A stretch of 64,000 nucleotides of DNA. It comes from Chytriomyces cf. hyalinus JEL632. Lineage: Eukaryota > Chytridiomycota > Chytridiomycetes > Chytridiales > Chytriomycetaceae. The stretch covers positions 206,497-270,496 of the forward strand of contig JAIWWG010000047.1 of the NCBI GenBank assembly GCA_025435555.1, written 5' to 3'. The notes under the pieces are model-generated. The model searched no databases. It was not told the origin of the DNA and worked only from the letters and a program-made list of their open reading frames with translations. Below, piece by piece: positions 1 to 64,000 of the stretch (positions within the stretch are counted from its first letter, which is position 1; each line of letters starts with the position of its first letter). A program made the translations under genes and the position numbers.

Positions 1-117
1 AAACTCACGACGAAGCCGCGATTCCAGACGCAAGACCTTCGATTCAAGCTGTTGTATCTTGCGTAGTTGCGCTGAAACGGTTCGTTCCAAGAGGCCCAAT
101 CGCTTGGCAAGCGTCAT
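1..117 (-). CDS. 5' end of a gene leaving the window, coiled-coil start
   Basis: An ATG at 117 (minus strand) opens a frame of 36 codons that runs into a good splice donor, GTGAGT, at positions 8 to 3. The coding part therefore probably ends at 9 and continues outside the window. The visible peptide is rich in Leu, Arg, Gln and Glu with heptad-like leucine spacing (LERTVSAQLRKIQQLESKV), which suggests a coiled coil. It is divergent from COA6 and shares a roughly 317 bp upstream region with it. The family cannot be named from so little sequence. Confidence 0.45.
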   Translation of the reverse strand, partial: MTLAKRLGLLERTVSAQLRKIQQLESKVLRLESRLRREF

Positions 118-434
118 CCTTTTTAATTTGCTTCACTTTTTATTCGTCATGCTCGGATGAATTCTCCAGACAACCTCAACCATCCATCCATCCATCCATC
201 CATCCATAACCAACCAACTAACCAACCATGCGCGTTTAGCATCCGAGTCTCTCTATAACGACCAACTCTCTGTCTCCTTTCGATGTGGCTTCCTCACTTC
301 TTCATCTCGATGTGAGAATTAGCCCCACCGTCAAAATTCCTCCAACTTGACGATCTGCAGCAGTCATTGCAACAATCATCGCCAACAAACTGCTTCTGTT
401 CATCAAATTTAAGTTGCATAAAAAATAAAATCGA
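118..434. promoter_or_regulatory. shared upstream region of two divergent genes
   Basis: Non-coding stretch between the divergent starts at 117 (minus) and 435 (plus). It contains a CATC tetranucleotide run at about 181-207, followed by a CCAAC-rich segment, and a pyrimidine and A-rich leader just before the COA6 start. No clear TATA box was seen. Confidence 0.4.
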
Positions 435-903
435 ATGACTACAGCACCGCCGTCGAGCCAGCAAAGGCGCCAATGCTGGGCCCAGCGCGACGCCTACTTC
501 ACATGTCTCAACAAGAACAATCTGTGGCTGAACGGATTAGAAATCACGGGCGGCCACGATGCCATTGTTGCACTGGATACAACGAAGCCGCTGGCGATCA
601 AGTTTGAGAACGACAAGAGTCTTTCGAAAGAGGAGAAGGAGAGGCTGTTTGTGTGCAAAGAAGATGCATCCAAATTTGAGAAGGAGTGTCTGGCGTCATG
701 GGTAAGCTGGCCTTTTTCTTTTTCCTGAGATTCTCGACCAACTGACATCGGCATCTCAGGTTTTCCATTTCAGCATGCTGCGAGTAAAGGAGCTCCAAAC
801 AAAGCACTTGGTCGAGCACCAGAAGCAGAAGGAGGACGCATTGCGGGATAAGAAAGGCTCAGACGCCTTTTGGGACAAGGTGAAACAAAAGGCCAGCTCA
901 TGA
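435..903 (+). CDS. COA6: cytochrome c oxidase assembly factor 6 (twin CX9C-CX10C)
   Basis: Two exons, 435..701 and 760..903, give 136 residues; the 58 nt intron is GT-AG. The N-terminal part has CWAQRDAYFTC, a CX9C pair within the family signature CW..RD.Y..C. The second pair is CKEDASKFEKEC, a CX10C pair, followed by ASWV.HF...R across the splice junction. The CX9C plus CX10C pattern is the hallmark of COA6, a small intermembrane-space protein needed for copper delivery to cytochrome c oxidase subunit 2. Between the pairs lies an insert of about 45 residues, longer than in human COA6. The splice site is supported by the family motif reading across it. Confidence 0.9.
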
Positions 904-1183
904 TCAGTTTCATCGATGTCGAGCCAAGCAAGTTCATCAATTGGAACTGTATCTGGGGTTTGCATTGACTTTGGAAAGTTCGTGTTCGATGACTGGATAA
1001 TGCGACTGACGCGGATTCAATAAAGCATCTTGACCATGCAACGCCGTAGCAGCTGCATGTCTGCCGCAAGTGAATTGAAACATGCACTGAATCGAACTGT
1101 GAGTCTTTTGCGCGAATAATCGATGCACGCAAAAGACGCGAATGGATAAAAGTGTGCACTTTCTGTGCGTGCGAGGATTGCGA
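904..1183. other. intergenic, downstream of COA6
   Basis: No convincing coding frame was seen. Short minus-strand frames here overlap each other and do not resemble known proteins. The stretch probably holds the 3' untranslated regions of COA6 and of the hypothetical minus-strand gene that follows. Confidence 0.35.
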
Positions 1184-1677
1184 TCAGACTCCTGGATCTT
1201 TCCATTGAACTTGGATTATTGGAATCGCCATATCTTGGCTGTCTCTATTGCGGGAATCTGACAATTGTGAAATGTCGACCAGAAACTTGAGACAGATCGC
1301 GCCAGTATTCATTCGAACGCCAATCGCCAAGAAATGCATCAATTTAAACGCGAGCAAACCTTGGAGAAGAATATTATCCCATTGATCCCAAGAGGGTGGC
1401 TCGAGACAACAGTTGATATCAAGGATCAAACACTCGCAGCAGCGATGTCAATGCCAAGTTTCGATATTGCAGCTCTTTAAGTTGTGGAGGTTTCCTGGCG
1501 CTGTTCAAAAGAGATTGGCGTCCCATAAACAGCAAATTCTTGCAAATCTGGGTGCTTCAAGAATACGCGTCTCCAAGTGCCATCAAAACACATCCAAGAT
1601 TTCAATTCTTTCAATGTCAATTTAAACACGCCGACATCATCCTCAAAAGTACAAAAGTTCCGGGCGACTGAAAACAT
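1184..1677 (-). CDS. hypothetical small protein, two tentative exons
   Basis: An ATG at 1677 opens a protein-like frame (starts MFSVARNFCTFEDDVGVF, contains WMCFDGTWRRVFLKHPDLQ). Splicing 1677..1531 to 1432..1184 uses a GTTTAT donor and keeps phase. That gives about 131 residues ending at TGA 1184, and the second exon includes PPSWDQWDNILLQGLLAF. No family was recognised. The donor is weak, so the structure may be wrong, but both pieces look more like protein than their shadow frames. The gene is divergent from FAM184, with only about 100 bp between start codons. Confidence 0.35.
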
Positions 1678-1776
1678 TCTTGGGCTTATGGCACAATATT
1701 AGCCTGTGTCCGGGCCGACTTTTCTGCACTCGAGCTTCCTGTTTACAATAAAAATTTGTCACGTAATTTTTGAACC

Positions 1777-4700
1777 ATGTCTTCAGTCGCTTCAACACGG
1801 CGGACATCCAAAATGCCCAACAGCAGAGGCGGAGGATCCGTGCCTGACAAGACGGTTGAAAAGGGCGTCATTGCGCCGCCTGAAGGTCTCCAACACCTCT
1901 GCTTTTTACAGTGGACAACTTACTCAACTTTGCCAATCCCGCACCTCGAATCCGATCACCGCGCAAAACGCCAACAACAAAAGTCGTGTTCAAAATGTCC
2001 AAGAAGATTGCGCAGCTGACAAAGGTCATTTACTATCTCAACACCAAAAACGAGGATCACAATGTCGAAATCCAAAGTTTGATTGACGCGTACGAGGACG
2101 AGCTGACTGAGGTTTTTGTTTATTCAAAACTTGGCGTTTTATGTTTAAGTGTATTGGCTGATGTGCTTGCTGCGACACATTTGCGCAATTTCTTTGAAAG
2201 ACAATCAAAGATGGGACTCTTCAAATCGAAACCATGAAAAACCAACTTCGCGACGCGCAGGAAAATTCCAAATTATGCGAAGAAACAATCGATGTGCGTA
2301 CCTCGCGAATATTGGGGCAAATCACGCTCCACACCTTCGCTTTCTGAAACAACGACAACAACAACTACAGGCACATGTTCGGACGATTGATTCTCAGTTG
2401 CAAGAGCTACGGGATTGCTACCATCGAGAAGAAGAAATGAAGGAGTTAATGGAGGGCGTAAGCACGTGAGTGAAGCATTCAACCAGTCCACCAAAAAAGA
2501 CATTGAAAACCCGTTTTATTTTTTGCAGCGACGCAGACCGAAAAATCCGATCCAACTTGGTAGATATGCACGAACTCACAAAATCGCAAGAGATTGTACA
2601 AGAAGAAAAAACGCAAGCTCGTTTAAACGAACTGACGCAAGCCCACGAACTCGAACTGGACCAGCTTCGCCTTGAAAATGAATCGACGGTCAAAGCATGC
2701 ATGGAAGACTATAAGAGCGTGCAGGGGCTGTTGAAGGATACCGTGAATACCATGAACCGACAGGTTTTTCGCGGAGAGTTTTCGCCTTAAGTACAACAAC
2801 GGTTACTAAAGCCTCCGTTTCCTTCTCCCGCAGATGGAGGAGGAGCGGAAGCAGTTCACGTCGGAGAAGGAACGTATGGCGAAAGACCACGAGCACAAAA
2901 TTGCGGAGATTGAGACTGAAAATGCGGAGAAACAACGGCAAACTCTCGAAGAACTGGAGCATGTTTGACTTCTTTCTTTCCTTGAATGTGCGTACTGTTG
3001 CTCAAGTGTCGCTGTCGCAGATTACGAAGCGGTACAAAGAAGTCGCCGAGAATTTGGAAAGCCTCCAGACCCGCTTTAAAAGGCAAGTATGGATTCCTCA
3101 ACCAAAAAAAAAATCTTCTCAAATCCAGCGATTGATGGACTTGCTTTTCAGTCAGAAAATCCAGCTGGACGAAGCCACCGAAAGCTTGGAACAAAGAACC
3201 ATCGAAGTCAGTGATTTGAGGTCAAAGGTCAAGGCATCCGATGAAATTATCAGCGCTATGAAGATGGTAACAGAAGCGCGTTGCTGTAATTCAATTATCC
3301 CTGCTTATAGAAAATATACCAGGATCTGGATGTAACAAGCAAAAGTCTTGAGGATACCAGTAAGAGGCCCCGCCAGTGGCACATCAGAATACCCGATTAA
3401 CCCGTTGTGCAATGGTGTACAATTTGCATTTCTTCAGCCGATAAACTAAACGTCACTCAAGCCGAGCTTCAATCGAAAACCACCGAACTCGTCGCAAAGT
3501 CCATCACTGCAAAAGAACTCAAAGAAAAACTGGACACAATCTCGGTTGAACTTGAAGCGACAGTCGCAAACTTTGAATCGGCACAATTGTTACGTATCCT
3601 CGGATGATTTATATTTGTGTTTGACATGGCGGAAATTAACCCGTCGGTCACTTAAATCTGGTTAACAGTACCATCAATGATTTGACGCTGGCAAACTTTG
3701 AAACAAACCGGGCGAAAGCCGATCTCGAAGTTCAAAAAGTTGAAACCGGTCAATAACTCTTTTCGTTAGAATCGAATACAAACAGCCTTTTAACCCTCCT
3801 TGCATGCCTTTCAGAGCGGAAATTGGTGTTGAAGGAAGAAGAGATCCGACAGCTTGCTTTGGAAATGAACGAGGTGCGGTAAAAGCAAAACGGAAAAGCA
3901 AATATGCGCATTATCACAATCATACTAACCTTCTTTTTGGTTCTTTTCATCCGCAGCGTCGCGAGCATGAACTGGAAGATCAAAAGAATGGCCTGACTGA
4001 CATGTTTGAGGAAAAACTGAGTCACACCATTGATATCATGAACCAGGAAAGGACAGAAATGATTGAGAAGAAGGATGCGGTGAGATTTCTGTGTTTTTGT
4101 TGTATTTTCCCTCCCGACTTAAACGTTCAAAAACAGGAAATGACAGAAACGCTTGAAAAACACACGAAATCAATCGAAGAATGGAATGAACGACTCGTTC
4201 AGCAAAAAGCGGCGGCAGCAGAGCAGCAGGCCTTCATGCAGGTACCAGTCCCCTTGGGAAAGCCTGCGCATTTTTGGACCCCTGAGAAAACTGCAACCAC
4301 AACCAACAGGACCAACTGGATAAAATGGAAGAAGCCAAAAATCTTGTCAAAGAAAAGTACGAGTCCAGTTTGAAAGTGATTCAGGAGAAAGTAAACGAAA
4401 TTCAAGGGCACTTGTCGACAATCCAGGTGGGGTGTGATATTTCATGCAAACCTCTACCTATGCCAGTTTTTTAATTCGGCTTTAAAAACTAGACCCTTCA
4501 AAACGCGATAAAAGCCCTGGAGGCTGATAAAGCGGACCTGTTTCAAAAAATGGTCAAAATCGACGATCAGATTCGAGGAGAAATGAATGACCGATTTCGA
4601 AGAGAGAAGATGGAAATGACCCAGGCTTGGTACGGCCACATTCCGTAAATCATTCTTCACTGACGGTTGCATGGCAGGGAAACAATGCATGCGACAGAAA

Positions 4701-6539
4701 TGCAAAATCTTCGAGACACGTTGACATCTCACCATCACTATGAGCTCATGGTAAAAATCATAACTGACTCTGCGCCACCAGCGTGCTGAATCTCGTCTTT
4801 AAACAAAATTGCAGACGGCAATCGAAAAGACAGAAACAGACTACAAAGAGCAAATTACAGTTCTCAGCACTGAGCACTCAATCCGCACAGAGGAATGGGA
4901 AAACCAAAAGATTGAACTTCAGGATAAAATGATGGGCTTTGAAATCTGCATCAAGATGCAGAGCAAGGCCATGGTTGATTTGAAAGAGGTTTGTAGCTTC
5001 TTCTCTATTCTCACGCAGCTCTCTTTTCATGCATTTTGGTTCAGGACCACACCCGTCAAATTGCCAAACTTATCGACGACCACGCGAAACTAATGGAACA
5101 AGAGCGCAAAAATTTCGAATACGAACTCACCGCAAAGGAAACTCAACTCAAAGTCGCATCCACCATCGCGCTTGGGAACTTGGAAAAGCGGCACGCCGTT
5201 ATCTTGGAAGAACTTGAAGCCGAGCACAAACGTAGCATGGACGATGTCAAAAATACAAACACCAAAAATGCACTCGCTGCCAAAAAGGTGCGTTTTTTTT
5301 TTATACAACCCAGGGTGGACTTGCCACGAAAGACAACGTCTTCAACACACAGGACGCGGAAAACAAACTAAACGCGGAAATTGCGCGGCTTAAAGCCATC
5401 CACGATCAAGAAATGGAAGCGCAGGAATTGGTTGCCACAGAAAACTTGGCCAAAACCATTCTTTCAATGAACATGAAGCGGATAGGAGAACTCAAAGATC
5501 TTGGCGATGCGCACCAGCTTTCAGTGGATGCTCTCAACACAAAGATACTCGAATTAAATCAGGAGATTTTACGGCAAACGGTGAGTTTTTTACTTGTTAG
5601 CGCTGTGAGCACACGATTTACAACGTCAAATCTGGCCAGAATGTGGAGGAAAATCTTTTAAAGCAAGTGGAAGGTTTGGAAGCCACCATTTCAGACTTGG
5701 AAGACGAAATTAGACAAAAGAAACACGAAATTGCGCAACTCAAGTAATTGCCGATTGTTCTGTGATTTGTCACTGTATTTATTCCAACAACAAATGCAGG
5801 GAAAGACACGAAGAATCGCTTGAAGCGCAGTACAACGAATTGATTCGCGAACACGAAGCCAACATCGCCGGTCTCAACGAAGATCACATTCAAGAGGCTC
5901 AAAAAATGATTACAGAATTCCAACACGTTCAAGACTTTCTGAAAAAGCAAATAGCAAACCAGTTGAAACTGTGAGGCAGCGAGACTTGGGTTTTACTTTC
6001 ATTTCTCTGACATTTTTATCCGCCAGGTTGGAAGAAGCTGATGTCAAATACATAAATCGTGAGCCAAGGGACGTGGATGTTGCAAAGATTGCCGAGCTTG
6101 AAGAGGATATTCGCCGAAGAAAACGAAAAGCTCACGCTCTGATGGTACGCCACAGTCATGGCGAGTAGTGCTTGGTTATCAAATTAACACCGCTTTTCAT
6201 GATTTGCAGGAGGAGCTGGAGTACTGCAAACTGGAACTTTCAAATCGAGAAGCGAATTTCAACAAAATATTCAACAAAAATCCGCTTGTGGGCGTGATTC
6301 AGCCGATAGGAATGGGAAAGGTAGCGTCCTCTTTTGCGACGATTTATTTATTGTGGTTGACATGACATTGCGTTCCTTCTTTTTTGAAGGACAGGAAACC
6401 GCCGCCGAAAAAGAGCAACTCCATGTCGAAGCTACCACCTCTGCCCTTGTACTCACCGTCCATGACACCGCTCCCGCCTGCACTCCAATCTGTTCCCATC
6501 GCCAGAATGGCAACTGCAGCAAAATCCGAGTCCTTTTGA
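1777..6539 (+). CDS. FAM184: FAM184-family coiled-coil protein, about 20 exons
   Basis: Many short exons separated by 26-90 nt introns encode a protein that is coiled coil almost throughout. First exons by hand: 1777..1885, 1912..2111, 2201..2293, 2371..2465, 2529..2763, 2834..2962, 3021..3082, 3152..3266, 3311..3359. Two conserved ends identify it. Near the N-terminus is KMSKKIAQLTKVIYYLNTKN, the opening motif of animal FAM184A/B. Near the C-terminus is LSNREANFNKIFNKNPLVGV, matching the FAM184 tail (NRETNFNKVFN..P.VGV). The last exon is basic and proline-rich and stops with TGA at 6537. FAM184 has no assigned biochemical activity; I expect a cytoskeletal or ciliary scaffold role. Oddities: a 26 nt first intron forced by reading phase, and a GC-AG intron at 3083..3151. 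Confidence 0.88.
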
Positions 6540-7124
6540 CCAACCACCTCAAGGGAAAAATTGGTTGAGGAAGTTTTTTATGATCAGATGCCCCGTTTTT
6601 TTTTATGCGTGAGCAATTGTACAGTAAGAATAATAGACGCTTATGCATCGTTAAAAGGATATTAGTTGAGCCGATATTTTTGAATTCGGAAGCCCCCAAG
6701 GCTGCGCACCCTTTTGTGGGGGAAGTGCACTCCCATCTTCATTGCCTTGTCGCATCTGCAGCCCCAGTTCTCGATGCGTTTAAAACAATAGAGCCTCATT
6801 TCACGTGATTCTATACCCCCGCTGTGAGGAAATAAGGTTTAAATATGCAGATATTATCTCTTCTCGCAACTGGCGAGTTTCAAGCTCAACCTCTCCAATA
6901 ACTACAACACCGTATAAATATGTAGCATGGAGTTTTAAGTCAGATATTTGGCGTTTTAAGCAAAGTTCATGCAGTGTTATGCGTTAAGGTTTCAAATAAG
7001 AACTTTATTCCCTGTCGTCACATCAACACATATACCAAATCCATTCGTATCATCCAGTCTCTTTTAAACAACGTGTTCTACAAAGTTCTTGTCTTCCAGT
7101 TATCCGTCAACACAGCGCAGTTCA
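6540..7124. other. convergent intergenic region
   Basis: Lies between the convergent stops of FAM184 (6539) and SEC31 (7125). It is A+T-rich with a T run near 6596-6604 and several AATAA-like elements suited to 3' ends. No gene or RNA structure was recognised. Confidence 0.4.
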
Positions 7125-10100
7125 TTAAAACCGACCTCCGTATGGACTCAAGGAAGCTGGTGGTGGTGGCGGCGGTAATTGCGCACCAGAAGAAGCAGAT
7201 CCGTACTGCCCATTCAAAGAAGAAGACGGTGGTGGTGGAGCGTTTGCATATCCTGCCGGCGGCGCACTGACGTATCCAGACTGTGGAGGGGCATTCCCAT
7301 ATCCAGAGGATCCAAGTGCGGCGTTTCCGTAACCAGGATTTGCGTACGCGTTCATTTGTCCCGATGGGTAATTTGAATTCGCCTGCGGGGGAGGACGAGG
7401 AGCTGCACCCGGTCCGTTGCTTGGAACTCCTCGAGGAGGCATCATACCCGCGCCAGCACCGCCACCGTGCGGCGCTGAAGCTGCTGTAGGTGGAGGTGGG
7501 ATGGGTGTTGTCCCAGCGGGTGGTGCGCCGTGCGGGTTTCCGGGAGCCGCATGAGGGGCAGCGGATCGTGCGTTACCTCCATAAGGTGCTGCATTTGCCT
7601 TAGGTGGTGGAGGCAGTGGTGCGCTGCCCCCTCCGTACGGCATGGACGAGGCAGGCGGAGGCGGAGGCAGTACTCCTGCTGCTTTAGGAGGCGGCGCGCC
7701 GTAAGAAGGACCGGATTGCTGTCCATATGGAGATGCCAAAGTTGGTGACGCGACCGCCTGTGGTGGTGGAGGCATTCGTTGTTGCTGCTGTTGATGCTGC
7801 TGCTGCTGCTGCTGCTGGGGTAACTGTTGGGACTGCATTTTGTCAAGCTCGCTTCGTTCAAGAGTATCAATCACGCGTTTCACTCCAACAATCCAGCTGG
7901 ATGTGGCAGTGAAGCGTGTTGTCATCAATTCGACTTGCAATTTATGAGCTGCCGAGTATTCTCCCGCCTGCAAGGCTGTGGAAATGGATGAAACATGCAA
8001 AACAATTAGAGGAGGCTTGAATTTTCAGTTTGCCTGAATTCATACCTTTTACCAACATCTGCAATTTTCCAACTATATCATCTGCGACCTCCGCGTTGTT
8101 GAGTTGATCAAACAGATTAAGCACCTTCTTTTCCGTATCTTCCCATTCTCTCTTTTGTTGAGGCTAGAAAAAAGCACCATCAGCAACCGCGAACATGCAG
8201 ATTCAACAAACAATACGTTGACGGTGAAGAGCCAAACGAAAATCAATACTCACGTTGATTTTCGTTGCCTTGCACATTGCCATCAAAGTGTCCAAACCAG
8301 TAACGATGGGCATCTGCGCAGGTTTGATGTGGGCGCGGTCTCCAGAAGCTGTGTTTGTGCAAATCAAAAATAAGACGATTTATGAAAAACGTGACGCCTG
8401 CTGATATATCTGACTCACAATGACGCTGTGGTCCAGCAGGTGTAATAGGTTGAGACGCGGTTTGTGGCGGTACAGATGAGCTGGGTGGCGGCGCTGTGAC
8501 TTGCCCAGGGAAAGCGTTGTAGGTCGCGCTCTGTTGAACGGGTTGCGGTGCCGCAAATGTGTGGGTAAACGAGGTGCTCCTTATTGCGCCAGGAGGAGCT
8601 ACTGGTGGGTATCCAGCAGCAGAGGGGACAGTTGGTGGGGGCCGCGCAAAAGCGGATAGGGGACCCTGAGATTGATATCCTGTATGCGCGGCAGGGGGTG
8701 GAGGTGGTTGAAATCCTGCTGAGGCAGGTGGAGGAGGAGGCAACGCTGCCTGGTACCCTGCAGTCACAGGTGGAGGAGGTGGTGGCGCTGAATCGGCACC
8801 GTAACCTGCATGGCCGAATGAGTTTTGGGACGGGTATCCATATTGATTGTACTGGTTCCCTGGGTTCGAATAGGTTGGGCTCATTTGCGGGTATCCCGAT
8901 TGGGGGGGTGGAGGTGCAAAATTTGGGCGAGCGGTTGAGGGCTGGCCATACTGGTTTCCGTTCAGTTGTTGATGCTGTTGCTGCTGAGACGGCTGATAGG
9001 CACCTCCGTAGGGTAGAGCATTATTTCCGTATTGGTTGTATCCAGACGCACTTGGATACCTTGCCGCTGACGGTGGGGCAGCACCATATCCGTAATCTTG
9101 CGCTTGTACTGGAGCTGGGGCAGGCGCTGCGGGTCTGAGTAAATCCACAACCTCAAATGGAGCTTGAGCTTGGTACACGCCCGCTGCCTCTCGCACAAGA
9201 CCGCTGTTCAAAACACGGTCCCTCAACAAATCAACTGCACTTGAATCCACTTTGCCTGAATGGAAGGAAAGCGGGACGAGCTGAAGTGTCTGCCAGGCAA
9301 GAGACACAAGCCCTTGAGATGCCGCCACTTGCGCGTACTCAACATACCGCTGATACAAAGCTTCCAGGGAGTATTGACTGGAAGGATCATGCTCGGCAGA
9401 TATCTCAGGGTCCACAAACTCAATCGCCCGTCGAAACACGTGAACTTTCTCAATCAAACTCTGTAAAGCAAGCGCATGACCAGACTTTTGAGAAGTCAGG
9501 AGCGACTTCGCGTTCTTGACCGTTGACAGAAGTTTCTCTTCCTCTGATTCGCGAAGAGCCCACAGGTGAAGGACTTGCGGTAAGTCACCAGCCACCAAGT
9601 AGCACAACACGGCCGCAGATTTTTTTTCCTCTCGTCCCTTCCAGTCCATTGTTTTTAAACTGCTCGAAGTTGTTGGAGCCAATGCAATTGCTTCCAACCT
9701 CCTTCCCAGCTGACTAAACAGTGCCGAAAGATCCTCTGCTTTTGCGTAAGTGCAGATCAGAGCAAGCAAATCTTTCCAGTCCGCATCGCTACCAGGCCCA
9801 TCTATGTGAGCATGCTCAACCAAATCGCGCAAGTCTCCTTCCACAATGTTATGCAAAACGCGCATGTAACTTTTCTCCTTTTTGACGTGTTTGAAATACT
9901 GTTGCTGGGCAAATGACAGAAGATCCTGTCCACCGCACCCTGCAAACATGAGAGCATCCGAGTATCTGTTGGCGCCAATACAAATTCGAACGGCCGTCTC
10001 AAATTTTCCAAGAACAAGCGCCTTCATCACAAGTGCATCCGTATCGGCGTTTTCTCCTGGAGCATTGCTGTATAATTTGAATGGAGTAGCCGGTTCGACC

Positions 10101-12068
10101 GGTTTCGTGGGTGGAATTGCGGCGGTAGCTTGCTTCGTCTGAGAAGCAATGAGTGCGAAATCGTCCACTTCTCCAGTATCTCCAATGACACCACCCTCAA
10201 TCATCTGCTGCCCGATTGTCTCATCCACAACAGCAACGGGTTCTGGTTCCGTGGACACAAGCAACTTCGCCAACAGTGCAGCCAGCTTATCCGTTGATGC
10301 AACGTCCGCCTTGTCAAATCCGAGAAATTGTAGCACCAGTTCACGAGATCCCGTCTCGAACATGACTCCCAAGAATCTCCACATGTCTCGATCCTTTTCA
10401 CTCAAAACTGAACTTTCAGGGGCGGCCATAGATTGACAAAAGTCAATCCATTCTTGTACATTTGCACCGCCTGGGAGTGACGCATCGGCTCGGTGCACTC
10501 GCTGTTCTAGTTCTGAGGCCCGAGCAACAAACGCAGGCTCAGAGACCACATTCTGAATCGCCACGGTCCGCTTTACAGTTCCATCCGGCTGCCTTTTGTT
10601 GACAAAAGAAACCAACCGATTTCCAAATCCCCAAGAACATCCCACAGGTCTTTTTAGCCATTTGGGTGCGAACGGCAATGTGAACGAATGATCAGAGACG
10701 AAGCTATCTTGGTGCTGTAAATTGTCACCCAAGCTTCCAAAACCACCCCCCGTGATAAAGTCATGCGGGTCCTGCGAAAGCGCAGCTGTAGTTGTTGATG
10801 TTGGTTGGGCGTTCGCAGCTGAAGAGTCGTTCGCATGGGAGTCACCAGCTCTCGCTTGTAAGCTGTGAACACTCACAATTCCATCGAATCCAGCTATTGC
10901 GACCAGATCGGGATTTCTCGGGCACCAGTTTGCTTCAAATGTCCAATTGCTGCTGTGGTGGACGTCGCCAATCATTGTCGCTGTGGATGGATTCCATAGC
11001 ACGGTTCGATTATCTTTTCCACAACTGAGGAGGAGATCGCTATCTTTGGGGCACCATGCAAGGTTCAGGATACCCTTTGAGTGACCTGTAAGCACTTTTT
11101 CTGGAGCGCGCGAGTTTCGCAGGTCCCACATAAGGATAACGGGGTTCGCATCGTCGTCACTCGCAGTCACGATTTGTGTTGGCTTATGAATTACGGTTAT
11201 TGGCAAATGAAAAGGCAAAGCTCATACGCCAGAAAAATAACTAACGCTGTCCGGATTCCAGGCAATTGAGGAAATCTGCTTCCTGCCACCTGGATGTGAA
11301 AATGCGGCGATTTCGTTTCGGTTTCTGAGGTCCCAAATGACCGTGTTTCCGTTGTTACTTGCACTGGCGAGAATGTAATGGTACATCCGATTCCATGCAA
11401 CTGCTGTTATATCTTCAAGTCTGTTCGATCGCGCACCAGGGCTATAGGGTTTTGCAGGGTTCGTCAAGTCCCACACAAACAGCTGAAATGGACCAATGAA
11501 TATGAACCACGTAAATTGGACTGAACCAAACCACTGAAAAACGTAGTCAACTAACCTCCCCATCAGCAGCGCCTGAAGCAATAAATTTTGAGTCTACAGC
11601 GTTGAAGTCCAGACCTCGAACTGGGCCCTTGTGTTTGACGGGTTTCATGATCAACGGGTCCTTTCCAGCGACACTGTCGATGATGGTGCGCGCGTCCCAT
11701 AGACATAGATCTCCATTCTCTAAACCACCTGCGATAATGCCCATGGGGTTCTTTGCGAAGTCGATGCCTGGACCCCATGCAATGCGGTTGAATCTGATTG
11801 AGTTGTCGTCGGATCAGACAACTGCCCAGCTGACACGTAATATCACGAGTGTCAAGAATTGATACCTGGCGGTGGAAGGCACAGAGCCAACCTTTTTGAA
11901 TGCCTTGTCTGAGAGAGGGTCGAACAATTCGAGCGTGGTTGCTGTCGAGAAATCTTTGTCGAGCGCTCCGGCGACAGTGGCGACGGCAAGGAGCGGTGTC
12001 GATGTTGCGTTGGGAACCGCGGGCGACCAAGCGATTGTGCCGGTCTTTCGCTCGCGTGTGAGGTGCAT
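7125..12068 (-). CDS. SEC31: COPII outer coat protein SEC31
   Basis: Multi-exon gene read from ATG 12068 to TAA 7125. The N-terminus (GTIAWSP, LLAVATVAGALDKDFS, LELFDP) is the classic SEC31 start. It is followed by WD40 blades (MGIIAGGLENGDLCLWD, HILASASNNGNTVIWDLR, DLLLSCGKDNRTVLWN) and the alpha-solenoid that packs against SEC13 (AVLCYLVAGDLPQVLHLW). A long Pro/Gln/Gly/Tyr-rich linker contains PPPPP runs, and a C-terminal helical domain carries GEYSAAHKLQVELMTTRF. SEC31 forms the outer cage of ER-to-Golgi vesicles with SEC13. The largest exon covers about 11,218-8,400; smaller exons lie on both sides. The Pro-rich linker gives long open frames on the opposite strand, which are artefacts. 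Confidence 0.95.
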
Positions 12069-13037
12069 GTTATTTACTTTTCTTTCTCCACTTCCTTTAT
12101 ATTAATACATCGCTGATGATTGGCAGTCACTTCAACGTCATGGCTGGATGATTTTCACAGATGCTGATCAACTTACGACCCACTACAGCCTTATCACAAC
12201 TCCATTATTGCTTGTAACTCTCTACCTTGACCTGAGTACTATCTATCGTTGAAGCAATCTATCGCACTAGAGTCTGTACTGCCGATCCTACTATGTCCCT
12301 CGCAATACATGTAATCCTGTAAAGTTGTCAGGAACTGACCTACTTTCAATGATCAAGATGTTGGTGCAGATCAATCCAGCTTTACGTGCTGCACTCTTGC
12401 CGCGTGCTCGGAGCAGTTCATCGAAAATTGCAGGCGAAGCAAACACAGCCAGCGACGATCAACGGCTTCTGACGCATTTGGTTCCTGCAGCTTGGTGTAC
12501 ATCTTTTTTTGAAGGTGCTTTCATCAGCGACTGTTCAAGGGATGATGATTGAGGATAATCAAATCAAATAATTGATGAGCAGTGTGATCTTTTTGCACTC
12601 AGCTACCCTGCAGTATTATGGTAGCCTCGATGTGCTGGACCAGTTGGTCCACGGGGATTTCCTTGCCGCACACGGTCCCTTTCATCGAATCCAAAACAAG
12701 TTCTTCGATGGGCAACTCCGATGTGGGCCTGTATATGATTTGAATCGCGAGATGTTCAATGTTTGCAATGCTCCACTTGCTCCTTGTGCAACCGAAGGTG
12801 ACCAACAGAAGAATGTTCCCGCCAAACAACCTCCCGAAAGGTTGTGGTGGACTGTCGCCGGCACAACTGCTGAATCCACTTTGACGTGCTGGTTTAATCG
12901 GGGAAATATCGTGAAGCAGCTGTAAACAAAAAGGCTTGAGAATTTTCATAATTCAGTTTCTTTTTGGTTTCATGCGGACCAATGCCGCCGCAAAAGCGAA
13001 GACAAACGGCAGAGAAAAGCACAAGCAGATCCGCAGT
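12069..13037. other. region between SEC31 start and ORC1 stop, coding content unresolved
   Basis: About 970 bp that must hold the SEC31 promoter and the ORC1 3' end. Overlapping open frames exist on both strands between 12,325 and 12,949. The minus-strand frame 12599..12949 is the most protein-like and is listed separately. Nothing else could be assigned. Confidence 0.35.
12599..12949 (-). CDS. possible coding exon, unknown product
   Basis: Minus-strand frame from ATG 12949 to TGA 12599, 116 codons. The second half (IEELVLDSMKGTVCGKEIPV, then DQLVQHIEATIILQG) has amphipathic, protein-like character. The first half overlaps a possible intron end (TTTGTTTACAG at about 12,920). A plus-strand frame across the same bases (12575..12925) is also open, so strand is uncertain. 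No homologue was recognised. It may be one exon of a small gene between ORC1 and SEC31. Confidence 0.25.
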   Translation of the reverse strand: MKILKPFCLQLLHDISPIKPARQSGFSSCAGDSPPQPFGRLFGGNILLLVTFGCTRSKWSIANIEHLAIQIIYRPTSELPIEELVLDSMKGTVCGKEIPVDQLVQHIEATIILQGS

Positions 13038-15084
13038 TCATCGATTCTCCCGATCGAGAATGCGCTTCATATACGCGTCCTCCTTTAGAGCAACCACCAA
13101 ATCATTTTCAGACACGTTCAACTTAATCCTTTGAAAAGGGTCGCCAAACTTTCCTCCAGTTTCCATCAAAATCAGTCGAGTCGAATATAGATGCATGCAG
13201 ATACGCTGCAATAAATGCGTGTCGGGTAATTTTATCGATAACGGCTGGCAATACGCTTTATGCTCGTCGGCGATCTAAAAATATTGTATTTGATTTAGTT
13301 TGCGGTAACAGCAAAAACTCTTGCATAGCCCATGACATACATCTCCAAAACTCGCGTCCAATTCTCCAGTTTTTCGCATCGTTTTACGAATCGCAAGTAA
13401 AAACATTTGTTGATGCAAAGAACTGTTTCGAATGAAGGGCACAACAGTCGGATTGAAGAGGTCGTTGATTACGTCACGGATGAGTTGGATCGTCACATGC
13501 GGGTAACCTGTCGATGGGTTCATGTATGCTTTAACTGCTTCCGGTCCCATGTTTTTCTTTTCTTCGAGCGACTCGATCGCTTTTCTGTTGGTGATACATG
13601 AAGCTAGTTGTTAGGGAACATGGTTCTGAAAACAGAGGACGTCTGACCTGCAGATATCCAACGCTCGTCTTGCGTCTCCACTCATTCCAGCAACCTTCTT
13701 CGCGCAAAAGACGACTGCATCCTGATTAATTAATCCGCCCGTCCCAACGCGACTTTCAATAATTTCAACAAGCTCGGCGTTTGTGTAAGCATTAAAACCA
13801 AGACGGGTTCCTCCCACACGACTATTGATTTTATGGCTGAAAACTCGCTCCGGGAGATCCATGGTATTTGCAATGGCAATCATAATCAGTGGGCTGTCAG
13901 CGAGGCGTGGCCAATTGAAGAGGTTGTAAATGACGGTTTGTTTTGTTGTGACGAGGAGGTCCAATTCGTCCACCATTAGAACACTTTTTCGACCACACAT
14001 TCAGTTAGTCGCGAAAAATTGAGAACTAGGGCTGAAATGAGCTTCATACATTGGTACAGCGTCCCTTTGCGCAGGTTTTCGAAAGAAATCTTGCAGCAAG
14101 TCACACGCATGCTTCGCAGAAACTTTGGGCCACTTTGGAAACAATGCCTCCCATATCGCACAGTAAGCTTGATTTGGGTCCGTTAATTTCATGCCATTAA
14201 TGTCGATAAATGTAAACTTTGGAAGAGACTGCAAAAACCATGTCAGCACTATGATCGACACCTCTCCGGACCAATGTGATGTTTACCTCTTCTTCAACTT
14301 GCTCTTTCAAAGTTTTCACAACTTGTCGAACGGTGGCAGTTTTGCCAGTCCCCGGAACGCCAGAGATATCTGCGACAAAGAATTCAGCGGACGCAAGAAG
14401 TATTTCAAACAACGCAACTTACAGATACATTCGCCTCCACCTTTTTCAATGGCTGAGGTTAAAAAGGTATAAACTTGCTCAAACTGTGAATCTCTGCATG
14501 GCAAGTCATCTGGGACATGCGATACATGCAACAGGTCGCGCATTTGCGCGTAATCATCTGTTGCGATAACTCGCGCTTGTTTCCGCTTTGGTAAATTCAC
14601 TTTGAGTGCACGCGGCGTTGCTCGTTTTTTTGGAGTTGTTTTTGACGAATCGCGCTTACGTTTCTTTGGGGTGTTGTGGTTCTCCTCTGGTGGGGAAGGA
14701 GAAAAGAACAAGATGAGAACATTGATATTCATGCGAGGAAGCGAAAAGTGTGGATATCTAACCATCTTCTGAATGCTCAGAGTCATCAGAGCTGGATGAT
14801 TCTGACTCAGATTCAGCCTCGGAGCCACTTGATGAATCGTCAGAAGATTCCACGTTCTCTACAAAGCAATCTTCGTCACTCTCCACTGCCTCGTCCAGGA
14901 CAACCCGGACTTCCTTCTTCGCAGCCTTAGTCTTCGCAACAGGAGTGGGAGCATTTCTCCGTCGGTTCTGCAGTGCGGTATCCTGCTTCGCACTCGCTTT
15001 CAACTTGCTGACCTTGTTTCCCATATCTTTCTGTGCGCTGCAGCTTCGTGTTTGGTATCTTGTTCGCGGCGGCGTTTGTGTCAT
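13038..15084 (-). CDS. ORC1: origin recognition complex subunit 1 (AAA+ ATPase)
   Basis: Multi-exon gene, ATG 15084 to TGA 13038. The N-terminal 200 or so residues are low complexity: basic stretches, then an acidic Ser/Asp/Glu run, then Lys-rich PKKRKRDSSKTTPKKRA, which looks like a nuclear localisation signal. The AAA+ core has a linker (LPCRDSQFEQVYTFL), Walker A (GVPGTGKT), Walker B (VLMVDELD), sensor 1 (IAIANTMDLPER) and the ORC1 signature GFNAYTNAELVEII. The C-terminal winged-helix part includes SLHQQMFLLAIRKTMRKTG. ORC1 binds ATP and origin DNA to nucleate MCM loading. No BAH domain is visible between the start and the AAA+ module, unlike budding yeast and animal ORC1. Confidence 0.93.
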
Positions 15085-15166
15085 TTCCCTCAAAGAAAAA
15101 TGCGTCCGAATTTCACTGTTTTTTTTTACTTTCCGTATATTTTATTTATTTACCATTTTCCATAAT

Positions 15167-16417
15167 TTACATGTTTGACACACTGTTTGCTTCGGTTTCG
15201 CTCCGAATCTGCTGCCACAAAAACGTTTGTATTCGCTGCGCGTTCTCTGGTATTCTTAAATCATTCCCTTGCAACGAAATCATGTCCAGCTCCTCCAACT
15301 GCCCCAATTCGACAGGAATTTCGCCCTGCATCTGATTCTCATGAAGCAGCAAGTACCGCAAGTGTTCAAGATTGCCAAATGTGCATGGAATAGATCCCTC
15401 AAGCAGGTTTCGACTGAAATCCAGATAATACGCGTTCCGCAAATTTCCAACTTGTGGGGGCAGATTGCCATTAAGCTCGTTGTTTCCAAGATCGAGCAAA
15501 GTTAATTGATCTAGTGACCCCATTTGTTGCGGTATGCTGTCCGTCAAGCGATTGTCGTTGAGTTTGAGCGAGGTCAGTTGAGATAAATCTGAAATGCCCC
15601 GTGGAATGGGTCCATCCAGCTGGTTGAAACTGAGGTTCAAAACCTTCAAATGAATCAGCTGCAAAAGCTCCGCTGGAAATGGTCCGGACAACCGGTTACA
15701 CGCCAAACTCAGCGTATGCAGGTGAATCAGGTTCCCCAGGCTGGACACTACTCCGCCTTGAAGATTCATATACGTCAAGATGAGGCACTTTAGCTGCGTT
15801 AAACCTCCGACTGCATGCGGCAACTTGCGAAACGAAACACTTGCAGAATGTCGAAACCGGGTACCCATTCGCTTTAACCGAGGGTCCTCCCATTTTATTT
15901 TCGTCAACTTGCTGAGGACCTTTTCTGCATAGTAGGACTGGTATGTTGCTGGCCACATGAACCAAAGCCTGTCGAAATCCGTCATGGCTGTATTTCTAAC
16001 CGTGACTTCCGTTGCAATGTCAGAGTCTGAATCGGATGAGTTGCTGCGTGCGCATTTGAAGGAAAGGGTCTGATCCACGGTGAAAGACAGATTTAGGGCC
16101 GCAAATCCACGTGTGGACAGAGCCGAGTTTGTTTGACGACAAAGACGGCGGAACCTCATAACGTGGGACGGATGGATGTACGCAAATATGAACTGAATGA
16201 TCTCCTGTGGAAGCAGTGTTTGGAACGGGGAAGTTGGCGTGCGGATCACAAAGTGGATGGCCTTCGAGGTTTGATCAGGTTTTAAAGCGGGTTCTTGCAC
16301 AACCGCAGCAGTCACCCTCCTGCTGTAGATGGGAATGAAGGCTGCGACCAGGGTGATTGCAATGAGCGTGAAGACTACACTCAGCGACGTCGGTTCACGC
16401 CATTGCCAGTTGTTCAT
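15167..16417 (-). CDS. membrane-anchored F-box-like, plant-type leucine-rich repeat protein
   Basis: Single exon of 416 residues, ATG 16417. Order: a hydrophobic segment at about residues 11-32 (SVVFTLIAITLVAAFIPIY), an F-box-like helix region at about 68-95 (LLPQEIIQFIFAYIHPSHVM), then from about residue 205 seven or eight 24-residue LRRs of the plant-specific type, for example LDGPIPRGISDLSQL and LEGSIPCTFGNLEHL (consensus LxGxIPxxLGxLxxL). No kinase domain follows. Chytrids often carry such LRR families, and the job is probably ligand or protein binding. It is head to head with SEC6 with only 30 bp between start codons. Whether the F-box-like stretch is functional next to a membrane anchor is unclear. 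Confidence 0.8.
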   Translation of the reverse strand: MNNWQWREPTSLSVVFTLIAITLVAAFIPIYSRRVTAAVVQEPALKPDQTSKAIHFVIRTPTSPFQTLLPQEIIQFIFAYIHPSHVMRFRRLCRQTNSALSTRGFAALNLSFTVDQTLSFKCARSNSSDSDSDIATEVTVRNTAMTDFDRLWFMWPATYQSYYAEKVLSKLTKIKWEDPRLKRMGTRFRHSASVSFRKLPHAVGGLTQLKCLILTYMNLQGGVVSSLGNLIHLHTLSLACNRLSGPFPAELLQLIHLKVLNLSFNQLDGPIPRGISDLSQLTSLKLNDNRLTDSIPQQMGSLDQLTLLDLGNNELNGNLPPQVGNLRNAYYLDFSRNLLEGSIPCTFGNLEHLRYLLLHENQMQGEIPVELGQLEELDMISLQGNDLRIPENAQRIQTFLWQQIRSETEANSVSNM

Positions 16418-16447
16418 GAAAAGTGGCTTTTTATTTTCACAACAAAA
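16418..16447. promoter_or_regulatory. 30 bp gap between divergent start codons
   Basis: The LRR gene starts at 16417 on the minus strand and SEC6 at 16448 on the plus strand. The two transcripts must therefore overlap at their 5' ends, or each promoter must lie inside the neighbour's coding region. The SEC6 start is fixed by in-frame splicing to conserved downstream exons. The LRR start could be moved inward, but the hydrophobic segment supports the first ATG. Confidence 0.5.
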
Positions 16448-19266
16448 ATGTTTATCGAAGAAGAAGCGCGAGCCGGCGGCGTGGCACGCATTCAGGTGTG
16501 CAGAATTGTGAAGACAGCATGGTCAGCATATTCCACACTCTGACGAAGAACACTGTTTCAGGAGCTCCTCACACATCCAGACGACCTTGTCAACAAACTG
16601 GCGCAGCTCAAGAGAAAGTTTGCCAAAGAAAGCGCGGCTGTGGATGCGCAAGTGAAAACACTGATGGAGCAAGTTCTCAGCGACCAGAGCCTGGGACTAG
16701 CAACACTGTCGAAAGCGCAGGAGACAACGCGACGCGTCAAACAAGCGTGAGTTTTGTGTACGTCATCTGCAACCACCCACCCACGCATGAAAAAAAAAAC
16801 AGTCTTGTCTCAATCGATGGATCTTGGGATAAAGGAAATAACATCAAAAACTACAAAGAAATCAAAAAGGTATCCTGGTCTTCTTTTCAATCTGATTATA
16901 AATCTTTTCGATCAGATTTCTCGAACACATCAAAACTTCGTTGCAACCAAAGAACTCGTCGAGCAATTCCTTCAGCTAAATGCTCAAGTGGGAAAAATTC
17001 AAAATCTTTTGACTCAAGACGCGTCCAATCCAACTGGCCCGGCTGGTGAATTCATTCCGCTACTGCTCACGTTTAGTGAAAGCCTTCAAGTGCTGACCAG
17101 TCTGATTGACAGATAACCTCCTTTTCCTCCACTACCAAATTCAAAACCTCGAAATACTTCGAAACTCAACACTTTCAAAATCAAAGAAAAGTCCCCCCGA
17201 AGTGATTGAAATCCTGAATCAGTATTTTAAGCAAGTCGACTCAGTGATTGTAGCGTTTGAAGCGTATATTTGGGATGTCGGGAGAAGCACAATTGCACTT
17301 GCAAGGACAGGGCATTTTGCTGCAATCCTGAGACTCATCAAGATTGTCGAGACGGAGGAGAAAGCCGATGAATTGGCTGCCATGGCTGAAGCGACAGCGC
17401 CCGCGGAGCAGCTAGAAGCGGCAAGGCCGATGTAATTATTTGGAATGATTTCTTCCGCGCTTCCCATCTAAATTGTGTGACTGCGTTCAACTGGGATCAA
17501 CTGATACTGCTTACTTCCTTTAAACCAGCAAATCATATCGCATCAAGTATTTCGACGTTTTGGTAAAAACCATTCTCAAATTCTACAACCTTTGTATTCT
17601 CGTTTTCCTTCGAACTGACATACCCACTCACACAGCGCGAATCCATCAATGGAACCGTGCAAGAAATGTACAAAATCCAAAAACACGATTTTGCCGAACT
17701 TCCATCTCGGATTGAGTCAATGATCGAAGACCTCATCCTCGTAAACGATGAACTTGCCAGCCGCTTCCCGAAAAAATACAACATTTTCCAATTCTTTGTG
17801 CTCGAGTATCATCGCTCCATTTATGAAATGGTCAACAACATTATCGCTGGAAAGATGGAGGCGGGATCCATCTTGATTTTACTAACACTTGTGAGGGATT
17901 ATTACACCCAAATGAGTTTGCGGTTGGAGGTTGGGGAGGAGTTGCTTGAGCCAAGGCTGCTCGATGATCGTGAGGATGATTTGATTCTGCAGTACATTGG
18001 GCTAGTGAGAGATAAATTGACAGAGTGGTGGGTGCTTGTTTTTTGACTCGGATCTTGTCTTCCCTCAACCAACGATCCTTTTTTGTGGATCCACAGGCTG
18101 AACAACCTCCTAAATACTGAGACAAAAGACTTTTTGGAACGAAATGGACCTCCTGAATCGGATGGTAGCGGGAAATATCTCCTCTCGGGATCCGTTATAG
18201 TATTCCAAATGTTCAACCAGCAAATTGATGTCGTTTGCGGCTCAAGTAGAGGGGCACTGATGTATGATGTGAGTGAAGAACCTGCCTTTGAAACTTCAGT
18301 GGAGTCAAGTTATAAATGTAAATAATGAACAAAAATAGGTCGTTGTCGAATGCTGCAATGTGCTCGAAGAGTTCCAACAAGCCTGGACAAAAATCCTTGA
18401 CTTCGAATTTGACAAATTTCTGGAAAAGGCATCCGACCTGTCAGAAGGCCTGCCAGATTATATTGTCGCGCTAGCAAACGATTTTATGAAATGCACCGAA
18501 TTCTCTGAGCTCATGATCACTCGAATTGAAGGGGCAATGGACGAGCCGTTTAAATTGCAAGCTGTCGAGAGTTTGAAAACTTCGCTGGACGGGTTCATGA
18601 GGGTTGTTAAGCGGTGCTATGGGGTTCTCATTGACATTACTCTGAAAGACTGTTTACCGGCGCTGGTTCGTTTCTACTGCACAGAGTGGTACGATTTGGA
18701 CTTGATGAGACTCGTCATTGGAACGTTTGAAGATTGTGAGCACGCTTTTTTGTGGTCAAAGTAACGTGTTATGGCTCAACAACTCCCGTTTCGCAGACTT
18801 TACTGACTTTCAAGAAAAGATGCAGGATTACATATTCACCAAATACGTGAACGAGTGCCAGGACCGCTTCATTCTTCTTTACGTTGAAGCGCTGCGCAAC
18901 AAAGGCGGAAAATTCAAACTTCCGCTCGCCGCTGAAAAAATGCGGGCAGATTTGGGCTTGGCAGTGGACTTTTTCTCGCGGTACAAGGCGGAGAAACGCG
19001 TGAAGGCGTCGTTTGACGTGATGAGCAAGATTATCGCGTTTGTTGAAAGCAGCGGCAGTCTTATCTTTCTGGACTTTTACACGTTTTGGAAAGCGTATCC
19101 GGACGTGCCGATGACGTTTGTGGAGGAGATGCTGTACAAGAGAGACGACTTGGACCGTGCGCAGATTAGGGAGGTGCTGGAGCAGGCGAAGCAGAAGGTG
19201 GCCGAGGAGCGCGAGGCAATTCCAGACCTGCCGACAACGCTTTTCTCAAAGTTTTCTGCAAAGTAA
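16448..19266 (+). CDS. SEC6: exocyst complex subunit SEC6 (EXOC3)
   Basis: Multi-exon gene starting with a 48 nt exon (16448..16495, MFIEEEARAGGVARIQ), then 16562 onward (ELLTHPDDLVNKLAQLKRKF). The SEC6 signature follows: NYKEIKKISRTHQNFVATKE, then LNAQVGKIQNLL, NQYFKQVDSVIVAFEAYIWD and ARTGHFAAILRLIKIVETEE. The C-terminal half is the helical-rod exocyst domain ending at TAA 19264. SEC6 is a core subunit of the exocyst, which tethers secretory vesicles to the plasma membrane and can bind SNAREs. Introns are short GT-AG ones, including those near 16,870, 17,460-17,530 and 18,745-18,800. Length, about 750 residues, fits the family. Confidence 0.93.
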
Positions 19267-19349
19267 AACGCGGTTCGGAGGTGTTAATAAATAGATCAAG
19301 AAAGATATAGAGATTGTTAAAATAATTCAAGCTGTGAAATAAAATATAT

Positions 19350-21644
19350 ATGCAAGTGACTCACTCGCTGGTACGAACTCTGTTGTCCAGCCGCATCCAC
19401 CAACACTCAACTCGCACACATCCAGAGAAACGTCGGAACTTCGAATGCGGTGCTTTGGCTTTTGAAACTCGGAACAGCAACGTGAATCAACGCAGCGTTC
19501 ATTCAGTTTCAGTCGATTAACCTGCATCCAATCGCATCACACCCAGAATCCTCTTTGACTGCCCATTGGTGCAGCTGGGTGAACTGAATGCATACGAACT
19601 CAATGAGTGGGCTGACGCGGACATTGCATCGGTCGACATTATTCTGCTCTCGAACCATGGATCCTTCTTGGCATTGCCATGGATCACAGAGAATGATAAA
19701 TTTAAAGGTTTGTGGAAGCTATTCCCTTCCTTGCGACAGCGCGTGTTTGATGTTGAAACCACGCACCAAAAAAAAAAAAAGGGGTCATTTATGCGTCCGA
19801 CCCAGCAGCCCTGTTTGGAAAATTACGCATGGAGCAGTTTGTGCGAAGGTTTTCAATTCTTTATGTATGATTCCTACTTTTTCCTGTCTGACTGTTCGCC
19901 GCTTTCAAGTCTTCCGAAAATTCGAAACAACTCGGACGGATCCATGCGACGCTGTTATCCTCTCCGAGATGTGCATTCGTGCTTATCGAAAATTCAACGC
20001 GTTCGTTGCAATGAAATAATTGTGAGCCATCACCTTTGATCGTGTTTTAAAGAAATTTGAACAGAACCCTTCTTTTTTTTGCAGGATTTGGGCCATGTAT
20101 CATTCACTGCTCTATCGTCTGGATACGCGCTGGGATCTGCAAATTGGATGATTACATACCATTTTCAAAAAGTGCGCTCAGTATTGATTGATCACTGCCG
20201 TCTCTAATCTCGTTTCAACAATAGATTTTATACCTGTCTACCAGTTGCCTGATACCAAACAAACACGCTTCTGCCCTCGACTTCCCACCACATCTTGCCG
20301 CTGATTTCGTCTTTACCAGCAACCACCCAACTCTCAATTCCCTCAGTACATCAGATGCGCCAAATAATTTCCAACGCCAGGCTAAAATAATTTATACGCA
20401 TCTTGCGCGCTCCCTCGAAACCGGTGGTGCTGTCGCATTTTTGAGTAAACCGTTTGGTTCATTTTTTGATTTGCTCGAGCTGGTGGAGCATGTATTTGCG
20501 AGTCGTGGAGTGACGGCAACCGTGCATGTTGTTTCGGGAGCAGCGTTAGAGGCGCTGAAAGTCTGCAATGTCTTGGGTGAATGGTGAGAGACGCGTTCTT
20601 CTTGTTTTGAACGCCGTTCATTTATCATCAAATCACAAGGATGAACCAAGAGCGGAAGGACACAGTCTTTCAATCGAAATTTCCGCTGGGTCATGGCGCC
20701 ATGATGGAATCGAAACGGCTTTTTCCTCACGCTTCCATGCACACTGTTTTCAAAGAGTCACCGCAAGTGATCATTTTGGATTATGCGGATCTCGATTCAG
20801 ATAGCTTTGCCGCGTTTTTCAAATGGCGCAATGGTGGACGATGCACATACATTTTGACAGGTATATTCGTGTGATCTCGCTTCAGCAAGACATCCTTACT
20901 CAGGCGATTTCTCAAACAGACTCTGACAGCGTTGACCAAATCCACGCCTTCCATGCACGCTCAAAAAGTGACAACCCATTTGTGTACTGCCCGCTTGATT
21001 CGCGCACATCCGAACCTGAGTTGGCCCACATGCTCCAAAGAATCGAGCCGCGACTCGGCGTTGCCCTGTCACATCCTCCATCGCAATTCGCTTTCTTTAA
21101 TGCGATCCCACTGGGTCGGTTGTGCGTTCTTCCGCCTTCACAAGGTGGCGACGACAACGTTTTGAAATTGCCAGTCGATAACGAAAGGCATGCAGCGTTG
21201 ATTTCTCGCTCAGTTGCAGTAAAATCCGAGTTTGTGCAGATTGGCAATGGGATTGAGTGTGCAGCCGTGTCAGGCATGTTGGATCTTGGGTATACAAGTG
21301 TGCTGCGGAATGCCAATGTGCATGAGATGCGAAAGCATGGAAGCATGCATGTGCGCGTGTTTTCGGTTGGAGTTTTGCAGCGGGTGGCAGATGCAGCTGT
21401 AAAACAGGTACGTGTTCATGGTTTACTAAACATTCAGTTCCTCATGATTGTTGTTTTTCCAAATGCTCCTTAGTTGAAAGGCGTTGTGGAAAATATCTCA
21501 CCAAGTGGGATGGTTGTAAATGTGGACTTGGGAAAGATTATTTTCGAGCAGCATCGTATAACGTTTGAGGCGGTGGATGAAACTATACTGGACGACTTGT
21601 GGAACTGGATGCTCACCGTTGCCGAAGCAAATTCCATGCTTTGA
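19350..21644 (+). CDS. INTS9: Integrator complex subunit 9 (beta-CASP family)
   Basis: Hand-spliced start: 19350..19370, 19426..19481, 19547 onward, giving an N-terminus that runs into TATILFDCPL, equivalent to the TTIMLDCGLD of animal INTS9. Then come VDIILLSNHGSFLALPWITE, GVIYASDPAALFGKLRMEQF, SMRRCYPLRDVHSCLSKIQR and ALSSGYALGSANWMI, each with a clear INTS9 counterpart. The zinc-binding HXHXDH motif of active CPSF73/INTS11 is not seen, as expected for the pseudo-enzyme partner. INTS9 pairs with INTS11 to form the endonuclease module that cleaves nascent snRNA and other Pol II transcripts. Stop TGA at 21642. Several introns are clear, including one whose 3' end is an A run at about 19,770-19,782. 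Confidence 0.87.
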
Positions 21645-21816
21645 AAGCCGATGTCGGAACGACTTGATGAACGGTGGATGTGTCAATAAACCCAGTCTTT
21701 ATCGTGATTAATTTTTATTTTTACAACCGCGATGAAAAAGACTTTTTGGAGAAATGATGGGCGAGAATTTAAACTGGCAGAGTCGCTGTTTTACTTTGTA
21801 TTTTCGCAAACGTGAT

Positions 21817-23253
21817 TTAGGCGCATCGCATGTGACGAGTTATGTCTTTGAGTCCTGCAGTCCTTGCCATACCAGCAATTTGGACGGCTTTTAACAGCAT
21901 CTGCGCACATTTTGCATTGTTGATCGAAGTTTGAAAAATTTGCGAAATTAAGGAAACCTTACCTGGAATCAAAGACGGGTCAAAATCGCGTCTAAATAAA
22001 TAACACAACTCCAGGAAAACCCTTCCTGCGCACATTTGACACACATAATCTTCTCCAGACACTAGAGGAGCTACTCCAGCATACGCTGCCGACGCTGAAA
22101 GACCCGATGACGCAATGATTTTATAGGTTCCCGCGTCCATTTTCGAGATCCCGGAGTCAATGATCGAGCGCAGCGGAATCGAATTTGAGAAGCACATGTC
22201 TTTCAAGCATTGTCGTTCGTAATGGTTATTGTTGAATGCATTGTGAGGAATGTCACCAAACTGGAAGTCTTCGGAGAAATGCAAAAATTTGAGTGATGGG
22301 TGGGCATTTGAAAAGGACCATCTCGAATGACAGTTCAAAATAATTACCTTTCAGCTTCTTGAAGAACTCAAAGTTGACAGGACATCCCCCCGAACTCTCA
22401 AAGTACGCGTTACAAAAGGCAGCAGAGCAGCACTTGCACTTTTGCTCATCAAGCCCGCGATCGGGCATGCACCTTCTGCAACGCGAGCAGAGAATGTGCA
22501 CAGGCTGAGTGGCATCGCATTGAAACCCATCCGCAGAACTATTTGGTGGGCAATGCGGGCAAAGAGCCGGATCGTTCGAATCACTTTCACCATCATCCTC
22601 GTCGTTATCAATATCTTCATCCTCATCATCGTATTCCGCCACATAGGTGGATGCACTGACAACGAGAGGGGCGCTTCCTATTTCTCGTTCGGCATCCAAT
22701 TCGCGAAGCTCGGATCTTGTTCGACTGAATGACGGATGGGATTTCAAAAATGCGTCCACAACCGAATTGAGCTGATGGTTTCGCGCAACTTGCGACACGG
22801 TCTTGCGGCAAACTGGGCAGTCTGAGTGCTGGTTCGTCCATTTGCTGATACAACCTGTTGTGCAACTCGTCAGTAGAGCAGCAAGTCAGAACATAGGCCG
22901 CAAACGCACCAGAACAAAAGGAATGCATGCATGGAACAGCAGAAACGGCTTTGTGGAGAATGCCCCGACAGATTGCGCACCTGTGCGTGCAAAAGGGTCA
23001 GCGTCAACGCGAAAGATTCGAATAAAAACAATCGGATAACAAACGTCAAGTTTTCTTTCATTTCCATATCAGCGTCGTCGTCATCTTGAGCGGTGCTTGG
23101 AATGGGCACAGAAGAGCTTGAACTTGTGGCGACGGGCGGATCCATTCTTGTCTTCTTTGCCGGCGACTGATCCACGTCTGTAGTCCGTGTTTCGTGATCT
23201 TCAGTGCCGCTCTGCGCGGGTAACGACGGTGCAGAGTCTGTTGGGTCATTCAT
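21817..23253 (-). CDS. CHFR: CHFR-like RING E3 ubiquitin ligase lacking the FHA domain
   Basis: ATG 23253 to TAA 21817. The first ~60 residues are disordered and acidic. The RING is assembled across two introns: NLTCAICRGILHKAVSAV, then CMHSFCSGCISKW, then SDCPVCRKTVSQVARNHQL, closely matching the CHFR RING and its downstream NH.LN.LV.A.L. An acidic linker leads to the CHFR cysteine-rich region (CSRCRRCMPDRGLDEQKCKC, AFNNNHYERQCLKDM, EDYVCQMCAGRVFLELCYLF). CHFR is a mitotic-stress checkpoint ligase, and fungal relatives are Dma1/Dma2. The usual N-terminal FHA domain is missing from this model; the upstream minus-strand ORF at 23275..23494 shows no FHA motif. An FHA exon further upstream cannot be fully excluded. 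Confidence 0.8.
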
Positions 23254-23274
23254 TTTTTTTTTTGTGTGTTATTT

Positions 23275-23494
23275 TTACCAAGGCTGTGCTGCACCCAAAT
23301 TCGTCTGGTGTGTTTCAAGCTCAGAATCAGCGACGAAAAGAATGACCTGCGTCTGGGAAGACGTGGATTTGAAGCCGCGACAAGACCCATTGATGAGACC
23401 GGGATTACTGGAGCATAGCATTTGATAAAATGGTGACTGCATCTGGCAGCAGGTATCGTCATTGCCATCAACACCGGACGTGTAAATAAGCATT
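23275..23494 (-). CDS. hypothetical short ORF upstream of the CHFR-like gene
   Basis: ATG 23494 to TAA 23275, 72 codons, starting MLIYTSGVDGNDDTCCQMQS and including LINGSCRGFKSTSSQTQVIL. Composition is protein-like and the frame stays open further upstream, so this may be the last exon of a gene. No family was recognised. It sits only about 22 bp from the CHFR-like start, so it could also belong to an alternative 5' part of that gene. Confidence 0.3.
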
Positions 23495-23664
23495 CTTCGC
23501 ACCGTCAAAACCAACAGCAACCAAAAATTATGGAAGAGCCGGTAATCCACTTATCGTTGCTGTGGAAAATAATCTGCTTTTGGTTGCAAACTATCTGGCC
23601 ACTATGTAAAGGAGTTGGTGTTGGTTATTTTGAAACGCTACCTTCATTGGCATCAGAGAACACT

Positions 23665-23979
23665 TCACTGCTTTGTAAAGTAGTGATACTCTTTCAGCAA
23701 CTCACTGTTTTTGTTCAGTTTAAAATAAGTTGGATTGTCTTTGTGCGCGATCGCAACAAACACATTTTGATTTATTTCTTTGAAAAACAAATGCGAAGTG
23801 TTTGTTTGGACTGTCCGCTTTAAGCAATATCCGTTTGATATTATATTATCCACGAGCAGACAGTCGAGTTTCCTGTGCACGGAATGCGTGTCGGGCCTAA
23901 AGTATTTTACGAACATTTTGAAGTAATTTTTTCTGTCTTTCATTTTTGGATGGGACGCTTCAAACTTCGGTGCTTGCAT
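23665..23979 (-). CDS. hypothetical ORF, lower G+C than its neighbours
   Basis: ATG 23979 to stop 23665, 104 residues, Lys- and Asn-rich (KMKDRKNYFKMFVKYF, LVDNIISNGYCLKR, NPTYFKLNKNSELL). The base composition is more A+T-rich than the flanking core genes. It could be a young or transferred gene, or an exon of a larger minus-strand gene with the ORF at 24234..24479. No similarity was recognised. Confidence 0.3.
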   Translation of the reverse strand: MQAPKFEASHPKMKDRKNYFKMFVKYFRPDTHSVHRKLDCLLVDNIISNGYCLKRTVQTNTSHLFFKEINQNVFVAIAHKDNPTYFKLNKNSELLKEYHYFTKQ

Positions 23980-24233
23980 TTTATGAACAGGCAAGAAAAT
24001 ATATTTTACAGTTTGAACGCGCGCGTCTCGTCACCCAACCACAGCACACTCCAGGCAGGCACCCACAGCCACTTACATAGGAGTCTATCTGCACCTATGG
24101 AGGCCGAATAAGCCATTCGGACGTGCTTTTGAAAATATTGAGTTAAAGCAGGCGCAGCAAGAACCTCGACTCAAACCCATCTGGCCAAGAGACTCGAGTC
24201 TAGCATGCTTAAAAAATGATAACATCTTACTTG

Positions 24234-24479
24234 TCATGGGAATTGCAAACTCCTTGCGGAGAAACCCGTCACAGAGTCCGAGCAAGCAACACGTTTGGTG
24301 TGCGCATACTGACGACGCTCTCTGTCAACAACCAGCTGCTGGAGTTTGGCTGAGCCCAAAGTGCGGTTGTCAACTTTGGACGCAGTATTTGTGTGCAATG
24401 ATAATGCAAAGCGCAGTCGCTTGTGCAAGAATATGTTCAGCGAATTTTTCAACATTTCATTTGTACCAAGCGCGGACAT
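24234..24479 (-). CDS. hypothetical ORF
   Basis: ATG 24479 to stop 24234, 81 residues, starting MSALGTNEMLKNSLNIFLHK with a basic C-terminal half. It might be the first exon of a gene that continues toward 23,665 through an unresolved intron. Evidence is only an open frame with an ATG and reasonable composition. Confidence 0.25.
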   Translation of the reverse strand: MSALGTNEMLKNSLNIFLHKRLRFALSLHTNTASKVDNRTLGSAKLQQLVVDRERRQYAHTKRVACSDSVTGFSARSLQFP

Positions 24480-24515
24480 AGAAATCTGAATGGCAACCAG
24501 CCACGTACATCCACA

Positions 24516-25037
24516 TCAGCTGTCACTTCCAACTGACCAGTCCTTATCCAGCACGACCGTATAGAAACCGACAACTTGACCTGCAATGTCATCGTCTCCT
24601 TTCCTCGCTATCCAAATATGACCCACATAAGTTTCCTGCGTGTAACCCTCTCCCGGTAAAAGAGTCGCATATATGACCTCTGCTCCTTCAAAAGAACTCC
24701 AATAGATGGTGATTGTGTGGTCAAGGCTGTTTCTAAACTGCACTGATGCCGCTTCTGTTGGAACCCCGGGAGTTGGCGGAAACTTGTTGCATGGGGCAAA
24801 GATGGTAAATGGGGCGCGGCACATGGGGCAATGGCATTGGTTGTTGAGCAGGCACATTTGATAGCATCCAAAGTGCAGGATGTTTCCGCAGCATCCGAGG
24901 TTAAGTAGAGGAACGCCACCGCGCGGGAGCATTAGATCGAAGCATATGCTGCAAATGTCGGACTCGATCGCTGCAGCCATTCTTGCCTGTTCTTTAGAAA
25001 TGATGTTCGTTTGTGTTTTGACAAAGAAAATGTTCAT
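24516..25037 (-). CDS. RING finger fused to a VHL beta domain
   Basis: Single exon, 173 residues, ATG 25037 (an in-frame ATG about 20 codons later is an alternative). Residues ~28-72 form a RING-like zinc cluster: CSICFDLMLPRG, GCCGNILHFGCYQMC, CHCPMC. From ~92 to 160 the sequence matches the beta domain of von Hippel-Lindau protein: VQFRNSLDHTITIYWSSFEG, then YATLLPG, then TYVGHIWIARKGDD. Against human VHL the hydroxyproline-pocket residues W88, Y98, H115 and W117 are all present, and S111 is replaced by Thr. The VHL alpha domain, with its elongin-binding BC box, is absent. Inference: the RING replaces the elongin-cullin-RBX1 assembly, so one chain could both read hydroxyproline and transfer ubiquitin. 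Confidence 0.8.
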   Translation of the reverse strand: MNIFFVKTQTNIISKEQARMAAAIESDICSICFDLMLPRGGVPLLNLGCCGNILHFGCYQMCLLNNQCHCPMCRAPFTIFAPCNKFPPTPGVPTEAASVQFRNSLDHTITIYWSSFEGAEVIYATLLPGEGYTQETYVGHIWIARKGDDDIAGQVVGFYTVVLDKDWSVGSDS

Positions 25038-25111
25038 TTTGGAGGCACAGAAACTTGTTGAGTTCTGTTACTATTTTATTATATCATGTGCAGAATGCAG
25101 TAAACAAACAC

Positions 25112-27797
25112 TTATTTCCGACCAGTGGAAGGAGCTTTCAGCCTGCTACCTCCAGATGGAGCCCCAACACTTGTGCTTTTGCGCCATCTGTCCAATCCAC
25201 TGGGGGCCACGTTTCCGGACAAGTCCTCGGACGACGCAGGTTTCCTCCATTTATCCAAGCTATTCACAATATTTGAGCTCCCACCGCCCCCATTATCCAC
25301 AGTCTCGGCACTTTTGCGCCATCTATCTAAATTCACTGATGGTCCCATACTTGCTGATCCCCAATTCGGGCCATTTTCTCCCTCAGAAGACTGAGTTGGC
25401 TTCCTCCATTTATCCAACCCACCATTCTCCGAACCTTTCGGTTGATGTATACTCGCACGTCGATACCGATCCAGTCCACTGCTGCCAGCACTCAATGGAG
25501 AATCCGCACTTGCTCGCGATCCGGATTCTGGGCTGGTAACATTTGGGGCTCCAGTAGTGGAAGAACGATATCGGTCCAAGCCACCAGTTTTCACAGTCGT
25601 GACAGCTGAGTCTGAATGGTATCGCGAGGACATGACGCTGGGAGGGACCGCTCCACCTCCAAGTCTTGATGAAGCGCCACTTCCACCAGCAGGTGATACA
25701 GCTGCCTTACTTGCAGCGGATAGAGTTGCAGGTCGGCGTGATGAAGCCGTTGCACTCATAGAGCCTGGCTTAACACTGGAAGAGGTTGCGCGAGAAGCGG
25801 GGCTTTTCACAGGGGTGGCTGAAACACCTTCTCCAAATTCCCCATCATTGAATTTTTTGAAAGAGCGTGGCTTGTACCCGTTGGTCTGGCTCGTGTTTGC
25901 AGTGGGTGTCGAACTTAACCGAGGTGACGCGTAGGAACCGGAATTCATTGAGAGCCGGTTGGTGGACGGGCGAACTGACGAGACGCGCGATGCAACAGCG
26001 CTGCTTGTACTGGCTGCAAAATTTATCTTGGTGGGAGTTTTAGTTGGAGTGGCAGTGGCAGAGGGAGCGGCTGATGCAATTCGAGAACGGGGGCCGGGAA
26101 TTGAACTGCCTGGTTTCATAAGCCCGGTTGCTACAGCTTTGACAGTGGCACTCTGCCTCAATTTGGATGCAGGCAGCTTGGATCCACTGGAAGGCGCAGG
26201 CAGTCTCGAAATTCTGGAACCAGAACCGGATGAGCTGGCGATGCTCAAGTTGGAGTTTGTGCTAACGCGTTTGCTGGCATCTGGAAACTCCTTCTTCCCT
26301 TCTGTCAAATGAAGCAGGGTTTGAGTTGATAGGAGTGAAAATGACATCCCGCCGCCACCACTACCGGGTCCCAAAACCATCGATGGAGTGATTGTATCAA
26401 GCGAAGCGAGACTGCCGGAACGGTTGTTGCTTGAAACCTCAGAGAGGGTGTCCATACCTGAATATTTCCCATTTCCAGCAGCATCCAGAATCCGTGTGTT
26501 GTATGCAGCCAGCATCCATAACTCATTGGAGTCGATGGCGTAATCATTGACGCGGGTTGAGGCTGTTGAAGTTGTTGGGCTCATGAGCTCTGGTGGCTGG
26601 GCGCCGACAGCTGCCTGCAGCTCGACGGCATTAAACATACATTCCAATTCTTCGGAGCGGGAAGAGTCGAATTTTACAAGATAGCTGTTGATGATGTTTG
26701 TACAGCCATGGAGGGCAAGGAATTGAAGGGGGGCGGACACAGCTTTTCCACACAGCGTGTTAATGAGCAGCTGAATGATGGATGTTGAGAGCCGTACGCA
26801 TCCTGACAATGACAGATTTCGCACACTTTGGGATTGATGGCAGTTTTGAATGATTGAATACAGCGACAAGTCTGTGATCATTGAAACCAGCGACAAGTCC
26901 AAGGTTTCCAAATTGCTGCAAGATTGAGAAATGCGTATAATGCAGTCGTCTGTTAGAGACGAGCATCCCTCCAGTCTGATTGTTGCTAGCTGCGGACATG
27001 CAAGAGCAATAAAGCGGACATGGACGTCTGAAGCACCGGAATTTTTCAGGTTCAAGGTTTTCAATGGACGAGTGAATGTTTCGAGAGGGCTGAAGGATAC
27101 TGGAGCCTGCGAAGGGGCAGCGCCTTCCATGACCAGTTTGGTTATATTGGGTAAAGATTCAACCAGGGTGACAGCTGAAGCCACTGTGACTAGCGAGTAC
27201 GATAAATCAACCGTGGACAATTTGCGACATGAACTGCAGAGAGTTTTGATGAGCAGATCGGTTATAGGGCATTCTCTGAGTGAGAGATGGGTGAGTCTGT
27301 GAGCATTGTCCGCCAGCGACTGAGCGAGAATGTTCGAGGCCATCGGAGCAGCGTTGAAAGAGAATGAAGTGAGCATGGGGCACAGCTGGATGAGCGTATC
27401 CACGTCCCCCATTTCGAGGTCCGCTCCCACGTGCCCGTTTCCACCCTTTTCCGAATCAAACTCCCCGTCAAATCGAATGGCACGCACAAGCATTGCATAC
27501 GGCAACATTGCGTTGCCATCGAGCAGAGTGGCCGCAATCTTCTGATTCGTGGGATCCAGAATACGGTACAACAAGCCCGCGCCTGCCTGAAGCCACCGCC
27601 GGTTCACCACCAGCAAAGACGCAATCATATGCGTGGGGATATGCTTTAAGATCTGCTGGATGGCTCGCACGGGAAGATCCCGTGAGAAGTCTGAGAGCAA
27701 GCGTTGATGATAAATGAGGTCAATGACAACTCATCAGCGGCAATGCCAGGCACTGAAACGCACCATTTACAATCATGGATCCCTGTTTCGGCACCAT
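25112..27797 (-). CDS. F-box / leucine-rich repeat protein with a repetitive C-terminal tail
   Basis: Two exons: 27797..27764 (MVPKQGSMIVN) spliced over a 73 nt intron to 27690..25112. The junction restores phase and completes an F-box (RDLPVRAIQQILKHIPTHMI, VVNRRWLQAG). Residues ~110-360 are cysteine-containing LRRs of the AMN1/GRR1 (FBXL) type, for example LATIRLEGCSSLTDDCIIRI. The final ~450 residues are Ser/Thr/Ala-rich and disordered, ending in six copies of a short [GNS]-L-D-[RK]-[YW]-R motif. The expected role is substrate adaptor of an SCF ubiquitin ligase; the tail may bind a partner or the cytoskeleton. Total about 870 residues, longer than most FBXL proteins because of the tail. 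Confidence 0.82.
25175..25582 (-). repeat. six-fold LD[RK][YW]R peptide repeat in the F-box protein tail
   Basis: Reading the protein, the copies are GLDRYRSS, GLDRYRRA, GLDKWRKP, NLDRWRKS, SLDKWRKP and GLDRWRKS, spaced 19-35 residues apart by Ser/Gly-rich linkers. The core is invariant for Leu-Asp-basic-aromatic-Arg. The first two copies carry Tyr and the last four Trp. Confidence 0.85.
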
Positions 27798-28012
27798 CGC
27801 TCGCCTGTCCGTGTCGTTGTCGGAGTTGCGTTTTTGTCGAGACTTTCGATGGCGGAGTACGAAAATCTTCTGCGAATCCAATTTCAGCCACTAACGCACC
27901 CCTTGGTTTTATTGGGACAGGCGACCATTAAAAATACCAATTTATTCAACACAGAATATCCCAAAACTTGTGGACATTTCAAAGGCAGTCATGAGCAACC
28001 ACGTTAATTTAG

Positions 28013-31000
28013 TCAAGAAAATATGTGTCCGGTTGGGACAGCCCCGTCCTCATTCGTCAGATCAGATTCATCAACGTCGACGGTTTCTTCTTCATCTTTG
28101 CTGCTACTGCCGATAGGAGCATCTCGTTCATCCAAATCATCTTGTTCGTCCAGTTCTTCTTCCCTGTGCTCACGCTCCACCAACTCATCCACTTCGTTTT
28201 CGGAATCGGGGGTTCCAGTTTCAAAGGTTTCATGGCTTTCCCTCGCTTCATTTTGTTTTTTAGCATCCTCAGGATCCACAATGGCATCCGGTTGTATCTC
28301 GTGCTCAGAACTTGAATGCTGAGATTGAATTTCCATTGTTTCCTCTGTCATCTTTGGTGCTCCTGACGCAGTCACAGTTTCAGTTTCTACTGTCTGAGAA
28401 TAGGCTACAGTTTCTACATCAACTTCCGGCTCGTAATCATCGTTAGTTGAGTCAGAGTCTGACAATTCTGAGTTTAGCTCTGCCGTGACATCTGTCGGGG
28501 TCGATTCGTCTGCAGCAGATTCAGCAACAATCAGTTTGGCTGTTTCTTGATATTCCACCTCAGGTTCATCTGCCACTGGCATACCGGTGGGTTGTTGCGA
28601 AAGAACGGTCTCAGCTGAAGTTGCAGGTTGAGTTGCCTCCAAAGTCGCGGTTGTCATGTGCGATGTCGTGGTCGACGCCTCCTGGGTTTCGGTTTCAAAT
28701 GATTCACTGACTGTAACAGTGGGAGCCGTTGCTACAGGCGCAACAATGATTGGAGGAGGCGGAGGAGGCGGAGGAGGTCCACCCCTCACTGGAGGAGCAG
28801 CTGCAGTTGGTGATGGTTTTTGAGCAAATGTTGCGCTGGAGCTCAGGTCTGTAGCAGTTGCAATTGAAGAGTCATCAGTGTCCGATGGGACTTCAAGGAC
28901 TGGCGAATTCGCAACAATCGATTCAACCATCGGTAATTCAATCGCTTCGGTAGAAAACTGGTTCTTTGCATCAACTTGGGTTCGTGTAGCGTCTATGGGA
29001 TCATCATTCAATTTTGAGGAGGCCACTGTGAGCCGTTTGTAAGCAATCAGAAAAAAAATGTAAACATTCAAGAAAGCATTACCAGCAGTGTGGGTGGAGA
29101 AGGATTCATCATAGACAGCACCTGAATCAATCGTAGCGCTAGTCGCTTCAGTATCAGCCCGAATGTCAGCACTTCGCTCATCCGCCCCCTCCTTCGTTTC
29201 GCCATTCGTGGAAGAATCCTGTCCCTCCAGCGTGACGTCCATTTCTTCGCTTGCTTCAAAAGAATCTTCATCATCTATCCGCACATTTTCATTCCCCTGG
29301 ACTTCCTCATTCTGCAATCTCTCCAGCTCAAGTTTCCGCCTCAAGATCGCTTCCTCCTCGGCCCGTCGATCCCTGATAGCCCTTTCCTCCAAACCTTTCA
29401 CCACATCTAACCTTTCCTGTAACCTCCTCTCAACTTGCGCCATCCGCTCCTCTTCCCACTTTTTCATTTCCTCCAGTTTCTCATTCTCAATCGCAGCCGC
29501 TTTTTCCCGCGCAATACTTTCCTGCTCCGCAACATACTTTGCAACACGCTCCCGTTCAGCTCGCTCCCAATTATTCTTCACTTTCCGATCCACATTGTCA
29601 ATCGCTTTGAGCGTGGACTTGTGCACACCTGCAAGCGTGTCAGACGTCAACGGCACGATTTCAGACACAAACTTTTCGGCAGCCGTATGCCAAGCTGTCG
29701 AAACGGATGAATAGATGGGAACTGCAAATTGGCACATGAGGCCGTCGTTGTTGGACGGGCTTGCGCAGTGCACGTTCAAGGTTGCGTACGAGATGAAACT
29801 TGTGAGGAGGAAAAATAAGATCATAAAGACAGTGTTGAAGATGGTTTCCTTTTTTGAGCTTTCCAGCTGGGATAGGATTTTCTGTTTTTGTTTTTAAAAA
29901 AAAAAAAAATGTAAGCGAAATGATGAAGCCAGAGAAGGCAGTTGCGACAAAAATTTCTTACAGCAAGTTGCATGGCAGAAACAGGACCGCCCATGGTATC
30001 AACAGGAGTCCACGGTTCAGGGTACATATCCCCACGCCCGCGATGCCCAGAGCCCGTCTCATGCACCCTCATGAGCCCCTTCATTGCAGTAGGACTCGAC
30101 ATGACTGATTTAATAAAAGCAGGTGAAGAAGACGCGTCGAAAGGATTTTGCGCCTTGAGCATTTCCAACCGCTTATGAGATTCTAATTCCGCAGCCATCA
30201 TTTCCGTCTGAGTCTTGTACCTCTCCATCTGCAGTTCTAGATCTCGCTCGCGTTGGGAAACTCCATAGACAGCGTTGGAAAGCTGTTGGCTTTGGGATAT
30301 GGGGCTGAAAGCTGAGCCTGCGTATCCAGTGTATTGGTTCGGCATAGGGAGTCTAAGTTGCCCAAGTTGGGCCTCTACATTGAATAAGAGCTGTTCCATT
30401 TCACTGGCGAGAAGAGCGACTTCAGAGCCACTGTTGTAGGTAGGAAGCTGTTCTGGTTCATGGTGGTATGCAGAGTCTAGCAGGGCTGCGCAAGCAAGAG
30501 AAAGCTCTGCAAACACCACTGGAAACCAAAAAAAAAAAAAAAAAAAAAGTGCATCACATCATTCAATAAAAGGTCATAAAGGGGATAAACTAAAAAAATA
30601 CATCAAAAAACGGCCATTACTTGCAATATCAGCGCGAAAAGCGGCTCGTTCCACAATCTGCCCACCAGCATCTGGTGAAAAGTCCCCGCGATGAGCAAAG
30701 TCGTCCAGTGCCGTCCGCGCATTGTCTAATTCTATTCGTCCAGACTCTAAAGCGTCTGCCACAGCCGCAGGTTTATCAGGAGACTCGCTCATAAACGACA
30801 TGCGCCGAGAGTGTCCCATGGGTGGCATGTTTGGAGAAATAGGGCGGTATGAGTCAGGAAACATGCGGTTCTCGAATAATGAATTATGATGCGATCGGAT
30901 GGTTGCTCGCGCAACTTCTAGTTCCGCCTCCACAGTGAGCAATTTCGCCTTCATGACAAAGAAGAGTTCCTCTTTTTCTTGATCACTGTAAACAACGCGA

Positions 31001-33000
31001 AGGTAGCCAGCGTTGTTTGCAGCGGCATCGGAAAAAGAGCCATCATCCAACGCAACGCCGTCTTCCATAGATGCACGCAATGCTGCTATCCGAGATTTGG
31101 CAATGCTCACTTTTTCAGTCATCAAAGCCACAAGCGCCTCAGTCTTCCGTGAGGCTGCCAGTTCATTCTTAAGCTCCAAAACCCGTTCTTGATCTTTCGA
31201 AATCGTTTCCCTCGCCTCATCTACATCTTGTTGCAATTCCGTCAGCTGGACAGCCAGAGAATCCCGTTCACCCGTCAAGGCCTCGCATTGACCGCCCCAC
31301 ACAGCTTCAACCTCACTGATGCGTTGCGCAGCAATTTCCTCGGGTATACCGGCAATCACAGTCTGTTTGTTGGCGTCAACACCAGAAACAACAGCATTCG
31401 CGCCCAACGAGCTGGTAACTTCCACGTCGAGTCTCAAAAAACCGTTTGAATCCACGCAGCCAGGAACTTGGTCAAGGCCCAATAGACTCGGCCAACCCGT
31501 GCTCAAGTTTGTAGCGTTGAAAATAAAACCTCCTGTCAGAGTTTTTACCGACACGTGTGACGGGCTGTGTGTGTATCCGTACTCTCCTTGTGGACTCGCG
31601 ATTTTCAGGGTGAAGCTGCTGATGCTGCGAGTCCATGATAAAGTTTCAAATTCTGTTTGAGTTAGAACGGGTTGCAAGAATCCAGCAAGCTGTCCTTCTT
31701 CGTAATTGGCAGTGAGGTTAATGTTCCAAGGGCTGTCGTCGGGTCCAAAAGTTGGAGACAAGAGACTTTCAAATCCGTTTGAAAGATGAGTTTCAAATTG
31801 CGGGATGGCCCAACTGAACGTCTGTGTAGTCCATGGAACGGACGTCATTGATTCTACACTTGCCGATAAAATGAGCGAACCGGTTTGAGGGTCGACAGCT
31901 GAGGGCAGATATTCATCCAAATGCATAAGAGTTGTGAATCCCCAGCCAGGCACGCTTGCAGAGAAGCCGTTGAATTCATGTTCAACGGAAGTGTCCTGGA
32001 TCAACACATCTTCGGGAACTTCCTCGTCCGCATGGGAAGGAAGCATGGTGTAAGAGAAACTTTCTTCCGGCTCGGACGAGTAAGGATTCACATCAACGGG
32101 CTTGTGCACACGAAATGTGAATCGTCTCACGGGCCGAAACCAATCCTCCTTTGCAGCCATTTCATCCACAGTTTTCAACGGCCTCAAGAAAGCGCTTAAA
32201 TAAATTTGATCCGAGTTGTTGTTGCTCGCTGCTCCGCGCGGGTATATCACCATCTGCCACGGATGATTGGCCGACCCAAAAGGTGGGGACACAATTTTTT
32301 CGTCCGTGATGGAGTTGAAGTTTTCAATGGTCCATTTGTACGAGGCAACCAAGTTTGTGGAGATGAACGTTTCTTGGTGCGCGAGGGACAAGTCTTGGCC
32401 GCTGCCGAAACCAACCACCACGTTTTGAGTCGGTGATTCTGCATGTGTCCCATTTGGATGAGTGTAAATTGGTGTTTCGCTCGCATGTGCTGCAACGCCG
32501 TTGGGGATGACATCGGATATTGGGTGAATTGAAATGTTTGAACCAAACATGGGGTTTCCGGATGTTGCAGAGAGGGCCAGACCCGGTACTCTGGGAGAAG
32601 CACCGCTCTTGGAACTGCTTGAACGCCTTTGATCGTGTGTTGTTGGGTATCCCAGGCTGGAGTTATTTGGAATTGGGGCAGATTCCAAGGAAACCCATGT
32701 CTTTTGCTCTTCAATTGAGAACCAGCAAAAGAGTTTAGAAATTGAAGGGAGAATTAAGATGCATGGGGCAAAAGATGTGCGTTATTCACCAATTGCAGTC
32801 GGAGGAGGAGGGGCAAACGAAACACTTTGTTTCACATCCGCGTTGTTCTGCTCGTACATTGACAGTTCATCTCGGTAAGAGTTGTTGTAGTAGTCGTCAT
32901 CGCCAAAGTCCATTGCAAATCCGGCTCCTCCTTCGGGATCGATGAATGTTTCTTGTTTGCCATCTTGCGATGGAATATCGGTGCTGATCTGCGCGGACAT
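28013..33000 (-). CDS. large single-pass membrane protein with two MATH domains
   Basis: Four exons joined in phase: 33000..32790, 32708..30621, 30518..29962, 29881..28013, giving about 1,574 residues. Order: disordered N-terminus; MATH/TRAF-like domain 1 at ~190-345 (SYKWTIENFNSI, WQMVIYPRG); MATH 2 at ~375-510 (TQTFSWAIPQFE, LGLDQVPGCVD); a coiled coil at ~530-650; a Ser-rich part; a second helical region; a transmembrane helix at ~967-988 (FMILFFLLTSFISYA); then a charged coiled coil and a long acidic Thr/Glu-rich tail with a run of nine prolines. MATH domains bind short peptide motifs in TRAFs, SPOP and USP7. A 57 nt stopless segment (about 29,081-29,025) with GT-AG ends may be an optional intron. 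Function unknown; the likely role is a tether at an internal membrane. Confidence 0.72.
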
Positions 33001-33329
33001 GTGCGTTGGAGTGAGTGCAAGTCGACAATGAGATTGACCGATTTCACTTTTTTTTTATATTTAAAATTTAATATTTACGGACCACTATAAGCGCAGGGAG
33101 GCGCGACATGCCAGCTGAGGGAGGCAAGTCGTTCAACCTTTATTCGTTTGGATTCCTTTAGTTATTCGTGAGTTGAATGTATGGCGAAAACTAGGTTTAT
33201 TACGTGGGTTGTTGTTCTACTTCAAAACATGCCGTTCATGCGATATACGGTTAAAAGAGAGGGCGAAAGGGGGGACGGAGAGTGATATTAAAATATTAGC
33301 AAGAGCCCAAATAGAACCCGTGAGAAGCT
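33001..33329. other. intergenic region, promoter of the MATH gene and 3' end of a zinc-finger gene
   Basis: A 329 bp stretch with an A+T-rich patch at about 33,050-33,080 (T9 then TATTTAAAATTTAATATTT), suited to promoter or terminator function. No coding frame was assigned. Confidence 0.4.
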
Positions 33330-34205
33330 TCAGTGCGTCACAATACGCATGTGGCGGCGCAGCTCTTGGGCTCGACGGTACGCTGCCCCACAGCCTGGTT
33401 CCAGACAGCAAAAAGGCTTGTTTGGACTATGTGTGACTAAGTGAGACTCAAGATGGTGCTTTCTTTTGAACGTCTTGACGCAGTTTGGCATTGTGCACAC
33501 GTACTTGCCCAGCCGCTGCTGCTGCTGCTGCTGCAGAGACTCGCCGCTGGTTGAGTTTGTTTCGCAGTCCGCCTCAGGGATGGGTGGGGCGGAGGGACTG
33601 ATGTGCTGCTGAAACTGATGTTGCGTTTGTTGGACGTATGGGTGCTGGCGCTGGAGTTGCTGATAATGGGGCTGGTGGTGGCCAATGTGGGCGTGCGTCA
33701 TGTTCATTCTGTGAGGGTTGAGTGGAGACACGGGCCGAGGAATATCAGAGATGTACGAAGGTGGCTGCTTGGCAAAGGCCGTGACTGGCTTTGGGAACTG
33801 GTAGGTGGCATGAAGAGATACTGAAGAAGGAAGTGCGGTGGAAGGGTATCCGATAATTGGACTTGTGCTCTGACTCTGGTTGTTGTGATTTTGGACTTGG
33901 CTTTGCTGGTAGCTGACGCTCACGATGCTCGTCCTCCGGCTGCTTTGAAGAACAAAAGGCGACTGGAGACTAGGTGTGCCTGGCGGGGACGCATATTCTT
34001 TGAACATTTCGCTGATGCTGGGAAGTTGGATATGCTGGTTGTGGATGGGGTGTTGTTGTGATGACACGGCTGGAAAGATTGGGGAAAGCTTTTGCACTGG
34101 AGGAAGGAGGGTGGCAACGTTCATGGAGGCGGGCAGACTGTCTGATAGATGTTCCGGCTGGTGCATTACGGTGACGGCGTCGAGGAGGGCATTCAAAGCA
34201 GCCAT
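33330..34205 (-). CDS. two-finger C2H2 zinc-finger protein (array relative, opposite strand)
   Basis: Intronless, 291 residues, ATG 34205 to TGA 33330. N-terminus MAALNALLDAVTV, an amphipathic opening like that of three genes at the far end of the array. The middle is disordered and rich in Gln, His, Ser and Pro. Two C-terminal fingers: YVCTMPNCVKTFKRKHHLES with HLVTH, then FCCLEPGCGAAYRRAQELRR with HMRIVTH. The spacing C-x4-C-x12-H-x3-H then C-x4-C-x12-H-x5-H is that of the array genes. Likely a sequence-specific DNA-binding regulator. It lies about 9 kb from the array, separated by four unrelated genes. Confidence 0.85.
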   Translation of the reverse strand: MAALNALLDAVTVMHQPEHLSDSLPASMNVATLLPPVQKLSPIFPAVSSQQHPIHNQHIQLPSISEMFKEYASPPGTPSLQSPFVLQSSRRTSIVSVSYQQSQVQNHNNQSQSTSPIIGYPSTALPSSVSLHATYQFPKPVTAFAKQPPSYISDIPRPVSPLNPHRMNMTHAHIGHHQPHYQQLQRQHPYVQQTQHQFQQHISPSAPPIPEADCETNSTSGESLQQQQQQRLGKYVCTMPNCVKTFKRKHHLESHLVTHSPNKPFCCLEPGCGAAYRRAQELRRHMRIVTH

Positions 34206-35955
34206 GTTGTAGTGTTTGCAGGTATGATGTAGGAGAAGGAGGCTGTAGCTGCTGGGGAAGGGGTAGGGTGTTGGGATATAGAATGGATGGACGGGGGGGT
34301 CTGTTTTGTAAAACGAAAGATGGGCTGCTTCTGACTGTTAAATACAGACAGACAGACTGGACGGGATGGCACCTTAATATACAAATTTTGGTTGGTTGGA
34401 ATATGAGATTTCTCATTCAAAATGAAGGATTTTCTTCTGTTTGAAATGTTCGTGATGATAAATGCAAATTGGGGATTAAAATAAAAAATAAAAAAAGTGA
34501 CGTTCGTTTTTTGGTATAATAGGCTAGGCGCAATTACGAAGCAGCGCAGAGAGTGAAAAACAATGTGTACTGTACATACATTTTATTGTCGCGGAAACCT
34601 TTTTTGTTTTTGTTTTGACAAAAACTATTTTGTTTCTATTTGCGTCTTTTACTTAAGTATCTTCTGTTTCCGTCTATCATGTTCTATTCATTCTTTTCTC
34701 TCTCTTTCTATCCATCCCATCCATCCATCCATACATACATACATACATACATACATACATCCATCCATCCATTCATCATGCTCCATTCATTATTCACGCC
34801 ATCATCTCGCTCTCTTCCTTCCATATACATCCGCATCAACAAAAGTGTGTCATCAATCACCATACACAAATTTTGAGGGCGTTCTGTGCGACCTTTCAAA
34901 TCCCGATGAATGGCACACGAGACACAAAACAGTGCCTCTCCAATCGAAAACAAAAAATGGAATTTGACAAGGTCCGACAGATTGTTTTACAAGAAACGGG
35001 AGTGGATAAAAACATGTGTATTGCGAATGTATATTGTCATCAATGGCTGCTGCTCATCCGGTCCGGTGCGGTCCGTCCGGTTCAATCGGCGGTAGTGACA
35101 GAGAGAGACGACAACACGGAGAGTAAGGTCACTTCCAAGTGTGTTGGTGTTGTCGCCCATTCATACGGATCACGGTTGCTTGACATGCATGCATGCGTGT
35201 GATTCCGGAGAATAGTCTACACTTGTCTTATTTGTAAAGAGCCCAGCCCGTTGTGGTGGTTCTTTGGCAATGAATCCTTTGGAAATAAAAGGTCCGCATT
35301 TCCTGCTTAAATGAAACAAGCCGAAAAGATGACCCTATTTAAAGTAAGTCATGGTTGGTCAAAGTGTTTGGGGATAGTCCATCCAATGTCCAAAGCGCAA
35401 ACACAATTGAAGAAAGCTTGGCGTGTTCTTGTTGTTGTTGTGAACCGACCGATGCTTGCTCTGATTTGTAAGGGTGCATTATCAATCGAAATTGCACTTG
35501 TTGTGGCGTTCAAATTGAGTGGCGTTGAAGTGGAAGAAGAATGACTGTTTGTGAGTCACTGATGCGTCGAGGTCTGATGACCTGATTATGACTCACTGGC
35601 CACGCACGCGCTTCTCACAGGTTCAACTGACACTTTATATTTATCGTAAATATTTATATTTATGCCATTCAGTAAATAAAATGAGGAAATGAGGAAAATG
35701 AGGAAACAGCCCATCCCATCGCATCGCATCGCATCGCATGCAGGAACTTTCACTGCCAACTCCGACCGAGGCCAATAATTACATTTTTAAAAACGAGCAG
35801 CAGCACAGCAATAGCAACCATCAGAATGAATGAACGAATCTGTCACTTGCCCCCGACATGGAATTTTGGACCTGGGGACCGCTTTAACGAGCATCGGTCG
35901 CACGTAAGATGTATATTTTGAATTTATAAGCAAATTTTACGTAAATTTAGATTAC
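34206..35955. other. 1.75 kb intergenic region between divergent genes
   Basis: Holds the upstream regions of the minus-strand zinc-finger gene (34205) and the plus-strand CRAL-TRIO gene (35956). Near the zinc-finger start the transcribed strand is C/A/T-rich and G-poor. There is a CATC/CATA microsatellite at about 34,709-34,774, a CATCG pentamer repeat at about 35,715-35,740, and two TGA(C/G)TCA elements at 35,552-35,558 and 35,589-35,595. No coding frame is convincing. Confidence 0.5.
34709..34774. repeat. CATC/CATA tetranucleotide microsatellite
   Basis: Runs of CATC, then about nine CATA units, then CATC again, seen directly in the sequence. Confidence 0.95.
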
Positions 35956-36931
35956 ATGACAGGACTCCGTGTCGCCAACATGACCCCAACTCCGATCCCC
36001 ATTCTGACTGCACCTTCCTCGTACGCATCCGCCACCTACGACCCCTTCCATGGTCTAAGCGAATCCGAAGCCATGTCGTTGAAAGCGTTCCGCGCTGAAC
36101 ATCTTGCCACTGTCATGCGCGGCCTGACCGGAACAGCACTGGACAATGAGGACGAGTGGACCAACGACGAGTGTCTGCTTCTATTTCTCAAGGCGGGAAA
36201 GTTTGAACTGGACGTGGCCGTGTCGCGACTTGCAGCAACAATGCAATGGTTGGTTTGATTTCAACGACGGACAACCTCGCAAACTAACCCCCCATGTGCG
36301 TTTTTTGCAATGATTCCCCAGGAGGAGAGACTTTAGACCCACCGAAATCGATCCGGCCGTCGTTGCTCCGCACTGCAAATTCGGTGACCAATTCCTTACT
36401 GGTTTCGACAAACACGGCCGTCCCATCATGTACACCCGCCCAAAGCACGGATACCTGCACAACAAGGACCCTGAAGGCTCGATCCGATACTCTCTGCTCC
36501 TGATTGAAAAGGCAATCAAAATCATGCCAAAGGGTGTCACGAAATTGACCGTCATTACCGATTTCGAAGGATCCACAATGTTTAATGGATTTGCGTCGGC
36601 CATTTACCTCAAGTTTCTCAATATTCTTGCTACGCATTACCCCGAGCGTCTCGGCGTTGCAATCTGCATTCGTCCGACTTGGTATCTCTCATTCTTGTAC
36701 GGAGTGATTGCCCCATTCATGGACCCCATCACGAAAAAGAAACTCGTCTTTATCAAAGACGCATCTCAATCCGCTTCAAAGCCGCCTGCCATGGACAATG
36801 ACGAAGTCGGGGGTTGGAGAGACTCAATTTTCGAGTTTGTCGATGTGGACCAGTTGAGGGGAGAATATGGCGGGGATCACCACTTTAATTTCGATTATGA
36901 TATTTACTGGGAAGCCTTTACAAAGCTTTAA
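35956..36931 (+). CDS. CRAL-TRIO (SEC14-like) lipid-transfer protein
   Basis: Two exons with an intron from about 36,247 to 36,323 that splits a Trp codon; stop TAA at 36929. The N-terminal helical region (FHGLSESEAMSLKAFR, DECLLLFLKAGKFELDVAV) is the CRAL-TRIO N-terminal module. The lipid-binding domain follows: FLTGFDKHGRPIMYTRPKH, VTKLTVITDFEGSTMFNGF, HYPERLGVAICIRPTWYLSF, and KKKLVFIKD near the end. The family moves phosphatidylinositol and other hydrophobic ligands between membranes and presents them to lipid kinases. About 300 residues, a usual SEC14 size. Which of several fungal SEC14 homologues it matches cannot be told by eye. Confidence 0.88.
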
Positions 36932-37008
36932 TGTTTTGTTCAAACGTAGATAAACGGTAACATTCTTTCGAAAACGATAATGGGAAAAGGCGGATTTTTT
37001 GCGTCTAT

Positions 37009-37742
37009 TCATGGGAATGTAAACTTTTCCCGCAGTCGTATGCACGCTCGAAAGTCGGCATAAATCGTTCCAAACACTTGCTGAACCCATGCGCGATACT
37101 CGTAATCAGAAATAAGGACATTGTAATCGAAATGCGCCAAAATCTACCAACAAAAAAAGAAACAGCCGGTTAAATAATCCAGCACCACGATTTTACAAAA
37201 AAATCAAAATCAAAAGAGCCAACCTTGCGTTCTGTCGAATCCATATCAGCAAGAGACACGCCACGAATTCGAAGCCGCTCGCAGATTTCCACCCAATGCT
37301 CATTCCTCCCTCCCAACGTATCATTGTGCCACTTGTGAGCAATCGCCAAAGCACACACAATCACTCGCTTGACTTGAAACGGTGGAGGAGTCAGCCCTTT
37401 ACAAGGAACAAATGCAGACGTGTGAGTGTCCAGGTAGATGCTCTTGACGTAAAACAGTGCTAGCAAAACAGTGCTTGGGTCCAATGCGTCATGAAGGATA
37501 AGTTTTGGTGCCCATGTGGACAAGTGTCTCCATGGAAGTGGGTGGTTCAGTTCGAGATGTTGCGGGTTCCTAGTGATGCGCCAAAGAACAAAGCATAGAA
37601 AGTCCGGGCTCATTTTGCGAGCGGTTTCCAATGTTCCTGAAGGAGACATTTTTGGTGATGATTGCAGTTGCTGCAGATGAAAAGATGCTATGATAGTTTG
37701 TAGGACGGTAGGACTGCTTGAGTTTTTGTATGCGTTGAACAT
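37009..37742 (-). CDS. PHO80/PCL-type cyclin
   Basis: Two exons, 37742..37224 and 37143..37009, 217 residues. The cyclin-box core is visible: ALDPSTVLLALFYVKSIYLD, PFQVKRVIVCALAIAHKWHN, and across the splice MDSTERKILAHFDYNVLIS with the DYEYRAWVQQVF ending. The phase-0 junction lies inside the conserved E...L..LDY.L motif, which supports it. Proteins of this class activate PHO85/CDK5-type kinases in phosphate sensing, morphogenesis or cell-cycle control. The start ATG is immediately followed by a Ser/Gln-rich stretch. The stop is TGA at 37009, close to the end of the convergent CRAL-TRIO gene. Confidence 0.82.
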
Positions 37743-38022
37743 GTCGCATCGTAACGTGTCGTGTCATTCAAAAAAGCATCTGCAGGGTGCAAACAAGGGG
37801 AAAACAAGGCATGCAATGACTAGCTAGCTTCATTGCTTGCGGAAACAGTGAATGACCCAGTATCCTTTTTTTTCCCCCTTCATTTCGGGATTGTCTGTGC
37901 TTGTTTACTTTTTTGCAATATAAACAAAAAAATGACCTTCAGCCACGCAGTCTTTGAATCGCGACCATCGACTCAACCCGACCCATACCTTATCGCGCGA
38001 ATTCCCCTCCATCAAACGGCCA

Positions 38023-41000
38023 ATGAACCTACTCGATCGCCTCATGACGCTCCGCTGTCAGCTACAGCCGCCGCCGTCAAGCTCGCGTCAACCATCAAAC
38101 GCGGCCGAATCGTTCACGCGCATATTTACCCACAGATTTCGAATCTCGTACCGCTTGAATGGGAGCAAAATCTGGTCCATCAAGCCATCGAAACATCAAA
38201 CCCAACAACATCTGCAGAAAGCATTACAGATCGTGAACCAGGTTTGAACACCAAAAAAAAACTCTGTGCGAAAAGCATGCGCCATTTTCAACTCAGCACC
38301 ACTTAAACATGAATTACACAGACGCATGGATAAAAGACTTGACTGTGCAAAAAACGTGCCGCAACCTACCCAAACCCGAAGACTACCCTATTCGAATTCA
38401 CATTCATCCTTTGGAATTACTCTCAGATTCTTTATACGCGCAATGTCATCGCATCACGCTCAAATCCCCGATCCGAGATGCCTTCTTTCATTGGACGTTT
38501 CTGTGCCACCAATTCAATTTCCGGACAATGGCAAGAAGCTTTGGATGGAAAGTTCAAAATGATGGCGGCAGTGGTGTTGAGAATGAGTCATTTGCCGCGT
38601 TTGGAGAGCTTGTGAAAGCGAGGATACGAGATTGCTTTCATTACCCGGACAGGTTTTCATTTAGCAAAATCCAAATAGTTTTCTATTTTTATTTTGAAAT
38701 GTTAACAATTTGGTCTACCCACCAGATTCCCTCTCCATGTGGAAGTCGTTGATCCAGAAAACCTTTTATTACTGACATTCTCCGAAATCCGCGCTGGATA
38801 CAGAAAAGTCACGCTCCTCTCACTCGAATTTGTCCCATCTCCATGGTTTGAAGTCATATCAGATTTACGCCGCGACTACAAAAGAACGCGGCGCCATTAT
38901 TCCGAGTTGCATAATACCCTTGTTCAGTCGCTGGACTTTGTGTTGAGGCATCAACCGGCGCTGCTTGTTTCTGGTGGTGTTCCGGATCCGTTGGAGCCGC
39001 AGCAGTTAAAGCCGTGGAAAGATTTGGTTGCTGATTTGTTGGAAAGCAAGTTTTTGGAGAAGGGGAAAGAAGCGCGATTGTTGCAAAGTGATGAAAAGAT
39101 TGTACGAAAAAAGTTGTTTGTGTTGCTGACTTTGCCGAAACATGAATCGCTCGAAGGTGATTCAGTTCATTTTGCTTTTGATTTACAGTTTTTTTTCGAA
39201 AGCGTTGAACGCTGATGTTTCTCGACAGTGGTTGCGGTGAAATCCATGAAGATGAATGTTCAAGGGTACGAGCGAAATGAAGATGCAAAGCGGCTGAGGT
39301 TGACGTTCACGTTTTACGCCAAGGTGAGGAGGTTTTTGGGATCACTCAAGTCAGACAGAAATGAGTGACGCATGTTTCTCACATTTGAAGAGATTCAAGC
39401 AAGAACCTCCTTCCTCATACATAATCACAATCACTGCCGCCGAAGACGTATTCTTCACTTTCACCTCAAAAGAAATCACGCCAGCCGTGTTTCATGCAAT
39501 GACATCCAGCATGAACCTCCACCATCACATTGAAGTGCCAGATCGAATGCATGTCCAACACCAAGGTACCAAACTCGACCATGATCGCCTTGAAGTGCGT
39601 CAAAGCGAGCGACGCAAGATTTTGGGGTTTCATCCAACAGAAGGTGTCGCTGGTGGAGTCGTGGGTGTTTTGGCGGACGATCTGTTGCAGCATTGCGAGA
39701 ACGAGCCCGACCGTTATAGCGCCGTGTTCAAAATTCGGAATCGCACTGTGAATCATGTTTTGGATCAAAGTGACCATACCAGTGTCAAAGAAGCTCGCCG
39801 GAAATTCATCAACAAGGGTCCAAATGAAATTGTGAGGACTTGGAAAATGGAGGATGCCGATGGTACAGCTGTGACTACTGCCACTGGAGTAGCATCGCCG
39901 ACCAAGGAGGAGAATGTTGCGGACCATTTGCAAATGAAATTTAATCACTTGCACACGCTGACTTCGAGGAATCCGCCGCAGCTTCGAAAGGCGTATCTCG
40001 AATTCACGGAAACCTGCATGTTTCGCAGCCGGAAACTGATGATTGTGGAGTTTTCAGAAAGTCACAGACAAGTTTTGCAAGAAGAGATTCGAGAGCGTTA
40101 CGACAAATTGCAGGTGGCTGCTGACATTTGGGTTTTTTATGCATGTTTTTGTCTCACTCATCAATGCTATTTTCACTGATTTTTTAAAAACAGACAGAAA
40201 TTGATTCGGTGCAGTACAGATTAGACGCTCTTTACGATACTGTCCGACGAAAGAACCCGTCTCTTTTGGCTTCTTTAACGGAGGCGATCACTCAAAATCA
40301 AAATCACGCGCCAACACCTGATCTCCCTCAGCAACCGACAAGCCTTAAAGACAAGCACACTCGAGATGAAGACAACATACACAACACGACCACTGCTAAA
40401 AGCTTGCATACCCGAACTCGAGGGAGCGCAGTCGCAACAACACCGCGTCTAGTAAATTACGCGGATCCCGGACTGGAAATCAGCATTCTCAACAGAATGG
40501 CTGCTGCCAGAAACCAGCACCCTCCTCCACGCCCTATCAGCCCTTCCCGGATCCCTGTTGGAACCCAAAGACAGGCAGAGTCGCCAAATCATTCCCAAAA
40601 GACTCCCACGTTCTTGAAACTCCGGTCCACACAAAATAGCGGGACTAGCAGGAATATCAAACTGAAGTCTGAGCGGAAACGAACACCATCTCCTCCAAAA
40701 CGCTCGCCATCAGCATTTCGCAGTACAAGCCCTGTTGCAAACGAAAAGACTTTGTTTTCCAATGTTCCAACGGCGAATCTGTTCAATGAATTTACAAAAT
40801 CCGAAGGCTCTGCAACAAGATCTCATGCCGCGTCCCCCACCTTGGTGGACTCAATGCATGCAGTCAGTCCTACAGTTTATTCAGGTGGGGCGGTTGAGTT
40901 TGGTTTAAAAAGTGGGAGAAACTCGGCATTGTCTTCAGGACGTGGTGGTGGTGGTCGAGATTCACGGCTGTCTTTCAGAAGCTTCAACAGTAGACCTGTT

Positions 41001-41093
41001 TTTCGAGCATCTGTATCTTCGCGCGAGGAGCAGGTATCATCAGCAAGCGTGAGGCCATGGCCATCAGTGTTCTCGCCAGGGTTGAAACCATAA
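38023..41093 (+). CDS. uncharacterised multi-domain protein with a short coiled coil
   Basis: First exon 38023..38241 joins 38297 in phase 0 (IVNQ-HHLNMNYTDAWIKDL). Later exons include 38726..39156, 39229 onward and 40194..41093. The start is chosen because only this frame matches the phase of exon 2. The N-terminal part has beta-rich stretches (YPIRIHIHPLELL, FPLHVEVVDPENLLLLTFSE), a middle part YIITITAAEDVFFTFTSKE, a helical stretch (HRQVLQEEIRERYDKLQTEI) and a Ser/Arg/Pro-rich basic tail. The layout of head, coil and basic tail resembles centriole or cytoskeleton proteins, but I do not recognise the family. Phase at about 39,326-39,357 requires a 31 nt intron; otherwise a first gene ends at 39366 and a second starts at 39361. 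Confidence 0.6.
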
Positions 41094-41134
41094 AAAGTGA
41101 ATAAATAAAGTGACAAATCCAGAGAAAAAAAGAA

Positions 41135-41715
41135 ATGGCCAAGGACCACAAGAAACAGTTCAAGCAGAGCAGCAAACACCGCAGCAAGCAAGTGACGGGT
41201 GCAGATGCGCTTGTGCGAATGAATTACTTGTACCAAGCGTCGTCGCTGTTCTCCCAGGGCGCATCCCCGTCTCTTTCGCGGTTCTACGCCCAATCCATGA
41301 AAACGGTTGCTGCCAGGATGGTGCTGCGAATGTAAGGCGTCGGATTTCGAATGCTTGGGCAGGCTCCCCTCGATGTGGTTTCTGTTGCTCATGCAAATGA
41401 ATAACAGGGATCCGCAGATAAAACGGACCATCTGCAAGGGCTGCTGCTCGCTGTTGATCCCAGGCATGAATGCTCATGTCGAGACAAAAGGTGATTTGCT
41501 TTATTCTGCGTTCTTGAAAGACGTGAGCCTCAATCCATATGAGCATGACAGATTCCAATACCGGGGTTCCGCACGTGGTCACCACCACATGCACACTGTG
41601 CAGCAGGACAAAAAACTTGCCCGTCACATCTAGTCACACACTGTTCATAGAGCGTGCGGGTGTGGTTGTTGTCTCCAAGGAGGAAACATCCGAAGACACA
41701 AGTTTAAAAACCTGA
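41135..41715 (+). CDS. RPR2: RNase P / MRP protein subunit RPR2 (RPP21)
   Basis: Three exons spliced in phase; stop TGA at 41713. The basic N-terminus (MAKDHKKQFKQSSKHRSK) is followed by a helix (MNYLYQASSLFSQGA, LSRFYAQSMKTVAARMVLRM). The zinc ribbon follows: KRTICKGCCSLLIPGMNAHV and, after the second intron, VVTTTCTLCSRTKNLPV. The two CxxC pairs are the zinc-binding residues of the RPR2/RPP21/SNM1 family. The protein takes part in tRNA 5' maturation, binding the RNA subunit in the nucleus. About 135 residues, as expected. It sits about 40 bp after the previous gene on the same strand. Confidence 0.88.
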
Positions 41716-43219
41716 ATTTCAAATCGCCAACGCGGCAAATCCCATCTGTCGGCAGCCACCCGAATTGCAATAAACGCAGCCTCAAGTCGCTGTCGGAAAG
41801 TGCGAATTAAAAATCTATTTATGTTTGGTGTCAAGTCAGGTGTTCAAATAAAATTGACTCCGCCCCAAAGCCATGTTCACCTGCACGTGAACTCCGACGT
41901 CTCTCCGCCAGGCAACGCGCTAACGCGCTCACCATAAGCTCAATAAAGCTCTGAGTTATGCACCCGTGCAACTCCGTGCAACGGATCATTTCATGAACAA
42001 ACATCAAAACGAGGATCAGCCCGAGAGAACATCAGCACATTTGCTTTTGCAACCAAAAATATAACCGCACTCTATCAACATACTGAATCTGCTTTGAAAG
42101 CTGCGAGCGTTTGATCGTGAGAATAGTTGCCGAAATGTGTCAATTTTACCTTTCACCCCACTCACTGCAACGCGTTGCTTTGCCCTATTGCACGTATTCA
42201 ATCCTTGCCATGCCGTGTCTGAGTTTGGTTATTCCAAGACTGCCTGTGATGAACCAATCTCAGAGCCAGAAGTTTTTCAAGGACGACCCGCCTTTCCACA
42301 GGTATTCAACCTAGCAAGTTTCTGCATTCGGCGCTGGAAACGCGGCTTCATCAGTTTCTAAGGCTGTTGGCGAAATACACAGCCCACAAGGCTGCAAGAG
42401 TGAATCTCAGCCCTTATTCAAGTCTGAAGCACCCACGTCAGCTGAGCGTGAGTATACTTGTCACTCCCCCTCTGAACAGTCCGTCGAACCTTATTCAATC
42501 TCTAAGCGTCGTTCCCCCCGTTGGACGTGACATGAGCGTGCGAGATTTCAGCGGCAAGCCCGCGGCAACCCAACCACGAAGACCACTTCAGTTTGAAGTG
42601 GGGACGATAAAGACGATCGGACTTGCGGAGATACGATTATCCGGTGTCCGGTAAAGCATTTTTGAGGAACGATCACATTAATCGCACGTGGTCGCGCTCT
42701 CCGACTCTTATCCCTTTGGTCTGAAAGCTTCCTGGGATGCAGGTCCACATTTCGGCGGTTGCGAGCATGTGCGGACATGAGGGTGGGGGTGATATGGACC
42801 CTCAGTGCTTGCAGCCACAGGGAGAGAATGCAAGCACGTTACGGAATGTAAGACACTTGCTTTAAAGGGAAGGGGGTGCGCAAATCAAGAAGCAGCAAAT
42901 TTGTCAGACGCCGTTTATTTTGTTACATCACGTGGCACTTGACCCAAACGCGGAACGCGTAACCGAGCAACAGCGCGTGCATTTTTTAGCAAGGTTTCAG
43001 GCGCGACGGTCGGCACCTACAGCGCCCCAACTCGCCATGTTCGTTTGAGAGAAAGCAAACGTAAAAATGCATAAATTGGGGGCATTGCCCAATCAAAAAT
43101 CAAAATTCATGTTACACAAGAGTGTTTCTTTCGGCCAAGGCATTCAAACCCAGCCCGACAAAAACAAAAAAGAGCTGCAACGAAATCAACCCAAAAAAAA
43201 CTGAACACACAAAAAACAC
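41716..43219. other. 1.5 kb region before the zinc-finger array
   Basis: Contains three CACGTG sites (41884, 42685 and 42929), a coding-like open stretch at 42253..42654 listed separately, and an A/C-rich, G-poor leader of about 90 nt before the first array gene at 43220. No other gene was seen. Confidence 0.4.
42253..42654 (+). CDS. coding-like open stretch without a clear start
   Basis: An open frame of 133 codons with no early ATG, ending at TAA 42652. The first third looks like real protein (FLHSALETRLHQFLRLLAKY, then TAHKAARVNLSPYSS); the last part is less convincing. An internal GTGAGT...CAG segment of 33 nt at about 42,450-42,482 is in frame. It may be an exon whose first exons lie upstream near 42,110, or chance. 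No family recognised. Confidence 0.25.
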   Translation, partial: TNLRARSFSRTTRLSTGIQPSKFLHSALETRLHQFLRLLAKYTAHKAARVNLSPYSSLKHPRQLSVSILVTPPLNSPSNLIQSLSVVPPVGRDMSVRDFSGKPAATQPRRPLQFEVGTIKTIGLAEIRLSGVR

Positions 43220-44127
43220 ATGCACCAGCCACACATCATCCCTTCATCTGCATCCTTCTCCCTCGATCTGCTCGTGGCCGCCGCGACCATGCATGCTGCT
43301 CCTGTCGCGGAGAGTGGCTTCAACTTCAAGCACCAGCAGCCATGTCCGACGGTCTCCTCGCACCCCATGTCCATCAGCAATCTTGCATTTGATTACCAAG
43401 ACACATCCGACTCCACAACTGCCATGCCACCGCGAACTGAACAATCAGCTAGTCCAGCGTGGCCGAGTTCCCACAAGCTGCTGCCAACCCTTATTTCGCC
43501 GCCGATCACTCCCATGTTCAGCAACACTAGCATCACAAAATCCCAAAGCTTCCCAACAACAACAAGGTCCGACTCATCCTCTTCTTCTTCATCATCGCCC
43601 ACGAGCACTGCTTTTGAAGACACATGTTCCCGAGAGCCACTCTACACGTCGCACTTGCCCGCCGCCGCCGCCCGCAAACATGAAATGCAAACAGCACGGC
43701 CTTATCGCAGATGTGCACCGTCATTCCAAGAAACCACTCCACCTGCCACTTCAGCACGCGAACTGTCTAATAAGGAGGACGCGGCGAGGCGGAGTGTTGC
43801 TGCCAAGTACATGTGCCGGTTCTGCCCAAAGTCTTTTAAACGGAAGCATCACGTGGAGGTGCGTTTTTGCTTATATAATGGGGACCGTGTTTTTGTAGCT
43901 GGCTGACTGAAGTCCCGCCTCTCGTTTGTCATTCCACAGAGCCACGAAGTGACACATAGCACCAACTATGATTTTGTATGCACGCTGCCTGGATGCACGT
44001 CAAAGTTCAGGTTTGTGTTGGTCTTTTCTTTTTTATTCCACTGACAAACTGGACGCTGAACACTCTTTTTGTTTTCTTTAGACGAAACCAGGACTTGCTG
44101 CGTCATTGGCGCAACGTCAAGCACTGA
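43220..44127 (+). CDS. two-finger C2H2 protein, array gene 1
   Basis: Exons 43220..43858, 43940..44010 and 44082..44127, 251 residues. An internal motif MSISNLAFDYQD at about residue 50 is related to the MNISNLID motif of later genes. A long Ser/Thr/Pro-rich middle includes a run of nine serines. Fingers: YMCRFCPKSFKRKHHVESHE, split by intron 1 right after the histidine-rich helix start, and FVCTLPGCTSKFRRNQDLLR with HWRNVKH, split by intron 2 inside the FRR codons. Finger 1 has the shorter C-x2-C spacing. Same-strand neighbour of all other array genes. Predicted DNA-binding regulator. Confidence 0.85.
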
Positions 44128-44697
44128 TAAAAAAAACATATTCGATTTGTAATTTTTCATTAAAATCCGTCATTTCACTTTTGATCATAAAAAAAACGTG
44201 GGACGCCCTTCCTGGTGAACTGTGCGGACCCAACCCCATGAAGCCGCATGAAGCATATATCAGCGACAGACACTCGTGTCAGCTCGCATAGCATAGCAGC
44301 GAGCACCTGTGTCTGTGCTTGCAGGATTGCTGTGAGTTGCGGGGGCATAAACGCAGCCGTCAAACATCCATGCTGGAACATCCAAGACACTTCCATGGCT
44401 GTCACTACTGTGTTATTGGGTAATGAGCAGGGTGCAAAAATATGAAATAAAAATTGGAATGAGTGGGTTTTTGAACCCTCATTTTGTGCAATTGAAGGAA
44501 GGAAGGTGCCGCAAAACAAAAAAATTTGAACAAGACATCACTCAATTGTCCACCAATACTTGCCAGCAAATTCCCAGTTCTTCCCCCCCTCCCGCCCAGG
44601 AAAGGGTTGAAGAGCATAAAACAAAAAAAGGAAGAAAGAAAGGAAACCACCCTCACACGCGACCCTTGAACACGCGCTCGCAACGACGTCCATAGAC
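44128..44697. promoter_or_regulatory. upstream region of array gene 2
   Basis: 570 bp without a coding frame. It contains AGCATAGCATAGCAGC near 44,288 and an A-rich stretch with GAGCATAAAACAAAAAAAGG about 90 nt before the start, which could serve as a TATA-like element. Confidence 0.3.
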
Positions 44698-45377
44698 ATG
44701 CCAAGAACCCACAGCAGCAGTAGCAGCAGCAGCAGTAGCAGCAGCAGCAGTAGCAGCAGCAGCAGTAGCCATATTATGAATATATCAAATCTGATTGACC
44801 CTCCCGACGACGATCAACAACCGCCAGAAGCTCAAGTCCTGTCTAAACGTCCTGCCGCACACCTGCCCAGCAAAACCCCGCCACGCTACCAAAAACTATC
44901 GCATTTCCCCGGTCAAAGAAACGTCTCACCCAATACGTTTTGGAGTAGCGGGCTTGTTACTCCATCCGTGTCTGCCCGTTCTTCGCCAACACCGCAAATC
45001 AATTCCCTGCCGGCAAAAAGTGTCTCGTCGTCCATAAAACAAAAAAGCGCACCCCCATTCACTTGTTTGACATGCTACAAGTCCTTCAACAGAAAACATC
45101 ACTTGGTAAAGTACATTCATTAAAATTCTCTTGAATCCCACTCACTGCTGACACAAAAAAAAAATGAACTCCCCCAATGCACAGCTGTCGCATATGGTGA
45201 CACATTCAAATGAATATAAATTCGTGTGCACGATTGGGGACTGCAAGTCATCTTTCCGGCGGAATCAAGATTTACTGGTTTGAAAAAACTATTTTTCGAG
45301 TGCGCGTTTTTTAGCGCTTGAAACTAAACAATGCAACGCTGATTCAGCGGCACCACAGGAAAGTAAGGCACAACTAA
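44698..45377 (+). CDS. two-finger C2H2 protein, array gene 2
   Basis: Exons 44698..45105, 45185..45277 and 45348..45377, 176 residues. It opens with a polyserine run of about 19 residues encoded by AGC/AGT repeats, then MNISNLIDPPDDDQQ, the clearest copy of the array motif. Fingers: FTCLTCYKSFNRKHHLLSHM (intron 1 between L and L, phase 0) and FVCTIGDCKSSFRRNQDLLR with HHRKVRHN (intron 2 just before the last helix turn). The tiny final exon is needed to complete the second finger; reading straight on gives an early stop. Finger linker is shorter than canonical TGEKP. Confidence 0.85.
44706..44769 (+). repeat. AGC/AGT trinucleotide repeat encoding polyserine
   Basis: Uninterrupted AGC and AGT codons near the start of array gene 2. 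The AGCAGCAGTAGC block repeats with a 15 nt higher-order period. Such tracts change length easily. Confidence 0.92.
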
Positions 45378-45635
45378 AGAAAGACCCAGGTTTCAACCTT
45401 TGCAATAAAAACATTTTCATATATCGATAAAACAACAGTGGAAAGGAGTTGGGGCTGGCAGGCCTTATATTGCCAATGAGGCTGACAACTCCGAGCGCCC
45501 TCCGAACACTTGCTCGGGTTCGAAAACCCAGAAAAAGGTGAACACGGCAGGGTTCAAACCCCTTCCCCCAATAAAAAAAACCCAGCTTAAAACGCTCAAA
45601 TCCCCCCGAAAACAAATACCAAACAAACACACAAT

Positions 45636-46109
45636 ATGAACCGACAATCACCGACACTCAACATGGACCCACGCTTGAACAAACTGGCCCTCCTCGACAC
45701 CCGCATGCAAGAGAGCACTCCATCTCCATCTCCGACAGAGTCTGTACAGTTTCGGTACCCAACGGCTGCAACATCCTCGCGCACAAACACCGTTGCCAAG
45801 CAACTCAGCAAACAGCAGAAGCTACGCAAGACTTGCAAGCAAACCATCATCAAACCTGTTGCCGAATCTGCGCTGCCGCTGCAAATGAAGTCGATCCATA
45901 AAATGTCGATTGCATTCTTGGTTGAAGATGTGGACGACTCCAAGATGATGTACCGCAGCCGGCTGCATTATGTACGGCCAAAGAGCGTACAGGATTCATG
46001 GCAGAGAAGCAAAGGAGGCCCTGAGAATGCGTTGGATGGCAGGAGGACGGCGGCCAAAGTCAAGACGAAGAATGTGGCGGTATCAATGGATCGAACGCAG
46101 CTCTCATGA
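45636..46109 (+). CDS. fingerless array relative with the N-terminal motif
   Basis: Single exon, 157 residues, ATG 45636 to TGA 46107. It contains KMSIAFLVEDVDDSKMM at about residues 89-105, nearly identical in pattern to MKISFLVEDYCQ of array gene 6. It has no C2H2 finger in any frame before or after the stop. The C-terminal part is basic (RRTAAKVKTKNV). Upstream it has the A/C-rich, G-poor leader common to the array. It may be a truncated paralogue that now acts through the motif alone, for example as a competitor, or a decaying copy. Confidence 0.6.
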   Translation: MNRQSPTLNMDPRLNKLALLDTRMQESTPSPSPTESVQFRYPTAATSSRTNTVAKQLSKQQKLRKTCKQTIIKPVAESALPLQMKSIHKMSIAFLVEDVDDSKMMYRSRLHYVRPKSVQDSWQRSKGGPENALDGRRTAAKVKTKNVAVSMDRTQLS

Positions 46110-47144
46110 ACTGGCTTTTTACTTTTGATAACCTCCCTAGATACATAGACACGCATAACCTCCGTTGAACTTATATAAAAAATAAATGTGAATTAGTGAA
46201 AACAGTGATTTTCGTGGACTTGAGACACATTTGATTCAAAGTATTGACACCAGCACGCCTCCCACCTGAATTGCCAACAGCTTAGCAATATTCATGCAGA
46301 TGAATTATTAACTGGCCAGTACATGTGCGCATGATTATGAATCGCTTTCAGACGATATTATAAATGTTAGAAATACGTGCAAGCAACGTGGCAAGGGTCG
46401 AATAAACTTGAAAGCCGATTACAGTCCTGTCGATATTGCTGAAACGTCGAGAGAGAAGGCGATAGCGGTAAATGACGAGGTTGATAATGATACCGCAAAA
46501 AATGATAACGAGCTTTCACATGGGGTATCATTTCTGGCTTTCCCCTTTTTTCCTTTGGGACAAGCAAGTTGATAACAGCGGGGACTGGCTGCTGGTGATG
46601 GCGAATGCTGCGCGCAATGCATGCGTGGGGACACGACAGCGCAGAGCCAGTCCCCATGTGGCCTTTCCCGGGATGGATGCAGAGTGCACGTACCCGGAAC
46701 TCAAGGTCTTATCAACGTGGCGTTATCACGTGTTGGCTCAAACCGTGTGAGCCAATCAAAGTTGTAAAAAAATGGTGCAAAATTGACAACGTAACAGCTG
46801 TATCGATAATGCTTTGGTTGGGCCGCAGCGTGTGCTGCTTGCTGCTTGCTGCTGCTGTCACTCACCCTCCCCCCACCTGTCCAGTCCCGCTCTGGAGCCG
46901 ATGCATTTGCCCCAGTGCTCTCGGTGTCGCTGAGGGAGGACATGGCATCCACCCGTCTCTGGTGACGCAATCTCTTCCCGCTGTTATCTGGGCAGAAACA
47001 ATTTTCCGCTCTTGGAAAACTGTCAAAAAATTCAAGGGCACGTGAAAGAATCATAAAAAGGGACTCTGTCTGCGGATTCACCCACCCCAAGAAGGATATC
47101 AAACTACACCCAACAACAACCACAACAACAACGCCCAGCAACCC
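46110..47144. promoter_or_regulatory. 1 kb upstream region of array gene 4
   Basis: No convincing gene. Two CACGTG sites lie at 46,727-46,732 and 47,039-47,044. TCATAAAAAGGGAC at about 47,053 is a TATA-like element about 90 nt before the start. The leader from about 47,085 is CAAC-rich and almost free of G. Confidence 0.35.
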
Positions 47145-47696
47145 ATGCTGTCTACAAAGAAACACAGCGTCATGAATATCTCCAATCTCATCGACATGGA
47201 CTCAACAACCTCGTGCGATACCCACCACTTCTCAGACGCTTGTCACCCAGACTTGCCGCAGCTTGCTGCTGCTGCCTCTTCATATGCTTCCACGCCAGTC
47301 TACTACAGAGACTCTCTCACCCCACCAACCACTCCATCCAGCTGCAATTACGCAACTTCATGTTACACCCCTCCAAGCGAAGACGCCTCCTGGGTCCAAC
47401 TCGCACCACTCTCGAGAGTCTCCCCCGCAGCAGCAGCATGCAGGAAAGCACCATACTCTGTCCCACAACCCCGCAAGAGCGAGTCAATCTCCGACGTGTC
47501 TGTGAACGATGAGCTTCTTCCATTCCAATGCCCACACTGTCCAAACCGGTACAAGACGAAACATTATCTCGAGTCGCACTCTGCAGTACATTCTGCATCG
47601 CGGCCTTTTGTGTGTACGCTGAGTGGTGGGGCATGTCGAGGTTCGTTTCGCAGGGTGAGCGATTTGCGCCGACACATGAAAACTGTCAAGCATTAA
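47145..47696 (+). CDS. two-finger C2H2 protein, array gene 4
   Basis: Intronless, 183 residues. MNISNLIDMDSTTS begins at residue 10, the same octamer MNISNLID as array gene 2. A Ser/Pro/Ala-rich middle follows. Fingers: FQCPHCPNRYKTKHYLESHS and FVCTLSGGACRGSFRRVSDL with RRHMKTVKH; finger 2 has a two-residue insertion between the cysteines (C-x6-C). The lack of introns where genes 1 and 2 have two suggests intron loss or a retrocopy origin. The stop lies directly after the second finger. Confidence 0.85.
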   Translation: MLSTKKHSVMNISNLIDMDSTTSCDTHHFSDACHPDLPQLAAAASSYASTPVYYRDSLTPPTTPSSCNYATSCYTPPSEDASWVQLAPLSRVSPAAAACRKAPYSVPQPRKSESISDVSVNDELLPFQCPHCPNRYKTKHYLESHSAVHSASRPFVCTLSGGACRGSFRRVSDLRRHMKTVKH

Positions 47697-48195
47697 GTGT
47701 GTTTCGGAGCGGAGTCTGCTTTCTTTCTTCCGACACTTTCTTTCAGCCGTGGTGTTTTTTTTATATCACGGCAATTCTCTCTCTCTCTCTCTCCTGCATG
47801 CGCATCTACAAGTTTTACCCTTACCCTTTTTCGCTATAATTTACAGTGTGATGACCCGATTAGACACACAAACCTGCACAGCAATAAAAACATGAATCTT
47901 TCCAACAACACTCTTTGACTGCACTTGAAACGTCAACATTGCACCAGTAACAGCAGCAGGCTGTACAGCGCCTGATAACGTGCAACAGCATCACCATAGT
48001 ACTACTCTGTGCTTTTACAACTGATAACACAGTTCGCATTTTGTGTGTGCCATGCGCTCCCAACACGTGCGCGGTTGTTATGGGCTTGAGAGGGCGTGTG
48101 TGATTGAAACACGCGGCACGCAATTCCCATGAAAATAAAAACACCGACAACTCTCTCTTTCCCACTCTACACCATTAAAAAATACATCCCCCAGA
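47697..48195. promoter_or_regulatory. upstream region of array gene 5
   Basis: 499 bp, with a TC dinucleotide run at about 47,778-47,793, a CACGTG site at 48,064-48,069 and a pyrimidine/A-rich, G-poor leader just before 48196. No coding frame assigned. Confidence 0.35.
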
Positions 48196-48738
48196 ATGCC
48201 CGTGCCTGACACCCAGCAACTGCATCCAGAACCATACCCCATCATGCATGCATCCACCTATATACACCATAAGGCATTCAACCCAATGAGCATCTGCAAT
48301 CTTGTTGACGCAGGTCCAGACCCAGTCCCAGCAGCAGCAGCAGCAACAACCAATCAAACCAGACGCAGCTTCCCATCTCCCCCCGTGTCTCCCGCCCCAT
48401 ACATTCTCGCATCCTCCAAGGCATCCAACAACAACAACAACAGCAACCACCACCACCACCACGCAGCCGCTACTACCATGTCACCGAGTTTGATCCTATC
48501 GCAACTGAGCCATCTCCACAATGCAAACCTACCTCTCAAGGCCGTGTGTGCCACAAAACCGCCGCGATACGCATGCAACGTGTGCGGGAAAGGATTCCGA
48601 CGCATCTTGTTTCTTCACAAACACATGCAACAAACGCATTTTGAAGAATGTCCGTATGTATGCAATCGGACAGGATGTGGACACATGTTTGGCACGTCTT
48701 TGGAGCTTTCACGGCATGACAGGCAGTTTCATGTTTGA
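48196..48738 (+). CDS. two-finger C2H2 protein, array gene 5 (divergent)
   Basis: Intronless, 180 residues. Motif MSICNLVDAGPDP at about residue 31. Low-complexity runs include polyalanine, polyasparagine and five histidines. Fingers: YACNVCGKGFRRILFLHKHM with QQTH, and YVCNRTGCGHMFGTSLELSR with HDRQFH. It is the most divergent member: the KHHL helix of finger 1 and the FRRxQDLRRH helix of finger 2 are both replaced, so the DNA preference should differ. It is also the only finger 1 with the canonical C-x2-C-GKGF start. Confidence 0.82.
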   Translation: MPVPDTQQLHPEPYPIMHASTYIHHKAFNPMSICNLVDAGPDPVPAAAAATTNQTRRSFPSPPVSPAPYILASSKASNNNNNSNHHHHHAAATTMSPSLILSQLSHLHNANLPLKAVCATKPPRYACNVCGKGFRRILFLHKHMQQTHFEECPYVCNRTGCGHMFGTSLELSRHDRQFHV

Positions 48739-49203
48739 AAAAAAAAAAACAATGGTGATTCTGTTTTTTTTTTTTACTTTTATGGTTTGAAAATACCGAT
48801 ACAGAGAAACGAGTTTAATAATAAACATAGTGAACTGAAAAAAGTAGGAGATGACACGACGTTGAGGAATGCCTCGAAACGGTAATGCGCGTGCCTACAG
48901 CTTCAATATAAATACTTTGCCACGAAAATTGGGGTATGCTTGGTTGGAGTGAGCAGTCAGTCGAAAGAGTTTGCCGAAGCAAAAAGAAAAGAAAAAAGAA
49001 GGAAACAGAACAAGAACAAACAAACATAGAACGACGAGACAAGCAATCAGAGTGACAAACAAAGTCCACTCAAACAGGTTCCAATCAATCCAATCCAATC
49101 CAATCCAATCCCCAAGGTTCAATCAAACCTATCTAAAACCAAATATCAATCAACTTTCACATTCACGCAAACCAGTGCAACAACTGAATCCAGACAATAA
49201 AAA
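48739..49203. promoter_or_regulatory. upstream region of array gene 6
   Basis: 465 bp. An ATATAAATAC element lies near 48,905. From about 49,080 the sequence is a G-poor leader containing tandem CCAAT units (about 49,081-49,110). No coding frame is convincing. Confidence 0.35.
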
Positions 49204-49803
49204 ATGCCGTCTGAGACAGCAGTGCGGAATTTGCCCATCTTCATGCAATCTGCACAACCATCCTGCGAGCGGGATGCACAAAACCCCCTCTCCCAAGACC
49301 TGTCCCAGAGAGACATAAACGTCAACTACGCTTCACCACCAACCTCCGCATGGCACGCCACCAAGTTACCAAAACGGCAACAACACAGAATGAGCATCCA
49401 GTTTCTCATTGACGCAGACGGCAATCCACATCGAGGCAACCCGTTACACTGTGAATTGAACTATTCCCAATCAGCACCAGCAACAGACACGGCTCCCTTC
49501 CAGCCGAAAGTCATCAAGCAGCAGGACGCCTTGCACCACAATTCCAGCATTTCGCATCAACCTCAGCAGCCAGTGTCACCGCCTTCCTCAGACAATCATG
49601 TACGCAAGTACCCGTGCCTGTTTTCTGGCTGCACTTCGCGGTTTCTCCGGAAACACCACCTGGAGAGCCATATAAACACGCATTTATCTCAAAAGGGATT
49701 CAGCTGCGACATTACTGGATGTTCATCTGCGTTTTCGAGGTTACATGACCTGCAGCGGCATAAGCGCACAGTGAAGCATGCACAGCAACTAAATAATAAA
49801 TAA
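49204..49803 (+). CDS. two-finger C2H2 protein, array gene 6
   Basis: Intronless, 199 residues, ATG 49204. Motif MSIQFLIDADGNP at about residue 63, then a Gln/Pro/Ser-rich middle. Fingers: YPCLFSGCTSRFLRKHHLES with HINTH, and FSCDITGCSSAFSRLHDLQR with HKRTVKH, ending with a short QQLNNK tail. Spacing is C-x4-C-x12-H-x3-H then C-x4-C-x12-H-x5-H. Immediately downstream is a TAAAA pentamer repeat. Likely a DNA-binding regulator. Confidence 0.85.
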   Translation: MPSETAVRNLPIFMQSAQPSCERDAQNPLSQDLSQRDINVNYASPPTSAWHATKLPKRQQHRMSIQFLIDADGNPHRGNPLHCELNYSQSAPATDTAPFQPKVIKQQDALHHNSSISHQPQQPVSPPSSDNHVRKYPCLFSGCTSRFLRKHHLESHINTHLSQKGFSCDITGCSSAFSRLHDLQRHKRTVKHAQQLNNK

Positions 49804-50421
49804 ATAAAATAAAATAAAATAAAGTTCAAGACGCTCGCTCGCTGGAAGCCATGTTCGACTTCCAACGCAGGCAGGGTACGACTGCTGCTGTTTCGTTGTT
49901 GGTTGTTGGCCGAACGAGCAATTTTTTGTTCATCAAGAATGGAGATCAATAATTTATGCAAAGCCCAGGTGAAAATAATTTCCAATCTCCACCCATTTTC
50001 TTTTTTTTTTTTTTTTTTTACGTGTTTTTTATATTATGGTTTTTTTTGGGGGTTGGGTCTGTAGACATTCCAGCGGCCTCTTTTTACTTGTCGTGTATTT
50101 TATATCTACATTCTCTGCAGTTGCATCCCCACGTCTGACGCCTGCCTGCCTGGCGTGCGTGCGTGCGTGTCGGTGCAGAAACGGCGAAACTTTCTTTTAA
50201 GTGGCTTTTTGCTTCAAAAATTCATTTAACGCTGCTGCTCATGCTGCTGCTTTTCCTTACCACCCTGACGCCTCCTTTTTTCGTGTGTCTCTTTTTTTTA
50301 ATGATTTCCGACCCGCGCGTTATAAAGAGAGAAGCGCCCTCCCTCATTCTTACACGCCAACAGTTTCTCGGCAATCTCCACCTCCCAGATAACAACTAAA
50401 AAAAAAAAGAGGAAACGCCCA
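49804..50421. promoter_or_regulatory. upstream region of array gene 7
   Basis: 618 bp that begins with AATAA/TAAAA repeats (to about 49,823), has a T19 run near 50,001 and a GCGTGCGTGCGTG repeat near 50,154. TTATAAAGAGAG near 50,320 could act as a TATA element. The last 80 nt are A/C-rich and G-poor, ending in an A11 run before the start. Confidence 0.35.
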
Positions 50422-51280
50422 ATGCACCCTTCAGCGCCTACACCCGTTCAGCCTTACAAAGTCGAGCAAGTCTACTTTACAACAAGATCCTTGTCGATTT
50501 CTCTGGCCCATCCACAACAACAACAACAACAACAACAACATATCTGGACCGGCCATTTGAACCTGCCCTCCCCGCTGCAAACACCAGCACAGTCATTTTG
50601 CGGTGCTTCTGCAAGAGAGTGTATGAAGATTTCGTTTCTGGTCGAGGACTACTGTCAAGTGGATAATGGCACTGCTACCACCAATGACACTCTCGCTGCC
50701 GCCGCCGCAGGAGTACCGGTGTTTGGACTTTTTGACTCGGGCCCAGCGTCGTTGCCGTCACCGACGCATCAAGACACGCAGCACCAGTACAAGCAACCTT
50801 CACCACCGTGCAGCACTCTGCCAAAGAAAACACGTGCAACTCGTCCAACGACCAGCAGCCAAGAAAAACAGACTTTCATCTGCGAAACGTGTTCCAAAGT
50901 GTTTTATCGGAAGCATCATTTGGCAAGGTATGTGTATTTTTTTTTTTTTTTTGAGACCCTTCCTTCTCTGGCTCTTTTTTTGTGTTTTTTTCAAACCCTT
51001 GAAAAAAAAACTTGTTTTTTGCAGCCATCTCGACGCACATCGGACTGGGAAGCCGTTTCGATGCTACGTGAATTCCAATTGCCCGGCAGCATTTCGAAGG
51101 TGCATGCCCTTTTATTTTTAAACCTTTTTTTTTTTTTTTTTTTTTTTTGCGTTTGAATTGTTTGACGCTGTGGACAGAGTGATTGTCAGTGTATCGCTTA
51201 TCCCATTCACTTTTTTTTACCAATCCTTCAGAATTCAAGATTTGCGGCGACACATGCAGAAAGTGCGCCATGACTACTGA
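50422..51280 (+). CDS. two-finger C2H2 protein, array gene 7
   Basis: Exons 50422..50927, 51025..51099 and 51232..51280, 209 residues. It contains a polyglutamine run (8 Gln from CAA codons) and the motif MKISFLVEDYCQV at about residue 68. Fingers: FICETCSKVFYRKHHLASHL with DAH, intron 1 falling within the Ser codon after HHLA; and FRCYVNSNCPAAFRRIQDLR with RHMQKVRH, intron 2 within the FRR arginine codon, the same phase-2 position as in array gene 1. Both introns have long T runs before the acceptor. Finger 2 has a one-residue insertion (C-x5-C). Confidence 0.85.
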
Positions 51281-52099
51281 GTGCAGTAGATATACACGAT
51301 ATTTTTGGGGGGTCTGTACAGATAGGGAAGTAGCGAGTGTAAAAAAAAAAGAAAGGACGGGGTGTGTAACAAGACTTTGATTGTAAAATATTTTTGATGC
51401 GGGCGGTTGTGAGGAATTTGTTTGTGAAGAGAAGGAGAGTTCCAAATGTTGCTGGGCTTCTCAATAAAATAACATGTGCTCTTTTTTATGGCTGGCTGGT
51501 AAATGGCGCGCAGAAGAAGAGCTGAAAGTAATGACGAAATTCGGGGCTCTTTGGGGTGGCGAAGTTGACTTCTGTCTCATTTTCGCGCAGCTGCAAAAAA
51601 TGCAGGGGGGTGCAGCGAGGGCGGGCAAATGAAAATGAGTCGTTTTAAACAATGTTGCTTGTGAAAGTTGGGAGGCAAATTGCAATTTTAATAATGACAA
51701 TGAAATTGTTGTTTTTTTTGCGTAAACAAGGCAAATGACTGTGCAAGTTGCGCCAGTGAAACCCAGCCACTGGTTACCGCAACCGCAGCATGCACTTGAC
51801 AAGCAACCGACACTTGCAAAGAGCGGTGCACATAAATAAGCGCCTGTTTGCGCTGATTAAAAGAGCGAAGCTTTGGCGCGGAAAGCCAATTTTCACCTCA
51901 TCAATCAAATTTTATAAAATTTTAGCAGTCAAAAGTCACCTGTGTGCAACCAACCAACCAATAGAAAAAGTAAACAGAAAAAAGCAAGCCCCAAATTCCC
52001 ACAAGCTGTCGCTCAAGCTGTCACTTTGCTCTGCTGCCCCAGCGCCCTCGACAGACCCAACCACCCAACACCAACACCCCCCCCAACACACACAGCCAT
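51281..52099. promoter_or_regulatory. upstream region of array gene 8
   Basis: 819 bp; CACATAAATAAG near 51,829 and TTTTATAAAATTTTAG near 51,909 are TATA-like. From about 51,940 the leader is CAACCAACC-rich, later CCAACACCAACACCCCCCCC, and nearly G-free. No gene seen. Confidence 0.35.
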
Positions 52100-53050
52100 A
52101 TGCTCGCTCTTAACCATCTCGTGGACTCGGCCGATGACGATGAATCCACCAACCTCAATGCAACCAACTCAGTCGTCACACAAATTTACTCAACCCTCCC
52201 GGATGCGCCGGGACCCCGCTCCGTCGTCTCCCCGAGCAGCCAAATGGGCATCCACTTCATGCTCGAGCACGATGCCGGCGAACCCAGCATTCCTTCACAA
52301 TTTATGAGCCATGTGCGTGAAACGGCGGACATTCAGCTCTCCGATCCAATCAATGAGAATGTGTCTATCTCAACCAACCAGACAGCAGCAACAACAACAA
52401 CCTCACATCTCGCGCCATCCTCCCATCTTCACAAACAGCCTCCATTTTTGCATCCGCCGTACTCGCCGCTGGAAGGGTCAAGCACTTTTCCGATCATGCT
52501 TCAACAGCCTCTTGTTCATTCTTTAAAACTGCCAGCATTCCCAGTCTATAGCCACAGCCAGTTTGCCGAGCATCAGCAGCAACAGCTGCGGCACTTGCAA
52601 TACCCGCAGCAGCAGCGGCAGCCGCTCATTTATCAACAGCACAGCAACCACCACCAGCCAGCTCACGATCATCATGCAGAAACAGAACACCAGCCACACC
52701 TTCAATTCATTGACATACACAGCGCCAGTGACAGCAACAACAATAATAACAATAACAACAAGAGCAACCGCCACCCGATCCTTCATCAATCCACATCGAG
52801 CGCCAGTCAGTCCCCTCAACTAAGTCAAATCCCCGCAAATTCACCATCCCCGCAACCGGCACCGCACAAGCGCTTCACATGCACGATGGAAGGTTGCGGG
52901 AAAGTGTTTTTTCGGAAACACCATCTTGTCTCGCATCTTGTTTCACATTCAGAGGCCAAGCCCTACCGATGCACCATCCCAGGGTGTGACGGCACGTTTA
53001 GAAGGAATCAGGACTTGCGACGGCATTTACGGAAAGTGAAGCATGATTGA
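52100..53050 (+). CDS. two-finger C2H2 protein, array gene 8
   Basis: Intronless, 316 residues. It opens MLALNHLVDSADDDES, a variant of the array motif placed at the very N-terminus, and has a second related stretch MGIHFMLEHDAG near residue 49. The middle is Gln/His-rich with an 8-Asn run. Fingers: FTCTMEGCGKVFFRKHHLVS with HLVSH, and YRCTIPGCDGTFRRNQDLRR with HLRKVKHD. Finger 2 shares IPGCDxxFRRxQD with array genes 9 and 10, so these three adjacent genes are probably recent duplicates. Confidence 0.87.
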   Translation: MLALNHLVDSADDDESTNLNATNSVVTQIYSTLPDAPGPRSVVSPSSQMGIHFMLEHDAGEPSIPSQFMSHVRETADIQLSDPINENVSISTNQTAATTTTSHLAPSSHLHKQPPFLHPPYSPLEGSSTFPIMLQQPLVHSLKLPAFPVYSHSQFAEHQQQQLRHLQYPQQQRQPLIYQQHSNHHQPAHDHHAETEHQPHLQFIDIHSASDSNNNNNNNNKSNRHPILHQSTSSASQSPQLSQIPANSPSPQPAPHKRFTCTMEGCGKVFFRKHHLVSHLVSHSEAKPYRCTIPGCDGTFRRNQDLRRHLRKVKHD

Positions 53051-53107
53051 AGGTCTCTCTTTTTTCGCTTGGATACGATGATACACAATAAATTAAGAGC
53101 TGTACGA

Positions 53108-53163
53108 ATGGATGGATGGATGGATGGATGGATGGATGGATGGATGGATGGATGGATGGATGG
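53108..53163. repeat. ATGG tetranucleotide microsatellite
   Basis: About fourteen consecutive ATGG units, seen directly. Reading frames through it are artefacts. Confidence 0.95.
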
Positions 53164-53531
53164 GGTGTATAGACAAGGTCGTGCTGGATAGCAACACCAA
53201 CCAGCGCAAAGATGACCTCAACAGACGCACAATGAGTTCACCAAATGACGCCCACGTGACTCGGGGTGCAATGAGACAGACGCTTACTGAGACGCAGCAA
53301 GTAACGTAATGAGACAAGACAAGCCGGATTAATGAACTCGCAATTCGCGAAACTGAAACCCAGCGCAAATGACGCGTGTCTTTTTTTTCATTTCTTATTT
53401 TCGCTGTTTTCGTAATGAAGGACCAACGACCAAAAACGCAACCAATTTTCAACTTTGGAACGCGAAGGGAAACTGTTTAAATTTTAAAAAAAGACGTCAA
53501 ATCAAACAAAAACACCAGCCCACAAGCTGGC

Positions 53532-53544
53532 TATATATATAAGG
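53532..53544 (+). promoter_or_regulatory. TATA box of array gene 9
   Basis: TATATATATAAGG, about 120 nt upstream of the ATG at 53665, the clearest TATA element in the array. Confidence 0.6.
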
Positions 53545-53664
53545 ACGCCTCATCCAGTTTGCCCCACTCTCACACTCCCACCCACCCACTCACTCACTCA
53601 CTCTCAGCTACTCTACACCGCTACTTGTCTGCACCCACCCAACTGTCACTTGTCTCCTTCAGCC

Positions 53665-54756
53665 ATGTTTGCACTCGACCTTCTTGCCTCCGCTGCGCTG
53701 TCGTCCAGGGGCGGGTCCCCCGTACCAAGTCACGAAGCGAGTCCAGCCTTGTGTCCAGCTGCAACGCCTCTCGCAGAGCATCTCATGGACAGTGCTGAAA
53801 TGGCACCCAGTAGTGGAGTTGGTCTCGGCCTTTCCATTGGTGTAACGCTGCCTATGCCGCACAAGCCCACCTTAACCAACTCTCTGCCGCCCATCTCGTC
53901 CATCCACCAGTCTTTGCCAGTGGCGCGGGCACCCGTGCTGCTGTCTTCCTCGGCGGGCCCAGCGAGACAACGTTTATACTCGGTCACAGCGACATCCATG
54001 TTTACGCCCAAGCAGGCTCCGTATGTCCACCTTCAGCAAAACCCACACCACCACCAGCAACAACAGCAGCAGCAATTTATGCAGCAGCAACAGCCGGGTC
54101 CTCGCATCGTTATTGGATCCTCACCCTCCATCACTCCCATTTCTGAAACATTCCCCACTTCAGCAACCACTGCTTCAGCACCAACATCCCCGACCATGGG
54201 TTCTGGTGCAGCGGCCCCAACCACGTTTCGGCCAAGAAGCTTCTCGGTGCGACATGTAAATCTCGTCCCAGCACCAATGTCAACGGGAACAACGCTGGCC
54301 TATTCAACCAACAGTACTGCCATTCCACCACAATCCGTCTTTCTTGCATCCCCCGTTACAAACGCAAGTGCTGCAACTTCACCTGCCACACCGACCTCAT
54401 TCAACCAGATGCATGTACAAAGCAACTCAAGCCACAACTTGGTGCCACAAATTCTGAAACAGAAACCCTTGTCTGCAATCTCTGCACCAATAACAGCAGA
54501 CACCCCAGCAGCAGCAGCACGGAATGAGTACAGCTGTCCTCACTGCCTCAAAAATTTCACACGCAAACATCACCTGGTATCTCACATGGTCAGTCACTCG
54601 CAAGCTGCCCCTTTAAAGTGTCCCATTCCCGGGTGTGACGCCACGTTCAGACGCAACCAAGACCGTCGCAGACATATCCGTAAGATTCGGCATGACGGAG
54701 TAGATGCAAGCGTGGTTGCGACAGCTTTAAAGTCGTGCAACTCGATGGACGCGTGA
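53665..54756 (+). CDS. two-finger C2H2 protein, array gene 9
   Basis: Intronless, 363 residues; the ATG at 53665 is used because the frame upstream opens only at a non-ATG codon. It opens MFALDLLASAALSSRG, like array genes 8 and 10 and the minus-strand gene at 33-34 kb. The long disordered middle is rich in Ser, Thr, Pro and Gln, with 7 Gln in a row. Fingers: YSCPHCLKNFTRKHHLVSHM with VSH, and LKCPIPGCDATFRRNQDRRR with HIRKIRHD. A C-terminal tail of about 20 residues extends beyond the finger. Largest member of the array. Confidence 0.87.
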   Translation: MFALDLLASAALSSRGGSPVPSHEASPALCPAATPLAEHLMDSAEMAPSSGVGLGLSIGVTLPMPHKPTLTNSLPPISSIHQSLPVARAPVLLSSSAGPARQRLYSVTATSMFTPKQAPYVHLQQNPHHHQQQQQQQFMQQQQPGPRIVIGSSPSITPISETFPTSATTASAPTSPTMGSGAAAPTTFRPRSFSVRHVNLVPAPMSTGTTLAYSTNSTAIPPQSVFLASPVTNASAATSPATPTSFNQMHVQSNSSHNLVPQILKQKPLSAISAPITADTPAAAARNEYSCPHCLKNFTRKHHLVSHMVSHSQAAPLKCPIPGCDATFRRNQDRRRHIRKIRHDGVDASVVATALKSCNSMDA

Positions 54757-55136
54757 CTGTCCCCTTGATTGTATTTTGTGCTCCCTGCCTCTCCTATTTT
54801 ACTTGACCGTGTATAAACCGCCCTTTTTTATTTTTACTTTTTTAAACTATTTATCGGGATTGATATTCGTACAATACACACACTTGTCTGCTGTTCTTGT
54901 GTGTGTGCGCATTGACAATTTTTCACCTGGTTTAACTTGTAAAAAAAGACACATTCCAAGTGCACAAGCTCACCAAGCTCTCCAGCCCCCGTCAAGCAGC
55001 CACGCCCGTCCGTCTGTCCGCCCTCTCCGCCCCACCCAACATACCCCCCTCTCTCCCTCATTCGCAGACCCAGCCACAGCAGACGCGTTCACACTCTCCC
55101 GACCCTCACACAGCACACACACACCATAAAAAAAAA
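54757..55136. promoter_or_regulatory. upstream region of array gene 10
   Basis: 380 bp. GTGTATAAACCG near 54,810 is TATA-like. The final 140 nt are C-rich then CACACA-rich with little G, ending in an A-run at the start codon. Confidence 0.35.
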
Positions 55137-55859
55137 ATGAGTCTGCTCTCACTGCTGGCCGAAGCAGCACTATGCGTGATTGACACGGACCGCAAGGAAG
55201 ACATGACAAGCACAACAACAACAACAACGGACTCGGACAAGTCACCCCGACGGGCCTCGCTGGCGTCTCGATCGGCGTCGTCGTGCTCGCCCACTCACTC
55301 GCACGCTTGTTCAACCACGGACCTCATCGGTGAACCCGATGAATGGTCGCATACCGCTAATGAGCCGCTGCTGTCGCAAAAAGCAGGCATCGTGCTGCCC
55401 GTCATCATGCCCGACAATCAACAACGCAACAAGCACGGCAGGCGATACCAGTGCGAAGTGTGTGCGAAGCTGTTTCAAAGGAAGCATCACTTGGTGAGTT
55501 GTGTCTGTCTGTGTTTTTTTTTACTTTTCGGAGGAGCATTGCTTGAGAGGGGGCGGCAAATGCTGTGTTGTCAAATGTTGGCTTTTTCATTGGCGATTCT
55601 GACTCATCACAATCAGGTCTCGCATCTTGTTTCACATACAGACAGTAAGCCATTCCGCTGTGCCATCCCTGGCTGTGACGCATCGTTTAGACGCACGCAG
55701 GACATGCGACGGCACATGCGCAAAGTTTTTCACAAGCCCGTTGATTTGCCGCAAGCTGATGCTGACTTTAAAATCCCAGTCCCAGACACTCTCTCGGCCT
55801 CGCTACTGCCCCCATCTGCGGACCATCATGACGCTGCTTTATACTCGCATTCGGCATAG
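55137..55859 (+). CDS. two-finger C2H2 protein, array gene 10
   Basis: Exons 55137..55493 and 55617..55859, 199 residues. Start MSLLSLLAEAALCVID resembles MFALDLLASAAL of gene 9. A Thr run and a Ser/Arg-rich segment precede the fingers: YQCEVCAKLFQRKHHLVSHL with VSH, interrupted by the intron after HHL in phase 0 exactly as in array gene 2; and FRCAIPGCDASFRRTQDMRR with HMRKVFH. A 38-residue tail follows. The 123 nt intron is a multiple of three with no stop, so retention would insert 41 residues into finger 1 and break it. Confidence 0.87.
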   Translation: MSLLSLLAEAALCVIDTDRKEDMTSTTTTTTDSDKSPRRASLASRSASSCSPTHSHACSTTDLIGEPDEWSHTANEPLLSQKAGIVLPVIMPDNQQRNKHGRRYQCEVCAKLFQRKHHLVSCVCLCFFLLFGGALLERGRQMLCCQMLAFSLAILTHHNQVSHLVSHTDSKPFRCAIPGCDASFRRTQDMRRHMRKVFHKPVDLPQADADFKIPVPDTLSASLLPPSADHHDAALYSHSA

Positions 55860-56867
55860 TTTTTAATTGTTTTTTTTTTTTGACTGAACTTGCCATGTCT
55901 ATTTGTTTTTTTGTTTTTCCTTTTCCTTTTCCGTTTCGGTTTCCTGTCCTATATCACTCTCTCTTTATCACTCTCTCTCTCTGTCTTTTCCTTTTTTTTT
56001 TTTTTTTTTTTTTTGGTTCATGGTATTATTTCTCCTTTCCCGGAAGCATCAAATGTCCAGTATCATGTGCATCATGCATGTTATTTTGTAGCATTTTTCT
56101 TCTTTTTGTTTCTTTCCTTTTTGTTTTCCAAGGCTTTCTTTCTTATCCACTGCTGATGCAGTATGCACACCCACTCCTCACGGCGTTATTTAAAAATGGC
56201 TGATGCGTCTCTCTATTTTTTTTCTGCGGGGTGTCAACACTGTTTTCTTTTCTTTCATTATTTTTGGGAAAGGGCAAGAATGCAAATCTATTTTCGGTTA
56301 TAGAATTTTTTGAAAACAAGAAGCTCTTTTTTCTGAACTTGGTGATCAGCTGGGCAAAGAGAAACAGTAGTTTTCATTTGTGGCCTCTAGTTTATACCTT
56401 TGTGGTTGTTGGAAAGGTATGGCTTTCTGCTGCAAAAGAAGCAATGCACGTTCGTGAAATGTCTGTGGAACAGTTGTTAGACCAGTCTTGTGAATGCATC
56501 CAATAAATGGGATGGAATAAATGCCCAGTGTGCTTTCTTTTTTCCTCCAGATTCCCAACTGCAGCAGACATGCATTGACTTGGCCATCAGATACATACAA
56601 AAGATTCTGTTCCAACAAGTCAAAGTGAGGAACACAAAACTGCACCAGAACAAGAACTGTTGGCATTTTGCTGCAAACTTCAACCCCAAAAATTGTTAAC
56701 TCTTTTGGTTGACAGGAATTTTTTATGAAGAATTTTGTCAGATAAAAATTTATCCATTAAAGCATGGTTCGGTGAATATTATCTCTTTCCATCTTGATGT
56801 CAGACCATCTTCTCCCAATGGCTTCGCATTAGTAAGGGTTAACATAGTGCTACGTGTCCTGAATTTC
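55860..56867. other. T-rich intergenic region at the array edge
   Basis: Long pyrimidine runs (T up to about 23 near 55,991-56,013) and CTCTCT repeats. From about 56,230 the composition shifts to higher A+T with short broken frames. A segment near 56,388-56,420 resembles the tRNA-like head of the SINE copy at 57.1 kb. No gene could be supported. Confidence 0.4.
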
Positions 56868-57135
56868 GGCCTGATTGCAAACCAGTGTTGCATGTAGACG
56901 GTACTCTTCTTCCCTATACTCCTCTTCCCAGTAAATATTCATCCTCTAATAGCGTCATAGTATCCTTGTCCTGCCTGCTACACCACAGGGGACATGAATG
57001 GGATAACTTCTGCTCATGACAAACAGGAAAAGTAGCACAATACCTCAAACCTCTCTACAGCGAATATCGAACTCACATGGCCTCTAGCTTTCACCTTTGG
57101 ATGCTGACCATTAATACCACCTCCTTAGAGGAATG
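56868..57135 (-). mobile_element. SINE-like element, copy 1 (minus orientation)
   Basis: Reading the minus strand from about 57,135: a tRNA-like head with an A-box-like TGGTATTAATGGTCAGC and a B-box-like GAGTTCGATATTCGC, followed by a body whose last 120 nt (56,868-56,987) is repeated in inverse orientation at 57,868-57,987 with about 85% identity by eye. Internal Pol III promoter boxes plus a shared body are the signature of tRNA-derived SINEs. Element ends and target-site duplications were not defined. Confidence 0.5.
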
Positions 57136-57239
57136 ATTCAGAGCACTTCCATGTGTTGACTGCTAAGACCCTGTTAATGCTGCTGGGACTACAACACATT
57201 TGGATCCTCCTAGAGGAACATGCCACAGTTTTGTACTCA

Positions 57240-57295
57240 TACAGGTATTTGATCTATGTCGCGTCTAGTTCAGAGCCACCTTCCCTAGTTGATTG
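57240..57295 (-). repeat. second tRNA-like head fragment
   Basis: On the minus strand GGTGGCTCTGAACTAGACGC followed by AGATCAAATACC resembles degenerate A and B boxes. It lies just upstream (minus strand) of SINE copy 1, so the element could be a dimeric head. Confidence 0.3.
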
Positions 57296-57595
57296 ATTTT
57301 AATGTACTTCTAAATTTATTACAATGTCTCAGGGCAATCTCTTGCCCATAAAGTAAAATAACAACAAACAGTAAAATAAACAAAAGAAAAGAAAGAGGAA
57401 AGAAAGAAAGAGAAGAGCTAACAACCTAGCCCAAAGAAGAATAAACCCCATGAATAACAGGCTGGACGTACCTGAATCTGTATTAGTTGGTATTGCTCCC
57501 TTGCTTTTGAGCACATTAGACCTGCACTCCAGAGTCGGGCAGCAGGCCAACTGCTTGAGACGCTTTGCTATGTTTGCCTCCAAAGACTCAAATGG

Positions 57596-57877
57596 ATGCT
57601 TGTTGTTGTTGGTGATGGCCAAGGACATTTCCAACAAAGTTTTTTTCCTGAGTGTTCTAATAGAATTGATCTTTCCCTTTCTGTTTTTGCCAAATTTTGC
57701 ACAAGGTGCCAAAAAACCAAACCCAGTCAGGTGCTTGTGGGACTGACTGGCAAGCCCACAAAATCTTGTTTTCAATGCAACAGCAATGTGAGAGAATCTC
57801 AAATCTTGAGAAAAAATGTGTGTTTGGCAGCTTTGGCTGGTATTGCCCAAGAAAAAGGGAATGCCCTTGTGGTGTAG
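57596..57877 (+). pseudogene. ORF fragment with a CxxC...CxxC cysteine cluster
   Basis: The open frame contains FCTRCQKTKPSQVLVGLTGK followed by PTKSCFQCN, that is C-x2-C-x17-C-x2-C, a plausible zinc-binding cluster. There is no ATG at a sensible place and the frame runs into a SINE copy, so it is probably a relic. Small cysteine clusters of several types are known accessory domains of KDZ transposons, and a KDZ transposase relic lies about 5 kb downstream. Linking them is inference. Confidence 0.4.
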
Positions 57878-57987
57878 CAGGCAGGACAAGGGAACTATGA
57901 TGCTATCAGAAGATGAATACTTGCTGGGAAAAGCAGTATAGAGAAGAAGAGTACCAACCACATACAACATCGGTTTGTAATCAGGCC
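57868..57987 (+). mobile_element. SINE-like element, copy 2 (body only)
   Basis: A 120 nt segment beginning TGTGGTGTAGCAGGCAGGAC that matches the inverse of 56,868-56,987. It sits inside the inverted-repeat element. Confidence 0.55.
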
Positions 57988-58153
57988 AAAATCAAAGACT
58001 TGTAATGCTATTGTGAAGTAATGACTGTTATTCACAGGGTTTATTCTTCTTCCTTGCTAGTTGTTAGTTCTTTTCTTTCTTTCCTTTTGCTTTTGTTTTA
58101 TTTATTGTTCATTGTTATTTTATTCAGGGGCAAGAGATCACCCTGTGACAATG

Positions 58154-58552
58154 CCACCTAGTCTGACAAAAGGGGTTGAGAAAAATCAGAGTTTCTTGTG
58201 CTGAATAAAATGATTGATATCAGTTGCTTGGTGACCTGCACAATGTTTTAAGAAAAAGGACTTAGAATGGACGCGTGACATGGGCCAGCCAAAGCAAGCA
58301 GGTTGACCAAAAAAAGTTACTCTGTAAATACCTCAGATGCCATTGACACAGGAACAGAAAAGTCGAGTGGCACATGAAGTTGACAATGCAGGACTGGTGA
58401 ATCAAAAAAGCTGCCTCAAAAGAATTGATTTCTTGAGCCGGGAGCTGCAATGTGATGCTGTAACAATGACGGTATTTGCAATCTTCATCTATTTCAATAC
58501 AGGAAGGCCCAGTTGAGGGCATGCAGTTGTTCTCAACAAGCTTTCATTTTAG
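58154..58552. other. non-coding or decayed sequence
   Basis: About 400 bp with stops in all frames; no repeat partner or gene was recognised. It ends with a possible splice acceptor (TTTCATTTTAG) just before the HMG-box relic. Confidence 0.3.
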
Positions 58553-59123
58553 AATTACATTCGCAACTATCGGCAGCAGAAGGGAAAGAGCACTGCCAAG
58601 CCTAGAACAGGACCAGAAGAACTTGCTCGCGATGAGCCTGGTCAGCAAACTGACGAGAATCCCTTGCATGAACTCGATGAGCTTGTGGTTCAGAAGCCTT
58701 GAAAACTGCGCATTACTGCTTTAGAAAACTCGTCAGGTTACAATCTGTTTTTGCACCAGCTTGGGAAGAAACTTGAAGGTAAGACAGCTGGCTGTACCAT
58801 ATATTGCGACAGCAGTAACAACAGTTCACGCAGATATAAATAAACAAAGGAGAAGGGAGGACAGTCAGGCTGAACTGGTTCAGATGAAAGATTTTCAAAT
58901 GGTTACCTCACACTCCGGAGATCAGGTTGTCAGTAAATGGGCTGCTTTGAGTCAAGAAGAGCGAAATGAGTTTGAAGCTGCGGCAAAGTCAGCAAGTGAG
59001 GAAAAATCAGTCTTGACAAGCACTGAGGCAATACTGGAGATGCAGCGAAAATCTTACTTGGTAATGGTTGCGGGCATAAAGAACTTTGGTTGGTTGATCA
59101 TTGCAGCTTTATTACATTTGTAA
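58553..59123 (+). pseudogene. HMG-box protein relic
   Basis: One frame from 58,553 reads NYIRNYRQQKGKSTAKPRTG, meets an in-frame TGA at 58,700-58,702, then continues ENSSGYNLFLHQLGKKLEG. After a frame change (intron or frameshift) it reads VVSKWAALSQEERNEFEAAA KS. The pair SGYNLFLHQ ... W..LS..ER..FE..A is the HMG-box pattern (helix 1 aromatic segment and helix 2). The stop and the frame change suggest decay, though a GTAAGA donor at the frame change allows an intron. HMG boxes occur in transposon-encoded accessory proteins as well as in fungal mating and chromatin proteins. Confidence 0.45.
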
Positions 59124-60139
59124 ATGTTATACATTTAGTGAAGAATGGTGGATCGCATATTGGCTGGCATATCAAGGCTGCCATTTGAAGTCGACAATAG
59201 TCGCCGCATTAGCACTTTGGCTCTAGGAGACTTTGCTGAACAAACAATGAGACAGTCAGCAAGAGCAGATATAAACCACCAGCCAGCAAGGGTGTTTGCA
59301 TATTTGGATTTAAAACACACAATGGAGTCCAATGGTAAGATACTTACTCGCTCGAAACCTGTCGGTGGAGCATGACGTGCAACATTCCAAAGAGATTTGC
59401 TCAGAAAATATCAAGTGCTCAAACCTGGTGCAAAGAAAGTACCAATCATTGACCTGCAGCAAGGAAAAATTAAGGGAGTTCGAATGATAAGTGCGTTCAA
59501 AAAATCTTTGATTGCAAAACCACACTCACAAGCAAACAACTACAAATAGACTGGCCAAGTGCTGTGACTAGGACAGGAAGCTTCAATGAGAAAGAGCTTG
59601 GCATACTGGAGCGAAATTCAGTGTCATTTGTGGAAACTGCTGACGTTGTGGCAGGTTTTGAGGACATTGACAGTGTGACACCTGCAAGTGAAAATGGTGA
59701 TGAAGAATCTGTTTTAATTGAAGATTGATGACTCATATCTGTGCAATTGTTAGGATCAAGTTTAACAGCAGGTGAACTGGATTCGGCATTGCATGCAGTC
59801 ATTGGATCTAGCAGAAGTGTTGAATATCAGTCTCAAGTGATGGAGCACTGTTTACTTCAATAAAGGTTAATTCTCCCCAATTCATCTCTTATTCTCTACT
59901 GCAGATAAAGAAGAGTCCTGCACCTCACCATTCCACCAACCTCAATACAAATGGGCATGAATTATGACATTGAGTAGGGTAAACGTCTAGTAGATAACAA
60001 GGAATGAATAAACGAATCCTCATGTTCTATAAAGGGTGCAGACTTGTAGATGGCGATAGCTTATTCCACTACATGATTTCAACTATTCTTGCTCTGATCA
60101 AGCATAAACATGGTTGGAAAGCAAATGTTTAGAATTTAT
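59124..60139. other. decayed coding-like stretches
   Basis: Protein-like but broken frames follow the HMG relic on the plus strand: 59,145-59,375 (ILAGISRLPFEVDNSRRIST, ending KPVGGA), then a fragment SFVETADVVAGFEDIDSVTP near 59,625-59,690. They may be remaining parts of the same element-encoded protein. From about 59,850 no coding signal is seen. Confidence 0.3.
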
Positions 60140-60270
60140 ATGATTCTGGCATAGCTGTTAAGGTTCGCGACCACAGACCTGCAGGTCACTGGTTCAACCC
60201 ACACTGCTGCCAACTTCATGCAGCTATCTTCTGATCTTTATAGGGAAATAAGCAGAAGAAGAGGAAATAG
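60140..60270 (+). mobile_element. SINE-like element, copy 3, with clear A and B boxes
   Basis: TGGCATAGCTGTTAAGG is a good A box and GGTTCAACCC, about 40 nt later, a good B box. They are followed by GCTATCTTCTG...GGGAAATAAGCAGAAGAAGAGG, which resembles the body of copies 1 and 2. It does not fold as an intact tRNA gene by eye, so a tRNA-derived SINE is preferred over a functional tRNA. Confidence 0.5.
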
Positions 60271-60699
60271 AAATCACCTTAGACAAGTATTCTATTACCA
60301 CTTTTGTATGACTAATATGTCAAGCCAGTCAAGCAATTAATCAATAACCTTACCCACTGTGGGGATATTGATTATAATTGACAAGCCTTTGCTGTCAGCC
60401 CAGTTCTGATTAATGAATCAGCCTGAAAACTGATTTGTGAGCAATGACTCACTTTTTCAGCAATTTCAAACTGGAAAATGACAAATGAGTGATTTCACAT
60501 CCATAATGACTTTTCTGACTGAAAATCTCAATTATGACAAATGAAATGGAAAAAAAGGTGGCTGAGAAGTGAAATTGAAGAAAGCCTAATTAGATTTTAT
60601 GGGAGCCAAAAATGTATATAAGGAGAGCTGTTTTGATGTGTTGTGATTCACCTTAAGATAATAAATATCATAAAAGCCCAAGAAATCAAAACCAAACAA
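60271..60699. other. A+T-rich sequence without recognised features
   Basis: No gene, repeat partner or RNA structure was recognised in this stretch. Confidence 0.3.
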
Positions 60700-61157
60700 G
60701 AAGTTTAACTTCAACCAGCTTTGAAATTCCGGCGTATGATGGAGCTGAAAAGGCGCATCAATCTTCAATGGATGAAAGTGATCTTGAGGCACTCTCAACA
60801 CTGCTTGATGAGGAAGTGAATGGAAACTGAATGCCAAGAAACCATCTGCAGTCAACAGATGAGTTAGGTAATAAAGAAATTGCGCCTTTCTCAGGTGAAA
60901 TACCTTCTTCTTATGTTGCATTCCACAGCAACGTACCAAACTTGAAATCAGCCAAATCAGGCCTATTGGCAGGATGCATTCTTGGAATTGCTGTGCAATC
61001 TGCATCAGATGGCAGACACATAATCAAATCTCTGGCACTGTTATCAGTGCTGCATAAATATGAATTGCTTTTGTCCATGCCGTCCATGTTGGTGATGTGT
61101 TTCAGTGCACCATTTTGCTTGTTCATGACAGAAGTGCTTGAGTGTTTGTTTCGATGA
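60700..61157 (+). pseudogene. broken coding-like region of unknown origin
   Basis: The frame near 60,718-60,830 reads FEIPAYDGAEKAHQSSMDES and continues DLEALSTLLDEEVNGN before TGA. Right after it an ORF starts MPRNHLQSTDELGNKEIAPF at 60,831. Both look like protein but neither is recognised. They sit among element relics, so a decayed transposon gene is likely. Confidence 0.3.
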
Positions 61158-61588
61158 AATCCAGCAGCACGCTTGTGTTTGGAGTGAGGCTGTGACTAAT
61201 GCGCATGAAGATGGGATGCTGCAACGTGTTTTTGGCACAATGTGGCAGCTGTTGATTGAACAGATTGCAGGCATTGCTGGCAACTGAGTAGGCTTGTTCT
61301 GATTTCCATTCTGAGTGACGTGTGAATGGCTGCTCTGATTGACATCGACAGGTAAATCTGGAACAGTAACGTAAGTCTGCTGTTAGGATCAAGCAAGATA
61401 GACATACGCAGAACATGCACAGCAGCAGCACACATGGCAGCAGGTACAGCAACACAACACATAAATCAGCAGGGTGTCTGTAATGAGGGGTTGTTTAGCA
61501 GGTAACTAGATTTGGAGCTGTGAATGTACAGAATTCCCAACTCCCTCTGGAAGCACACATTGCATGATAAGTTGCAGGGGAAGGTCCT
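61158..61588. other. unassigned sequence
   Basis: Short frames on both strands, none convincing. Ends in the long G run. Confidence 0.25.
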
Positions 61589-61611
61589 GGGGGGGGGGGG
61601 GGGGGGGGGGG
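61589..61611 (+). repeat. uninterrupted run of 23 G
   Basis: Twenty-three consecutive G residues, followed by TGGTGCTGC. It may form a G-quadruplex or mark an assembly problem. Confidence 0.9.
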
Positions 61612-61686
61612 TGGTGCTGCACACTGGCAGCACAGGGAGCGTGGGTGTTGCTGAGAGCAGTGGCTAACTTTTATTTTGGTGTTTTA

Positions 61687-61732
61687 AAATGGGGCGCTTT
61701 CAAAAATGGGGCGCTTTCAAAAATGGGGCACA
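61687..61732 (+). repeat. short tandem repeat, unit AAATGGGGCGCTTTCAA
   Basis: About two and a half copies of a 17-nt unit (GGGGCGCTTTCAAAAAT) in direct tandem, seen directly, 80 bp after the G run. Confidence 0.7.
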
Positions 61733-62194
61733 CAAGTGGACAGCTGAGCCAAGTACAACACAGGAAATAATTTCATTACGTGTCTAAGACATCAATTAAC
61801 ATGCAGTTTCTTTGTGTACCCCTCACTGTATTTTAAAGTACCGTGCATGCTGAATGCTGCCATGCTTGTTAACTGCAGCCAAGAATGAACGTGAAGATGC
61901 GTTTCAAAACTACAAAGACTGCTGAAAGCAGGCCAAACCCATTCCAAATGCTTTTTATAGCAGATCTCTGGAGGTATGTGCATAATACATAACCATGCGT
62001 GATTGTTCATGGGTGATTATGCTTGATCAGGCAGCGTTGCTTCTACCCATTGTTGCCAGATTCAAACTCAACGGTTTTGATTCAAGATTTATACAGCAAG
62101 GTTAAGGCACTAGCAAATACAAACCATTTTGTCTTGCTCTCTTTGAGAAATCAATCCACATGGTTTCGTGCCACTGTCCTATATTTTCGAATCT
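61733..62194. other. sequence downstream of the transposase relic
   Basis: No feature recognised. It is the 3' side of the minus-strand KDZ relic and could contain its terminal repeat, which I could not identify. Confidence 0.25.
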
Positions 62195-63251
62195 TCATTT
62201 GAAAATGTAACGGTGAATCTTAAGTTTGAATCCCTCATGAACCTGATCTAAATGCGCAATCACATATGGCTGCCGGCTTTCAGTATAGTGGCGAGCCAGG
62301 TCCCGACCTCGTTCAAGAAATGAAAACTCCTCCTTCAATTTCCTTGTCAGAATCACTTTGAATGCTTCCTTACATAACAATGGACTGTCACAGATATCAA
62401 CAGCCTTCAGTTCCCGTATCCATTGACCGTTCTGATTATCAATGCGCATTTCGTAGAACTTGATGAAGTTGCTCAGTGCATGCTGCCAGTGATAAACATC
62501 TTCAATGCCTCGCCAGTACTTCTGCCAAAATTCCTCGCAGCTGACTGTACTGGGATTGGACATGACGGCGAAGTTTCGATGCAATGTTTGTGCCCACATG
62601 ACTCTGAAGAATTCGCTTTGTTCGCGCAATTGCGCAACCTCGTTCATCTGCTTGTTCGCGAAGTAAATACATTTCTTCCTCAACTGATGAGACACCAACT
62701 CTTCGATTGCGATGATCTTTGAGCATATTTGTTCGCCAAGCACTATTTTCATTAATGAAGTTTAAATAGCTGCCTACGTCTTTTGGTTCTTTGATGTGGC
62801 TTTCAACCCAAGCCAAATCAGCATATGCTAGATCCAGTTTACGCCGAATGACTTTCAGGGCAGACCGCACCTTTGAGGAATTGTAGTCTTCAACAATGAG
62901 GGCAATATCCAACTCCCGATTGCCTTCAGTTTCTCCAACTGTCAGCCCAATACTTTTTGCCAGTCTCGAGTTCTCTCGCTCCACTCCCTCTCCATTCAAT
63001 TTTGTTCCAAGCCCCACAAGAATTCACAGGCTGAACTTGATTTGACAGTCTTTAGAATGGGCTTGAGCGTGCATAGATGGAAGGACTGCGATGTAAGGCG
63101 GTTCGATTTGAGATTGGCACATATATGGTTGCTGCAAATGTGCCACTTCTTTGCATATGACATCGTATGACAGCACCAATTCGCGATTTGGGTACTGCTT
63201 CCGAATCATCTTTATGACTGTATCGCAGTATACAATGTCAAGTTCTACCAA
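62195..63251 (-). pseudogene. KDZ-type transposase, broken and 5'-truncated
   Basis: Minus-strand frame entering at 63,251 reads SYDVICKEVAHLQQ, then LPSMHAQAHSKDCQIKFSL, a TGA at 63,024-63,026, and in the same frame LVGLGTKLNGEGVERENSRL. The order (I/L)SYD..C, then P..H..AH...C...FSL, then G.G...GE..ER is the conserved core of Kyakuja-Dileera-Zisupton transposases. A frame change near 62,750 is needed to continue into EEFWQKYWRGIEDVYHW and the C-terminal helices, which end at 62,195. The upstream part, including any N-terminal cysteine cluster, is missing and replaced at about 63,240 by an unrelated plus-strand ORF. Described only as found; inactive. Confidence 0.7.
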
Positions 63252-64000
63252 GGATCAAGCTGCCATGGCCAGTCTCAGTGAAGCTGTGTCAACTACCCTC
63301 TGTCTCTCAGGCCCCTGTTCCCCAAGTGGTCCTCAAGCTCCAAGTGGTCCTGCTACCAGTGGTCTTCCTGCCCCAAGTGGACACCAAGCTGAGGATCCTG
63401 CTGAAGGAGGCCCTTCCAAGAAGCAGCTGGTCCCTACAAAGCCTGCCACTACTTACCACAGTAAGGCAGCACTTTCTCCCTCTGCTGGCCCTGCTAGCAT
63501 AGATGCTACCCAAGTAGCTACCTTTACCATGGTCAAGGCAGGAGCTACTGTAATGGTCAAGTCAACTGGACATTCCAGCACCTCTGGAACAGCTTCAAAG
63601 TCTGAACTCACTAAGCTCCCTGCATATGCTGATGCTGGAGAGTTTACCAGCTGGCTGAGACAGTATCTCTTAGTTGCTGAGCAAAAGTTTGGTTCTGGTG
63701 AAGAACTGTACATCTCCAAGGAGAAAAGAGGAACTACAGTACTCTTCCATCCTATCACTTCCAGACCTGTGGAACCTGAGACTACCACTCAGTTTGATAC
63801 AAGACATACTGCCACTGCCAAGAAGTTGGAAGATATGTACCAGCAGCAACATGATATTGTCATGAAACTGGCTACACAAGCTGCTATCTCTGCTGCTACT
63901 CAAGCTACTGGAACCCTTCCAGACCAGACCACAGCTAATAACACAGCCAACAATCATGAGATCAATCCTTCAGAAGAAGAAACTTCCATGGAGGTGGATA
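63235..64000 (+). CDS. Gag-like ORF, continues past the window end
   Basis: An ATG at 63235 (MSSSTKDQAAMASL) opens a frame that stays open for 255 codons to the end of the window. N-terminal ~85 residues are Pro/Ser/Ala-rich with repeated APSG. Then come SELTKLPAYADAGEFTSWLR and QYLLVAEQKFGSGEELYI, a layout resembling the start of the Gag domain of LTR retrotransposons (a short L.P.Y.G..EF..WL..Y motif), followed by a helical Gln-rich stretch and an acidic end. Codon use favours A/T endings, unlike the core genes. No LTR or primer-binding site was found upstream; the frame begins about 15 bp inside the end of the transposase relic. It could also be an unrelated low-complexity protein. Confidence 0.45.
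   Translation, partial: MSSSTKDQAAMASLSEAVSTTLCLSGPCSPSGPQAPSGPATSGLPAPSGHQAEDPAEGGPSKKQLVPTKPATTYHSKAALSPSAGPASIDATQVATFTMVKAGATVMVKSTGHSSTSGTASKSELTKLPAYADAGEFTSWLRQYLLVAEQKFGSGEELYISKEKRGTTVLFHPITSRPVEPETTTQFDTRHTATAKKLEDMYQQQHDIVMKLATQAAISAATQATGTLPDQTTANNTANNHEINPSEEETSMEVD

Follow-up and report, generated by a model that had tools for sequence, protein, structure and literature searches.

A candidate one-chain ubiquitin ligase that joins a RING-like domain to a VHL beta domain in a chytrid genome

The window, i.e., the whole 64-kb stretch of chytrid DNA that was analyzed, carries on its minus strand a small gene in which a RING-like cysteine/histidine cluster precedes a VHL beta domain (the RING-VHL gene, with the product P0001). 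The features of this gene and its upstream border are:

24516..25037, minus strand: RING-VHL ORF (P0001), 173 amino acids, ATG at 25037, TGA ending at 24516
24978..24980, minus strand: Met20, an alternative in-frame start directly ahead of the RING, read from the sequence
24819..24953, minus strand: RING-like Cys/His cluster, residues 29-73, from a zf-RING_2 match below cut-off, weak PDB matches to AMFR, RNF13 and RBBP6, and the residue pattern
24756..24818, minus strand: proline-rich linker, residues 74-94, read from the sequence
24537..24755, minus strand: VHL beta domain, about residues 95-167, from Pfam, alignment, structure model and PDB matches
25038..25111, minus strand: 74-base gap that separates the RING-VHL ATG from the end of the adjacent minus-strand ORF (25112-27700), from the ORF positions

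The translated frame runs from ATG to TGA with no internal stops, which confirms the 173-residue single-exon ORF proposed here in a sequence-only reading of the DNA and adds its strand. Met20 could also be the start of the protein. An extra upstream exon is unlikely because only 74 bases separate the ATG from the stop of the preceding minus-strand ORF; this adjoining ORF looks F-box/LRR-like by eye, but Pfam gave no match for it at 0.001. The coding strand of 24300-25240 contains just two donor-like GTRNGT sites, one within a conserved Val-Gly-His stretch and one past the stop. By codon preference the RING-VHL frame ranks top of the six frames (-0.014 per codon overall; the next has -0.09). 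The VHL half scores +0.083 per codon and the RING half -0.11, while seven reference ORFs range from +0.044 to +0.172, i.e., codon preference backs the VHL half but not the RING half. Searched for VHL domains, the genome of the organism (37.8 Mb in 242 contigs) yielded a single one, that of the RING-VHL protein. There is no second full-length copy of the protein in this genome, where its sole full-length match is itself, and the RING-VHL order is known here from this one genome.

Other parts of the window hold genes of different kinds. Two overlapping ORFs at 21817-22798 (minus strand), each with part of a zf-CRD cysteine-rich domain, are probably one gene with an intron, which we take to be CHFR-type. 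An F-box and leucine-rich-repeat protein is encoded at 15167-16417 (minus strand), and a series of ORFs whose ends carry similar C2H2 zinc fingers (33330-34205 and about 43200-55860) looks by eye like a local gene-family expansion.

The VHL half of the protein is firmly identified. Pfam PF01847 matches residues 95-149 with an E value of 1.4e-7 (31.8 bits, above the cut-off of 21), and human pVHL is a PDB sequence match with E of about 4e-4. Structure prediction, named in the sequence-only reading as a check on a VHL-like beta sandwich, returned such a sandwich with confidence (block-mean pLDDT of 72-94 for residues 101-160 and 55 for residues 161-170). Among the structural matches listed, 50/50 are pVHL complexes, and the model aligns to human pVHL 68-162 with 27% identity over 75 residues. 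The alignment sets W113 at human W88, Y123 at Y98, T136 at S111, H140 at H115 and W142 at W117, which bears out the earlier description of a VHL beta domain with equivalents of W88, Y98, H115 and W117 and with Thr at S111. In human VHL, the S111 and H115 side chains hold the 4-hydroxyl of hydroxyproline, according to PMC9528729.

The RING-VHL protein thus shares the beta domain fold and the hydroxyproline pocket residues with human pVHL, the substrate receptor of CRL2-VHL, but it has a RING-like domain in front, no alpha domain and altered flanking peptide contacts. The frame ends after the beta domain; it lacks a VHL alpha domain with an elongin C-binding BC box and has no Cys past residue 83. 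A VHL_C profile search of the genome gave 0 matches, which is no proof of absence as no positive control matched either. The equivalents of the human peptide-flanking positions P99, R107, I109 and H110 are all changed, and a HIF-like substrate is therefore unlikely. A PAS_11 search of the genome for HIF-type proteins gave two matches, both under the cut-off of 25 (best 17.4 bits), and this search by itself weakly suggests that the organism has no HIF.

The RING half is weaker than the VHL half, and we consider it probable. The cysteine cluster that was earlier called RING-type is present (C29-x2-C32-x16-C49-C50-G-N52-x2-H55-x2-C58-x11-C70-x2-C73, then Arg74), but it is not a canonical one, since Asn52 takes the usual His position beside the Cys49-Cys50 pair. 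The Pfam zf-RING_2 match has E 0.0036 and 18 bits, below the cut-off of 27.3, which is the detection threshold, and the domain is hence named RING-like. When the RING half alone was compared with the PDB, the AMFR RING matched with E 0.0023-0.0055 and RBBP6 (2yur) weakly with E 0.29. Models of the region have a pLDDT below 50 for residues 1-93 with the VHL alignment and a mean of 53.2 when it is modelled alone. C29, C32, C49, C50, H55, C58, C70 and C73 can together occupy all eight positions of two zinc sites. The canonical RING pattern with His occurs in 0/524 window ORFs (stop-to-stop, at least 60 residues), the RING-VHL ORF included. An RBBP6-like ligand pattern occurs in one of the 524, the RING-VHL ORF, and in 0/100,000 shuffles of the RING-VHL protein, both counts being qualified by the fact that the pattern was composed after the sequence was seen.

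The RING of RBBP6 has the formula C-X2-C-X11-C-C-X-[NS]-X2-C-X2-C-X12-C-X2-C and is described as C4C4 or C3NC4 (PMC1360078). With this CC-x-[NS] variant the RING-VHL cluster shares Cys-Cys-Gly-Asn and a similar spacing of the later ligands, whereas it has His55 for a Cys, 16 rather than 11 residues after the first pair and 11 rather than 12 before the last. The RING-VHL protein also differs from RBBP6 in having no DWNN domain or zinc knuckle, and the direct sequence match between the two is weak. Within the same genome, a RING and vWA protein (L016:2-1659) has a RING that is 40% identical over residues 16-64 and keeps the usual His; its first exon alone scores 24.2 bits, also below the cut-off. 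Judged by this similarity, the L016 RING is a possible source of the one in the RING-VHL protein.

That VHL occurs beyond animals is already in print. A bacterial VHL protein is described in Litorilituus (PMC9002001), and the survey PMC9618697 reports homologues in the choanoflagellate Salpingoeca rosetta and in Ascomycota. The RING-VHL gene has in common with the latter that it is a VHL-like gene in a non-animal opisthokont; the accessible text of the survey gives no domain order or RING for them. Scanning the species genomes of bacteria and archaea yielded 11 loci with VHL domains, and VHL beta domains were found in 9/292 genomes of Cyanobacteriota, 3/296 of Actinomycetota and 56/392 of Planctomycetota, counts that take in the center genome of each (L010, L004 and L005, respectively). 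The bacterial alignment has 38 rows, i.e., the 11 from the species-genome scan and 27 from the planctomycete phylum, the latter being the best of 76 Pfam-profile matches (L031-L060, with L055, L058 and L032 (same place as L005) left out). Two of the bacterial rows, L011 and L012, are identical, and L033 and L034 are nearly so. The positions of W88, Y98, H115 and W117 are invariant in all 38 rows, which is true of no other column among the 53 compared, and the human-111 position is Thr in 36 rows and Ser in 2; judged by these rows, Thr for S111 is usual outside animals. This conservation is partly a selection effect, because the patterns of the 11-locus scan held parts of the pocket motif and the remaining rows were found with the Pfam profile. 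As 38/38 aligned bacterial domains keep the pocket residues, the pocket marks the VHL family rather than a HIF-like function, and the idea that the pocket alone proves such a function was dropped.

Several of the 11 VHL proteins from the species scan are small with a signal-like start and appear to be secreted. A DPPIV/S9 prolyl-peptidase accompanies VHL in L005 and L006, and among ten sampled planctomycete-phylum proteins, which were hand-picked from 30 and of which several are clipped by locus ends, five have DPPIV_N and S9 and one has DPPIV_N only. The VHL beta domain precedes DPPIV_N/Peptidase_S9 in L005, L006, L031, L037, L051, L052 and L053; in a further protein of the planctomycete phylum (L049:559-2457) it is followed by a zinc-metallopeptidase-like region (Pfam ATLF, Peptidase_M90). 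The company of a proline-specific peptidase supports a proline-type ligand, hydroxylated or not, for the VHL family; a proline reader joined to a proline-specific enzyme could explain the invariant bacterial pocket. No RING was found among the 14 bacterial VHL proteins scanned with Pfam (2 + 2 + 10). The proteins of Winogradskya, Planctomycetota and Cyanobacteriota thus have the same domain and pocket as the RING-VHL protein (the highest identity being 50%, across VHL-piece residues 7-60), but unlike it they are secreted-looking or joined to DPPIV/S9 peptidases.

In a tree of 40 rows, P0001 lies within the planctomycete clade, apart from the human row (97/94), with an end branch of 1.48 from 83 columns. 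Gene transfer is not claimed because of this end branch, the 83 columns, the one short human row (53 residues) and a sampling that holds no other eukaryotes. A viral origin is without support: on viral contigs, none of the 9, 24 and 34 candidate stretches found with the whole protein, the VHL alignment and the RING alignment, respectively, was a confirmed relative, and phage records gave 0 matches to the protein. Plasmids gave weak matches to the VHL half only: with E limits of 1 and 10, the complete protein matched 2 records and its VHL piece matched 3. No NCBIfam families were found in the protein.

The genome was searched for a prolyl hydroxylase, as had been proposed along with the first reading; a PHD-type oxygenase exon is present. 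The 2OG-Fe(II) oxygenase family PF13640 matches at four places. L017 is an Ofd1/Tpa1-type protein (Ofd1_CTDD match). L018 (G000:C185:120665-123844), on the same contig and 109 kb from the RING-VHL gene, has the C-terminal half of the oxygenase (profile 35-98 of 98), and the top solved relative of this exon is EGLN1 with E 1.1e-8. The EGLN/PHD-type exon shares one open frame with the GlcNAc transferase that follows it, a member of PF11397, the family to which we assign the enzyme that adds GlcNAc to Skp1 hydroxyproline, and L018 looks as if a Skp1 hydroxylase had been fused with the first Skp1 glycosyltransferase. The L018 upstream exon, the expected place of the first metal ligands, has 0 Pfam and 0 PDB matches; it holds the string HKDASP, presumably at the position of the PHD2 HxD. 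A second PHD-like exon (L020:1501-1707), nearest to 4iw3, has Tyr in place of a 4iw3 His that we assume to be a metal ligand; it is possibly an inactive hydroxylase and is not counted among the active ones.

Skp1 (PF01466) has 8 matches in the genome, and L023-L030 (G000:C215, C182, C1) are copies of Skp1 or of fragments of it, which lie in two local clusters and at one separate site. Six Skp1 loci were inspected for their tails: the end is FTPEEEEQIRKENEW in four of them and FTPEEEEQIRRENEW in the C1 copy, which the other two loci cover. The Skp1 genes keep the FTPEEEEQIR(K/R)ENEW tail with its target-type proline, presumably the stretch around Dictyostelium Pro143. In Dictyostelium, Pro143 of Skp1 is hydroxylated, and this hydroxylation does not turn Skp1 into a degron (PMC3515798). 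The chytrid has in common with the Dictyostelium PhyA/Gnt1 oxygen pathway the Skp1 tail as well as a PHD-type exon and PF11397, here in one frame; a VHL reader is not named for that pathway in the accessible text of PMC3515798. Because L018 has the PHD-type/PF11397 frame and the Skp1 tails have a target-type proline, the organism is likely to carry out prolyl hydroxylation in its cytosol, as judged from its genes.

In animals, substrate reading and E2 recruitment are divided between pVHL and elongin B/C, cullin 2 and RBX1. From its sequence, the RING-VHL protein may be a stand-alone, hydroxyproline-reading E3 ubiquitin ligase in one chain, a reading that we trust about as much as we doubt it. 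The C-terminal VHL beta domain would be the substrate reader, with 4-hydroxyproline as the most likely ligand of the Trp113/Tyr123/Thr136/His140/Trp142 pocket, and the hydroxylated proline would belong to a cytosolic protein hydroxylated in an oxygen-dependent manner. The N-terminal RBBP6-like RING would bind zinc and recruit a charged E2, and ubiquitin would be transferred without elongin, cullin or RBX1. The earlier proposal that the RING replaces this whole assembly stands as far as the frame has no alpha domain but a RING-like cluster, and the genome a PHD-type oxygenase; the binding of hydroxyproline, zinc and E2 is what we infer. Counted against this reading are the RING score under the Pfam cut-off, the unmatched canonical pattern, Asn52, the low-confidence models and the poor codon preference of the RING half, the equally conserved pocket of bacterial proteins in which no hydroxyproline ligand was seen, a comparison from a partly motif-selected collection, the single genome with the RING-VHL order, and the L018 upstream exon without matches.

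The protein might instead be a RING E3 with a VHL-type pocket that recognizes not 4-hydroxyproline but another feature, such as a plain proline turn or another modified or terminal residue, so that the pocket is an ancient peptide site and hydroxyproline reading an animal specialization. We consider this unlikely but worth weighing, as the whole pocket is found in all aligned bacterial domains, as their hosts are secreted-looking or next to DPPIV/S9, where proline recognition is sensible without a known hydroxylase, and as P0001 clusters with planctomycete rows and not with the human row (97/94; end branch 1.48, 83 columns). However, Thr136 and His140 match the human residues that hold the 4-hydroxyl, which is hard to square with plain proline, and the genome has a PHD-type oxygenase.

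A somewhat smaller chance is given to a hydroxyproline reader without ligase activity, in which the cluster is a structural zinc site or a degenerate RING and the protein an adaptor or a means of target sequestration. The RING score under the cut-off, Asn52, the low-confidence models and the poor codon preference of the RING half fit this explanation, although every position of the two zinc sites is fillable and the cluster ends in CPxCR, an Arg after the last Cys pair being a feature of active RINGs. Additionally, the L016 RING keeps the usual His and its first exon is nevertheless also below the cut-off, and RBBP6, with a similar CC-x-N arrangement, is identified as an E3 (PMC1360078). It is very improbable that the gene is decaying or a gene-model artefact whose halves are not one working protein: a single stop-free frame holds both domains with every pocket residue kept, and neither of the two GTRNGT sites in 24300-25240 lies elsewhere than in the conserved Val-Gly-His or past the stop, against which stand the low codon score of the RING half and the fact that the gene is read from one genome.

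If the RING-VHL protein is taken as a hydroxyproline-reading ligase, it might form part of a complete non-animal circuit from oxygen to degradation that needs neither HIF nor a cullin step. The PHD-type enzyme would hydroxylate a proline of some cytosolic protein, the GlcNAc transferase of the same frame could cap this mark, and the RING-VHL protein would read and ubiquitinate the uncapped form only, such that capping and degradation compete. The foremost candidate substrate would be hydroxylated Skp1 or an F-box partner. We regard this circuit as improbable and offer it as speculation.

Among the matches listed in literature searches of open-licence papers, none describes a naturally occurring RING-VHL protein, which agrees with the earlier remark that the architecture was not known as described; it may already be in InterPro or be widespread in fungi. 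An engineered prolyl-hydroxylase-dependent system in plants is reported in PMC13223302. The joining of RING and VHL puts two familiar modules together in a new way. If our reading is true, the hydroxyproline reading and E2 recruitment of the animal VHL complex would be packed in 173 residues, and degradation directed by VHL ligands would gain a natural scaffold of very small size. The ligands of fungal and bacterial VHL domains would then be directly testable with existing VHL ligands. Hydroxyproline reading would reach beyond animals, and hydroxyproline-triggered degradation could arise without HIF, elongins and cullin 2.
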